IMG/VR virus record: IMGVR_UViG_3300039448_000013 | Span: 1 to 37,336 of that record | Origin: a virus | Length of the DNA: 37,336 nt | Direction: 5' to 3' (one strand) | Shown here: piece after piece, positions 1 to 37,336 of the stretch | Position numbering within the stretch: position 1 is the first letter of the stretch | Layout of the letters: every line of letters begins with the position of its first letter | Notes under the pieces: model-generated | What the model saw: the letters and a program-made list of their open reading frames with translations, nothing else | Databases searched by the model: none | What the model was told of the DNA's origin: nothing | Translations under genes and position numbers: made by a program

Positions 1-248
1 CATAGATGCCTCTCATGTAATTTAACAATGGAGCAACCAGCCTCCGGCCAGTTGCGTAGATATAAAGGTCGCGGATTATAGCTTAAGGCCACCCACGATA
101 AAACCACCAAAATTCAGCCACAATTTTGCGCTCATAAAAAGCGAACGTAGAAGCACACTAAAAGATGATTAAAATAGAAAAATCGGGCAAAATACTGTTA
201 GCTGAGACGGACAAATATTGAATACTAGAAGGAGAAAATAAGAGAAAA
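1..248. other. Host flank, no gene seen
   Basis: This is chromosomal sequence outside the prophage, left of attL. No open frame with a convincing start and ribosome binding site is visible on either strand, and no clear terminator or repeat was seen. Before integration this DNA would have followed the 3' end of the tRNA-His gene. Confidence 0.6.
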
Positions 249-300
249 AATGGGGTGGCCGACGGGGATCGAACCCGCGACAACAGGAATCACAATCCTG
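249..300 (-). repeat. attL: attL: displaced 3' part of tRNA-His
   Basis: These 52 bases are identical to 37232-37283. They cover the CCA end, T arm, variable loop and anticodon arm of tRNA-His (GTG) read on the minus strand, and identity stops at base 300, just past the anticodon stem. Because the 5' half of the tRNA is at the other end of the window, this copy is the original chromosomal 3' end that was displaced on integration. It is not a functional tRNA. Confidence 0.95.
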
Positions 301-348
301 TTTCTTTGTCATTAAAAACAATCGGTTAGTTGTTATTTTCGTAATACA

Positions 349-382
349 AAACCCGCCAAGACGCTGATTTTTTGGCAGGTTT
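349..382. repeat. Stem-loop near attL
   Basis: AAACCCGCCAA (349-359) and TTGGCAGGTTT (372-382) form an 11-base inverted repeat with a single mismatch or wobble and a 12-base loop. It lies between attL and the first phage gene. There is no clean T-tract on either side, so it may be a weak terminator or a structural site used in integration or excision. Confidence 0.4.
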
Positions 383-386
383 GCAA

Positions 387-401
387 CTGTATATTCCGAA
401 A
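387..401 (+). other. Candidate integrase arm-type site, left
   Basis: CTGTATATTC at 387-396 and ATATTCCGAAA at 391-401 recur near attR at 37162-37171 and 37179-37189. Short repeats shared by the two phage ends inside the att sites are typical of integrase or excisionase arm binding sites. The match is seen directly; the function is inferred. Confidence 0.4.
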
Positions 402-414
402 ATTAGGAGAGATT

Positions 415-621
415 ATGGAAATAGGACAGCTGGTCAGTACCACGATCAATGAAATTGATGTGACTGCAGTGATTACGAACGTCTCACCCGCGTTTGTGAG
501 CGCTGAGATTATCAATCCACCAGCCGAGTGGACCACCAGCACTGATGTCGCGTGGCGCTTAGATAAGTACGCTGATGCGGTAAGTAATGGAGGGATTGTT
601 GAGGGTGTGGCGAGCGTTTAA
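415..621 (+). CDS. Small hypothetical phage protein
   Basis: A 68-residue protein that I do not recognise. The start is supported by an AGGAGA ribosome binding site four bases before the ATG. The sequence is soluble and mixed in character, with no membrane segment, Cys motif or coiled coil visible. The first half is rich in Ile, Thr and Val (NEIDVTAVITNVSP), suggesting a small beta-rich fold. It is the first gene inside attL. It ends in a GCGAGCG/CGCTCGC hairpin shared with the convergent small gene at 628-732. An opposite-strand frame covers part of it but lacks a comparable ribosome binding site. Confidence 0.6.
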   Translation: MEIGQLVSTTINEIDVTAVITNVSPAFVSAEIINPPAEWTTSTDVAWRLDKYADAVSNGGIVEGVASV

Positions 622-628
622 CGCTCGC
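610..628. terminator. Hairpin between convergent small genes
   Basis: GCGAGCG (610-616) and CGCTCGC (622-628) form a 7-bp stem around TTTAA, which contains the stop codon of the upstream plus-strand gene. The minus-strand gene also stops here. No long T-tract follows, so it is a compact and possibly weak bidirectional terminator. Confidence 0.5.
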
Positions 629-732
629 TATCGTCTTACAGTGATGATGTCATTACCTGCCGTTTTTAGATAAATAAATTCGTCACTGACGGCGATTATT
701 ACCGCTCCGTTTTTTGTAAATTCAGGCTCCAT
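628..732 (-). CDS. 34-residue small protein
   Basis: A short frame beginning MEPEFTKNGAVIIAVSDEF and ending in IITVRR. A good AAGGAG ribosome binding site lies seven bases before the ATG, which is why I call it despite its size. It is acidic at the N terminus with a central beta-prone stretch. It is convergent with the 68-residue gene and divergent from the XRE-type regulator, with a perfect inverted repeat (751-783) in the shared promoter region. The function is unknown. It could be a small partner or anti-regulator of that neighbour, but nothing in the sequence proves this. Confidence 0.5.
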   Translation of the reverse strand: MEPEFTKNGAVIIAVSDEFIYLKTAGNDIITVRR

Positions 733-750
733 GCCGTACTCCTTTTTTAG

Positions 751-783
751 TTATCAACAGGCATCACAGCCCGCTGTTGATAA
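751..783. promoter_or_regulatory. Perfect 10-bp inverted repeat, likely operator
   Basis: TTATCAACAG (751-760) and CTGTTGATAA (774-783) are perfect inverted copies separated by 13 bases. The repeat sits between the divergent genes at 628-732 and 877-1350. A dyad in a divergent promoter region beside a helix-turn-helix gene is a typical autoregulatory operator. The half-sites differ from the GTTTG/CAAAC sites of the main immunity region. Each arm also loosely resembles a DnaA box. Confidence 0.5.
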
Positions 784-840
784 AGCTATCGACTAACATC
801 GAAACGCGCAAGATTTGTTTTCTGTCGATTACCGTCTAAC

Positions 841-861
841 GTAAATCGTGGGTACATTTAC
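841..861. promoter_or_regulatory. GTAAAT/ATTTAC inverted repeat before the regulator
   Basis: GTAAAT (841-846) and ATTTAC (856-861) are inverted copies nine bases apart, ending about 15 bases before the TTG start at 877. The position suits a second operator half-site pair or a leader hairpin. Arms this short can occur by chance. Confidence 0.3.
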
Positions 862-876
862 CGTAGGATTGCACTT

Positions 877-1350
877 TTGTCGCAGAATGACAGCGTAAAA
901 CCGACGCAAATTGACAGTATCGGCGCACGAATGAAAACCGTCAGAATTGAAGCGGGCTATCAATCTGCCGCGACATTTGTTGATGATTTCAATCAGCAGC
1001 TTGATTTAATCGCTAAGCCGCGCATCAGTGTGCGTACATACCGCGAATGGGAAAGGATCGGCACTGCGCTGGAGAACCCCAAGCTGATCGCTCACCCTCC
1101 CTATTATTTTTATGCGATATTCTGCGGCCTAACTGGTGTAACAGGGTACTGGCTGTTTTATGGCGACCCCGGTGGTGTGATCAAGCTGATATCCGATTTA
1201 CCGAGCAAAAACCAACGCTGGATAAACGAACAACTAATGGCGATCAAGTGTCCCGGGCGGCAGAGTCTAATTCGCGAGTTTTTGAGGCTCATCGCAAAAA
1301 TCTCCGACACTCAACGCACCGCCCTTCGAAACCTACTCAAAGTATTTTAA
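877..1350 (+). CDS. XRE/CI-like helix-turn-helix regulator
   Basis: A 157-residue DNA-binding regulator. Residues about 14-90 follow the Cro/CI helix-turn-helix layout: IGARMKTVRIEAGYQSAATF, then ISVRTYREWERI, then a segment ending GVTGYWLFYGD, which matches the usual end of phage HTH domains. The C-terminal part is helical, basic and short, and no S24 peptidase motif is present, so it should not be self-cleaving. The proposed start is TTG with only a weak ribosome binding site; no better in-frame start is evident upstream. It converges on the tail tip gene and has inverted repeats upstream. It may control left-end cargo or be a second lysogeny regulator. Confidence 0.65.
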   Translation: MSQNDSVKPTQIDSIGARMKTVRIEAGYQSAATFVDDFNQQLDLIAKPRISVRTYREWERIGTALENPKLIAHPPYYFYAIFCGLTGVTGYWLFYGDPGGVIKLISDLPSKNQRWINEQLMAIKCPGRQSLIREFLRLIAKISDTQRTALRNLLKVF

Positions 1351-1359
1351 TGCTAAAAA

Positions 1360-3900
1360 TCAAACCACCCCATACTCGTCATCAGCATACACGCGCACGT
1401 CATTAATCACGCCGGTTACGCTGGCATCAGTCATACCCTTAGGGGTGACGTTATCGATCAACAAACCGATTGAGCGCCGTGCCAGTGTGCCAAACTGATA
1501 ACGAGGGCGTTCTTCTCGCCCGTTGAATTCAGGGGTGAATTCCAGCTCCCGGTCTATTTCGATTTCGTACGGCCCTTCCCCCGGTGTTGCCGTGTATGGC
1601 CCCGTGGCGAATCCTTCCGGGCTGCTGACGATGATCGTATGAGTTTCACCCGCCACAAACTCCACTGGCTCGCTCAATAGTAGTGTTGTGCCGTTAACGC
1701 CTTTAACTTCGCCGGTTTGTGATCTGTGCGGCATGGCCCAGCCGAGCTGCGCCGGATCGTAGAGTTTGCACTCTAGTGCATCTTGTTCGGTTGCGAAGTC
1801 GTAGCGCCGATTTCTGTATTTTTTGGTCCGTAGGTGGCGCAGGCCATAGCGTATGGCCCGGGTTGGTGTTGAAGATACTAAGCCAAGCACGCGCAGCTTT
1901 TCAGGGTTTAGTCCTGCTTGGCCGTTTAAAGTCACGAGCACTGTTGTGCTTTTGTACGTTGAAGCGTCCATATACTCTACTTCTACGCCGTCGTGCTTTT
2001 CGTTCACCGTGCCAGGCATTGCGATAGTTTCGCGTATTTTGCCAGTAATGTTTTGCTCGCTGAATTGCCAGCCGAGGTCAGTTTTTAGTGCATCGCGCAC
2101 GGGTAATATTTGCCCGTAGTCAATAACGGGCTGCGCCCAGCCGATCAGCAAAACACGCTTTAGGGCTTCCCACGCGGTTGTTTCTTTATCAAATACGCCG
2201 TCAAAGTAATCACCACGCGCGTCGAGTATTTGGCCAATGCGATACAGTTCGGCTAGATTGATTTGCTCGTCAGTGTTGCCAGCCGCGTGCGCAATCATGC
2301 CCACCGCTGCCGATACCGAGCGCGTCGCGACCGGTGCGCTCCAAGTTAAATCGGCATTTAACGTTGGGTGCATTCCCGTGGCTATCACGTTGATTTTATT
2401 ACTCGCTGCGCTGCTTAGGCGCTGTGTGCCTTTAATCGCGATGGCAACGGTGGTGAATGGGTACGTCGTGGCGGTATCTAGTTCGCTGCGCAACCCGTTC
2501 CACTGACAACGCTCTTTTGTGAGTGTTTTATTCTGAGTGATAGACGTAACGCTGCAACGGGCTTGCCACGCGCCATTGGGTACGTTGCGCTCTATCGTCC
2601 ATGCCCGCGCATCGAGCGTGCCCTCTGTAAATACGTGATTGTACGTTGTGACACTGCCGCCAGAGCCGTTGCGGTATTGAATTTCAACCGTGACAGATCG
2701 GCTACGCGGTATGCCGTCGTCGTCGATGGCGGCCAAGCCTTCGGGAAAATGAAAATCGAATTCAAGCTTTGTCGTGCTTTCGCCTGGGGGGCAGCAGTTA
2801 AACCAGCCTGCCCGCTCACCGAACACACCCGTATTAATGATTTTAAAATACCCAAAGTGCAGATCACCGGCTGTTCCGAAGCCACTCCAGCTTTCGTCAA
2901 TCACCCACGTATTTTCAATCACTCGCTGTAGTGTGATGATTTCGCCGTCTTCTACAATTCGGAAAAACTCAAAATTCTGGCCAATTTGTAGCCGCAACAC
3001 TACGCCCACAAAACCCACATCATCATACTGCGACGGAAGAAAGTCACGCCAATCTTCACTGCCAGCATACGTGATTGACGTAACTTCACCGCCCGACCCG
3101 TTCGCTGAATATTTATTTAATATCAGTTTTTTAGTGTTGCTTTGAACTTCCCATTGGTACGTCCACTCATCCACTTCATAAGGGCTAATGTATTCAAAAT
3201 CAGGCAAATCACCGCGCAACTCAATGCCCGTGCCATCCACCTCAGCAACACTGTACATATGGCGATGGGCCTGATGCCCGCTCACATTAGCGCCGGGCTG
3301 AAACACATCCACGCTCACGTCATACCCCAAATCAACTACCGAGGTATCGCCCATGCGAATATCGGCTGTATTAATGCTGGCACCGTGCGCGCACACAGAG
3401 AGCATAAAAAAACGCCACTCTTCGTGATTAATATACTGGCGGGACGACGGACAGATGATGTCAGGGTAGAGTTTATGCGTGCCGCATAACACCGGAGCGG
3501 GTGCCATCAGTTTGGGTTGGTTACCCTGCGCGTTGACTGAATAAATCGACGAGCTATCAGGCGTTGTGCTGTTGTACGTGTCGGGTATATTGAGGTTATT
3601 CATCGCACGGATAGACGCGACGGCGGTAATCACAGCAATCACCGTCGTGACGATAGCGACCGTACCCTTCGGTTCAATCACGACATCTAACACATCATCC
3701 GCCGCGAGCGGAGTATGCCATTCACGCGGGTGCAAAATACGCCCATTAAGCGACACCGAAAACAACCCGGCGGCGTCTAAATCTGGCGCGTAACCCGTCA
3801 CGTTTTTAATTAACCAATCGCGGAACGAATGCCCGGTATCAGCGGTATTTTCTTCGGCTTCGTCGCTGAATTTATTGCTATAAACTTTAATTAACGGCAT
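1360..3900 (-). CDS. Tail tip host specificity protein (TipJ/gpJ type)
   Basis: An 846-residue tail tip protein, the last gene of the late operon. The N terminus (residues about 1-75) looks like a ubiquitin/MoaD-like beta-grasp domain, then a hydrophobic alanine- and valine-rich segment near residues 79-95 (TVAIVTTVIAVITAVASIRA). The long remainder is the typical central tail hub, including a region around RGDYFDGVFDKETTAWEALK that is characteristic of TipJ-type phage tail proteins. In this family the protein forms the distal tail tip that contacts the receptor and starts DNA ejection. It lacks the long C-terminal fibre extension of lambda gpJ (1132 residues), consistent with separate adhesins encoded just upstream. 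It overlaps the NlpC/P60 gene by 14 bases. Confidence 0.88.
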   Translation of the reverse strand: MPLIKVYSNKFSDEAEENTADTGHSFRDWLIKNVTGYAPDLDAAGLFSVSLNGRILHPREWHTPLAADDVLDVVIEPKGTVAIVTTVIAVITAVASIRAMNNLNIPDTYNSTTPDSSSIYSVNAQGNQPKLMAPAPVLCGTHKLYPDIICPSSRQYINHEEWRFFMLSVCAHGASINTADIRMGDTSVVDLGYDVSVDVFQPGANVSGHQAHRHMYSVAEVDGTGIELRGDLPDFEYISPYEVDEWTYQWEVQSNTKKLILNKYSANGSGGEVTSITYAGSEDWRDFLPSQYDDVGFVGVVLRLQIGQNFEFFRIVEDGEIITLQRVIENTWVIDESWSGFGTAGDLHFGYFKIINTGVFGERAGWFNCCPPGESTTKLEFDFHFPEGLAAIDDDGIPRSRSVTVEIQYRNGSGGSVTTYNHVFTEGTLDARAWTIERNVPNGAWQARCSVTSITQNKTLTKERCQWNGLRSELDTATTYPFTTVAIAIKGTQRLSSAASNKINVIATGMHPTLNADLTWSAPVATRSVSAAVGMIAHAAGNTDEQINLAELYRIGQILDARGDYFDGVFDKETTAWEALKRVLLIGWAQPVIDYGQILPVRDALKTDLGWQFSEQNITGKIRETIAMPGTVNEKHDGVEVEYMDASTYKSTTVLVTLNGQAGLNPEKLRVLGLVSSTPTRAIRYGLRHLRTKKYRNRRYDFATEQDALECKLYDPAQLGWAMPHRSQTGEVKGVNGTTLLLSEPVEFVAGETHTIIVSSPEGFATGPYTATPGEGPYEIEIDRELEFTPEFNGREERPRYQFGTLARRSIGLLIDNVTPKGMTDASVTGVINDVRVYADDEYGVV

Positions 3901-4306
3901 AGCGCCAATACTCTATTCTGTGATCATATGATTGCGCAAAACGTGCGAGCGGCAACGACAAAGGAAAACCAGATTCAGGCCGTGTATGTAATACCGTTGG
4001 GCCAGTATCCCCAGGTACGACAATACCCACATGCGCACACTGCCCGGCGGCATTAAATACACACACCACATCGCCGGATTTAACCTCGGCATTTAAGCCA
4101 GTGACGCGAAAGAATTTGTTTTTTGTGGCTTGGTAAGCGTCGTCAATATCGCTGTGCTGCGCTTCGCGTATGTGGCCCCACTCCGGTAATGCTTTAACAC
4201 CGAATTCCTGCATTAATACCAACCGCACCAACCCCCAACAATCTGCGCCGCGCACAGTACGACCGCCATCCAAATACGGCACGGCTTTGTATTTTTGAGC
4301 GATCAT
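3887..4306 (-). CDS. NlpC/P60-family tail peptidase
   Basis: A 139-residue cysteine peptidase of the NlpC/P60 fold. The catalytic Cys23 is in GADCWGLV, the His is H92 in CAHVGIVV, and H107 is a plausible third polar residue. In siphophages, proteins of this type (lambda gpK group) act in tail tip assembly and may cut peptidoglycan stem peptides during DNA entry. The length matches a stand-alone NlpC domain. It overlaps the tail tip gene and follows the DUF1833 gene, the standard order for this tail tip module. Confidence 0.88.
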   Translation of the reverse strand: MIAQKYKAVPYLDGGRTVRGADCWGLVRLVLMQEFGVKALPEWGHIREAQHSDIDDAYQATKNKFFRVTGLNAEVKSGDVVCVFNAAGQCAHVGIVVPGDTGPTVLHTRPESGFPLSLPLARFAQSYDHRIEYWRYAVN

Positions 4307-4343
4307 AAATTTACTCGAGTAAATTGATTAGCCGCAGTACTTT

Positions 4344-4838
4344 TTAACCATAGTACTTAAGGCCGGGAGTGTTATCTGGGGTGTATCGCAAATTAGGGAA
4401 ACGCGCATTAACAACATCGCGCATACGCGCACCGCCCTGTACTGCGTCGTCATCCGAAATGATCGACACCACTTCAAGCGTCAGAGGTGTTTTTTGTGGG
4501 GCGTCCCGGTATTTTTGTGTATACAAATACAGCGTTGCCGTGACCGGGGCATCAGCATCGAGGGCGTCATCAACAGCAATTAAAACGTCAGCCGTTGCAC
4601 CGCCAATACTGAACGATAAATCTTGCGAGCCGCTGGCTTTTTGATTCGGTAAATTGATCGACAAACCCGACCGACGAAACGTCGCAACCTCACCACCGGG
4701 CAAGGTAACGGTTTCATCACGTGCCGATACAGCAAGCCGAATCGGAGCCGCCCACGCACTGCAATCGAACTGCATTAAAGCGAGCGCGGCGTCGTCGGTT
4801 GGGGCCGAGGCGTAGACGCGGGAAAGGACGAGGGACAT
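4344..4838 (-). CDS. DUF1833-family tail protein
   Basis: A 164-residue protein that fits the phage DUF1833 family, found just before the NlpC and TipJ genes in many siphophages and probably a baseplate or tail hub part. The N terminus (MSLVLSRVYASAPTDDAALA) and the beta-rich body ending NARFPNLRYTPDN are typical. I choose the ATG at 4838. It shares a base with the stop of the previous gene (TAATG), implying translational coupling. A longer frame from a TTG at 4865 is open but less likely. Confidence 0.75.
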   Translation of the reverse strand: MSLVLSRVYASAPTDDAALALMQFDCSAWAAPIRLAVSARDETVTLPGGEVATFRRSGLSINLPNQKASGSQDLSFSIGGATADVLIAVDDALDADAPVTATLYLYTQKYRDAPQKTPLTLEVVSIISDDDAVQGGARMRDVVNARFPNLRYTPDNTPGLKYYG

Positions 4839-5629
4839 TAAAAACGACTCGAATTTAACGCCCAATCTTTAGCGATAAAATCAGATACATAGTCAGCCTG
4901 ATCGTCTGTCGTTAAAACCTCGGCTGCATGACGATAAATTGATCCTGTAAACCAATTATTTAACCCGTTTGCAGTCGTCACGTCGCCAAGTGTTGCGTTT
5001 ATCGGATCTGTATCTGGCAAATCAATGACAGCAGGGCCATCAACTTCAGATAAAAGTACGCCGTCAAGAAAATAACCGTTTTTAAACCCGCCAGCGCCGT
5101 CGGAATACCAAGACATCGCAAGCTGGTGAATACCAGAACCATTAATTAGAGCACTGGATACATTATATGACTGTCCATTAACAACTAATATGTAGTTAGG
5201 ATTGGAATAATAAATTCCCCACACGCCGGAATTCCCACTTGATATATAGCCTGCTATATTCCCCGCCGACGCTTGGGTTTGCCCCGGTGAAGCAAGCCAC
5301 ACAGTTGAGATAAAACCTTGATTAGCCGTATTGAGTTTACTCGCGTCAGGTAAAATAATACCCTGACTTCCGTCAGCACTAAACCCAGCGAATCCTTTTC
5401 CATCGAATGTTAAACTGCCCACATTTGTGTTTACTGCTGCATCGGCGGCTCCGTCTACTAGATTATATATAGGATCACCGCCCGATGGGTCGTCTTGAGT
5501 CAGCCAAGAGTTGCTGTCAAATAAATCAAAACACGCCACTGTTCGAGGAGTTATAACTCCGTCTAATGTTAGCTGTTTCAAACCAGTTGCGTTGAATGTT
5601 TCACCTACCAGTTTTATTGCAATAGCCAT
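4838..5629 (-). CDS. Lectin-like (LamG/ConA-fold) tail adhesin
   Basis: A 263-residue, beta-rich protein. From about residue 30 it has the pattern of a concanavalin A-like/LamG jelly roll (CFDLFDSNSWL, GFISTVWLASPGQ, GIHQLAMSWYSDGAGG, WFTGSIYRHAAEVLTTDDQ). Such domains bind glycans and are common in phage tail fibres. The N terminus (MAIAIKLVGETFNATGL) probably docks to the tail. The ATG at 5629 is preferred, five bases after the previous stop; an upstream in-frame TTG exists. It sits directly after the SGNH hydrolase inside the tail tip cluster, so the pair probably acts on the same surface polysaccharide. The specific ligand cannot be read. Confidence 0.7.
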   Translation of the reverse strand: MAIAIKLVGETFNATGLKQLTLDGVITPRTVACFDLFDSNSWLTQDDPSGGDPIYNLVDGAADAAVNTNVGSLTFDGKGFAGFSADGSQGIILPDASKLNTANQGFISTVWLASPGQTQASAGNIAGYISSGNSGVWGIYYSNPNYILVVNGQSYNVSSALINGSGIHQLAMSWYSDGAGGFKNGYFLDGVLLSEVDGPAVIDLPDTDPINATLGDVTTANGLNNWFTGSIYRHAAEVLTTDDQADYVSDFIAKDWALNSSRF

Positions 5630-5634
5630 GATAT

Positions 5635-7182
5635 TTACCAACCATTATTATCAATTAATTTTTTAACGTGATTGGCTACTATTGCGTAGCCTGTTTCGTT
5701 GAGATGTATACCATCGCTTCTGAGTGACGACGGCACAATATCGTTATCGTGATCTGTCACGTCTTGAGCGTCAGCATCGTTGTAATTGTTCACAAGCTCG
5801 CTTCTAATGTCGCAGTAATGAGAGCCGAACTCTAATGCGATTGCGTCATTTAGATTCATTATGTCTGTGTAGCGAGTTGTCCCAAGAGTATCAAGCTCGC
5901 CGGTCAGAACTGGCAGAACAACATATTTATCGTGACGCAAAGTCTCAACAACCCTTCTAATGTTGCTGATTATTTTATCGTGATCTGTTTTGTCTGAGTC
6001 GTTTTGCCCCATCCATATCAAATGGATTGACTCAGAATAATCAGTTGCATCAACTGTAAAAATCGAATTATCAGGAATTAATATGTCAGCCGTTCCATTA
6101 ATTTGTTGAAAATTATACGTGTCGTTTGATAATCGCGTTAGCGTGCCGCGCACGTTGTGCAGATAACCAGTCACTGATCGTTCAACCACATCTGCAGCAG
6201 TGCTCAATATTTTATTACTGATATTTGTTACAGCCACCGCGGCGCTGGTAGGAATAACCCCGCCTGTCACTGATATTTTTATTGCAGAGGCGCCTGCTCT
6301 AACACTGATTTGGTCTGACACCTGACCACCAATAGCCGAGACAGCATACGATCGAGACGGGCTGTATAAATCCGATAGCTGTTTAACGTAGTTGTAAACG
6401 CCAGCATTGGATGTGCCGACACCAAATGTCAGGGAGTCACCATATCCAACAAAATCAGTGCCGCCTGTCAGTTTATTTGATAATTCTGTAATCGCGGCAT
6501 CAGTAGCGTCGGCTCGTGTTAAATCGAAGTCACGTAAAAACTTTGATACGTTCCCCTCTTTTATCCAAAAATCAGCGAATCTATCAATGCCGATAGGAGT
6601 TTGGTCATTGTCATCTGAAACTGACCATAAAAAATCTGGTCTACCGGGCAAGTCCACCACGCGACCAGCAACTGTATCCGCTGTTTCTTTTGCTAAATTT
6701 ATATCCCCGATTACATCGTAATTATCAAAAAAAACGAGTTTTCGATCTTTTGTGACTGCTAATATAGCGTTTTTTTCATCGTCATAAAAAACGAGCGCAA
6801 ATTCTGATCGATTGAAATCTTTAGATATATAATCCTTAACAAGCTTTGCTGAGTCATAACTACTCGGAGTCCACACACCGTCCGCATACCCATACACCCC
6901 ATTGTTTTCAAGCGTGGAATCATTCCACACTTCCGCAAGCGCATATTGGCCGTTAGCATCTGCCGTGGGCGTAAATCCGTTCAGTTCTGACAGTGTTTCA
7001 AACGATTTACGCCCCTGCACCATCGCCTTAACTTCATCGAATTTACCTTTAATGGCTTTTGATAAGCTGTCGCGGGTGAGGCCGTTGTAGGTGGCGGTGG
7101 TGGCGTCATCACCGAACGCGAGGTCTTCGAGCTTTTCAATCAGGGTTTGTATATTTGCGATTTGTTCTAATAGCGTTGCCAT
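5635..7182 (-). CDS. Tail fibre/spike with SGNH (GDSL) esterase domain
   Basis: A 515-residue protein with an N-terminal helical region and a C-terminal SGNH hydrolase. Residues about 1-60 are helical and may trimerise, and residues 60-240 include fibre-like segments. The hydrolase begins near 243: block I is FVGYGDSLTFG with Ser250, block II is around G285/G286, block III is MGQND with Asn394, and block V is SDGIHL with Asp490 and His493. The Ser-Asp-His set is complete. SGNH domains in tail proteins usually remove O-acetyl groups from capsular or O-antigen sugars. It is encoded between the tail components and DUF1833, an unusual place for a fibre. The DNA here looks more AT-rich than its neighbours. 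Confidence 0.82.
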   Translation of the reverse strand: MATLLEQIANIQTLIEKLEDLAFGDDATTATYNGLTRDSLSKAIKGKFDEVKAMVQGRKSFETLSELNGFTPTADANGQYALAEVWNDSTLENNGVYGYADGVWTPSSYDSAKLVKDYISKDFNRSEFALVFYDDEKNAILAVTKDRKLVFFDNYDVIGDINLAKETADTVAGRVVDLPGRPDFLWSVSDDNDQTPIGIDRFADFWIKEGNVSKFLRDFDLTRADATDAAITELSNKLTGGTDFVGYGDSLTFGVGTSNAGVYNYVKQLSDLYSPSRSYAVSAIGGQVSDQISVRAGASAIKISVTGGVIPTSAAVAVTNISNKILSTAADVVERSVTGYLHNVRGTLTRLSNDTYNFQQINGTADILIPDNSIFTVDATDYSESIHLIWMGQNDSDKTDHDKIISNIRRVVETLRHDKYVVLPVLTGELDTLGTTRYTDIMNLNDAIALEFGSHYCDIRSELVNNYNDADAQDVTDHDNDIVPSSLRSDGIHLNETGYAIVANHVKKLIDNNGW

Positions 7183-7199
7183 GTCGGTGCCCTATGGTT

Positions 7200-7679
7200 T
7201 CACGGAGTGACGTATTCAGTGACGGTGGTTTCTAAGCCGGTTTGCAGTTCTGTTGCAGCGTCATCGAGTTGTTCGATGGCGCTGATTGTTTGGTTTTCGT
7301 CTTGGGTGGTAAGCGCGTCGATTTCGATATCAACTGTGATGCTCCAAAGATCCGGTGCGATGCACTTTGGCTTTGGGTCGCTGACGAATTTGCACAAATG
7401 ATCAACGATCCCGGTGCCTTGCTTTACCGGGAACGTAAACGACGCCGCCCCGCCGTCGATGATGTTTTTTACCCATCCCCGGAAGTCTTCGAGCTGGACG
7501 CCATTGACGATAAACGTCATGCCCGGCAGCTTGGCTGGCTGGCCAAACCACTGGCGACGGTTACGCGTGCGCCCTGACGCCATCGGCACACGCTTTACGC
7601 CGCTTGGCTCGTCGATGCTGTAGCCCGACAACTGCGGGAGAGGCAGTAAGTCGGTCGGGTAGCGGGTGTAGTCGGTCAT
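7200..7679 (-). CDS. Minor tail protein after the tape measure (gpM-like position)
   Basis: A 159-residue tail tip component encoded immediately after the tape measure, with a 4-base ATGA overlap. The core is a beta-rich segment (TFIVNGVQLEDFRGWVKN, SFTFPVKQGTGIVDHLCKF, APDLWSITVDIEI), followed by an acidic helical tail. This is the position of distal tail proteins such as lambda gpM, which cap the tube and attach the tip. I infer that role from position and character; no catalytic motif is seen. Confidence 0.65.
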   Translation of the reverse strand: MTDYTRYPTDLLPLPQLSGYSIDEPSGVKRVPMASGRTRNRRQWFGQPAKLPGMTFIVNGVQLEDFRGWVKNIIDGGAASFTFPVKQGTGIVDHLCKFVSDPKPKCIAPDLWSITVDIEIDALTTQDENQTISAIEQLDDAATELQTGLETTVTEYVTP

Positions 7680-9682
7680 GTTCCGTACCTGGTCATCTGG
7701 TAAGTGGTTTCTTGGGCGCGGGCGATTTCGCCTTGGTTGTGTATGTTGCTGACGTAGATGTTGATTACGTCGTCTTCGGTTAGCTGCTGAACTTGCCCTG
7801 CGCGGCTTGCGTCTTCGATCATGTTCACGGTAGGCGCTTTGCGCTCTTCTCGTGATGCCAGTTGTGTTTGCGTGTCGCGGTTGAAGCTGTTGATGCCTGC
7901 GGCGGTGTCGGGCATGGAGCTGCTGGCGCTTGGGAGGTTTTGGTCAAAGTTGGTTTGCCCAGATAGTCCACCAGCGGAGAGCGAGGCAGAGCCACCTGGT
8001 TGCACTTGTTTGAGTTGGCGTAGGCGCATACCCCCAGCCACCACCGCTGAAGCCGCAAAGGCGACAGCAACAGCAGTATTAATTTTAGACCCGGCTTCAT
8101 AGGCATTTTGGGCAGCAACAATGGTGCTCATAATAATATTAACGACGGCTGCAGCTTTACCAATACGCATTAAGTTTTTGTTGCCGTGCTCGCTCAGAGT
8201 TGCCATATTGGCAAAGAACATCGCACTACCTTGAAGAGCGATTTTGTTAGTATCTTTTTGTTCTTTATCTGCGAGGGCTGCCCATCTTGCAGAGTTTCTT
8301 GCAGATAGCTGGTTGTATTTCTCTTCGGTAATCAACTTGTCACGGTAAGCGTTTTCGATGGTTTCTTGGCGCTTGTCGTAAGCTTCTTTTTCGGCCTCCA
8401 TTTTTGTTTGGAGCGCGGCCTGCGTGGCATTGATGCTGTCGTAGTCGGCAGGATCGATTGGACTTCCTGAGCCGTTTGCACCACCACTATTGATTTGCGC
8501 TTGTACGTTGGCGACTTTGCGGGCGGCTTCGTCGGCTTGGGTTTGTACGCGTTTAAACCAGCGGTCGGATGCTTCGGATGGCAGCTCTTGCATCGCCAGT
8601 TCGTGCAATTCAACTTTGAGAGTTTCGAGCTGATCTCGTGCCACTTGAGCCATGAGTGCAATGCCGGTGTCTGGCGATACGTCTACGGTGACACCGGGGA
8701 TCATGTTTGCGACTTCGGCAAGCTTAGTCCGCACATTTGATAGCATTTCGAGTGTGTTGGCAGCAAAGCCAGCCACCAGCACTTGGGCGCCTTTCCAGAG
8801 GATGTGCATTCCTCGGACGGCATTGGATACATAACCCACGGCGGTGACCGCGATTTCCATGCCTGCTGTTACTTGATCACGAAAGCCGTTCGATTCTTTG
8901 CCAGCGTTAAAAAATTCGTTCGCAATTTCGGTGATGTATGGCGTGACGGCGATGGTGATGCTTTTGCCGAGGCCGTCCATTGCGCTTTTTGCGCGGTAGG
9001 TTGCGTCGTTGGCGGCTTCTATTTTGGCGGCGTCGATGCGGTTGATGGCGATACCTAAACCGACGGCTTCGGCTTGTGCAGCGGCTAAGCCTTCGGCACC
9101 GTCGCGCATCATGTTGACCATGCCCACGCCTTCGGCGTCGAACAGTTTAAACGCGAGACGAACGCGATTGCTTTGGCCGTCTACGTCTTTCATTTTGTCG
9201 GCGATGGCGGCGAATTGTTTTTCCGGAGATAGGCGAGAAAGTTGCTGCGCGCTCATGCCCAGCTCATCCAGTGCTTTAACGGCTTCGCCTGTGCCTTTTG
9301 CTGCTTCAGCAACGCGGCGAACCATACGCTGTAGGCCGGTATCGAGCTGGTTTTGTGCTACACCATTCAGTTCGGCTTGGTGGCGCAATCCTGAGAGTGC
9401 GACGGTGGTTATGCCGAGGCGGTCGGAGAATTTCGCGAGCTGGTCTATTTGCTGCATTTGCTGCTTGACCATGACTGCCGTGGCGGCGGTGACGGTGGCG
9501 GCGGCGGCGGTAACCGCTATGCCTGCTTGGTTAACTCCTGTGCGTGCACTGTTAAATGCTTGGCGCGCGCTGGCTGAGAATCCGTGGGCGTCTTTTTTCG
9601 CATTTTTTAAGCCTGTTTTGTAGCTGGCAGAGTCTAACCCCAGCGATACAATAAGCTGTGCAATGGATTTTCTGATCGACAT
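7676..9682 (-). CDS. Tail tape measure protein
   Basis: A 668-residue tape measure protein. The N-terminal region (IAQLIVSLGLDSASYKTGLK) is the usual start of this family. It is followed by long helical stretches with alanine-rich hydrophobic segments at about 56-72 and others later, a coiled-coil-prone region around 430-480 (ALQTKMEAEKEAYDKRQETI), and a C-terminal variable part. The protein sets tail length and is ejected into the host envelope. By the general relation of roughly 0.15 nm per residue, the tail would be about 100 nm, which is inference. It follows the G/GT chaperone pair, which is the standard order. Confidence 0.92.
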   Translation of the reverse strand: MSIRKSIAQLIVSLGLDSASYKTGLKNAKKDAHGFSASARQAFNSARTGVNQAGIAVTAAAATVTAATAVMVKQQMQQIDQLAKFSDRLGITTVALSGLRHQAELNGVAQNQLDTGLQRMVRRVAEAAKGTGEAVKALDELGMSAQQLSRLSPEKQFAAIADKMKDVDGQSNRVRLAFKLFDAEGVGMVNMMRDGAEGLAAAQAEAVGLGIAINRIDAAKIEAANDATYRAKSAMDGLGKSITIAVTPYITEIANEFFNAGKESNGFRDQVTAGMEIAVTAVGYVSNAVRGMHILWKGAQVLVAGFAANTLEMLSNVRTKLAEVANMIPGVTVDVSPDTGIALMAQVARDQLETLKVELHELAMQELPSEASDRWFKRVQTQADEAARKVANVQAQINSGGANGSGSPIDPADYDSINATQAALQTKMEAEKEAYDKRQETIENAYRDKLITEEKYNQLSARNSARWAALADKEQKDTNKIALQGSAMFFANMATLSEHGNKNLMRIGKAAAVVNIIMSTIVAAQNAYEAGSKINTAVAVAFAASAVVAGGMRLRQLKQVQPGGSASLSAGGLSGQTNFDQNLPSASSSMPDTAAGINSFNRDTQTQLASREERKAPTVNMIEDASRAGQVQQLTEDDVINIYVSNIHNQGEIARAQETTYQMTRYGT

Positions 9683-9690
9683 GGTTTATC

Positions 9691-9990
9691 TCAAATAGCG
9701 GCTTTTAGCATTTTTGCCCACGAGCGCATGCTGGCCGGGCTGACGGGGCCAGATTTATGCTGTGTGAGGCGCTGAATGTGCGGATCTGGGAATAGTTGCG
9801 ACGGTTTGAGTTGGTTGTTTGGCGGTATGCGCCCGATGATGTTGATCATCGCGCTGGTTGCGACACCTGTGCGCCAGTTTTCAGCTGCAAACCCGGCTGG
9901 TTCGACACTGAAGAAGTGCCGCCAGCGGTCTACTTCTGTTGCTGGCAATGCGTTTAACTCGGCATGTGTGCGTATGCCGAGTTGGTGCAT
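9691..9990 (-). CDS. Tail assembly chaperone T domain (made by -1 frameshift)
   Basis: A 99-codon frame that is best read as the T part of a lambda G-GT type chaperone. Its ATG overlaps the stop of the upstream frame (TAATG). The frame stays open upstream back to the slippery heptamer at 10032-10038, adding 14 codons (AFRANPRLYDDYRL). The resulting fusion would have about 230 residues. The stretch MHQLGIRTHAELNALPATEV followed by a Trp- and Arg-rich segment is typical of gpT-like domains. The GT fusion is thought to bridge the tape measure and tail tube subunits during assembly. Independent initiation at the ATG cannot be excluded. Confidence 0.8.
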   Translation of the reverse strand: MHQLGIRTHAELNALPATEVDRWRHFFSVEPAGFAAENWRTGVATSAMINIIGRIPPNNQLKPSQLFPDPHIQRLTQHKSGPVSPASMRSWAKMLKAAI

Positions 9991-10382
9991 TAGTCGGTAG
10001 TCGTCGTAGAGCCTTGGGTTTGCTCGAAAGGCTTTCCCGCTGGGGTGTCTCCGGCGGTATCGGCTTCGCCTGCCATGTTCACGCCGGACAACTCCATGAT
10101 TGCCTTGTATAAGTCGAGCATGGCGTTTTCTGATTTTTCGGCGAGTGCGGCGGCGTCTTCTTCAGTAAAGAGACGGTCGCCGTTTTCGTCGATTGTGCCT
10201 GCGATAACGGTTTGAACAATGGATTCGTCGGGCTGGCCAGCGTTGTGCAGGTCCATGACTCGTGTACGTTCGCGCAGCGGGAGTTCGCGCACGGTGAGTG
10301 TGAGATTCCACGCTTCAACGGGCACTTCTTTTGTGGCGAGGTCATCCAGCTGCAGGATGCTTTCGCGTAGTGATTTTGGCAT
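9990..10382 (-). CDS. Tail assembly chaperone G protein
   Basis: A 130-residue protein with the features of lambda gpG-type tail assembly chaperones. It has an N-terminal beta region (PVEAWNLTLTVRELPLRERT), a helical middle with many acidic residues, and a low-complexity C terminus (GSTTTTD). It lies between the tail tube and tape measure genes. Near its end, codon pair GGA-AAG lies in the heptamer GGGAAAG in the correct phase for -1 slippage, giving the longer GT product. Only a minor fraction of ribosomes is expected to shift, so this short form should be the main product. Confidence 0.85.
   Translation of the reverse strand: MPKSLRESILQLDDLATKEVPVEAWNLTLTVRELPLRERTRVMDLHNAGQPDESIVQTVIAGTIDENGDRLFTEEDAAALAEKSENAMLDLYKAIMELSGVNMAGEADTAGDTPAGKPFEQTQGSTTTTD
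10032..10038 (-). promoter_or_regulatory. Programmed -1 frameshift site GGGAAAG
   Basis: On the minus strand the heptamer G-GGA-AAG (10038 to 10032) is in the X-XXY-YYZ phase of the G-like frame, whose codons here are GCG-GGA-AAG. It is the same heptamer used by phage lambda for gpG/gpGT. After slippage the -1 frame runs without a stop into the T-like gene. Confidence 0.88.
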
Positions 10383-10391
10383 GCTGGCTCC

Positions 10392-10820
10392 TTACGCTTC
10401 GATCAGGTCGTTGACGTTGAGCGTGAATGTGAGGAAGGTTTCATCTTCCAGCGATGGCAATAATTCGTATTCTTTCACCCAACCAACGACGGTGAATGTT
10501 TCAACGTCGTTGGCGGCATTCGGGCCTTCTGACGGGAAAGCAAATTGCCACTTACGCTCGGTGCCGATTTTTTGATCGGCAATCACGTTGGCGGCTTCCG
10601 CTTCTGACGTTTTTACTTTAAACGCCAGCGCCTTTAGCGTTGTGATGCCTGCGCGCGTGCGGGCGTATTTGCTTTTGGTGTTGGTGTCGCCATGTTCAGC
10701 GCTGGACGCGCCAAACCCCGGCAGTGGATCGTATAACTCCATGGCGTCGCCATAGGTATCGGGCGTGTCGGTTTCGCGGTATAGCGCAGCGAGGCCCGCG
10801 CCTACTTTTTTGTCACTCAT
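10392..10820 (-). CDS. Major tail tube protein
   Basis: A 142-residue protein in the position of the tail tube subunit (lambda gpV role), between the completion protein and the tail chaperones. It is beta-rich with a typical tube-protein start (MSDKKVGAGLAALYRETDTP) and an end that matches a final strand (ETFLTFTLNVNDLIEA). The ATG at 10820 is chosen because GGAG lies about nine bases upstream and it overlaps the previous gene by four bases. A TTG at 10835 would add five residues. Many copies should stack as hexamer rings around the tape measure. Confidence 0.8.
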   Translation of the reverse strand: MSDKKVGAGLAALYRETDTPDTYGDAMELYDPLPGFGASSAEHGDTNTKSKYARTRAGITTLKALAFKVKTSEAEAANVIADQKIGTERKWQFAFPSEGPNAANDVETFTVVGWVKEYELLPSLEDETFLTFTLNVNDLIEA

Positions 10821-11221
10821 GGTAGTGATCTCCAAATAATCGTTAGTTCTATGATGTGGTGGTGCGTTTCGCTGGCGCTGGCAAATCCGGGGCGGATGTC
10901 GTCAGTGCTGATTAAATCAATGCCGATCTGGTCGTGGGTTGCGCTGTAGCCATCAAGCTGCTCACCGATGGTGGTGGCGATGGTGGCGGCGCTTAAATAA
11001 CTTTTTGCAAATACGTCGATCTGGTATCGAGTGCGGCGCGTTGTGTGCTGTTTTGCGGTGCTGGTGCGCTCGCTGGCTGGGTTGCTAATGCTTTGATGTC
11101 TAATGGCTGGGTAGCGGCATTCTTCAGGCAATAAACCGGGGTGTATTCGGTCGTCGAGTGCGCTACTGACGCTGGGCGGCATGTCGTTTAACAATAGATC
11201 TGTGATGATAATTTCGATCAT
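10817..11221 (-). CDS. Tail completion/terminator protein (DUF3168/gpU-like)
   Basis: A 134-residue protein with the pattern of tail completion proteins: short N-terminal strands, a basic loop (STAKQHTTRRTRYQIDVFA), a helix (YLSAATIATTIGEQLDGY) and a final strand pair (HHIIELTIIWRSL). The family caps the head-proximal end of the tail tube and stops its polymerisation. It overlaps both neighbours by four bases (ATGA), so it is translationally coupled to the HK97 gp10-like gene and the tail tube gene. The family assignment rests on order and fold character. Confidence 0.7.
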   Translation of the reverse strand: MIEIIITDLLLNDMPPSVSSALDDRIHPGLLPEECRYPAIRHQSISNPASERTSTAKQHTTRRTRYQIDVFAKSYLSAATIATTIGEQLDGYSATHDQIGIDLISTDDIRPGFASASETHHHIIELTIIWRSLP

Positions 11222-11667
11222 TTGCCGGTTTTCTCAAATTTAGCGATGCGCTTTTGCAGTTGTTTGGTTAGGCGTGTAAGCACTTTATTGACGTTGTTAT
11301 CCATCGCACGGCGCATCCAGCCGCGCGGGCTGATATTTTCGGTGCCTTCTTCGAGAAGGCGCGCCCACCAGTGTTTTTTGCTGCGGTAGCCGACGTGTAT
11401 CCAGAAGATTCCGTCTTTGTCGCCTTGGTCCCCGCGTTCGCCCCAGCGCTTTGTTACTTCGGCTAGGGGTTTGATGCCGCGTTTTTCTCGGCGGGCCGCT
11501 GCGCTATCGGTGGAGGCACGGGGCGCGGTGGCTTTCATTTCATCGAGTACGGGCTTGGTGGCGTACATGCCCGCGTTGCGCAGTATTTTGCCCTGCATGT
11601 CGGCGGCTAGGCCGTCGAGTTTGGCATCTAGTTCGGCCAGCCCTTTGACTTCAAATTCGTTGCTCAT
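11218..11667 (-). CDS. HK97 gp10-like head-tail protein
   Basis: A 149-residue basic protein resembling the HK97 gp10 family, which acts at the head-tail joint or in tail assembly. The N terminus (EFEVKGLAELDAKLDGLA) and a helical C terminus (VNKVLTRLTKQLQKRIAKFE) flank a central region with ARREKRG and HWWARLLEEGTEN, a typical gp10-like segment. Four-base overlaps on both sides show tight translational coupling in the connector operon. Confidence 0.78.
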   Translation of the reverse strand: MSNEFEVKGLAELDAKLDGLAADMQGKILRNAGMYATKPVLDEMKATAPRASTDSAAARREKRGIKPLAEVTKRWGERGDQGDKDGIFWIHVGYRSKKHWWARLLEEGTENISPRGWMRRAMDNNVNKVLTRLTKQLQKRIAKFEKTGK

Positions 11668-11990
11668 AACCGGCGACCAGCGCTGGTGCGCTCAACGGTG
11701 ATTAGGGTGCTGCTGCGAAACGGGCTTTCGTGGCCGATAATCGCGTATTGTTGGCCGTCGATTTCAACGATGTTGGTGTCGTCAATCGTTGGCAGGTAGT
11801 GCGTTTTAAGTGTGTACCGGGCAGTGTTGCTGAGCGTGTTTTCGCTGGCTGATTCGCTCGCGGTGTTGAGTTTTACTGAGCACCAAAACGGCTCGATTAA
11901 CTCGTATGTGGTTTCTGGCTCGTTGAGCTCATTGCGGCCTGAGACTGCGCCGTATAATTCGGCGTAGGTGTCGTAGGTGCCAATAGCCAT
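11664..11990 (-). CDS. Head-tail joining/adaptor protein (SPP1 gp16-like)
   Basis: A 108-residue beta-barrel type head closure protein. The pattern of an N-terminal Tyr-rich start (MAIGTYDTYAELYG), a strand with Trp-Cys (EPFWCSVKL), and a C-terminal strand pair (QYAIIGHESPFRSSTLITVE) is typical of the phage head-tail joining family. The ATG at 11990 lies two bases after the upstream stop and is preferred over a TTG at 12026, which would extend it by 12 residues into the previous gene. It should bind the connector ring and retain packaged DNA. Confidence 0.75.
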   Translation of the reverse strand: MAIGTYDTYAELYGAVSGRNELNEPETTYELIEPFWCSVKLNTASESASENTLSNTARYTLKTHYLPTIDDTNIVEIDGQQYAIIGHESPFRSSTLITVERTSAGRRL

Positions 11991-11992
11991 GA

Positions 11993-12304
11993 TTATGCGA
12001 TCCGGTAAACTTTGTACGGTTGCCAAAGACGTTCAATCGCGGGCGGCTCGGCGGCGTTCATATCGCGATTTGTGTACAGATGACCCACGAACAGTAAAAT
12101 GCCGGCGGTGATTGCGCCGTTAAGTACAGCGGTGAACTCCGGCGCGTCGATGTCTTGCTCTAGTGCGGCTTGATCTTCATACAGCTTGCGCTCGGTGTCG
12201 TTTTCGAAGCGCGTGATGGCGGCATCGATATACTCTTGTATGAGATCGTCTTCACGGGCGTGAAGTACGCGACAATGAGCTTTGGCGACGGCGACGGAGA
12301 TCAT
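11993..12304 (-). CDS. Head-tail connector protein (HK97 gp6-like)
   Basis: A 103-residue, mainly helical protein of the gp6-like connector family. It opens with MISVAVAKAHCRVLHAREDD, typical of these adaptors, has a helix YIDAAITRFENDTERKL, and ends WQPYKVYRIA, a conserved-looking terminus for the family. It forms the ring that docks under the portal. The start codon directly follows the stop of the 87-residue gene with no gap. Confidence 0.85.
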   Translation of the reverse strand: MISVAVAKAHCRVLHAREDDLIQEYIDAAITRFENDTERKLYEDQAALEQDIDAPEFTAVLNGAITAGILLFVGHLYTNRDMNAAEPPAIERLWQPYKVYRIA

Positions 12305-12568
12305 TTATTTGGCCTTTGGGGCTGGCGCTGGTTTTGAATCGGGATTTGCGGCCGGTTTCGCTTCAGACGCCTTTCCGTGTTCAATGACTTCGCTCTTCAA
12401 CACGTCTTTGCAGTATTTAATATCGGCTTCTTTGGTCGATACCATGCCCTGCTTTTCAAGCGTTTCTGCGGTTTTTTCGTCAATACCTGATACAAGCTGA
12501 TTAGGCTGATATTTGGTGGATTCAACCAGTGTAATGCTGAGAATTCGGACTACGGCTGTCTTTGCCAT
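12305..12568 (-). CDS. Small head-region protein, unknown
   Basis: An 87-residue basic protein between the capsid and connector genes. The N terminus is beta-prone (KTAVVRILSITLVESTKYQP), the middle is helical and charged, and the C terminus is an Ala-Pro-Lys-rich tail (SKPAPAPKAK) that looks disordered. I do not recognise a family with certainty. Genes in this position sometimes encode head decoration or minor head proteins. It follows the terminator hairpin at 12595-12625, so its transcription depends on read-through. Confidence 0.6.
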   Translation of the reverse strand: MAKTAVVRILSITLVESTKYQPNQLVSGIDEKTAETLEKQGMVSTKEADIKYCKDVLKSEVIEHGKASEAKPAANPDSKPAPAPKAK

Positions 12569-12594
12569 GGTGATTTCCTTCGAAAAATAGAATT

Positions 12595-12625
12595 AAAAAA
12601 GGCGCTAATTTAGCGCCTTTTTCTA
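12595..12625. terminator. Rho-independent terminator after capsid gene
   Basis: GGCGCTA and TAGCGCC form a 7-bp stem with an ATT loop, flanked by A6 and T5, so it can act in both directions. It lies 38 bases downstream of the major capsid stop on the minus strand. It probably limits expression of downstream genes relative to capsid. Confidence 0.85.
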
Positions 12626-12662
12626 GTGGGTTTGGCTGCGTTAAGACGCGACTAAACCGCGC

Positions 12663-13901
12663 TTAGGATGCTGCACATTGCAGAGTTTTAACTGCGCCGC
12701 CCACATCCAGCAACTTACCATCAGAACGCTGGAAGCCAACAAAGCCAACCTGACCCTTGAGCGTGTATTTAGAGTCGGTCATACGGAACAGCATCAACTG
12801 CATTACGTCACGAATGGTGTAATGAGAGAAGTCACCAAAGGCCACTGCTTTTGCGTTTGCGGCAATATCAGCCATTTGCTGGTTGATTTGGTAGCCGTAT
12901 CCACCAATGCGATCCGGCGCACCCGTATCAAGGCTAGGCAACCATAAAGGACGATTATTAGCGTCTTTTTTGCCTTTCAGTTTCTTCAAGGTCATGTCGT
13001 TAAACATGAATAAACACTTGCCAGATTCGCGGTAAATAGGGTCAACGCTGTGAGCTAATGCATCCAACTCATCAAAAGTGATATCTGCTGCGGCGGCTGC
13101 AACTTCGCCAACCGTTGCGGCAGTTACCACACCTTCCGGCTGGCCTGTGCCTGTGCCGATAGTGAAGTGTTTGTTCTGGATGCGAGCAATACGCATGGCT
13201 AACAAGCGCAGGATATGGGCTTCGACATCGATACCAGAATCTTGAGTAAGCTCATAAGGCAAAGCAATTGACTTAGAACTGTACTTGAAAGCACCCATTG
13301 ACTTAGTGCCAAATTCGGTGTCTTCCTCACCAACTTCAACGCTTTCGCCGACAATTTCACCCTCTTCCGAAGTTGAGTCGGTGGTTGGCATATCCATAGG
13401 GTTGCCGGTGGCAGTTTGCATAACGGTCGCAATCGATCGCATACCGCCAAACGATTTCATTGCTTCAAGCAAGCGAGAAACAAATTCACGGTGCACTAAT
13501 GCGCCGCCGTTATTTGCCTCACCAATACCCATAGCAGCAGACACCCGCTTCACTTCTTTCGCCATGAATTCGCGCTGGTCTGTGGTTAAGTTTTCAACAC
13601 CACCACGCAGCCATGCATTGGTGCAGGCTTTCAGTTTTTGTTCGCGAACGGTCGCTTCGTCGACGCTGATATTCATATCAACAGCAACGTTAGCAACGTG
13701 GTTTTCTTGAGATTCGGTCATCTCAAGTGTTTCTTTGAATGCACTGATGTGCGCATCAATATTGTCGACGGCGGCTTTCAGATCGTTGTACTTCGTCTGA
13801 TCGTCGTTGGTCCATTTTTCGGTTTCTGGCTTTTGAACCAGGGCGGTCATTTGTGCGGCAATGTTTTTGCGTTCTTCCCGCAGTTCTTGGATGCTTTTCA
13901 T
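12663..13901 (-). CDS. Major capsid protein, HK97 fold
   Basis: A 412-residue major capsid protein. Residues about 1-70 are a coiled-coil delta/scaffold domain (SIQELREERKNIAAQMTALV), removed by the prohead protease in this family. From about residue 130 the HK97-fold shell domain follows, with recognisable segments such as GGALVHREFVSRLLEAMKSF, SIALPYELTQDSGIDVE and a late HYTIRDVMQLMLFR. It is flanked by terminators on both sides, consistent with a need for a separate abundant transcript. The protease is directly upstream, as is usual in HK97-type head modules. Confidence 0.93.
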   Translation of the reverse strand: MKSIQELREERKNIAAQMTALVQKPETEKWTNDDQTKYNDLKAAVDNIDAHISAFKETLEMTESQENHVANVAVDMNISVDEATVREQKLKACTNAWLRGGVENLTTDQREFMAKEVKRVSAAMGIGEANNGGALVHREFVSRLLEAMKSFGGMRSIATVMQTATGNPMDMPTTDSTSEEGEIVGESVEVGEEDTEFGTKSMGAFKYSSKSIALPYELTQDSGIDVEAHILRLLAMRIARIQNKHFTIGTGTGQPEGVVTAATVGEVAAAAADITFDELDALAHSVDPIYRESGKCLFMFNDMTLKKLKGKKDANNRPLWLPSLDTGAPDRIGGYGYQINQQMADIAANAKAVAFGDFSHYTIRDVMQLMLFRMTDSKYTLKGQVGFVGFQRSDGKLLDVGGAVKTLQCAAS

Positions 13902-13930
13902 GCTTTGTTCTCCGTGAGGATTTTTAGGTA

Positions 13931-13957
13931 TAAAAAAACCCGCCGTAGCGGGTTGTA
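13931..13957 (-). terminator. Rho-independent terminator between protease and capsid genes
   Basis: On the minus strand AACCCGC-TACG-GCGGGTT is followed by a run of T, so it stops leftward transcription before the capsid gene. A weak terminator here would act as an attenuator unless the polymerase is antiterminated. Confidence 0.85.
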
Positions 13958-13976
13958 TTCGGGTCGCGGGAAGCCG

Positions 13977-14714
13977 CTAGCCGTGAGCCATAGCCAGCGC
14001 TTCGGTCTGACGACGTAGGCGGGCCATGAATTCTTTGTGTGCGGCTTCTTCTTCCGCGTTGGGTTTATCTTTTGATTCGATTATTGGCGCGTTGGTGTAG
14101 GCGTTTAAATTCCAACGACTGGTGTTTTCTGCACTGGTTTCTTCGGTTTCGATGATGTCGTCAATGAAGCCGTGCTCTTTAGCTTCGTTGGCGTCGAACC
14201 ATGTTTCGGCTTCCATCCATTGGCTGAGCTGCTCGCGTGACTGTCCGGTTTTCTTTTCGTAGTCGTTGAGAATACTGGTATCGACTTTTTCGAGCAGGTC
14301 GGCAGTGCTGCGCATGTCGCGTTTATTACCAACAACCAGCGTCCAACCTTCGTGGATCATGTAAAAGCCGCCGTCAGCCATGGTGACGGAATCACAAGCT
14401 GCGCTGATATAGGTCGCGGCGCTGGCGCATAGGCCGTCGATCTGGGCTGTAATGGTGGATTTGTGCTGCTTTATTGCAGTTGAAATCGAACGAGCATCAA
14501 ACACATCGCCGCCGGGACTATTGATGTGCAGGGTGATGTTTTGCTCTGTAATTTCATTCAGTTCTTGAATAAAATCTTTAGCCGTGACGCCCCACCATCC
14601 ACCGATTGAGTCGTAGAGGTAAATATGGGCAACACCATCTTCTGATTTTATTTCAACTTTCTTGCCGCGCTCTTTATTCGCTTCAAGAAGGTTGAGAAGT
14701 CGATTCATCGTCAT
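13977..14714 (-). CDS. ClpP-like prohead protease
   Basis: A protein of about 245 residues of the ClpP/S14 serine protease type that serves as prohead protease. Numbering from the upstream GTG at 14723, NSPGGDVFDAR marks the oxyanion region near residue 68, Ser101 is in GLCASAAT, and His124 is in MIHEG. The usual third residue near WFDANEAKEHGFID is not obvious. The extended C terminus is charged and low in complexity. I prefer the ATG at 14714, which has GGTGA just upstream, over the GTG. It overlaps the portal gene by about 30 bases. It should remove the capsid delta domain during head maturation. Confidence 0.88.
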   Translation of the reverse strand: MTMNRLLNLLEANKERGKKVEIKSEDGVAHIYLYDSIGGWWGVTAKDFIQELNEITEQNITLHINSPGGDVFDARSISTAIKQHKSTITAQIDGLCASAATYISAACDSVTMADGGFYMIHEGWTLVVGNKRDMRSTADLLEKVDTSILNDYEKKTGQSREQLSQWMEAETWFDANEAKEHGFIDDIIETEETSAENTSRWNLNAYTNAPIIESKDKPNAEEEAAHKEFMARLRRQTEALAMAHG

Positions 14715-15969
14715 TGGTATCACCTGTTTTTTTGGTTTCGGTCGTCATTGGTTTGTAGAGCTCGTCACCACCATCCACGGGTGGTAAGTCTTCTAATTTG
14801 CGCACTTCATTTGTCGTTAAGAATCCCGGCATTTGATTGCCACCCAACCCGGATTTGTAAGCCTCGTAACGGGTTTTAATATCGCCACGCAATAAGCCGT
14901 CGATATTGAAGCGGAAGAAGAACTTTTCGCTGCGAATGATTTTTCGATTTACTTCTTGTTCGATTCGAGCAAGCAATGGGCGTAACGTGTAGATGGTGAA
15001 TGCCATGCTTTGCTGTTCAATACCTGCACCCCATGAGCTGGATTTTTCGAGATGCCCAATCATGTGTGGCGGCACACCAAATATGCGAGCGATGTCAGTT
15101 ACTTGGAATGATCGCGTTTGTAATAATTGGCTGTCTTCCGCTGACATGGTGATTTCTTTGAACTCACCACCTTGGGGAATAAATGCAGGCAAGTGGCGTT
15201 TTTCTGGGTTGCCGTGATGCTCGAACCAGTAATTACGAACGATTTTTGCTTGGTCTTCTTTTAGAGATTCTGGGAATTTTATGTAACCGCGCGGGGTTGC
15301 ATCGTTTGCGAAAAATGTCGCGCTGTATTTGTCGGCAGCTAACGCACCACCAACACTGTTCAGCATTGCCGTTCGTAGTGTGCTTAGGCCTTTTTTACCG
15401 TTCCAGCCGATATTTGGGATGTGCAAGATATCGTCTTGGTCATAAACGGCGCTTGTTCCGTTATCGAAAACTACTGCATAGCGTAAACGTCCATTTACTT
15501 CGTCCGGCTCTACTCGTGACGGATTTAATGGCGTGAGGCTGATCATGTCGCCGTTTCGATTTCGACCAATTAGGCTGTAGTGGTTGCCTTCGAATAAAAT
15601 ATGATTAACGACGCATTCCCAAAATATCACCGATGTAAGCATTGGGTTTGGTGAGTCGTGCAAGGTTGCGTAATACGGGTGTGATTTTGCAACGCTTGTT
15701 TTTTTACCTTCGCGCTCGTGGATATGTGCGGGCAATGTACCAACTGTGCCGCAAATCAAACGCGAACAGGCATAGACGGCAGCAACTTTCATTGCGCTAT
15801 CACGCGTAACAGGTTCACCATGAGTGGACATGTTTGTATTAAACAAATCCATCATGCCTTCTACGTCACCACCGGTCACCGTGACGGCGTTTTTTATCTC
15901 ACTAATTTGCGCTTGTGCCTGCTGAAGCTGCGCAGCGAGATCTGCCGTTTTTGATTTAAATGGCCACAT
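14683..15969 (-). CDS. Portal protein, HK97 family
   Basis: A 428-residue portal protein. It starts MWPFKSKTADLAAQ, has the family segment VYACSRLICGTVGTLPAHI near residues 68-86, and contains the RSFQVTDIARIFGVPPHMIG segment that is highly typical of HK97-type portals. The C terminus is acidic and disordered. The dodecamer forms the DNA channel at one capsid vertex, docks the terminase during packaging and the connector afterwards. The start follows the large terminase stop by two bases. Confidence 0.93.
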   Translation of the reverse strand: MWPFKSKTADLAAQLQQAQAQISEIKNAVTVTGGDVEGMMDLFNTNMSTHGEPVTRDSAMKVAAVYACSRLICGTVGTLPAHIHEREGKKTSVAKSHPYYATLHDSPNPMLTSVIFWECVVNHILFEGNHYSLIGRNRNGDMISLTPLNPSRVEPDEVNGRLRYAVVFDNGTSAVYDQDDILHIPNIGWNGKKGLSTLRTAMLNSVGGALAADKYSATFFANDATPRGYIKFPESLKEDQAKIVRNYWFEHHGNPEKRHLPAFIPQGGEFKEITMSAEDSQLLQTRSFQVTDIARIFGVPPHMIGHLEKSSSWGAGIEQQSMAFTIYTLRPLLARIEQEVNRKIIRSEKFFFRFNIDGLLRGDIKTRYEAYKSGLGGNQMPGFLTTNEVRKLEDLPPVDGGDELYKPMTTETKKTGDTNDDESTSQPS

Positions 15970-15971
15970 AT

Positions 15972-17666
15972 TTACCAGTTCACAAAGTCTGTATTTATGC
16001 CGGTTTCGTCCGGCTCGTACATAGCTCGCCCCACACCCATAATGGCGCAGACAATGCCGTCGATTTTGTTTTCGCTACTTTCTTTATCTGGAAAGTAGGT
16101 TTCGTTTTTTCCGATTTTGTTGGTGCAGTTCGATGCCATCCAATTCAAAACCGGATCATCAGGATGATGGAAGCGACCCGCTGCAATTGCGGCTTCCATT
16201 TCCTTCATCGCGGGTGAGAATTCTTTTGCGGTGTTGGGTGATTCAACAGTGACCGCGCCATCGGCTTCGAATAAGTGAGCCATTTGTGTGGCGCGCCACG
16301 GGTCGTAAACAACTTCATTTATCGAAAAGCCTTCGCTGTCTTCTTTGCCTTCTTCGTGTATCTGAGTGAAGTCGATTTCAGAGCCGGGCATTTCGAACAA
16401 GTGGCCAGAGGCAACCCAACGCTGGTATGCGTTTTGGTTGGCTTTTTCTTTGGTGTTTTTTATGGTTTCTTCTGGAAGATAGAATTTAGGAAAAACGTAG
16501 TAATGAACCTTCCCGTCGATCTCACGCCGAAACATTCGCATGGTGCAGCACATGTCGATTTTGGCGGCCAGATCGATAACGAGATATCCGTCGTCATCTT
16601 TAAAGTCGTTCACGTCGAGCGTTGGATCACCACACTCGCGCCACTTGACCATGTTCAGCCATTGCGCTTTTGCGCCACACCAGATGTTCAGGTGTTTGGT
16701 TTTATAAATAACTTGGCGTGACGGGTTGTTCTTGGCGTTCTGTAGCTGACTTAATAAATAATCTTCTTTGACTGACACCCCGATATTTGGGTTTGCCATA
16801 TAGAGACTTTCGGGTTTATCCCAATCGTCTTCGTTGTCGATTGTGTAGATGATGCCGAACAGCTCTTCATTCGGTATCGTGCCTTCCAGCATTTTCTGAA
16901 CTTCTAAACGCTTGTCATAACATGGGCCAGCTAAGTTTGTGCCAGCGGTTGTGATGATGTACATGATGGGTTGCTCTCGTGACCCCATGCCGGTAATCAT
17001 CGTTTCGTATGAGTCAGGCGTTTTGTGTTCGTGAAATTCGTCTTGAATTGCGCACGATGGTGACGATCCATCACCCGGATTGCCCACGATTGGTTCAAAC
17101 TTGGAACCGTCATCGGGGCGGTTCATGTTGCTGGCGTTAACTTCAATGCCAAACGCTTCAAGTAATTGAGGCGTTTTGTTGATCATTATTTTTGCGGGAC
17201 GGAAAACTTCCCATGCCTGCTTTTCAGTTGTCGCGCCACAATACACTTCAGCACCAAATTCACCATCCATCGTGAACATGTAGTTTGCTGTGCCGGCGGC
17301 ATCAACTGATTTGCCGTTTTTACGTGGGATTTCTTTATACACTTCCCGAAAGCGGCGGGTTTTATCTTTTTTCCGCTTCCAGCCGAAGACGACGCAGAAA
17401 CCAAACTTTTGCCACGCCTCTAGTTCGATTAATTTCCGCTCCGAAGCCCACTTGCCTTTGGTGTGCGGAAGACTTTGCACAAACATGCAGACAACTTCAG
17501 CCGCTTCCTTGTGGAAGTAGTACGGGTAATTTCGTTTCTCGGCTTTTTTTAGGTCATCCAAGTGTCGCTGACAAGCGAGCTTTACCCATTTACATGCTGG
17601 TATTCGACCGGCAACAATGTCGCGCGCGTACTTATTCGCTGCGTTAACGTTGTGAAATGTCGCCAT
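15972..17666 (-). CDS. Terminase large subunit
   Basis: A 564-residue packaging ATPase and nuclease. The Walker A-like motif is IPRKNGKS (113-120), Walker B is CAIQDE (205-210) with the catalytic acidic pair, and a coupling motif follows at ITTAGT (238-243). The nuclease domain begins around YLVIDLAAKID with Asp365, and later acidic residues lie near VVYDPWRATQ and KIDGIVCAI. The length and motif order match phages of the HK97/P27 type. It works with the small subunit and with the HNH protein two genes upstream, a set linked to cohesive-end packaging. Confidence 0.94.
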   Translation of the reverse strand: MATFHNVNAANKYARDIVAGRIPACKWVKLACQRHLDDLKKAEKRNYPYYFHKEAAEVVCMFVQSLPHTKGKWASERKLIELEAWQKFGFCVVFGWKRKKDKTRRFREVYKEIPRKNGKSVDAAGTANYMFTMDGEFGAEVYCGATTEKQAWEVFRPAKIMINKTPQLLEAFGIEVNASNMNRPDDGSKFEPIVGNPGDGSSPSCAIQDEFHEHKTPDSYETMITGMGSREQPIMYIITTAGTNLAGPCYDKRLEVQKMLEGTIPNEELFGIIYTIDNEDDWDKPESLYMANPNIGVSVKEDYLLSQLQNAKNNPSRQVIYKTKHLNIWCGAKAQWLNMVKWRECGDPTLDVNDFKDDDGYLVIDLAAKIDMCCTMRMFRREIDGKVHYYVFPKFYLPEETIKNTKEKANQNAYQRWVASGHLFEMPGSEIDFTQIHEEGKEDSEGFSINEVVYDPWRATQMAHLFEADGAVTVESPNTAKEFSPAMKEMEAAIAAGRFHHPDDPVLNWMASNCTNKIGKNETYFPDKESSENKIDGIVCAIMGVGRAMYEPDETGINTDFVNW

Positions 17667-17676
17667 GGTTTCATAA

Positions 17677-18165
17677 TCACTTTTTGCCCAGGATGTTCAT
17701 CATTTCAAGGAACGGATTGGCTTCTGTCTTTTTGCCTCCGGGGGCGATAATTCGAGACCGGTTTGCTGGGTCCAGACCTAGCACTGCGCCCAGCGATTGC
17801 ATTTGTCGGAGCGCTTCGTTCGCTGCTGACAGTGCGGGGTTTTTTTTGATCGTGCCGTTGTCTTGCGAGATCGTAGGGATGCCATTGGCTTCAGCCATCG
17901 CTGCGCGATACATTGAGTAAGCCAAACAAAATGATTCTAAATTCCAAAGGTCAGCAACCGTCATCACGCCACGACTGCAAAGCTGCGGGGCTAATGTGTC
18001 CCACTGCTCAGCAGCATATTGAAAATCTTTTAGGTGTTCAGGCGCTGAAACATCGGTGACTGCGTCGAATTCTGGTTCGTCATTATTGAGCGCGCGCTTA
18101 CCGGGATTTCCTGCAAGTTTCTTCTGTGCTGTAGGCTTCGGCTTGCGCCCTTTTCCACCTGGCAT
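17677..18165 (-). CDS. Terminase small subunit, P27 family
   Basis: A 162-residue small terminase of the P27 type. It starts MPGGKGRKPKPTAQKKLAGN, a basic N terminus that is strongly characteristic, and ends with GLDPANRSRIIAPGGKK and a short helical tail. The ATG at 18165 has a strong GGAGGTGA site six bases upstream, so I reject the slightly longer TTG start at 18171. It should recognise the packaging site, probably in the adjacent 120-bp gap, and load the large subunit. Confidence 0.9.
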   Translation of the reverse strand: MPGGKGRKPKPTAQKKLAGNPGKRALNNDEPEFDAVTDVSAPEHLKDFQYAAEQWDTLAPQLCSRGVMTVADLWNLESFCLAYSMYRAAMAEANGIPTISQDNGTIKKNPALSAANEALRQMQSLGAVLGLDPANRSRIIAPGGKKTEANPFLEMMNILGKK

Positions 18166-18285
18166 AAACAATCACCTCCGGCAAAAATGGCGAATCCGGA
18201 AAAACTTTCAATTTCGCGGGCGTAAAAATTCGACTTTAGCGACGGTCTTTAGTTGAAAGGCTGTAGAGATTTAACCCACCCCCCC
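18166..18285. other. Probable cos region
   Basis: A 120-bp gap between the HNH gene and the small terminase gene that codes for nothing visible. It includes an eight-base C run (18279-18286), preceded by ACCCA, at the end of the HNH gene. In phages with adjacent HNH and P27 terminase genes, cos normally lies here and the HNH protein helps cut it. The exact nick positions cannot be read from the sequence. Confidence 0.5.
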
Positions 18286-18651
18286 CTATCGGCCAAAGCC
18301 GCCGTCTTCTGTTGCGGTCTTGATGTCATGGCAGCGCTTGCACAAGGGTTGCCAGTTCGCACGGTTCCAGAACGCAGACTTGTCGCCCTTGTGTGGCACG
18401 ATGTGATCGACCACCACTGCAGACTCAATAATATTGTTCGCTTCACAGTGAACGCAGAGAGGATGTTTATTTAAGAAACCTTCACGTGCTTTACGCCATC
18501 GACTATCGTAACCGCGCTGGTGTGCCGTGCCTCGCTTCTTGTCTTGTGTTTGTTGCACCTGCTTTTTGTGCTGTTCGCAATGCCTTTGACCTGTCGGGAC
18601 AAGCCGAGGGCAGAATGATTTAGCACACGGCTTACTGGCCACAACGATCAA
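18286..18651 (-). CDS. HNH endonuclease of the packaging module
   Basis: A 121-residue HNH nuclease. The N terminus carries a Cys/His cluster (CAKSFCPRL, HCEQH). The core has CVHCEANNIIESAVVVDHIVPHKG with the catalytic His in DHIVPH, followed by NWQPLCKRCHDIKTATEDGG, which completes the zinc ribbon and HNH fold. Proteins of this kind next to the terminase are required for cos cutting in HK97-like phages. The frame opens with a TTG at 18651, overlapping the Rz1-like gene by 20 bases; the exact start is uncertain. Confidence 0.9.
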   Translation of the reverse strand: MIVVASKPCAKSFCPRLVPTGQRHCEQHKKQVQQTQDKKRGTAHQRGYDSRWRKAREGFLNKHPLCVHCEANNIIESAVVVDHIVPHKGDKSAFWNRANWQPLCKRCHDIKTATEDGGFGR

Positions 18652-18889
18652 CCTGCTCGATATACAACAATAGATCGCGCTGATGTTCTGGCATAAGCGT
18701 TACTGTTACGCCATCAGCGTTCAGTGGCGGCATCATCGGGACGATTGGCGGGCAATTGCTCGGCGTCGTCGTAATCATCGGCAGTAGGCTGCACCCGGCC
18801 AAAACGGTCACCCCAAGCGTTAGAAGGATTGGCTTTAATCGCTTCAATGCGTTGCTCGCGGTGCTTTTGTTTGTGTTGTTCGACTGCAT
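18632..18889 (-). CDS. Rz1-like outer membrane spanin lipoprotein
   Basis: An 85-residue lipoprotein. A basic N terminus (NALKRLKP) precedes a hydrophobic stretch and the lipobox LAGC, so the mature protein should start at the Cys near residue 33. The mature part is Pro-rich near its start (NCPPIVPMMPPL) and ends in a short helix with VDRCGQ. This matches Rz1-type o-spanins, which link to an inner membrane partner and fuse the membranes in the final step of lysis. The gene starts inside the preceding 73-codon gene in another frame, an overlap typical of spanin genes. AAGGTG lies upstream of the ATG. Confidence 0.78.
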   Translation of the reverse strand: MQSNNTNKSTASNALKRLKPILLTLGVTVLAGCSLLPMITTTPSNCPPIVPMMPPLNADGVTVTLMPEHQRDLLLYIEQVDRCGQ

Positions 18890-18935
18890 TCAATACACCT
18901 TCAATCACTCGCAATAGCAGAGCAAACCCGCGCAT
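18714..18935 (-). CDS. Small lysis-cassette protein overlapping Rz1-like gene
   Basis: A 73-residue protein whose ATG shares a base with the stop of the holin-like gene (TAATG), which argues that it is real. The N terminus is amphipathic (MRGFALLLRVIEGVLNAVEQ), followed by a basic helix and a segment NPSNAWGDRFGRV, then an acidic tail. Similar short proteins are common in lysis cassettes but I cannot name the function. Its overlap with the o-spanin suggests an Rz-like partner, yet the N terminus is a poor transmembrane segment and there is no long coiled coil, so this remains open. Confidence 0.6.
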   Translation of the reverse strand: MRGFALLLRVIEGVLNAVEQHKQKHREQRIEAIKANPSNAWGDRFGRVQPTADDYDDAEQLPANRPDDAATER

Positions 18936-19354
18936 TACTTAATGCCGGGCTTCGGTAGTTGTTTTGCTTTACTTGTGCCAATGCCAAGCGGCTCCAATAG
19001 CCACGAATAAAGCTTCCCGTATGCTGTGTTGTCAGCGGGTGTCGGTGTAATATTGACATACAGCAGCGCAACCAAATGAGCCAACCCCAGCCACTCGTAC
19101 CAACTCAATTGCCCGCTGTGATAAATCACCATCGAGATTAAATCAATAAACAAGGATGTGTCTGACGGACTAAGCAACACATCACCAGCACTCACACTGG
19201 CAGCGCCGCCCATCAGTAATACAAACAACATAAAATTGTCTGTCACCTTACGGCCAACAGCTTTGAAAACCTCGATCACCTGAGTGCATGAGATATCAAT
19301 AAAAGAAACAAGCGTTACTGCAATTAGGAAGAATAGAAAGAGTAGGATTTCCAT
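18935..19354 (-). CDS. Holin-like membrane protein
   Basis: A 139-residue membrane protein with three likely membrane segments: residues 1-24 (MEILLFLFFLIAVTLVSF), about 40-58 (NFMLFVLLMGGAASVSAG), and about 86-103 (YEWLGLAHLVALLYVNI). The C terminus is soluble and ends in a basic tail. The ATG at 19354 shares a base with the endolysin stop and has GGAG upstream; an ATG at 19387 would add 11 residues. Next to the endolysin, a holin is the natural reading, but no specific holin family is recognised. Confidence 0.62.
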   Translation of the reverse strand: MEILLFLFFLIAVTLVSFIDISCTQVIEVFKAVGRKVTDNFMLFVLLMGGAASVSAGDVLLSPSDTSLFIDLISMVIYHSGQLSWYEWLGLAHLVALLYVNITPTPADNTAYGKLYSWLLEPLGIGTSKAKQLPKPGIK

Positions 19355-19752
19355 TAGTAACTCCAAATGTGTGGGCGCGGACGCCATGAACGTGACTGCG
19401 AATCATCCAAATGAATGAAACGATTTTCGCGATTCTGTTTAACACCAATACCAGTGAAGCCGTGCTTAATCGCTAATTCAACAAGGCGCAATGCATCAGC
19501 GCCTCGAACACGCACATCAACAGCGCATCCCATTGAATGAGTGCCAAGGTGATCTTTGCCGAACTCCGCTGGGTGCAACCGATCACGATATGCCGACGTA
19601 ATAACCATCGGTTTATTAAATTCATCGCGCAGTGACTGCAGGCGATCCATAAACGACGGAAGCATTTCACAACGACCAGTATGCGAGCATTGCATCTCAC
19701 TGCGAGGGAAGTTATTCCAAGGCCAGTGAGCTTGTGCTGAGTTCGCTGTCAT
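19354..19752 (-). CDS. M15-type peptidase endolysin
   Basis: A 132-residue protein of the M15 (D-Ala-D-Ala carboxypeptidase-like) zinc peptidase type. Zinc ligands are visible: H72 and D79 in THSMGCAVDV, and H114 in FIHLDD. The region MVITSAYRDRLHPAEFGKDHLG is the usual active site approach. It has no signal peptide, so it should depend on the holin for release. It cuts peptide bonds in peptidoglycan cross-links and is the main lysis enzyme. It overlaps the upstream coiled-coil gene by four bases. Confidence 0.85.
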   Translation of the reverse strand: MTANSAQAHWPWNNFPRSEMQCSHTGRCEMLPSFMDRLQSLRDEFNKPMVITSAYRDRLHPAEFGKDHLGTHSMGCAVDVRVRGADALRLVELAIKHGFTGIGVKQNRENRFIHLDDSQSRSWRPRPHIWSY

Positions 19753-20027
19753 TTGTGATATTTCGCCTGTTCGATCTGTAGAGATTTAACATCCCGCTCA
19801 AGCGTCTGAATTCGCGAGTCTGTTTTCTGCTCTAATCGTTCCAGTCGTTCCACCAGGGTATTCACCGTCTGGTTTGTTTGTATAACCGTACTGTAGACAG
19901 CAACGATACCAAGCAGCAGCGCTGCTAAAATGACACTCGCACTTTGCTCGAAGATCGCCAGCCAGCGTATTCCGGCAGATTCTTTCGAGTACCGCGTTTC
20001 AGTTGTCGGTGGTGTTTCATCAGGCAT
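19749..20027 (-). CDS. One-TM coiled-coil lysis protein (holin or i-spanin candidate)
   Basis: A 92-residue protein and the first gene of the late operon. A soluble N terminus (MPDETPPTTETRYSKES) leads to one membrane segment at about residues 30-50 (SASVILAALLLGIVAVYSTV) and then a coiled coil (VNTLVERLERLEQKTDSRIQ). The topology, N-in with an external coiled coil, fits an i-spanin-like partner for the Rz1-like lipoprotein, or a small holin/accessory protein. The ATG at 20027 is preferred over an in-frame TTG at 20051. It overlaps the endolysin gene by four bases. Confidence 0.6.
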   Translation of the reverse strand: MPDETPPTTETRYSKESAGIRWLAIFEQSASVILAALLLGIVAVYSTVIQTNQTVNTLVERLERLEQKTDSRIQTLERDVKSLQIEQAKYHK

Positions 20028-20086
20028 AAATAAGGTCGCGGGGCAGGACAACCCCGCTTTTCCGGGTCAGGACAGAGACCAGAAAC

Positions 20087-20119
20087 AAAAAAGCCCCAAC
20101 GGGTTAACGTTAGGGCTTT
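20087..20119 (-). terminator. tR'-like terminator upstream of the lysis genes
   Basis: On the minus strand AAAGCCC plus AACG pair with CGTT plus GGGCTTT, and the stem is followed by a T6 tract. It lies about 90 bases downstream of the promoter at 20213-20242 and before the first late gene. This is the lambda PR'-tR' arrangement, so late expression should need antitermination. Confidence 0.85.
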
Positions 20120-20188
20120 GAATCTGAGTTAGCGAATATTTAAAGGTTACATCTTCAAAATTCCGATCTAATAGATTTTTAACTATCT

Positions 20189-20202
20189 AGGCGCTATTTC
20201 GC
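20189..20202 (-). promoter_or_regulatory. Initially transcribed hairpin below the late promoter
   Basis: GGCG and CGCC form a short hairpin 11-24 bases downstream of the -10 box of the late promoter. It may pause RNA polymerase, as needed for Q-type proteins to engage. This function is inferred from position alone. Confidence 0.35.
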
Positions 20203-20212
20203 CAGCATAGAA

Positions 20213-20242
20213 ATAATAGCCTTATTTCTCGTCATGGGTCAA
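20213..20242 (-). promoter_or_regulatory. Late promoter (PR'-like)
   Basis: A strong sigma70-type promoter on the minus strand: -35 TTGACC (20242-20237), 18-base spacer, -10 TATTAT (20218-20213). It lies in the 230-bp gap upstream of the lysis genes and directly downstream of the Q-like candidate genes. Confidence 0.75.
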
Positions 20243-20282
20243 CAACTAACTGTATTTAATTACAGGTGGCTGAAAATACAGG

Positions 20283-20633
20283 TCAATCACCGTGGTAACG
20301 GTTGTTTCCATAGTAATCTGGAACGCTGGGTTTTTGCTCTTCTGGATTGATACGCGATTTCAGTATTCTTATGATGCTCGCCTGTCTCTTTATTATCTGC
20401 CGCATTAATCGCATCGCTTCATGATCATTAAGAGGAATGCCGTCAGGGGGGATAAAACCAATACCAGAGCACTGGTCACATGTATACGCTGGGTTGGTAT
20501 GAATCATCGGCTGAATCAAACCTTCGCCAATACACACCTCGCACTCCGTCCACGTCTCACGACTAAAGCGCTGACGCTGATCTTGTCGTGTTAGTTTCGT
20601 AACCAAGGTGACTATGCCACGCCCTGCAAGCAC
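20283..20633 (-). CDS. DnaJ-like zinc-finger protein, candidate late antiterminator
   Basis: A protein of up to 116 residues with two CxxCxGxG-type half-motifs: CEVCIGEG and, about 20 residues later, CDQCSGIGF. This layout resembles the zinc-binding part of lambda Q, which also has CxxCxGxG repeats. After the zinc site the protein is helical and basic (RLMRQIIKRQASIIRILKS), which fits nucleic acid binding. It is the last gene before the PR'-tR' region, exactly where Q is expected. It opens with a GTG at 20633, overlapping the previous gene by 22 bases, with no clear ribosome binding site, so the start is uncertain. Confidence 0.6.
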   Translation of the reverse strand: MLAGRGIVTLVTKLTRQDQRQRFSRETWTECEVCIGEGLIQPMIHTNPAYTCDQCSGIGFIPPDGIPLNDHEAMRLMRQIIKRQASIIRILKSRINPEEQKPSVPDYYGNNRYHGD

Positions 20634-21190
20634 TCTATACGCGGCAACACCGCCGCGACGGGACCAAGGCTTTTACGATCCAACGACTCGCACACATCGT
20701 GCACCATTTGCTCGATGTACTCAAAGTCACGACGATAATTGCTGGTATTAATCGACAACTGGCCACCCGTTAATCGATTAACTGCAATAGCGAAGTGCGC
20801 GGGCTTTCGATATTTACGAGCACCCGTTATTGCTAGCGCCCGATAGTTATCCATATTGCAATAAATAAGGGCTTCGGTTCGCATACGCACGGCGTCACTC
20901 ATATTCTCCCAGTCAATTTCACACTTGCGCGAAACAAGCATCACCGCGCCAATCTGATTCGAGCGTAGCGACGCGAAAAAGGCAGGTGCATACGCCCACA
21001 ACAACCAATACCGCAAAAACTCTTGCGCCTCGACCGCAGCGATAACAATGCCCGCTTCGTATCGGTTCGCTATTTTATGCACCGACGATGCACGACCACC
21101 GGTAATAACGGGAGAAAAATCAGAATTACCCTGCATGTCTACAGAGTACGCTTGGAGTATTGCGGTTCGTGCCGAGTGTGTAGTAATCAT
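20612..21190 (-). CDS. Hypothetical protein, possible partner of the Q-like protein
   Basis: A 192-residue protein I do not recognise with confidence. The middle is aromatic and helical (AQEFLRYWLLWAYAPAFF), then an Asn/Arg-rich segment with Tyr, then a helical C terminus. The ATG at 21190 is clear. Its last 22 bases overlap the zinc-finger gene. Together the two frames have about the content of one Q-type protein (a helical N-terminal part followed by a zinc part), so they might be a split antiterminator. This is inference; the two could equally be independent. Confidence 0.5.
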   Translation of the reverse strand: MITTHSARTAILQAYSVDMQGNSDFSPVITGGRASSVHKIANRYEAGIVIAAVEAQEFLRYWLLWAYAPAFFASLRSNQIGAVMLVSRKCEIDWENMSDAVRMRTEALIYCNMDNYRALAITGARKYRKPAHFAIAVNRLTGGQLSINTSNYRRDFEYIEQMVHDVCESLDRKSLGPVAAVLPRIECLQGVA

Positions 21191-21266
21191 ACGCCTGCCC
21201 TTTTAATGTCCTAACTGTATTTTTACACAGGTATTTAAAAAAACTTAATATTCAGCCGCGTAGTCA

Positions 21267-21740
21267 TTACCCCCACAATGCCAGCATTGCTGCGTCGCGT
21301 TTATCTTCATTTGTTCGGCCTCTCCAGCCTGTTACCTTATTAAAATAATCAGCGTCTTTTTTCGCTCGATTTTTGACTGGGCCTCTTAGCGGCTTAACCA
21401 ACACCACATCTGCGCCCATTGATTTTAGACACTCAACCAGCACCCGCTTAACGCCTTTGACCTGCCCCACGTTCTGAGCAATCCGGCCATGTTGGCGGGC
21501 GTTGGTGCCGGGGCGGTGATACGTGGTTTTATCGGCTTCGACTTCTTCAACGATCACCACCGGCTGCTCCGGTAGCAGTTCGCGCACAAATTCCAGCAAC
21601 TCAGGAAAGCTCAGCGCGTCCATATGCACCAAGCCACCAGCTCTAGTGATCGCCACGCCACTTTTAACCAGATCGGGATCAATACCCACCACCAGCCGCC
21701 GCTCACGATCAATGCGGGGTTTTATCGCTTGGTTAGCCAC
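21267..21740 (-). CDS. RuvC-like Holliday junction resolvase
   Basis: A 157-residue RNase H-fold nuclease. The first strand VVGIDPDLVKSGVAI carries Asp21, the second acidic motif is VVIVEEVEADK (Glu65/66), and the C-terminal helix NEDKRDAAMLALWG gives Asp149. These match RuvC-type phage resolvases that cut branched DNA during recombination and before packaging. The start is GTG with AGGAG eight bases upstream, overlapping the previous gene by 19 bases. The length is slightly shorter than bacterial RuvC (about 173). Confidence 0.8.
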   Translation of the reverse strand: MANQAIKPRIDRERRLVVGIDPDLVKSGVAITRAGGLVHMDALSFPELLEFVRELLPEQPVVIVEEVEADKTTYHRPGTNARQHGRIAQNVGQVKGVKRVLVECLKSMGADVVLVKPLRGPVKNRAKKDADYFNKVTGWRGRTNEDKRDAAMLALWG

Positions 21741-22135
21741 AGGCTATACTCCTGCATAATTTCTTTTCGGAATCTCATGTTCAGGTCATCGTTATTATCA
21801 AGATGGCGCGACGATCCAAAACCAATAATCGACTTTACCGCCTCCAGTGCCACCTCTGGGCTTGATGGGCTTCGGCCATAGCGAGCTTTAAGGAAGTTCT
21901 GAAACGACTTTTCTCGGCAACGAGCATGCAACCACCGGCACAACTGACCGCCCTTTTCTGCTGGGGCTGGTGGCTTTAACTGCGCTTTGAGTTGTCTCAT
22001 CGTCATCAGTTGAATAGAGGCCGGACAATCGTTTAGTTGCGCTTTTAGCTTATCAGGTGTTGCATCAACCACCATCATCACCACAGCGCGGCCTTTATCG
22101 TCAGAGTGGATGTCACGAATGATTGCGCGTGTCAT
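21722..22135 (-). CDS. Conserved-looking small phage protein
   Basis: A 137-residue protein beginning MTRAIIRDIHSDDKGRAVVM, a beta-rich N-terminal half, then a segment GGQLCRWLHARCREKSFQNF and a helical C terminus ending EYSLWLTKR. This pattern is common in small phage genes next to recombination functions, but I cannot name a function. The ATG at 22135 has GAGG upstream and overlaps the preceding gene by 23 bases; a frame with 26 more residues is open but unlikely. Confidence 0.6.
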   Translation of the reverse strand: MTRAIIRDIHSDDKGRAVVMMVVDATPDKLKAQLNDCPASIQLMTMRQLKAQLKPPAPAEKGGQLCRWLHARCREKSFQNFLKARYGRSPSSPEVALEAVKSIIGFGSSRHLDNNDDLNMRFRKEIMQEYSLWLTKR

Positions 22136-22841
22136 TATTGCCTCGTTCCTGTAGTTCAATGACTGCCAACATGTTCCACGCAGCCGCCCACAAATGAGGC
22201 ATGCCGGTCTCACTATCTATGCGCTCTGTTCGCATTCTTAATAAATGACGCATTGCTGCGTCTTCATAGCGCTGCTCACCACCCGGTACTGATTGCCAAC
22301 CACCGCGAGTGTATTTAACCGCCCCGAACGTTCCGATCCTAGACACAGATTCAAGAGCCAAGCCAAAGTCCAGTAAAACACCCGCCAGAGGCTTGCCAGC
22401 ATCAAGCTTTGCGCCAGGAGCATGCTGATCTATACCCAAAGGATCAGACTGCTTCGAACTATCTGCCATATCAACACCAACAAAAGGAGCAACATCAGCA
22501 TCAAAGTGCCTGCCAGCTAACGCCATGAAGTCAGGAGCCACACTGCTCTGATTAGCCTTGGATGCAGTCTTGGGAGTAGCCACGTTATCATCAACATCTG
22601 CTGGTGGTTCCTTTACTGGCTCAACCTTCGGCTTCGACTTGCCCGCCCGTTTTCCTTCGTTTTCATCTGGTAGCATGTACGCGCCGTTCTCAATAGTAAT
22701 ATCGCCATCTTTACGCAACTGACGTAGGGCTTTGCCTGTTCCACCAATACTTAAACCCAGAACATTTGTAATGTCGGCGGCTAAGGCCGGGCCTCGTTTT
22801 AATTCATCAAGAATAGCGATTTTAATCTCTTCAATATTCAT
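22113..22841 (-). CDS. Winged-helix / dATP-dGTP diphosphohydrolase-like fusion
   Basis: A 242-residue two-domain protein. Residues 1-57 look like a winged helix (IEEIKIAILDELKRGPALAA, then a recognition helix and the wing ITIENGAYML). A long Pro/Lys/Ala linker follows to about 140. Residues 143-232 match the DUF5664 domain of phage dATP/dGTP diphosphohydrolase proteins, with the conserved layout KYTRGGW, RYEDAAMRHL and an acidic DSETGMPHLWAA segment. Such domains should hydrolyse purine dNTPs, so it may shape the nucleotide pool. The DNA-binding part is unusual. It overlaps the exonuclease gene by four bases. Confidence 0.7.
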   Translation of the reverse strand: MNIEEIKIAILDELKRGPALAADITNVLGLSIGGTGKALRQLRKDGDITIENGAYMLPDENEGKRAGKSKPKVEPVKEPPADVDDNVATPKTASKANQSSVAPDFMALAGRHFDADVAPFVGVDMADSSKQSDPLGIDQHAPGAKLDAGKPLAGVLLDFGLALESVSRIGTFGAVKYTRGGWQSVPGGEQRYEDAAMRHLLRMRTERIDSETGMPHLWAAAWNMLAVIELQERGNNDTRNHS

Positions 22842-23431
22842 ACGCGCCCCTCAGCGATGGCAGTAACTAAATCAGCGGCGGCTTTAGCATCACTTAATGC
22901 GCGATGGGCTTGGCCTTCAAATTCAATACCTGCAATTTCACAGCAACGAGCCAGCGACAAACGACGAAAGCGAGACTGCTCAGAATCCCATTCAGCGTAG
23001 TCCTTAGCAAAGTGACGGTTCGCCAACTCCATGATGCAGATAAAGCCATCAGGTTTAGGGAACGGAGGGATTGGCGATGGATTAAGAACCCGATAATCCG
23101 TCTGGCGAACTAAGCGCTCATCAAACACTAAATTAAACGCCGTTATGTACTCACCATCCCCATATGACTTGAGACTCAAGCTATCCCATGCCTTGCCAAA
23201 ATTGACGCCTTGGTTTTGAGCCTCATCGTGACTAATCCCATGCACCTTTTCAGCAGCGGGTGAAATAAGCCACTCCGGTTTAATGAGCTCATCAACCAAC
23301 ACTTCACCGGTTTTAATGCGAATTGCCGCCAACTCAATAACCACATCATTCTCACCAAGGCCCGTGGTTTCGGTATCAATACAAATGCAGTTATCAACAA
23401 TAAACTGCGCGATTTCTTGTGTGTTATTCAT
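22838..23431 (-). CDS. DnaQ-like 3'-5' exonuclease (DEDDh)
   Basis: A 197-residue exonuclease of the DnaQ/DEDDh type. Exo I is CIDTETTGL with Asp19 and Glu21, Exo II includes AFNLVFDERLV, and Exo III is HRALSDAKAA with the His-Asp pair. The ATG at 23431 has AGGAG upstream; a five-residue longer frame exists. It may serve as a proofreading or end-processing nuclease for phage replication. It lies between SSB and the winged-helix fusion gene, an early replication cluster. Confidence 0.88.
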   Translation of the reverse strand: MNNTQEIAQFIVDNCICIDTETTGLGENDVVIELAAIRIKTGEVLVDELIKPEWLISPAAEKVHGISHDEAQNQGVNFGKAWDSLSLKSYGDGEYITAFNLVFDERLVRQTDYRVLNPSPIPPFPKPDGFICIMELANRHFAKDYAEWDSEQSRFRRLSLARCCEIAGIEFEGQAHRALSDAKAAADLVTAIAEGRV

Positions 23432-23446
23432 AAACGCTCCTAGCAC

Positions 23447-23917
23447 TTAAAATGGGATATCGTCATCGAAGTCGTCAAAACTATCTGATGGCGCTTGATT
23501 TGGTGAATGTTGAGCCGGTTGGTTTTGCCCGGTCTGATTTTTCTGCGCTGGCATTGATGATGGTGCTGCACTCGGTGCACCCGTCGGACTGCCGCACATC
23601 GTCATATCGTTAACGACAATCTCGGTTGAGTACCGTTTAACGCCGTCTTTTTCCCATTCGCGAGTACGAAGCTTTCCTTCAAAATACGCCTTACTGCCTT
23701 TGGTTAAATACTTCTGGCAGATCTCGGCCAACTTTCCGTAAACCGTTAAACGATGCCACTCCGTTTGCTCGACCTTCTGACCCGTGGCTTTATCTTTATA
23801 GCTTTCATCGGTCGCGAGAGAAATATTCGCCACCGGGTTGCCATTCGGAAGAAATCGCACTTCAGGATCGCGTCCAAGAGTGCCGATCAAAGTGACTTTA
23901 TTTACGCTGCGACCCAT
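23447..23917 (-). CDS. ssb: Single-stranded DNA-binding protein
   Basis: A 156-residue SSB. The OB fold spans about residues 1-110 ([38 protein letters not shown]), followed by a Gln/Pro/Ser-rich linker and the conserved acidic tail ending DDDIPF, which recruits partner proteins. The length and tail are those of bacterial SSB, so it could substitute for or compete with the host protein. It is 15 bases upstream of the exonuclease start. Confidence 0.95.
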
Positions 23918-23976
23918 ATTTATTACCTACGTTTATTTGTTTTTGGTGTTGTTGAAATCGGGGTTAAATCCCATCA

Positions 23977-24029
23977 ATAACACCTCGTTACGTTCGACCT
24001 CGTGCCTCGGCGCACGAACTCTTTGTTAT
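23977..24029 (-). repeat. attC-like intercistronic element (53 bp)
   Basis: On the minus strand the element reads ATAAC, 13 bases, core GCCGAGGCACGAGGTC, 14 bases, GTTAT. It starts one base past the stop codon of the 59-residue gene. The same 5-13-16-14-5 plan occurs at 34439-34491 and 37036-37088. Internal arms CGTGC/GCACG and GTTCG/CGAAC can pair. It resembles an integron attC site; other explanations are an RNA element or terminator. Confidence 0.6.
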
Positions 24030-24209
24030 TTAGTCGCTTCCGTCCAAATAGTCTTCATACGTCACAGGATGGTTGCACTCAGGACAAAGAGGGTCTTGAC
24101 CAAGCCACTGTAGTGATTTGCAGAGCGCGTCAGAACCCTCTCGTGTCGTCTCTATTTTTTCAAACCCACAATTAATACAATCAATTCCAGCCTGATTATT
24201 TTCTGGCAT
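24030..24209 (-). CDS. 59-residue zinc-ribbon protein in a cassette-like unit
   Basis: A small gene with a strong GGGAGG ribosome binding site. The protein starts MPENNQAGIDCINCGFEKIE and ends YEDYLDGSD. Two CxxC pairs (C11/C14 and C42/C45) form a likely zinc ribbon, with an extra Cys30. The function is unknown; such small zinc ribbons often bind nucleic acid or protein. It is bracketed by two attC-like elements, so gene plus element make a unit of about 250 bp. It stands between the SSB gene and the 106-residue membrane-anchored gene. Confidence 0.72.
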   Translation of the reverse strand: MPENNQAGIDCINCGFEKIETTREGSDALCKSLQWLGQDPLCPECNHPVTYEDYLDGSD

Positions 24210-24227
24210 TTAATCCTCCCGCGCCAA

Positions 24228-24277
24228 ATAACAAGGCGCTCAAATTGGACGCTACGCGCCCGTTAGCTTGTGGTTAT
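24228..24277 (-). repeat. attC-like intercistronic element (50 bp)
   Basis: On the minus strand ATAAC overlaps the TAA stop of the 106-residue gene. Then come 13 bases, a core GCGCGTAGCGTCC, 14 bases and GTTAT. The stem GGGCGC/GCGTCC closes a GTA loop (with one wobble pair). It keeps the 13 and 14 base arms of the other elements but has a different core. Read in the other direction, its start (TAACAAGGCGCTCAA) also looks like a chromosomal attC. Confidence 0.55.
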
Positions 24278-24594
24278 TTTTCAATATCCCTGTTATGTGC
24301 AATATTTCGGCGGCGACACAAATCAAACATATATTCCTCTCGCTCTGAATCACTCATTCGAATCAATGCCTTAACATCCATTTCGAGGCTCTGGTGAAAT
24401 TCATCATTGCGAACCCACAGCCGATTCCATGTTATGCGCGGCCTGAACGGCAGCATTTTGATTTCGTACAGAGCAGCGGTCATTATTAGTCCTAGAAAAA
24501 TAACAATGCGCTCTACACCGGACGCTTGCGCGCCCTGCTGTTTTTCATCTTTCATAATTTTCTCCATGCAAGCGCCGGGGTTGTTTGCTCCCAT
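24274..24594 (-). CDS. Small protein with one membrane segment
   Basis: A protein of up to 106 residues with one likely membrane segment around residues 30-45 (IVIFLGLIMTAALYEIKML), then a basic and acidic cytoplasmic-type tail (SDSEREEYMFDLCRRRNIAH). I do not recognise it. The ATG at 24594 overlaps the stop of the previous gene (TGATG) and has GAGGTGG upstream. A shorter start at 24555 (MKDEKQQGAQ) also has a good GGAG. Its stop codon forms the first bases of an attC-like element. Confidence 0.55.
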   Translation of the reverse strand: MGANNPGACMEKIMKDEKQQGAQASGVERIVIFLGLIMTAALYEIKMLPFRPRITWNRLWVRNDEFHQSLEMDVKALIRMSDSEREEYMFDLCRRRNIAHNRDIEK

Positions 24595-24872
24595 CACTGC
24601 ACCACCTCGCCTTTTCCCTGATCACCCCACAACGTCAATGCGCCACGCACCCGGTGTGGCACTTGCACGTGTGTAGCTTTCACGATTCGAATCACGCTCT
24701 CGTGTACGTCGTAACGTTCGCACGTATCGCCTGCGGTTTTTTCTGCGCCGGTTACCCAATCACGCTTGCCGCCACAATGGTCGGCGTATTTGCAGCCGTT
24801 GCACGGGTAGTCAGCGGTGTACGCGGTAGAGTTGAATGATTTAATGCGCTCAATATCGCTTGCCATTTGCAT
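24594..24872 (-). CDS. Small Cys-rich protein
   Basis: A 92-residue protein with four Cys in the motif CNGCKYADHC plus a later DTCERY, spaced like a zinc or Fe-S binding site. The C-terminal half is beta-prone and basic (HESVIRIVKATHVQVPHRVR). Its function is unknown. The ATG at 24872 shares bases with the stop of the upstream gene (TGATG), supporting this start over a five-residue longer one. Confidence 0.6.
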   Translation of the reverse strand: MQMASDIERIKSFNSTAYTADYPCNGCKYADHCGGKRDWVTGAEKTAGDTCERYDVHESVIRIVKATHVQVPHRVRGALTLWGDQGKGEVVQ

Positions 24873-25267
24873 CACGCCGCCTCCCACTTGCCGTATTTTT
24901 TTAACGTTTTTTCAGTGGGATACCAGATCAGGCATTTGCGAGTAGTGACACGACACTCGCGTATGTTGCGGATCGGTTTGCCGTCAGCAGTGAGTTGTTC
25001 ACCTGGCATAACATTCTGAAAACTCGTACCCATGCCATCGGCTAAACGGCGTGCGCATTCATGGCGGTTTAAATCCGGATACACAGCAACAACGATGTGT
25101 GCGACTTCGGCACTCGTGAGGCCGTCGGTGTAAGTCGTCAGTACTTTTTCAAGTTGTTGAATATGCGTTTGGCGTTGGCCTGAAGCGGTCACCTCAAGCG
25201 CGGCCAGATGACTGCTGGGGGCGTCGGTTACTCGTGCTGCCGGTGTGTCGATATTGGTTGCTGTCAT
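24872..25267 (-). CDS. Hypothetical replication-region protein, possible winged helix
   Basis: A 131-residue protein. After a low-complexity N terminus, residues about 34-80 form a helical region (HIQQLEKVLTTYTDGLTSAE, then AHIVVAVYPDLNRHECARRL) that resembles a winged-helix DNA-binding module. It is followed by a basic C terminus with RECRVTTRKCLIWYP. I infer DNA binding only weakly. It is directly downstream of the replication initiator gene, in the place where lambda has gene P, but shows no helicase-loader motif. Confidence 0.55.
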   Translation of the reverse strand: MTATNIDTPAARVTDAPSSHLAALEVTASGQRQTHIQQLEKVLTTYTDGLTSAEVAHIVVAVYPDLNRHECARRLADGMGTSFQNVMPGEQLTADGKPIRNIRECRVTTRKCLIWYPTEKTLKKYGKWEAA

Positions 25268-25299
25268 GGTCGTCTGTCCTCGTCCTGTCCTGAAATCTG

Positions 25300-26361
25300 T
25301 TACCAGCTTGTATCGGTTAAGCGCTTCATGCTGGCTTCAGCACTGCGATAATCTGGCTCTTTGCTGGGTGTTGCCCAACTGGTGTCGTTTAATCGGTTGT
25401 TCGTCCCTGCGGCGCTGGTATCCAATGCCGAAGGCGTGTGGCGGCGTTCGTTGAACTTGGCGGCCAACACGCCCCACTTCGCGCGCAGCTTGTGCGGGCT
25501 GAGTATGTTCGAGCGCCAGAATTCATCGGTATTTGCAAAGCGGAACAGCGCGGCGATTTGTTCGGGGGTTCGTTCGTCAGCGTGACGCATTAATCGAATC
25601 TCGTTGGCCCATGCGGCAATGTTCGGGCGCTTGTCATCGAGGGTGACGTCAGCCACAGCATCCGCCAGCAAGTTAGCCAGCTGCTCGTCGATGTGCTCAC
25701 CCCACAACGCCGCTTTTCCAGTGCGGCTCGCGATCACGGCGGTTGGGTGTTTTTCTTGAACGCGATCAAGCAATGATTTTTTCTCTGTCGTCGGAGTGCG
25801 TTCAGCACTCCGACAATCAGCAGGAACCTGCTGCGAGTTGTTTTTAGAAATGTCTTTAAAAGTTTCTTTAGAGTTTTCTTTATAAGGGGGGTTACCGGCG
25901 ACCCCCTGACGGGGTTGTACATAACCCCCTGACGGGGTTACCGGCGACCCCTTAACGGGGTTACCCATAACCCCGTGTTGTTTTTTGCTTCGGGGTTGTG
26001 CGCGACCCCCTACCGGGGTTGTAGATGACCCCATGCAATCCCAATCCGAAACCTGTTTATTAATGCTAAGCTCGCCAGAATTGAGCAATAAAACGCCGCG
26101 CTTAATTAATCCGCGCTTTAATTTTCCGCAGTTTTTTGCCTCGATGCCTGTCCAATTACTGAGGTCATTTTCAGTAATGCGACGGGCCTTTAATTGATAC
26201 CCGTAGGTGTTACGAACAACAGCCAGAACAACACGCAATTCACGCGCAGTTAATCCAGAGGCGACCATCAGCTGATCAACCAGACCATTCGCTAAACGTG
26301 TAAAACCCTCGCTCATGCTGGCCACCTGCTGCTGTTCGAAATGTACGATTGTTGCCGTCAT
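25300..26361 (-). CDS. Replication initiator, lambda O-like, with ori inside
   Basis: A 353-residue replication protein. Residues about 15-105 match the phage O N-terminal winged helix (GFTRLANGLVDQLMVASGLT, LRVVLAVVRNTYGYQLKARR), which binds iterons. Residues about 110-158 are encoded by the iterons themselves, giving repetitive Gly/Pro-rich sequence, followed by an AT-rich-encoded segment KENSKETFKDISKNN. The C-terminal domain has the FWRSNILSPHKLRAKWGVLA motif common in primosomal or helicase-recruiting phage proteins. No separate helicase or loader gene is evident, so this protein probably recruits host DnaB directly or through another partner. Confidence 0.85.
   Translation of the reverse strand: MTATIVHFEQQQVASMSEGFTRLANGLVDQLMVASGLTARELRVVLAVVRNTYGYQLKARRITENDLSNWTGIEAKNCGKLKRGLIKRGVLLLNSGELSINKQVSDWDCMGSSTTPVGGRAQPRSKKQHGVMGNPVKGSPVTPSGGYVQPRQGVAGNPPYKENSKETFKDISKNNSQQVPADCRSAERTPTTEKKSLLDRVQEKHPTAVIASRTGKAALWGEHIDEQLANLLADAVADVTLDDKRPNIAAWANEIRLMRHADERTPEQIAALFRFANTDEFWRSNILSPHKLRAKWGVLAAKFNERRHTPSALDTSAAGTNNRLNDTSWATPSKEPDYRSAEASMKRLTDTSW
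25837..26032. other. ori: Phage replication origin: six iterons plus AT-rich DUE
   Basis: Six 18-bp sites with the form GGGGTT-N8-CCCC/ACCCC start at 25888, 25911, 25934, 25957, 25992 and 26015. Steps are 23 bp except one of 35 bp. Each is a dyad (GGGGT/ACCCC). Copies 1 and 3 are identical: GGGGTTACCGGCGACCCC. Next to them, 25837-25885 is very AT-rich, as expected of the unwinding element. Relative to the gene, the iterons come first and the AT-rich part after, as in lambda ori within gene O. Confidence 0.9.
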
Positions 26362-26613
26362 ACGTGCGTCCTGTGATTAAAAAAAACCGGCTCAGCGCTT
26401 CACAGCGATTCACCGGCACCGCGTAACCCAGCGGCGGGAGATACGATCACCTCCTAAGGGGCGGTGGCCCGTAAATCATCCCAATCAATACAGCGCACCG
26501 GATCGGGTTCGGTGGTGGACTCAGCCAAGGGAGGAGCACCCCAAAGGGGTTTTCAGCCATCCACTGCAGGTGTTATTTCTATGCACTCACGACCGCCTGC
26601 TGCGCGAGCCCGA
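26362..26613. other. Gap of about 250 bp, no firm gene
   Basis: Between the initiator start and the DksA-like gene there is no frame I can support well. One minus-strand frame from a TTG encodes 24 residues ending RCIDWDDLRATAP; it looks protein-like but has no ribosome binding site. A GC-rich stem (CCCCTTTGGGG) and an A8 tract beside GCCGGTTT suggest RNA structure. It may hold a leader or nut-like region for the early operon, which is inference. Confidence 0.4.
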
Positions 26614-26829
26614 CTAACGCCGGAAGGGCTTACCCTTTAATTCAATGTTCGCCTGGCACCCAACGCACAACTGCACACCAGGAATCGCAACGCGACGCTT
26701 TTCTGGGATCTCTGAATCACACTCTTCGCAAAATTCAGCGCTCACACCGCTGTACTTAGGGAGTGCCGCCAAACTGCGATCCAGTTGCGCCTGAATAACC
26801 ACATCGGCCTGATCGCATACATCAGCCAA
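26614..26829 (-). CDS. DksA/TraR-type zinc-finger protein
   Basis: A 71-residue protein of the DksA/TraR C4 zinc-finger family. An N-terminal helix (ADVCDQADVVIQAQLDRSLA) leads to the zinc site FCEECDSEIPEKRRVAIPGV then LCVGC, with all four Cys present. TraR-type proteins bind the secondary channel of RNA polymerase without ppGpp. I choose the TTG at 26829, giving M-ADVCDQAD, with GGTGA upstream; an earlier TTG at 26835 is possible. It slightly overlaps the tiny membrane protein gene. Confidence 0.85.
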   Translation of the reverse strand: MADVCDQADVVIQAQLDRSLAALPKYSGVSAEFCEECDSEIPEKRRVAIPGVQLCVGCQANIELKGKPFRR

Positions 26830-26947
26830 GGCCAATCACCACCACCGCTAAAACGGTTTCAGCAACCAACCCCAATGCAGTAACGCCAATCACCACCGAA
26901 TACGGATGACTTAAAACACCTGTAAATTTATCCAGCACTTTTTTCAT
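26822..26947 (-). CDS. 41-residue membrane protein
   Basis: A tiny gene that starts with ATG and has GGAG eight bases upstream (GGAGCCACACATG). The protein begins MKKVLDKFTGVLSHPYSVVI, and residues 16-41 are continuously hydrophobic (VVIGVTALGLVAETVLAVVV), ending at Gly. It should be a single-span inner membrane peptide with a basic cytoplasmic N terminus. Its stop overlaps the DksA-like start region. It is the second gene of the early leftward operon, so it may act early, for example on host membrane functions; this is unproven. Confidence 0.65.
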   Translation of the reverse strand: MKKVLDKFTGVLSHPYSVVIGVTALGLVAETVLAVVVIGLG

Positions 26948-26985
26948 GTGTGGCTCCAAAAAAAAACCGCGCAGAATAAAAACAT

Positions 26986-27249
26986 CTACGCGGCGTCAGT
27001 TTCCTGTCCGTCCTGTCCTGCTGGCGCTGCGTAGAAATACACAGCGAGTTGCTCACGGGAAATCGAACCGGGGCGAATCGTATTAATCGCAGATAAAAGA
27101 GTTTCGAAACGGTCGCGGCGCGGGACACTTCGCAGTGATAACGGCGCTGGCATGTATTTCATCTGCACTGTAGCCCACGAAACGCCAGCTTTAATGCAAA
27201 GGGCTTTCCGCTCATCGTCAGAAAGAGATTTAAGAATTTCTCGAAACAT
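26986..27249 (-). CDS. Cro-like regulator
   Basis: An 87-residue regulator and the first gene of the early leftward operon. It has a helix-turn-helix at about residues 10-32 (SDDERKALCIKAGVSWATVQ), then a basic stretch and a helical tail. A strong GGAGG site precedes the ATG at 27249; a seven-residue longer frame lacks this support. It diverges from the S24-type repressor with shared operators between, the usual cro/cI layout, so it should repress the lysogenic promoter or its own. Confidence 0.75.
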   Translation of the reverse strand: MFREILKSLSDDERKALCIKAGVSWATVQMKYMPAPLSLRSVPRRDRFETLLSAINTIRPGSISREQLAVYFYAAPAGQDGQETDAA

Positions 27250-27269
27250 TGACCACCTCCAATCCAACA

Positions 27270-27298
27270 AGTAAAAACCTTTCCGGTTTGTTTGTCAA
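27270..27298 (-). promoter_or_regulatory. Early leftward promoter
   Basis: On the minus strand -35 TTGACA (27298-27293), a 17-base spacer and -10 TTTACT (27275-27270) form a strong promoter 21 bases before the Cro-like start. The -35 box is embedded in the inverted repeat at 27285-27312, so repressor binding should block it. Confidence 0.8.
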
Positions 27299-27312
27299 CA
27301 AAACAACAAACC
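27285..27312. promoter_or_regulatory. Immunity operator dyad
   Basis: GGTTTGTT (27285-27292) and AACAAACC (27305-27312) are perfect inverted copies 12 bases apart and overlap the early promoter. The same half-sites recur at 27346-27370 and upstream of the rightward operon at 29515-29570. Confidence 0.7.
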
Positions 27313-27319
27313 TTAACGA

Positions 27320-27381
27320 TTTGCAATGAGGTTTCAGTAGCACTTGGTTTGCAATGGTAGAAAACAAACCAAATTGCATTG
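27320..27381. promoter_or_regulatory. Second operator cluster near repressor start
   Basis: GGTTTG (27346-27351) and CAAACC (27365-27370) flank the repressor start codon. TTTGCAATG occurs at 27320 and 27348, with an inverted relative (TTGCATTG) at 27373. These could be operators that let the repressor or the Cro-like protein control repressor synthesis. Confidence 0.5.
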
Positions 27382-28091
27382 AAAATAAAGAGATGGATAT
27401 ATACGAAACTCGAAGGTTAAACCTTCAACATCTTGCAGATGAGCGCTTTCCCGGCTACGGCCAAAGGGCAAAGCTCGGCGATCTAATGGACTGGAAGCAC
27501 CAGCGAGCATCAGCCCTATTGCGCGAAAAGAATCCAAAAAACATTGGAGGTACTGCTGCAAGACTAGTTGAGCAAAAGTTTAAGCTGCCCAGAGGCTGGC
27601 TGGACGAACAGCATCCAAACTTGTGGGATGGCACGATCAACTCAGTAAGAGAAGCCCTGAAAGCCTCCTACACCACCAGCGTCGATCAGATAAAACCCCA
27701 GTCCTTGCCATTACTAAAAGATGATGAAGCCGTGCGCTGGATCAGCGGCGAGCGGTTTACACCCACCAGCCGGATGCAATTCCCCATCATGCCTATGATG
27801 ACGATATCCAACGACGCATTTGTACTGGAAGAAACCACCAGCAGCATGCCACCACAAAAACCCGGCGACTTTTACTACATCGACCCACTCACAACACCAG
27901 AGAGTGGCGAATGGGCGGCGTTCATTATTGGCAGTAAGGTGGTGGTAGGTATTTACGAGAAAGGACGGGTAAGCGACCGTTTAGAGTTCACAAACGGCAA
28001 AGAAGCAGCGATTGAAATCACCGAAGACCAGCACGCGGGCAAAGTGCTTACACGCATGAACGGTGATTTTGCGAGAGGATTTGGCGGGTAA
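27354..28091 (+). CDS. Phage repressor, HTH plus S24 peptidase-like domain
   Basis: A 245-residue lysogeny repressor. The N-terminal part (residues about 14-85, LNLQHLADERFPGYGQRAKL then WKHQRASALL) is a helix-turn-helix domain. The C-terminal part from about residue 140 is S24/LexA-like: TTSSMPPQKPGDFYYIDPLT carries the likely nucleophile Ser164, and SKVVVGIYEKG follows where the Lys is expected (K195). No clear Ala-Gly cleavage site is seen in the linker. A second in-frame ATG at 27393 directly follows AAAGAG. The 27354 start has no ribosome binding site, so it may be leaderless as in lambda cI. It ends two bases from the convergent lipoprotein gene. Confidence 0.85.
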   Translation: MVENKPNCIENKEMDIYETRRLNLQHLADERFPGYGQRAKLGDLMDWKHQRASALLREKNPKNIGGTAARLVEQKFKLPRGWLDEQHPNLWDGTINSVREALKASYTTSVDQIKPQSLPLLKDDEAVRWISGERFTPTSRMQFPIMPMMTISNDAFVLEETTSSMPPQKPGDFYYIDPLTTPESGEWAAFIIGSKVVVGIYEKGRVSDRLEFTNGKEAAIEITEDQHAGKVLTRMNGDFARGFGG

Positions 28092-28093
28092 GG

Positions 28094-28561
28094 CTAATCC
28101 GGTATCAATAATGCGGGAGTTGCCTTTATTGCAGCATTCATGTCTTTAATCATAGTATCGACCTTAGCTTTAATCGATGCAGCCTCGAACTCTCTATGAG
28201 GAACATACCAGTGCTCTCTAAAATCTGAAAAGTAGACCCGAAGCTTCCCGTTAACGATCTCAATATCAATACTATACGTATAATCACTGAGTTGAGTTGA
28301 AAAGCCATTAAACTCAGACACCACCATCATTCCTCTACCTATCACCCTTCCATGGTCTAACGAGGCATACTGAATGACCTCCGACGACGTGTGATACGTT
28401 TTAGCCATATACACCATCACTCGGTGATATAGCTCAGCTTTATCAACGCCAGGAACAAAGATCATCGCCCGATGAACAAAGGCATCATCTGGCGCTTCGT
28501 CATAACTCATCTGAGCACAACCAGACAACACCAACAAACAACACAAAATTAACGCTCGCAT
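28094..28561 (-). CDS. DUF4468-like lipoprotein (cargo)
   Basis: A 155-residue lipoprotein with a short signal peptide (MRALILCCLLVLSGC) and a lipobox LSGC. The mature part has the pattern of DUF4468 proteins: a VPGVDKAELYHRVMVYMAKT segment, then VIQYASLDHGRVIGRG, a beta-rich TBP-like fold. Position +2 Ala suggests transport to the outer membrane. Genes beside the repressor and opposite to lytic transcription often alter the lysogen surface or block superinfection, so this is a plausible cargo gene. It is coupled to the upstream lipoprotein gene (TAATCATG). Confidence 0.75.
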   Translation of the reverse strand: MRALILCCLLVLSGCAQMSYDEAPDDAFVHRAMIFVPGVDKAELYHRVMVYMAKTYHTSSEVIQYASLDHGRVIGRGMMVVSEFNGFSTQLSDYTYSIDIEIVNGKLRVYFSDFREHWYVPHREFEAASIKAKVDTMIKDMNAAIKATPALLIPD

Positions 28562-28563
28562 GA

Positions 28564-29421
28564 TTACCCCCCAAACTCAACATTAACGACCTTGGCCACC
28601 GCGTTTCCTTCCTCCCAATCGCCAAGATTTGAATCTAATGTGTAATACTCTGTTTTACCCATCTCGTGAACATAGCCGGGCTTTAATGGCTTCGCATCTC
28701 CGTAAGAATACTCGCTAACCAACACAGGGTGATAACTTTCCTCGTAGATAACCTTATCGAGCTTGTCCCTAAAGTAGACAACAACTTCAACCTTATTAAG
28801 CGTACGAGAGCCGTTGTTTCTAAGCTTAAACCTTACGGCGGGTACGTCCTTTTTAGAATAAGTATCAATGCGAGTGGCTTCGAATGCGGATATCTCGACG
28901 CTAGGAATGTAAGCCGTTTTTTCTTCCGCTAATTTAATCGCTGATTCGGTCTCGACAAGCCCATTTTTTGCGGCTTTAGACTCTGGGTCTTTCGTTTGCA
29001 GTTCGGAGTAAGCAGCAATAGCGCCTTCATAATCACCAGCCTCTCGTAGATCTTTTGCACGAATAGAGAGTGCCTTGAGATTCGCGCGATGCTCGGCAGC
29101 CTTGATCTCTTTATTGTACTCTGCAACCACTTGAGCGCCTGTCATTCCGTCAATATGAGAAATTGATACCGGTTTTATATCGCTGGTTTGACCGAACGCT
29201 TCAGCAAAGGCGTTAGCTAAGGCACCCACGCCGCCCGCCTGAAAATATGAGATAGCACGATCAAACTCCTCATGCTCGGATTCAGGCATCGAAGTTCTCA
29301 CTTTCGCAATAGAGTTGATCAAAGAGTCATGAGTAGTGGTGTCGATTGTCTTTTCAGGAAGACAACCGGATAGCGCCACTGACGCAGCAATGACAAGCCC
29401 AACCATAAGATGTTTAAACAT
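28564..29421 (-). CDS. Lipoprotein with DUF6694-like, helical and beta domains (cargo)
   Basis: A 285-residue lipoprotein. The signal (MFKHLMVGLVIAASVALSGC) ends in lipobox LSGC. The mature N terminus resembles the DUF6694 lipoprotein type (IDTTTHDSLINSIAKVRTSM). Next is a helical repeat region with a TPR-like look (AKDLREAGDYEGAIAAYSEL). The C-terminal third is a beta domain (PAVRFKLRNNGSRTLNKVEV) like those of FxLYD or DUF2393 proteins. A strong AAGGAGG site supports the ATG at 29421; the longer frame has no such site. With the next gene it forms a two-gene unit that diverges from the rightward early operon. Confidence 0.75.
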   Translation of the reverse strand: MFKHLMVGLVIAASVALSGCLPEKTIDTTTHDSLINSIAKVRTSMPESEHEEFDRAISYFQAGGVGALANAFAEAFGQTSDIKPVSISHIDGMTGAQVVAEYNKEIKAAEHRANLKALSIRAKDLREAGDYEGAIAAYSELQTKDPESKAAKNGLVETESAIKLAEEKTAYIPSVEISAFEATRIDTYSKKDVPAVRFKLRNNGSRTLNKVEVVVYFRDKLDKVIYEESYHPVLVSEYSYGDAKPLKPGYVHEMGKTEYYTLDSNLGDWEEGNAVAKVVNVEFGG

Positions 29422-29514
29422 AACTTCCCTCCTTAGAATTTCTCCAAACCATACCACTCGGCAAGCCACCAGCAAACAAGCCAAAACCAAACTGGTATAA
29501 AAATCTTATCAAAA

Positions 29515-29570
29515 GGTTTGACATAACAAACTTTTGGGGTTTATTCTTGTACAAACCGTTTTGGTTTGTA
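29515..29570 (+). promoter_or_regulatory. Rightward early promoter with operators
   Basis: The plus strand has -35 TTGACA (29518-29523), an 18-base spacer and -10 TATTCT (29542-29547). GTTTG-N6-CAAAC (29516-29531) covers the -35 box, and TACAAACC-N5-GGTTTGTA (29550-29570) lies just downstream of the -10. These half-sites match those in the cI-cro region, so one repressor probably controls both operons. The minus-strand lipoprotein genes diverge from here. Confidence 0.75.
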
Positions 29571-29583
29571 TTGAGGTGTCACC

Positions 29584-29958
29584 ATGAACGAACAACACAG
29601 TTGGACAGTAGAAAAAGGCGCGTTGCCCTACCGCCAAGCGCAAGTGATGGCAGGCATTGCCAACGGCCTCACAGACAAAGAAATGGCCGAGCAAGCGGGT
29701 GTTAAGCCCTCTGTCATCCATGGAACGGTTAACACCCTCTTCTACAAATTCAAACTTGGCCGAGGCCGTCGCGCTGCGCTGGTGGCTGAGGCTATCCGCA
29801 GCGGTTTTCTGCAAAGCGGTGCTGTGATGATGCTGCTGTTGTTTGTTCAGGTGTCATCAGGCCCAGACCTTGATTGGCGGCGCGCTAAAAACCCAACCCG
29901 TACCCGCCCAGTGAGCACACGCATCGTGCGCCGTGGTCGCGAATTCGATTACGCGTAA
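29584..29958 (+). CDS. LuxR-type HTH transcription regulator
   Basis: A 124-residue protein whose residues 14-75 are a LuxR/GerE helix-turn-helix (LPYRQAQVMAGIANGLTDKE, then AEQAGVKPSVIHGTVNTLFY). There is no receiver or ligand-binding domain. A hydrophobic stretch (AVMMLLLFVQVSSG) and a basic Arg-rich tail follow. It is the first gene of the rightward operon. The ribosome binding site is GAGGTG upstream of the ATG. It may activate or modulate later phage genes or host genes. Confidence 0.8.
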   Translation: MNEQHSWTVEKGALPYRQAQVMAGIANGLTDKEMAEQAGVKPSVIHGTVNTLFYKFKLGRGRRAALVAEAIRSGFLQSGAVMMLLLFVQVSSGPDLDWRRAKNPTRTRPVSTRIVRRGREFDYA

Positions 29959-29967
29959 GGAGTCAGT

Positions 29968-30171
29968 ATGAAATTCAAAAGCACATGCCACACAGATAAG
30001 CACAGCAATCGTTACTGGCTCGGTGAATACACAATGCCAAACGGTCAAGTATTACTCTCCGAAGGCCCAAGCCTTGGCGAAGCCATGCACGGCATTTCAG
30101 AACAAATGAAAGCCGCAATCAACAATCATGAGCGATGCCTTCAGCAATTAAAACGCGGCATCGCAGCGTAA
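29968..30171 (+). CDS. Small hypothetical protein
   Basis: A 67-residue protein with an AAGGAG site upstream. The first half is beta-prone (NRYWLGEYTMPNGQVLLSEG), the second helical (LGEAMHGISEQMKAAINNHE). It looks like a small soluble phage protein of unknown function. It lies nine bases after the LuxR-type gene and is probably coupled to it. Confidence 0.6.
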   Translation: MKFKSTCHTDKHSNRYWLGEYTMPNGQVLLSEGPSLGEAMHGISEQMKAAINNHERCLQQLKRGIAA

Positions 30172-30267
30172 GACTTCAGCACCAACGGTTGGCCCCCGTG
30201 CATTACTGGTAGGACGCCAGAGAAAGGCCATAAATTAAGGACAGGAAACAGGACAAAGGGCAGAGAG

Positions 30268-30765
30268 ATGAAACTTTCAAAACCGAACGAGCAAGACCTT
30301 AACGGCGCAATTGACATTGCTCGCATTCTTGATGATCTCAACAAAGGCTGGTTCCCATCTGGCGACGATGGCGACCATGTTTTCGACATTATGGACAGCG
30401 CAGATTGCCGTAAGGCGTTGGATATCCTGATCGGGATTAGCGACCAGTGCAGCCTGATGCGCGCCGCCATGACCACGCTGGTTTTGTGCGATCCAATAAA
30501 TAAATCTATCGACCCTGATTGCGATCATGTCGACCATCATCCCGAGGTAAAAGAAGCGATGGCACTCAAAGAGCGTATCGACAGCTTCTTTACGCAGGAA
30601 TTCACCGGCGGCATGAAATTCAAGAAAGGCGACCAGGTATATGATGTTGCTTCCGTCGATTTTGAAGAGGGTCTTGTCGCGTACAGCGTTGATTGGTCTG
30701 ACGACCTCCAATGGGCTCGCTGGGAAAATATTGATCTGATTGAAGATCAGGCGGTGGCGTCATGA
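30268..30765 (+). CDS. Hypothetical acidic phage protein
   Basis: A 165-residue acidic protein. The N-terminal half is helical (LNGAIDIARILDDLNKGWFP) and includes a stretch VDHHPEVKEAMALKERIDSF. The last 50 residues form a beta-rich module that looks like a small SH3-like or Tudor-like fold (FKKGDQVYDVASVDFEEGLV), a type also seen at the end of other phage accessory proteins. The function is unknown. It overlaps the next gene by four bases. Confidence 0.6.
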   Translation: MKLSKPNEQDLNGAIDIARILDDLNKGWFPSGDDGDHVFDIMDSADCRKALDILIGISDQCSLMRAAMTTLVLCDPINKSIDPDCDHVDHHPEVKEAMALKERIDSFFTQEFTGGMKFKKGDQVYDVASVDFEEGLVAYSVDWSDDLQWARWENIDLIEDQAVAS

Positions 30766-31001
30766 AAAACAAACTCACCGATCTGCAAGATCACCTATTT
30801 GCACAACTCGAACGACTTGGCGAAGAAGGTCTTGATGAGAAAACAATCGCGACCGAGATCAAACGATCTTCAGCGATGTCCGGCTTGGCAAAGCAATGCA
30901 TTGATAACGCAAGCCTCATGCTCGATGCCGCTAAATTTCAACATGAAGTAGGTCCCGGAAAATTCGTACCCGAATCCATAGGGCTTGCTCATGAAAAATA
31001 A
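30762..31001 (+). CDS. Small helical phage protein
   Basis: A 79-residue helical protein (KLTDLQDHLFAQLERLGEEG, then helices around KRSSAMSGLAKQCIDNASLM). Very similar short proteins are common in tailed phages, where their role is unknown. It starts with ATG overlapping the previous stop by four bases, and its stop overlaps the HNH gene start region. Confidence 0.65.
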   Translation: MKNKLTDLQDHLFAQLERLGEEGLDEKTIATEIKRSSAMSGLAKQCIDNASLMLDAAKFQHEVGPGKFVPESIGLAHEK

Positions 31002-31599
31002 ACAAATCGAGTGGACGCAAGAGCGTATTGAATGGGTTAGTAAAATGGTGAAGGTTTTGCCGCACAGTCAGATACCTAAGCTATTTCAAGAGGCGTTCGG
31101 TGTCCCTGTTGCAGATACCGCAATCAAAGGCGCATGTGCTCGTTACGGCATACGCACAGGGCGCAGCGGGCAATTCAAAAAAGGCAACAAATCTTGGAAC
31201 GAAGGCACCAAAGGCGTAATGAAAGCCAACGCAACCACGTTCAAAAAAGGGCAGTCACCACACAACGAAAAGCCGCTTGGCACTGAGCGAAAAACGAAAG
31301 ACGGCATTATTGAAGTCAAAGTAAAAATGACAGGCAAAAGCTGCGAACGCTGGCAGAGCAAGCACAGCTTGCTTTGGGAACAGCGCACAGGTCAAAAAGT
31401 GCCAGCAGGCCACGTGGTGATGTTTGCGGATGGCAATCGCAGCAACTACGACCAAAGCAACCTTCGCTTAGTTAGCCGTCGTGTGAACGTTACGCATAAT
31501 TCACGCGGATACAGCCACCAGCCAGAGGAAATACGCCCGGCGTTGTTGGCCGTCGCACAACTAGACACCGCTATTAAACAAAATCAGGAGGCTCTATGA
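30991..31599 (+). CDS. HNH homing-type endonuclease
   Basis: A 202-residue HNH nuclease with an N-terminal helical DNA-binding part (IEWVSKMVKVLPHSQIPKLF), a basic linker containing NKSWNEGTKG, and a C-terminal HNH core (KHSLLWEQRTGQKVPAGHVV, FADGNRSNYDQSNLRLVSRR) in which His and Asn of the motif are visible. This layout is that of free-standing phage HNH homing nucleases rather than the packaging HNH at 18.3 kb. It may be a selfish insertion, or it may be a cargo gene. The ATG at 30991 is preferred over the TTG at 30985. Confidence 0.8.
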   Translation: MKNKQIEWTQERIEWVSKMVKVLPHSQIPKLFQEAFGVPVADTAIKGACARYGIRTGRSGQFKKGNKSWNEGTKGVMKANATTFKKGQSPHNEKPLGTERKTKDGIIEVKVKMTGKSCERWQSKHSLLWEQRTGQKVPAGHVVMFADGNRSNYDQSNLRLVSRRVNVTHNSRGYSHQPEEIRPALLAVAQLDTAIKQNQEAL

Positions 31600-32111
31600 C
31601 ATACCCTCTCGTCATCATCGCGGCAATCATCACCGTAATCATTGCCAACATCGCAGACGTCAGCGCACTCGCACTTGCCTACGGTGTTGCCGTTGTTGGT
31701 GCGGCGGCAATTATTATTTTTTCAGCGATTAGCGGCTGCATTAAATGCCTAGCATTCAGAATGGCCACGCAGTTGGAGCAGCTGCCACCAGCAAAAATAA
31801 AAGCGCCTTCAGTACTTGAGTCTTTTGATCGTGAGGCCATACCGGAAATTATCAACTCGCTCGAATGCTCGTGTCGTTACTTAAAAGTGGATGCGCCAAT
31901 CAAAGATGTCGATAAAAGCGACATTTATCACCTGCTCGTGGTGGCGAATCATTTGAATGGTTGCATTGCTCTGCATTTGAGTGATCTGCATGGTGAAGGC
32001 TCTATCGCTCAAAAAGCATTCTGGGATGGATTCGAACGCGCAGCGATGTCTGACAACAAAAACATTCGCCAACACTGGAATGAGTACAAGCGTGTTAGAG
32101 GGGTGGCGTGA
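31596..32111 (+). CDS. Two-span membrane protein
   Basis: A 171-residue protein. Residues 4-22 (PLVIIAAIITVIIANIADVS) and 24-50 (ALALAYGVAVVGAAAIIIFS) are two membrane segments. The soluble C-terminal part is helical (VLESFDREAIPEIINSLECS). I do not recognise the family. It overlaps both neighbours by four bases, so it belongs to the operon. It may be a phage accessory membrane protein; no specific role is seen. Confidence 0.6.
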   Translation: MTYPLVIIAAIITVIIANIADVSALALAYGVAVVGAAAIIIFSAISGCIKCLAFRMATQLEQLPPAKIKAPSVLESFDREAIPEIINSLECSCRYLKVDAPIKDVDKSDIYHLLVVANHLNGCIALHLSDLHGEGSIAQKAFWDGFERAAMSDNKNIRQHWNEYKRVRGVA

Positions 32112-32797
32112 TGAAAGCACTACCGATGATTTTTAATACTGAAATGGTTCAGGCGTTGATGGATGGAAAAAAGGTGCAGACGCGGAGGCCATTTTCGATG
32201 CCGCAAGGATGGGATTTAAAGGATGGTAATTTGTGCAAAATTACTGGGAAACACCCTAAGAGCGGAAAATGGGGCGTGATGATCCGTCGGGAGCTATACG
32301 ACGGTCGCTATGAGCATGACCTTGTAGTTGCTCCGGCTATGCCTGGCGACCTGATCTATGTTCGTGAGACGTTTTGCAAAGTTGACGATACAGAGCATGG
32401 CGAAGATGTTTGGGTTGACTACCGAGCCACACCGAAATATTCAAGTGAACACCCAGCAGGCTGGGATTGTGACCCGGATAATCCTTATGCGCTGAAGTGG
32501 AAGCCATCAATTCACATGCCGCGTGAACTTAGCCGAATCACTCTGAAAGTTACCAGCGTTCGCGTTGAGCGAGTACAGGATATTTCACTAAATGACTGTA
32601 TTGCTGAAGGCTTCCGGGGTGGGCACGGGAGTATCCCCGGCTATATGTACAGCGCCACCCCGAAAGAACACTTCAGTGAAACATGGAAGCAAATCTACGG
32701 CGACCACTGGGATAACAACGGCTGGGTGTGGGTAATCGACTTTGAAGTTATCCAAGCTAACGTAGATGCAGTAATTGAAAAGATGGGGGTGGCGTGA
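32108..32797 (+). CDS. ASCH/PUA-like phage protein
   Basis: A 229-residue protein with a fold like ASCH domains. The start (MIFNTEMVQALMDGKKVQTRRPF) and the middle (PAMPGDLIYVRETFCKV) match this group, as does the end (WKQIYGDHWDNNGWVWVIDF). ASCH proteins bind RNA or modified nucleotides; in phages they are common next to methyltransferases and of unclear function. It is coupled to the cytosine methyltransferase gene (overlap TGATG). Confidence 0.75.
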   Translation: MMKALPMIFNTEMVQALMDGKKVQTRRPFSMPQGWDLKDGNLCKITGKHPKSGKWGVMIRRELYDGRYEHDLVVAPAMPGDLIYVRETFCKVDDTEHGEDVWVDYRATPKYSSEHPAGWDCDPDNPYALKWKPSIHMPRELSRITLKVTSVRVERVQDISLNDCIAEGFRGGHGSIPGYMYSATPKEHFSETWKQIYGDHWDNNGWVWVIDFEVIQANVDAVIEKMGVA

Positions 32798-34242
32798 TGC
32801 ACATTTACAACGCTACCCAAGGCCAAATGGGACTACATCTACCCAACGCCCTGATCGTCGACAACTTCGCCGGTGGTGGCGGTGCATCAATGGGCCTAGA
32901 AATTGCATTCAATCGCCCGGTTGATATAGCAATCAACCACAACTCTGAAGCGATCTCTATGCACCTGGTGAACCACCCTGACACAGAACACTACTGCGAA
33001 TCAGTCTTTGACGTAGACCCAATAAAAGCCACATATGGCTTGCCGGTTGAATGGGCGCACTTTTCGCCAGACTGCACACATCACAGCAAAGCCCGTGGTG
33101 GCAAGCCAAAAAAGAAAGAGATACGCGGCCTAGCTTGGATTGTTATTAAATGGGCAATACTCAAGCGCCCCGAAAAAATAAGCCTTGAGAATGTCGAAGA
33201 ATTTAAAACGTGGGGGCCACTGAATGAAGAAGGCCACCCGATTAAAGAACGTGCCGGAGAAACCTTCGACGCCTTTATTTTAATGCTCACCACCGGCATT
33301 AAAAAATCACACCCAGCCACGAAAGAGCTACGCGAATTTTTACCCGCTGGCTTTGATATAACAGCAGTATTTAAAGGGCTTGGCTACACCGTCGATTTCA
33401 AAGAATTGCGCGCCTGCGACTACGGCATACCAACCACCCGAAAACGTTTTTTTATGGTTGCCCGCTGCGATGGCGATCAAGTGCAATGGCCAGAACCAAC
33501 ACACGGCCAAGGCTTACTCCCATACAAAACCGCCGCCGACTGCATTGACTGGTCGATACCCTGCCCGTCGATATTTACCCGCAAAAAACCGTTGGTAGAA
33601 AACACCATGAAGCGCATTGCTCGTGGCTTGAAACGCTTCGTTATCGATGCAGAGAACCCGTATTTAATCGACAACAACAAAGTGACCTTCATCACCGAAC
33701 ACGCCAACGCCAGCAACCAACGAAACATGCCAAGTGACGAGCCATTGCGCACAATTTGCGCGGGCGTAAAAGGCGGGCACTTTGCATTAGTTACCGCATT
33801 TCTCGTTAAACATTACGGCGGCAACTACACCGGCGCAGGCATCGACATGCGCGCCCCACTCGACACGATAACCACCACCGATCACCACGCCCTAGTGTCA
33901 GCATTTTTAGTTAAATACTACGGCAACGACAAAGACGGCTGCGACATAAACCAGCCTCTACACACCATAACAACCAATGATCGATTTGGATTAGTGCTCG
34001 TAAAAATAAACGGCGAGACCTACAAGATAATCGACATCGGAATGCGCATGCTTACAGCCCACGAGCTGTACATTGCGCAAGGATTCCCAGAGGGATACAT
34101 CCACGACCGCACCGCTGACGGAAAACCACTCTCTAAAACCGCACAAGTTCGCATGGTTGGCAACTCAGTACCACCGGGATTAATAGCAGCCATTGCCAAA
34201 GCCAATACCGAACAACAACAGAAAAACCGGAGAGCGGCGTGA
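32797..34242 (+). CDS. DNA cytosine-C5 methyltransferase
   Basis: A 481-residue methyltransferase. The AdoMet motif is NFAGGGGASMG (23-33), motif IV is SPDCTHHS (90-97) with catalytic Cys93, motif VI is ENVEEF (131-136), and motif VIII is GIPTTRKRFFMVAR. The target recognition part has a twofold internal repeat (PLDTITTTDHHALVSAFLVK and a second copy with PLHTITTNDRFGLV). Motifs IX and X are in QGFPEGY and QVRMVGNSVPP. No restriction enzyme gene is adjacent, so it is a solitary methyltransferase, likely protecting phage DNA from host restriction or regulating expression. The sequence it modifies cannot be read. Confidence 0.93.
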   Translation: MHIYNATQGQMGLHLPNALIVDNFAGGGGASMGLEIAFNRPVDIAINHNSEAISMHLVNHPDTEHYCESVFDVDPIKATYGLPVEWAHFSPDCTHHSKARGGKPKKKEIRGLAWIVIKWAILKRPEKISLENVEEFKTWGPLNEEGHPIKERAGETFDAFILMLTTGIKKSHPATKELREFLPAGFDITAVFKGLGYTVDFKELRACDYGIPTTRKRFFMVARCDGDQVQWPEPTHGQGLLPYKTAADCIDWSIPCPSIFTRKKPLVENTMKRIARGLKRFVIDAENPYLIDNNKVTFITEHANASNQRNMPSDEPLRTICAGVKGGHFALVTAFLVKHYGGNYTGAGIDMRAPLDTITTTDHHALVSAFLVKYYGNDKDGCDINQPLHTITTNDRFGLVLVKINGETYKIIDIGMRMLTAHELYIAQGFPEGYIHDRTADGKPLSKTAQVRMVGNSVPPGLIAAIAKANTEQQQKNRRAA

Positions 34243-34442
34243 CAAAAATAATCGTAATAGGAGGCACAACCGAAGCCACCAAAGTCGCTCAATTACTTAC
34301 AAGCGCCTGCTCGCATATTGAATTTCAAACCATGCGAATTCATGCACCGGAAATTGAATTGCATGAACCGGCACCCGCCCTACCTCTGACAAATAGAGAA
34401 ACATGGCGCGGACGCGGAAAGCGAAGAATGCCGAAACGATAA
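34239..34442 (+). CDS. Small hypothetical protein before an attC-like element
   Basis: A 67-residue protein with GTG start overlapping the methyltransferase stop (GTGA). The first part is Rossmann-like (KIIVIGGTTEATKVAQLLTS), the last part is basic (RETWRGRGKRRMPKR). The function is unknown; the basic tail suggests nucleic acid contact. Its TAA stop is the first part of the attC-like element at 34439-34491. Confidence 0.55.
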   Translation: MTKIIVIGGTTEATKVAQLLTSACSHIEFQTMRIHAPEIELHEPAPALPLTNRETWRGRGKRRMPKR

Positions 34443-34491
34443 CGCCGCACACGTGAGCCGAGGAACGAGGTCTCATGCTGGCGTGTGTTAT
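34439..34491 (+). repeat. attC-like intercistronic element (53 bp)
   Basis: ATAAC overlaps the stop codon of the 67-residue gene. Then come 13 bases, core GCCGAGGAACGAGGTC (34457-34472), 14 bases and GTTAT (34487-34491). A 5-base outer pair (ATAAC/GTTAT), an inner CACACG/CGTGTG and TGAG/CTCA can fold. The plan is identical in length to those at 23977-24029 and 37036-37088, though the sequences outside the core differ. Confidence 0.6.
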
Positions 34492-34517
34492 TGAATGAAT
34501 TTAATTGAGTCTTAAAT

Positions 34518-35075
34518 ATGAAAAAACAAACACCGCGCGTGCGCAAAAAGAAAATTAAGTACACCAAAGCACAAAAAGAGCGTCACATTGCCAATCTGGC
34601 AATAAAAGACCTCGTGTGCGTGTACGTTTACAGCGGTAAAGACTCGATGACCAAACTCGTCAATATCAAAACGATGAGCATCGTAAAAGCAACGCCACTC
34701 ATCGACTCAGCCACAAAGTGGTATCCCCACAAATGGGTAGTCAGTATCGCGCTGCTGATCCGTGAAAAGAACATGAAAATCAAAGCACCCAGCGAAGAAG
34801 TCAGCGCTCGCGATGCAAGCGGCAACGCGGCGGCAGTAATGTTCGAAAGCCTAAGCCCCACACTCGATACTTGGCACAAGCAAATGATACGCAGCAACCC
34901 CGCGCCAGAGTGCATAGTTAACGTGGGATGGATCGGAAACCCGCACGGATATGAGATAGACCCAGCAACAGAGCTAGCACTGTACGAGCTTGTGGGCGGC
35001 TTTCGAGACTACATCGCCCCGTGGGAAGTTGAAGCCAAAGAATCAGCAGGCTATGACGTACAGGTGATGTCGTGA
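34518..35075 (+). CDS. Hypothetical basic protein
   Basis: A 185-residue protein with a very basic N terminus (MKKQTPRVRKKKIKYTKAQK) and a mixed middle (DLVCVYVYSGKDSMTKLVNI). The C-terminal half is more acidic. I do not recognise it. It lies after an attC-like element and is coupled to the DUF4224 gene (TGATG overlap). It could be a nucleic-acid-binding accessory protein, but there is no direct motif evidence. Confidence 0.55.
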   Translation: MKKQTPRVRKKKIKYTKAQKERHIANLAIKDLVCVYVYSGKDSMTKLVNIKTMSIVKATPLIDSATKWYPHKWVVSIALLIREKNMKIKAPSEEVSARDASGNAAAVMFESLSPTLDTWHKQMIRSNPAPECIVNVGWIGNPHGYEIDPATELALYELVGGFRDYIAPWEVEAKESAGYDVQVMS

Positions 35076-35305
35076 TGGGTGAGTTATCGTATTTTCTAAC
35101 CGATGATGATTTATTTCTGCTTACTGGCAGAAAACAGCACAGTGCTCGCATCAAGCAGCTAAAGGCGCTGGATATTCCATACACATCTAACGCAGACGGA
35201 AAACCCCTAGTGTCACGGGCTGCACTTGATCAGCGAATGGGGCTCGTAAGCACTACCGCTGCGGCGGCAAACTGCAGCAATGATGACGGCTTTAGACTGG
35301 AGTAA
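35075..35305 (+). CDS. DUF4224 protein, likely excision partner of the integrase
   Basis: A 76-residue protein with the pattern of DUF4224 (FLTDDDLFLLTGRKQHSARI, then LKALDIPYTSNADGKPLVSR). The first 60 residues resemble a winged or MerR-like helix-turn-helix as in excisionases. DUF4224 genes lie directly upstream of phage integrases, as here with four bases between. It is therefore a good candidate for the recombination directionality factor. The ATG at 35075 overlaps the previous stop. Confidence 0.8.
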   Translation: MGELSYFLTDDDLFLLTGRKQHSARIKQLKALDIPYTSNADGKPLVSRAALDQRMGLVSTTAAAANCSNDDGFRLE

Positions 35306-35308
35306 ACA

Positions 35309-36433
35309 ATGGCACCACGCAAACGTAAAGATGCAGGCAGTAATTGGCTACCCGATCGAGTTTATCAAGACAAGTCTGCGTACTATTACCGCCCAGCAGG
35401 CGCTAAAGCTAAAAGGCTATGTGCGATTATGCGCGACAGTAGCGGGGTTGCGATAGAGCCGCCAGAACAGAAGCGTAAGATTCTGATCGCATATGAGAAA
35501 GCCGTCAGTGAACTTACAGAGGTTAAAGACATCAGCTATTGGCTTAGTAAATTCCTAGTGTCTGACAAATTCCTCAGTCTTGGGCAAGCCACGCAAGAAG
35601 ACTACCGGCGTTACATTGAAGTGCTGGTTGATACCAACAACCCGCAGAGCAAAGCAACTCACAACGGCATACGCTACACGTTCGGCAAAATGATCCCGCG
35701 CGACGTGAAGCCGACGCACATACGCAAATACATGGATTATTGGTCAAATCCTCGGAGCGTGACACTATCAAGCGGAAAAGAACTAAGCACTCAAGGAAAG
35801 CCAAGCACAGCGAATAAGCACCTGGCATGCATGCAAACATTCTTCAAATGGCTTCGCCAGTATTTGGCCGGTATGGAGAACAATCCAGCCGACGGCATTA
35901 CAAAATTCAAAGAGCAGAGTCGACAGATATACATCACTGACGAGCAATATATGCGCGTACTGGAAGCGGCGCTGAACAGCACCACGCCGTGGCTCATGCC
36001 TTACCTTGAGATCGCCTACTTATGCGGTATGCGCAGGGCCGAAGTGTGGGATTTAAACATTGAAGACATCGTCACCCAAAACGGCGAAAAACACCTCACA
36101 ATCAAACGGAAGAAAGGTTCGCGTGGGGAGCTAATACCCATTACGGGCCATCTAAAGCAAGCCATAGCGGTGGCTATAGCCATGCACCCAGCAGGTAAGC
36201 CGGAACCACTGACTAATCGCCCCCTGATACGCAACACGCGTGGCGACCGCATTACAAAAAGCTCACTTCAGAACGCAATCGACAACATGAGAGCAGCAAC
36301 CGGTATTGCAGATATCCGTACTCACGACATGAAAAAGAAAGCTGGCACGGATGGAAAAGACCTTGGCCATAGAACAAAAAGGATGGCTGAACTGTACGAT
36401 CTAAGTATTAAGATCGGAAAAGCGACGCGGTGA
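35309..36433 (+). CDS. int: Tyrosine integrase (HxxK variant)
   Basis: A 374-residue tyrosine recombinase. The arm-binding part is the basic N terminus; a core-binding SAM-like domain spans about 75-190. The catalytic residues are Arg242 (CGMRRAEV), Lys269 in the beta hairpin, His339, His354 (LGHR) and nucleophile Tyr363 (MAELYD). The second catalytic Arg of the standard HxxR box is replaced: HDMK with Lys342. This HxxK form is known in DUF4224-associated integrases. It is located next to attR, and integrates the phage at tRNA-His. Confidence 0.93.
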   Translation: MAPRKRKDAGSNWLPDRVYQDKSAYYYRPAGAKAKRLCAIMRDSSGVAIEPPEQKRKILIAYEKAVSELTEVKDISYWLSKFLVSDKFLSLGQATQEDYRRYIEVLVDTNNPQSKATHNGIRYTFGKMIPRDVKPTHIRKYMDYWSNPRSVTLSSGKELSTQGKPSTANKHLACMQTFFKWLRQYLAGMENNPADGITKFKEQSRQIYITDEQYMRVLEAALNSTTPWLMPYLEIAYLCGMRRAEVWDLNIEDIVTQNGEKHLTIKRKKGSRGELIPITGHLKQAIAVAIAMHPAGKPEPLTNRPLIRNTRGDRITKSSLQNAIDNMRAATGIADIRTHDMKKKAGTDGKDLGHRTKRMAELYDLSIKIGKATR

Positions 36434-36461
36434 TAACCCTTGGTGTAAACGGAGAACGGAA

Positions 36462-36713
36462 ATGAGTGAAGCGAATTGTAGTGAGTCCGATTTCACGCCT
36501 TTGTTATGTGCGGTTTATAGCCATGAGCGAACCGCATGGTGTGTATTTAAAGAAGAGTCGCCTTTAACTATGCGATTTCTGTGGAGATGCCACAACAATA
36601 AAGCGGCCAATAAGTTAGCTAAAGAGGTTAATGGTGGCGCGACAATATGCAAAGGCTGTAAAGAACTTGGAACAGCTTGCGGCAAATGTATTAAATGCGA
36701 ACTAAGCGCATAA
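36462..36713 (+). CDS. Cys-rich zinc-ribbon-like protein in a cassette-like unit
   Basis: An 83-residue protein with nine Cys. The C-terminal part (CKGCKELGTACGKCIKCELS) has CxxC pairs typical of a zinc ribbon. The N-terminal part is less ordered, with a central aromatic stretch (RTAWCVFKEESPLTMRFLWR). A GGAG ribosome binding site precedes the ATG. Its stop codon forms the start of an attC-like element. It lies between the integrase gene and attR, a usual place for cargo. The function is unknown. Confidence 0.6.
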   Translation: MSEANCSESDFTPLLCAVYSHERTAWCVFKEESPLTMRFLWRCHNNKAANKLAKEVNGGATICKGCKELGTACGKCIKCELSA

Positions 36714-36768
36714 CCCAGAGCTTTGCTGTGTGAGCCACAGCGAGCATCTGACAAAAGTGAATTGTTAT
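36710..36768 (+). repeat. attC-like intercistronic element (59 bp)
   Basis: ATAAC (36710-36714) overlaps the TAA stop, and GTTAT (36764-36768) closes the element. The hairpin GCTGTG-TGAGC-CACAGC is followed by GAGCATC, in the place where the others have the (G)AGGTC end of their core. It is the most divergent and longest copy, with a different left arm. Confidence 0.5.
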
Positions 36769-36781
36769 AAATAGGTGTGTT

Positions 36782-37039
36782 ATGGAACCAGTATCAAGAA
36801 AAGAAGATATGTCGCCACGCGGACAACTACGCATTTTCACCGATAACGAAGGTGATATTCATGTATCTGTATTCTCAGATGACGGCAATGGAAGAATTGA
36901 AACGATGTCGTCGGTAGAGTTCTGTACATGCGGCATTGGTGGGGGTCAGAGTCCAGAAACACGAAAGGCTCTTATTGAGCTGGCAAAGGCAATGGAGATG
37001 GACAATAAAAGCAGACCTGCAAAAGCCGGTGATTTATAA
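36782..37039 (+). CDS. Small hypothetical protein in a cassette-like unit
   Basis: An 85-residue protein, beta-rich in the first half (RGQLRIFTDNEGDIHVSVFS) with a short SVEFCTCGIGGGQSP loop and a helical end (RKALIELAKAMEMDNKSR). Similar short proteins occur in other phages, where their role is unknown. The unit from the previous element to the end of the next one is about 320 bp, resembling a gene cassette. It is the last gene before attR. Confidence 0.6.
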   Translation: MEPVSRKEDMSPRGQLRIFTDNEGDIHVSVFSDDGNGRIETMSSVEFCTCGIGGGQSPETRKALIELAKAMEMDNKSRPAKAGDL

Positions 37040-37088
37040 CAAAAAGTTCGTTTGTCGAGGAACGAGATCATACGCAACACAGTGTTAT
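37036..37088 (+). repeat. attC-like intercistronic element (53 bp)
   Basis: ATAAC (37036-37040) contains the TAA stop of the 85-residue gene; then 13 bases, core GTCGAGGAACGAGATC, 14 bases and GTTAT (37084-37088). Length plan and core match the copies at 23977-24029 and 34439-34491. TCGTT/AACGA can pair across the core. Confidence 0.6.
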
Positions 37089-37123
37089 CAGTGGTTGTTT
37101 CCATTTTGGAACATACCACTAAC
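37084..37123. repeat. Imperfect palindrome after the last cassette-like unit
   Basis: GTTA-GTGGT-TTCC on the left pairs with GGAA-ACCAC-TAAC on the right, with three bases (TCA) bulged on the left and short internal bulges. It begins inside the end of the previous element (GTTA) and has the reverse polarity (GTTA to TAAC). It could be a cruciform or recombination site near attR, or a terminator. Confidence 0.4.
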
Positions 37124-37161
37124 GCATAGAGTTTAAGAAGTTTACTGTATGAATTAACATG

Positions 37162-37189
37162 CTGTATATTCGGAATTAATATTCCGAAA
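37162..37189. other. Candidate integrase/excisionase arm sites, right
   Basis: TTCGGAAT (37169-37176) and ATTCCGAA (37181-37188) form an 8-bp perfect inverted repeat with a 4-base spacer. CTGTATATTC (37162) and ATATTCCGAAA (37179) recur near attL at 387-401. Located 43-70 bases inside attR, these fit arm-type binding sites. Confidence 0.45.
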
Positions 37190-37231
37190 GCGGGCTTTGT
37201 TAGCAGGCGCTTACTAGGAAAGGCTTGTAGT

Positions 37232-37283
37232 AATGGGGTGGCCGACGGGGATCGAACCCGCGACAACAGGAATCACAATCCTG
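37232..37283 (-). repeat. attR: attR: phage-supplied 3' half of tRNA-His
   Basis: These 52 bases are identical to attL at 249-300. They restore the 3' half of the tRNA gene so that it remains functional. The crossover must fall within this identity block, which reaches from the anticodon arm to two bases beyond the CCA end. Confidence 0.95.
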
Positions 37284-37310
37284 GACTCTACCGACTGAGC
37301 TACGGCCACC
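37234..37310 (-). tRNA. tRNA-His (GTG)
   Basis: A complete tRNA on the minus strand: acceptor stem GTGGCCG pairing with CGGCCAC, D arm AGCTCAGTCGGTAGAG, anticodon stem CAGGA/TCCTG with loop TTGTGAT (anticodon GTG at 37276-37274), T arm GGGTTCGATCCCC, and encoded CCA end. The base at 37310 provides the extra G-1 that marks tRNA-His. The 5' half is host DNA; the 3' half is supplied by the phage attachment site. Confidence 0.97.
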
Positions 37311-37336
37311 ACTACTTTCCTGCTGGAACACCAGAA

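Follow-up and report, generated by a model that had tools for sequence, protein, structure and literature searches.

Reversed-polarity attC sites in a temperate phage genome and the probable exchange of attC-plus-gene cassettes by an integron integrase

Introduction

The stretch analyzed here (the window) is a virus record (G000) of 37,336 bases with five short elements that begin at or beside the stop codons of small genes and resemble integron attC sites, raising the question of whether they are attC sites and how such sites would operate in a phage. A preliminary description made from the letters alone had regarded attC cassettes in a phage without an integron integrase as unusual; however, 17 phage CALINs have been published according to the available text of Qi et al. 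(2023; PMC9892861). As in the window, these combine attC sites with small genes and have no integron integrase, and some are active with IntI1. Phage attC clusters are therefore already known, and what is undescribed in the literature searched is the polarity and the gene starts reported below. From the combined evidence, we consider it likely that the window carries integron-type attC sites of a temperate phage in cassettes of reversed polarity, exchanged as attC-plus-gene units by an integron integrase.

Results and discussion

Identity of the elements

All five elements lie where they were first placed, and each runs from ATAAC to GTTAT in gene orientation (Table 1). The shared core and the length of 53 nt described for three copies hold for attC 1, 3 and 5, while attC 2 and attC 4 measure 50 and 59 nt. 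For four genes (ends 24274, 34442, 36713 and 37039) ATAAC itself provides the stop TAA, and for the fifth (end 24030) the stop directly adjoins attC 1. Matches to ATAAC-N35-60-GTTAT number six in the window against a mean of 0.78, and none of 100 shuffles reached six; the sixth match (23337-23394), inside an ORF at 22838-23446, was taken as chance. The original count of five stands but is incomplete, as an additional site, attC 6, directly follows the phage integrase gene. The two clusters in the window (23977-24277 and 36434-37088) are without an integron integrase and fit the definition of a CALIN.

Table 1. Positions of attC sites and associated genes in the window
Feature	Position	Strand	Remarks
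attC 1	23977..24029	+ (attC strand, antisense to flanking genes)	model R1 34.4 bits, E 8.6e-6
59-aa ORF	24030..24209	-	between attC 2 and attC 1
attC 2	24228..24277	+ (attC strand)	model R1 24.3 bits, E 0.0024; without the shared core
107-aa ORF	24274..24597	-	ends on attC 2
67-aa ORF	34239..34442	+	ends on attC 3
attC 3	34439..34491	- (attC strand)	model R1 17.7 bits, E 0.10
phage integrase (tyrosine recombinase)	35309..36433	+	PHROGs phrog_1, E 1.9e-34
attC 6	36434..36506	- (attC strand)	directly 3' of integrase stop; 42/44 inner bases as in L215 site
83-aa ORF	36462..36713	+	start inside attC 6, end on attC 4
attC 4	36710..36768	- (attC strand)	model R1 13.4 bits, E 1.1; lowest of five
85-aa ORF	36782..37039	+	between attC 4 and attC 5
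attC 5	37036..37088	- (attC strand)	model R1 27.0 bits, E 5.2e-4

The repeats had been expected to recur elsewhere if real, and they do: positions 36710-36768, exactly the attC 4 stretch, are 98.3% identical to L007 1293-1351, positions 24214-24279 are 98.5% identical to L029 1398-1463, and attC 3 matches places in L006 and L007 at 89%. Additionally, cores like those of attC 1, 3 and 5 are present in 41 viral stretches, attC 2 resembles a bacterial integron attC (L298 4713-4767), and a relative of the 85-aa ORF in L020 is likewise flanked by two elements. An Rfam search gave no match at the elements.

Folding, proposed as a further check, gave a divided answer. Plain folding of the gene strand was weak and uninformative for most elements (z of -1.4, 0.1, -1.7, -3.8 and -1.3 in coordinate order), but attC-type pairing and covariation were present. 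On the attC strand, antisense to the genes, the elements read TAAC, 5 nt, 3 bp, one extrahelical base, further pairs, 5 nt and GTTA with some mismatches, giving a paired L box, an extrahelical base and unpaired spacers; pairing is imperfect in attC 2, 3 and 4. Permuting the 3' arms among the five gave pairing as good or better in 2 of 120 arrangements (identity counted), and single-element shuffling gave p values of 0.0075, 0.12, 0.12, 0.027 and 0.0125. The proposed covariation was found in 38 viral elements fetched by the core motif alone, where attC pairing with 5/5 spacers reached a z of 7.4 (0 of 2000 permutations), compared with 4.0 without the extrahelical base and 5.3 with that base on the other arm.

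Scoring with an attC covariance model, as suggested, was done with a model built for this analysis. This model, R1, comprises 15 sites, none from the window (one aadA-type site from integron array L280, two from phage TJE1 and 12 from bacterial genome contigs), and its alignment shows covariation (0 of 500 shuffles). With filters off, the five distinct places that R1 scored best in the window were the five elements, each with exact ends. It scored each of them higher on the attC strand than on the gene-sense strand, where attC 1, 5 and 2 obtained 17.2, 20.4 and 10.7 bits and attC 3 and 4 were unlisted. Because all 12 bacterial contig sites were fetched through the core motif, the core favors attC 1, 3 and 5 in this scoring; attC 2 and 4, both without the core, are the harder test. 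By R1 alone attC 3 and 4 are weak, yet both recur in other contigs. The model did not match attC 6 in the window and matched its L215 counterpart (E 0.013).

The inverse core ends TAAC/GTTA with a cleavable G|TT are found in all five elements and in attC 6. The R box has the consensus RYYYAAC. All five elements depart from the full form RYYYAAC / GTTRRRY through a T at the fifth base of R'. This T was not treated as excluding attC because the sites of phage PH101 have the same T and were active: in the available text of PMC9892861, which gives GTTRRRY as the R box consensus, five of the six phage attC sites tried with IntI1 recombined, PH101 among them. With R1 finding all five and related viruses differing by cassettes whose joints lie where cleavage is expected (below), the attC reading gains support, and on sequence grounds the five are judged to be real attC-type sites, which are presumably active in the window itself.

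Polarity of genes relative to attC

Where the preliminary description departs from the data is in likening the stop-codon overlap to that of ordinary integron cassettes, since it lies at the other end of the site. With the genes encoded opposite to the attC strand, the stop falls on R' instead of R'', and the cassette therefore consists of attC and then gene. All five genes end on R', and none has the ordinary layout of a gene in attC sense with its stop at or near R''.

This reversal extends well beyond the window. With genes called as uncurated ORFs of at least 40 aa with a stop near the box, R1 matches on viral contigs were 96 reversed, 12 ordinary and 38 undecided, against 2, 20 and 13 in arrays beside bacterial integron integrases (Fisher p 2.5e-13, the elements being non-independent). 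The viral total combines a core-motif set (30 reversed, 4 ordinary, 3 both, 2 none; the search covered 40 of the 41 stretches, L017 being omitted as part of the same contig as L195, together with L195, L047 and L156) and a canonical-consensus set (66 reversed, 8 ordinary, 13 both, 20 none). The latter came from 78 stretches fetched by the canonical attC consensus with genes ignored; 75 of 77 new stretches were searched, L251 and L255 being omitted and longer pieces of their records searched separately. In the integrase-flanked set, which used 36 of 47 R1 matches (TJE1, L284, L285 and two partial matches omitted), the undecided sites were 2 both and 11 none. Identical sites removed from the three sets numbered 1, 14 and 1, respectively. 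Bacterial counts were limited to arrays beside integrases because a core-motif search of genome contigs, which listed at least 119 stretches, holds many likely chance matches; 30 of these stretches were taken further.

Other ways of counting gave the same picture. A simple scanner found 42 reversed, 2 ordinary, 13 both and 8 none in the core-motif set, 56, 7, 23 and 10 in the canonical-consensus set, and 1, 18, 4 and 8 in the arrays beside integron integrases. Voting per locus (n = 67) returned 51 reversed, 8 ordinary and 8 tied, and a listing of 45 viral elements made before the model had genes in the reversed sense only for 29, in the ordinary sense only for 3, in both for 10 and in neither for 3. 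In 70 of 95 reversed sites the stop codon coincides exactly with the TAA of TAAC. Eight arrays from the G003 family of bacterial genomes had 1 reversed, 21 ordinary and 6 with none. Counting against the reading, R1 at default filters gave no attC in the G149 prophage, which has a related terminase. A separate comparison of real and null sequence gave 65 against 6, the null being a single draw.

At loci with at least three reversed elements, the 53 long ORFs include some that match portal, terminase, head and tail families. Among 125 ORFs ending on such sites, a set that takes in resident genes (e.g., integrases) merely ending on a site, at most 33 match any Pfam family; two DNA methyltransferase families account for 5 and 4 matches and dUTPases for 2.

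Published phages were compared in the same way. In PH101 the attC sites are on the plus strand and the annotated genes of that stretch on the minus strand, and the arrangement is thus reversed, although the stop is 6 nt from the box at one site and 28 nt at another, and the remaining two have no gene end nearby; the sites at 76532 and 77934 were missed by the simple scanner and found by the covariance model. In MW202573 the sites (modest E values of 0.027, 0.43 and 0.75) are on the minus strand and the annotated genes on the plus strand, and site 3673-3735 meets the stop of a gene ending at 3675. The TJE1 site at 1465-1516 has ordinary polarity, and P12002L had no site by the simple scanner or the covariance model at the thresholds used. 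Qi et al., in the available text of PMC9892861, call the TJE1 and PH101 arrays typical and do not discuss polarity, whereas most viral sites here are reversed; two TJE1 sites were assayed there, possibly not the same two as in R1.

Sedentary chromosomal integrons of marine gammaproteobacteria share the attC architecture, attC 2 resembling one of their sites, but differ in having an integrase and in placing the stop at R'' in 20 of 22 decided cases and in 21 of 22 in a second set. The reverse integrons of Treponema, as far as the available text of PMC3607928 and PMC7691350 describes them, share the name and an integrase pointing in the same direction as the cassettes, as in G124 (below); in them, however, it is the integrase gene that is turned, with the cassette stop still at R'' (PMC7691350), whereas the viral cassettes here have the gene itself reversed with respect to attC. 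No description of reversed phage cassette polarity or of attC-encoded starts was found in the literature searched, which was mostly open-access and did not take in bioRxiv.

Cassette differences between related viruses

Closely related viruses differ by units of one attC and one gene. Flanks of L021 and L041 are 98.7 and 99.3% identical, and a unit of about 412 bp, consisting of an attC and a coding sequence inserted at TAA|C, is present in L021 only. L195 matches the window at 99.7% over 734 bp at the end of the integrase and at 90.8% at the attC 5 end; between these the window has two cassettes and L195 a single, different one. L005 and L008 also differ by one unit, the left joint being degraded in L008. 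A 457-bp unit recurs at 96 to 99.6% in L268, L271, L255 and L256 within four different flanks, with joints at TAAC, and in a deleted copy in L232; it has ORFs on both strands, and its polarity is ambiguous. As whole units at the cleavage point are what distinguishes such near-identical viruses, the exchange of cassettes is recent.

Over all pairs, with both directions of each pair counted, element-side homology begins -6 to -3 from the cleavage point at 26 of 50 end-points and gene-side homology stops +1 to +3 from it at 12 of 24. Since ATAAC is common to the elements, these end-points fit a TAA|C joint without fixing the exact base. The comparisons indicate that whole cassettes distinguish related viruses, with joints at TAA|C, where cleavage is expected.

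An alternative is that the elements derive from attC sites and now serve only as short homology linkers, with phage or host recombination swapping genes without an integron integrase. In favor of linkers, 24 of 50 and 12 of 24 end-points fall outside these ranges, in some cases at the element's far end, and an integron integrase exceeded the curated cut-off in a single one of 118 viral records (G124). The L021/L041 pair and the 457-bp unit, however, are joined at TAAC, where different elements share only about five bases, and the paired arms covary, which linkers would not need; we consider this explanation unlikely.

Source of the recombinase

An integron integrase above the cut-off was found neither in the window, which is thus not a complete integron, nor in 116 other viral records (some perhaps fragments). 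In G124 (L284 2638-6642), a contig with tail genes, the integron integrase has reversed cassettes on one side and a phage integrase on the other; its gene overlaps the start of the phage integrase gene. The L255 record has two pieces of an integron integrase. Among bacteria, 31 of 44 genomes of the G003 family have one over the cut-off; G003 itself, a metagenome-assembled genome with related elements (L047, L156), has its own only in pieces. It is plausible that the integron integrase is supplied by the host.

The window also has a recombinase of its own, the tyrosine integrase. Its gene ends on attC 6, and an integrase gene likewise ends on an attC in L015, which would suit a phage integrase that recombines the sites itself. 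It was rejected as an integron integrase, scoring 21 bits against a cut-off of 265, far below what the model requires, and the att repeat of the phage is a different sequence. A 52-bp perfect direct repeat occurs at 249-300 and 37232-37283, the right copy within a tRNA-His gene, and the window is therefore read as a prophage with its attachment sites. In L195 (987-5792) sequences matching the right end (37031-37283) and left end (249-4844) of the window are contiguous across this repeat. The L195 junction is the joined attP form of a related phage, the repeats of the window being attL and attR. As the att repeat is tRNA-His sequence and not attC, recombination by the phage integrase is quite improbable.

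Gene starts carried by attC

The 83-aa gene begins within attC 6, which carries a ribosome-binding site, the ATG and the opening codons. Starts also lie inside the mutually identical sites of L215 and L224 and inside sites of L202, L230 and L040; this is a further difference from the phage CALINs as described in the available text of PMC9892861. Proteins starting in these sites have similar N-termini (MSEANCSES in the window; MSETNCSES, MNEAKRSES, MMSEAKNDES and MSETNSGM in the others) and diverge past the element, and the attC-borne start codon is probably used. By a simple rule, 137 reversed elements divide into 20 with a start and a Shine-Dalgarno-like motif inside, 75 with these within 80 nt after the element and 42 with neither. 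That the elements are purely expression elements for regulation (translation start, weak terminator) whose recombination has been lost agrees with these 20 internal starts and with attC sites being said in the available text of PMC9892861 to contain weak terminators, but is very improbable in view of the whole units by which near-identical viruses differ at the cleavage point.

Proposed mechanism and implications

In the preferred reading, exchange by an integron integrase, a cassette would comprise, in gene direction, an attC and then a gene starting inside or shortly after it, the attC supplying the ribosome-binding site and start codon in some cassettes and the gene ending in a TAA shared with the R' box of the attC that follows. 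An integron integrase, from the host or rarely from the phage itself, would cleave at TAA|C, which reads G|TT on the attC strand. As cleavage at this point would excise or insert attC-plus-gene units, each unit would land in the direction of the phage operon. An integron integrase is the probable agent of this exchange.

We somewhat favor the broader view that phages keep their own pool of reversed cassettes, in which attC is a translation-start module, in some cases with a shared N-terminal peptide, and which are traded via host integron integrases. If this is true, host integrons would be exchange machinery for phage accessory genes, and phages could swap single small genes in a site-specific and modular manner without carrying the enzyme. 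Phage cassettes in ordinary integron arrays would lie antisense, as would ordinary cassettes in phage operons, and a single kind of enzyme would serve two gene pools that are partly separate. Existing integron assays could then test how phage accessory genes, including DNA methyltransferases, are moved.

Other features of the phage

Searches of a phage collection at the DNA level with window 1-25000, window 36400-37100 and L226 7275-7349 gave no match. Relatives were sought with the window integrase (one locus), with its exonuclease-like ORF (none) and with two further ORFs (one and four loci). A 165-aa ORF (30265-30767) is 92% identical to L156 7164-7666, on contig PBQA01000027.1 of the metagenome-assembled genome, the DNA match stopping at the borders of the ORF. 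Four iteron-like repeats (25888-26035) lie within an ORF at 25300-26361 and possibly mark a replication origin.
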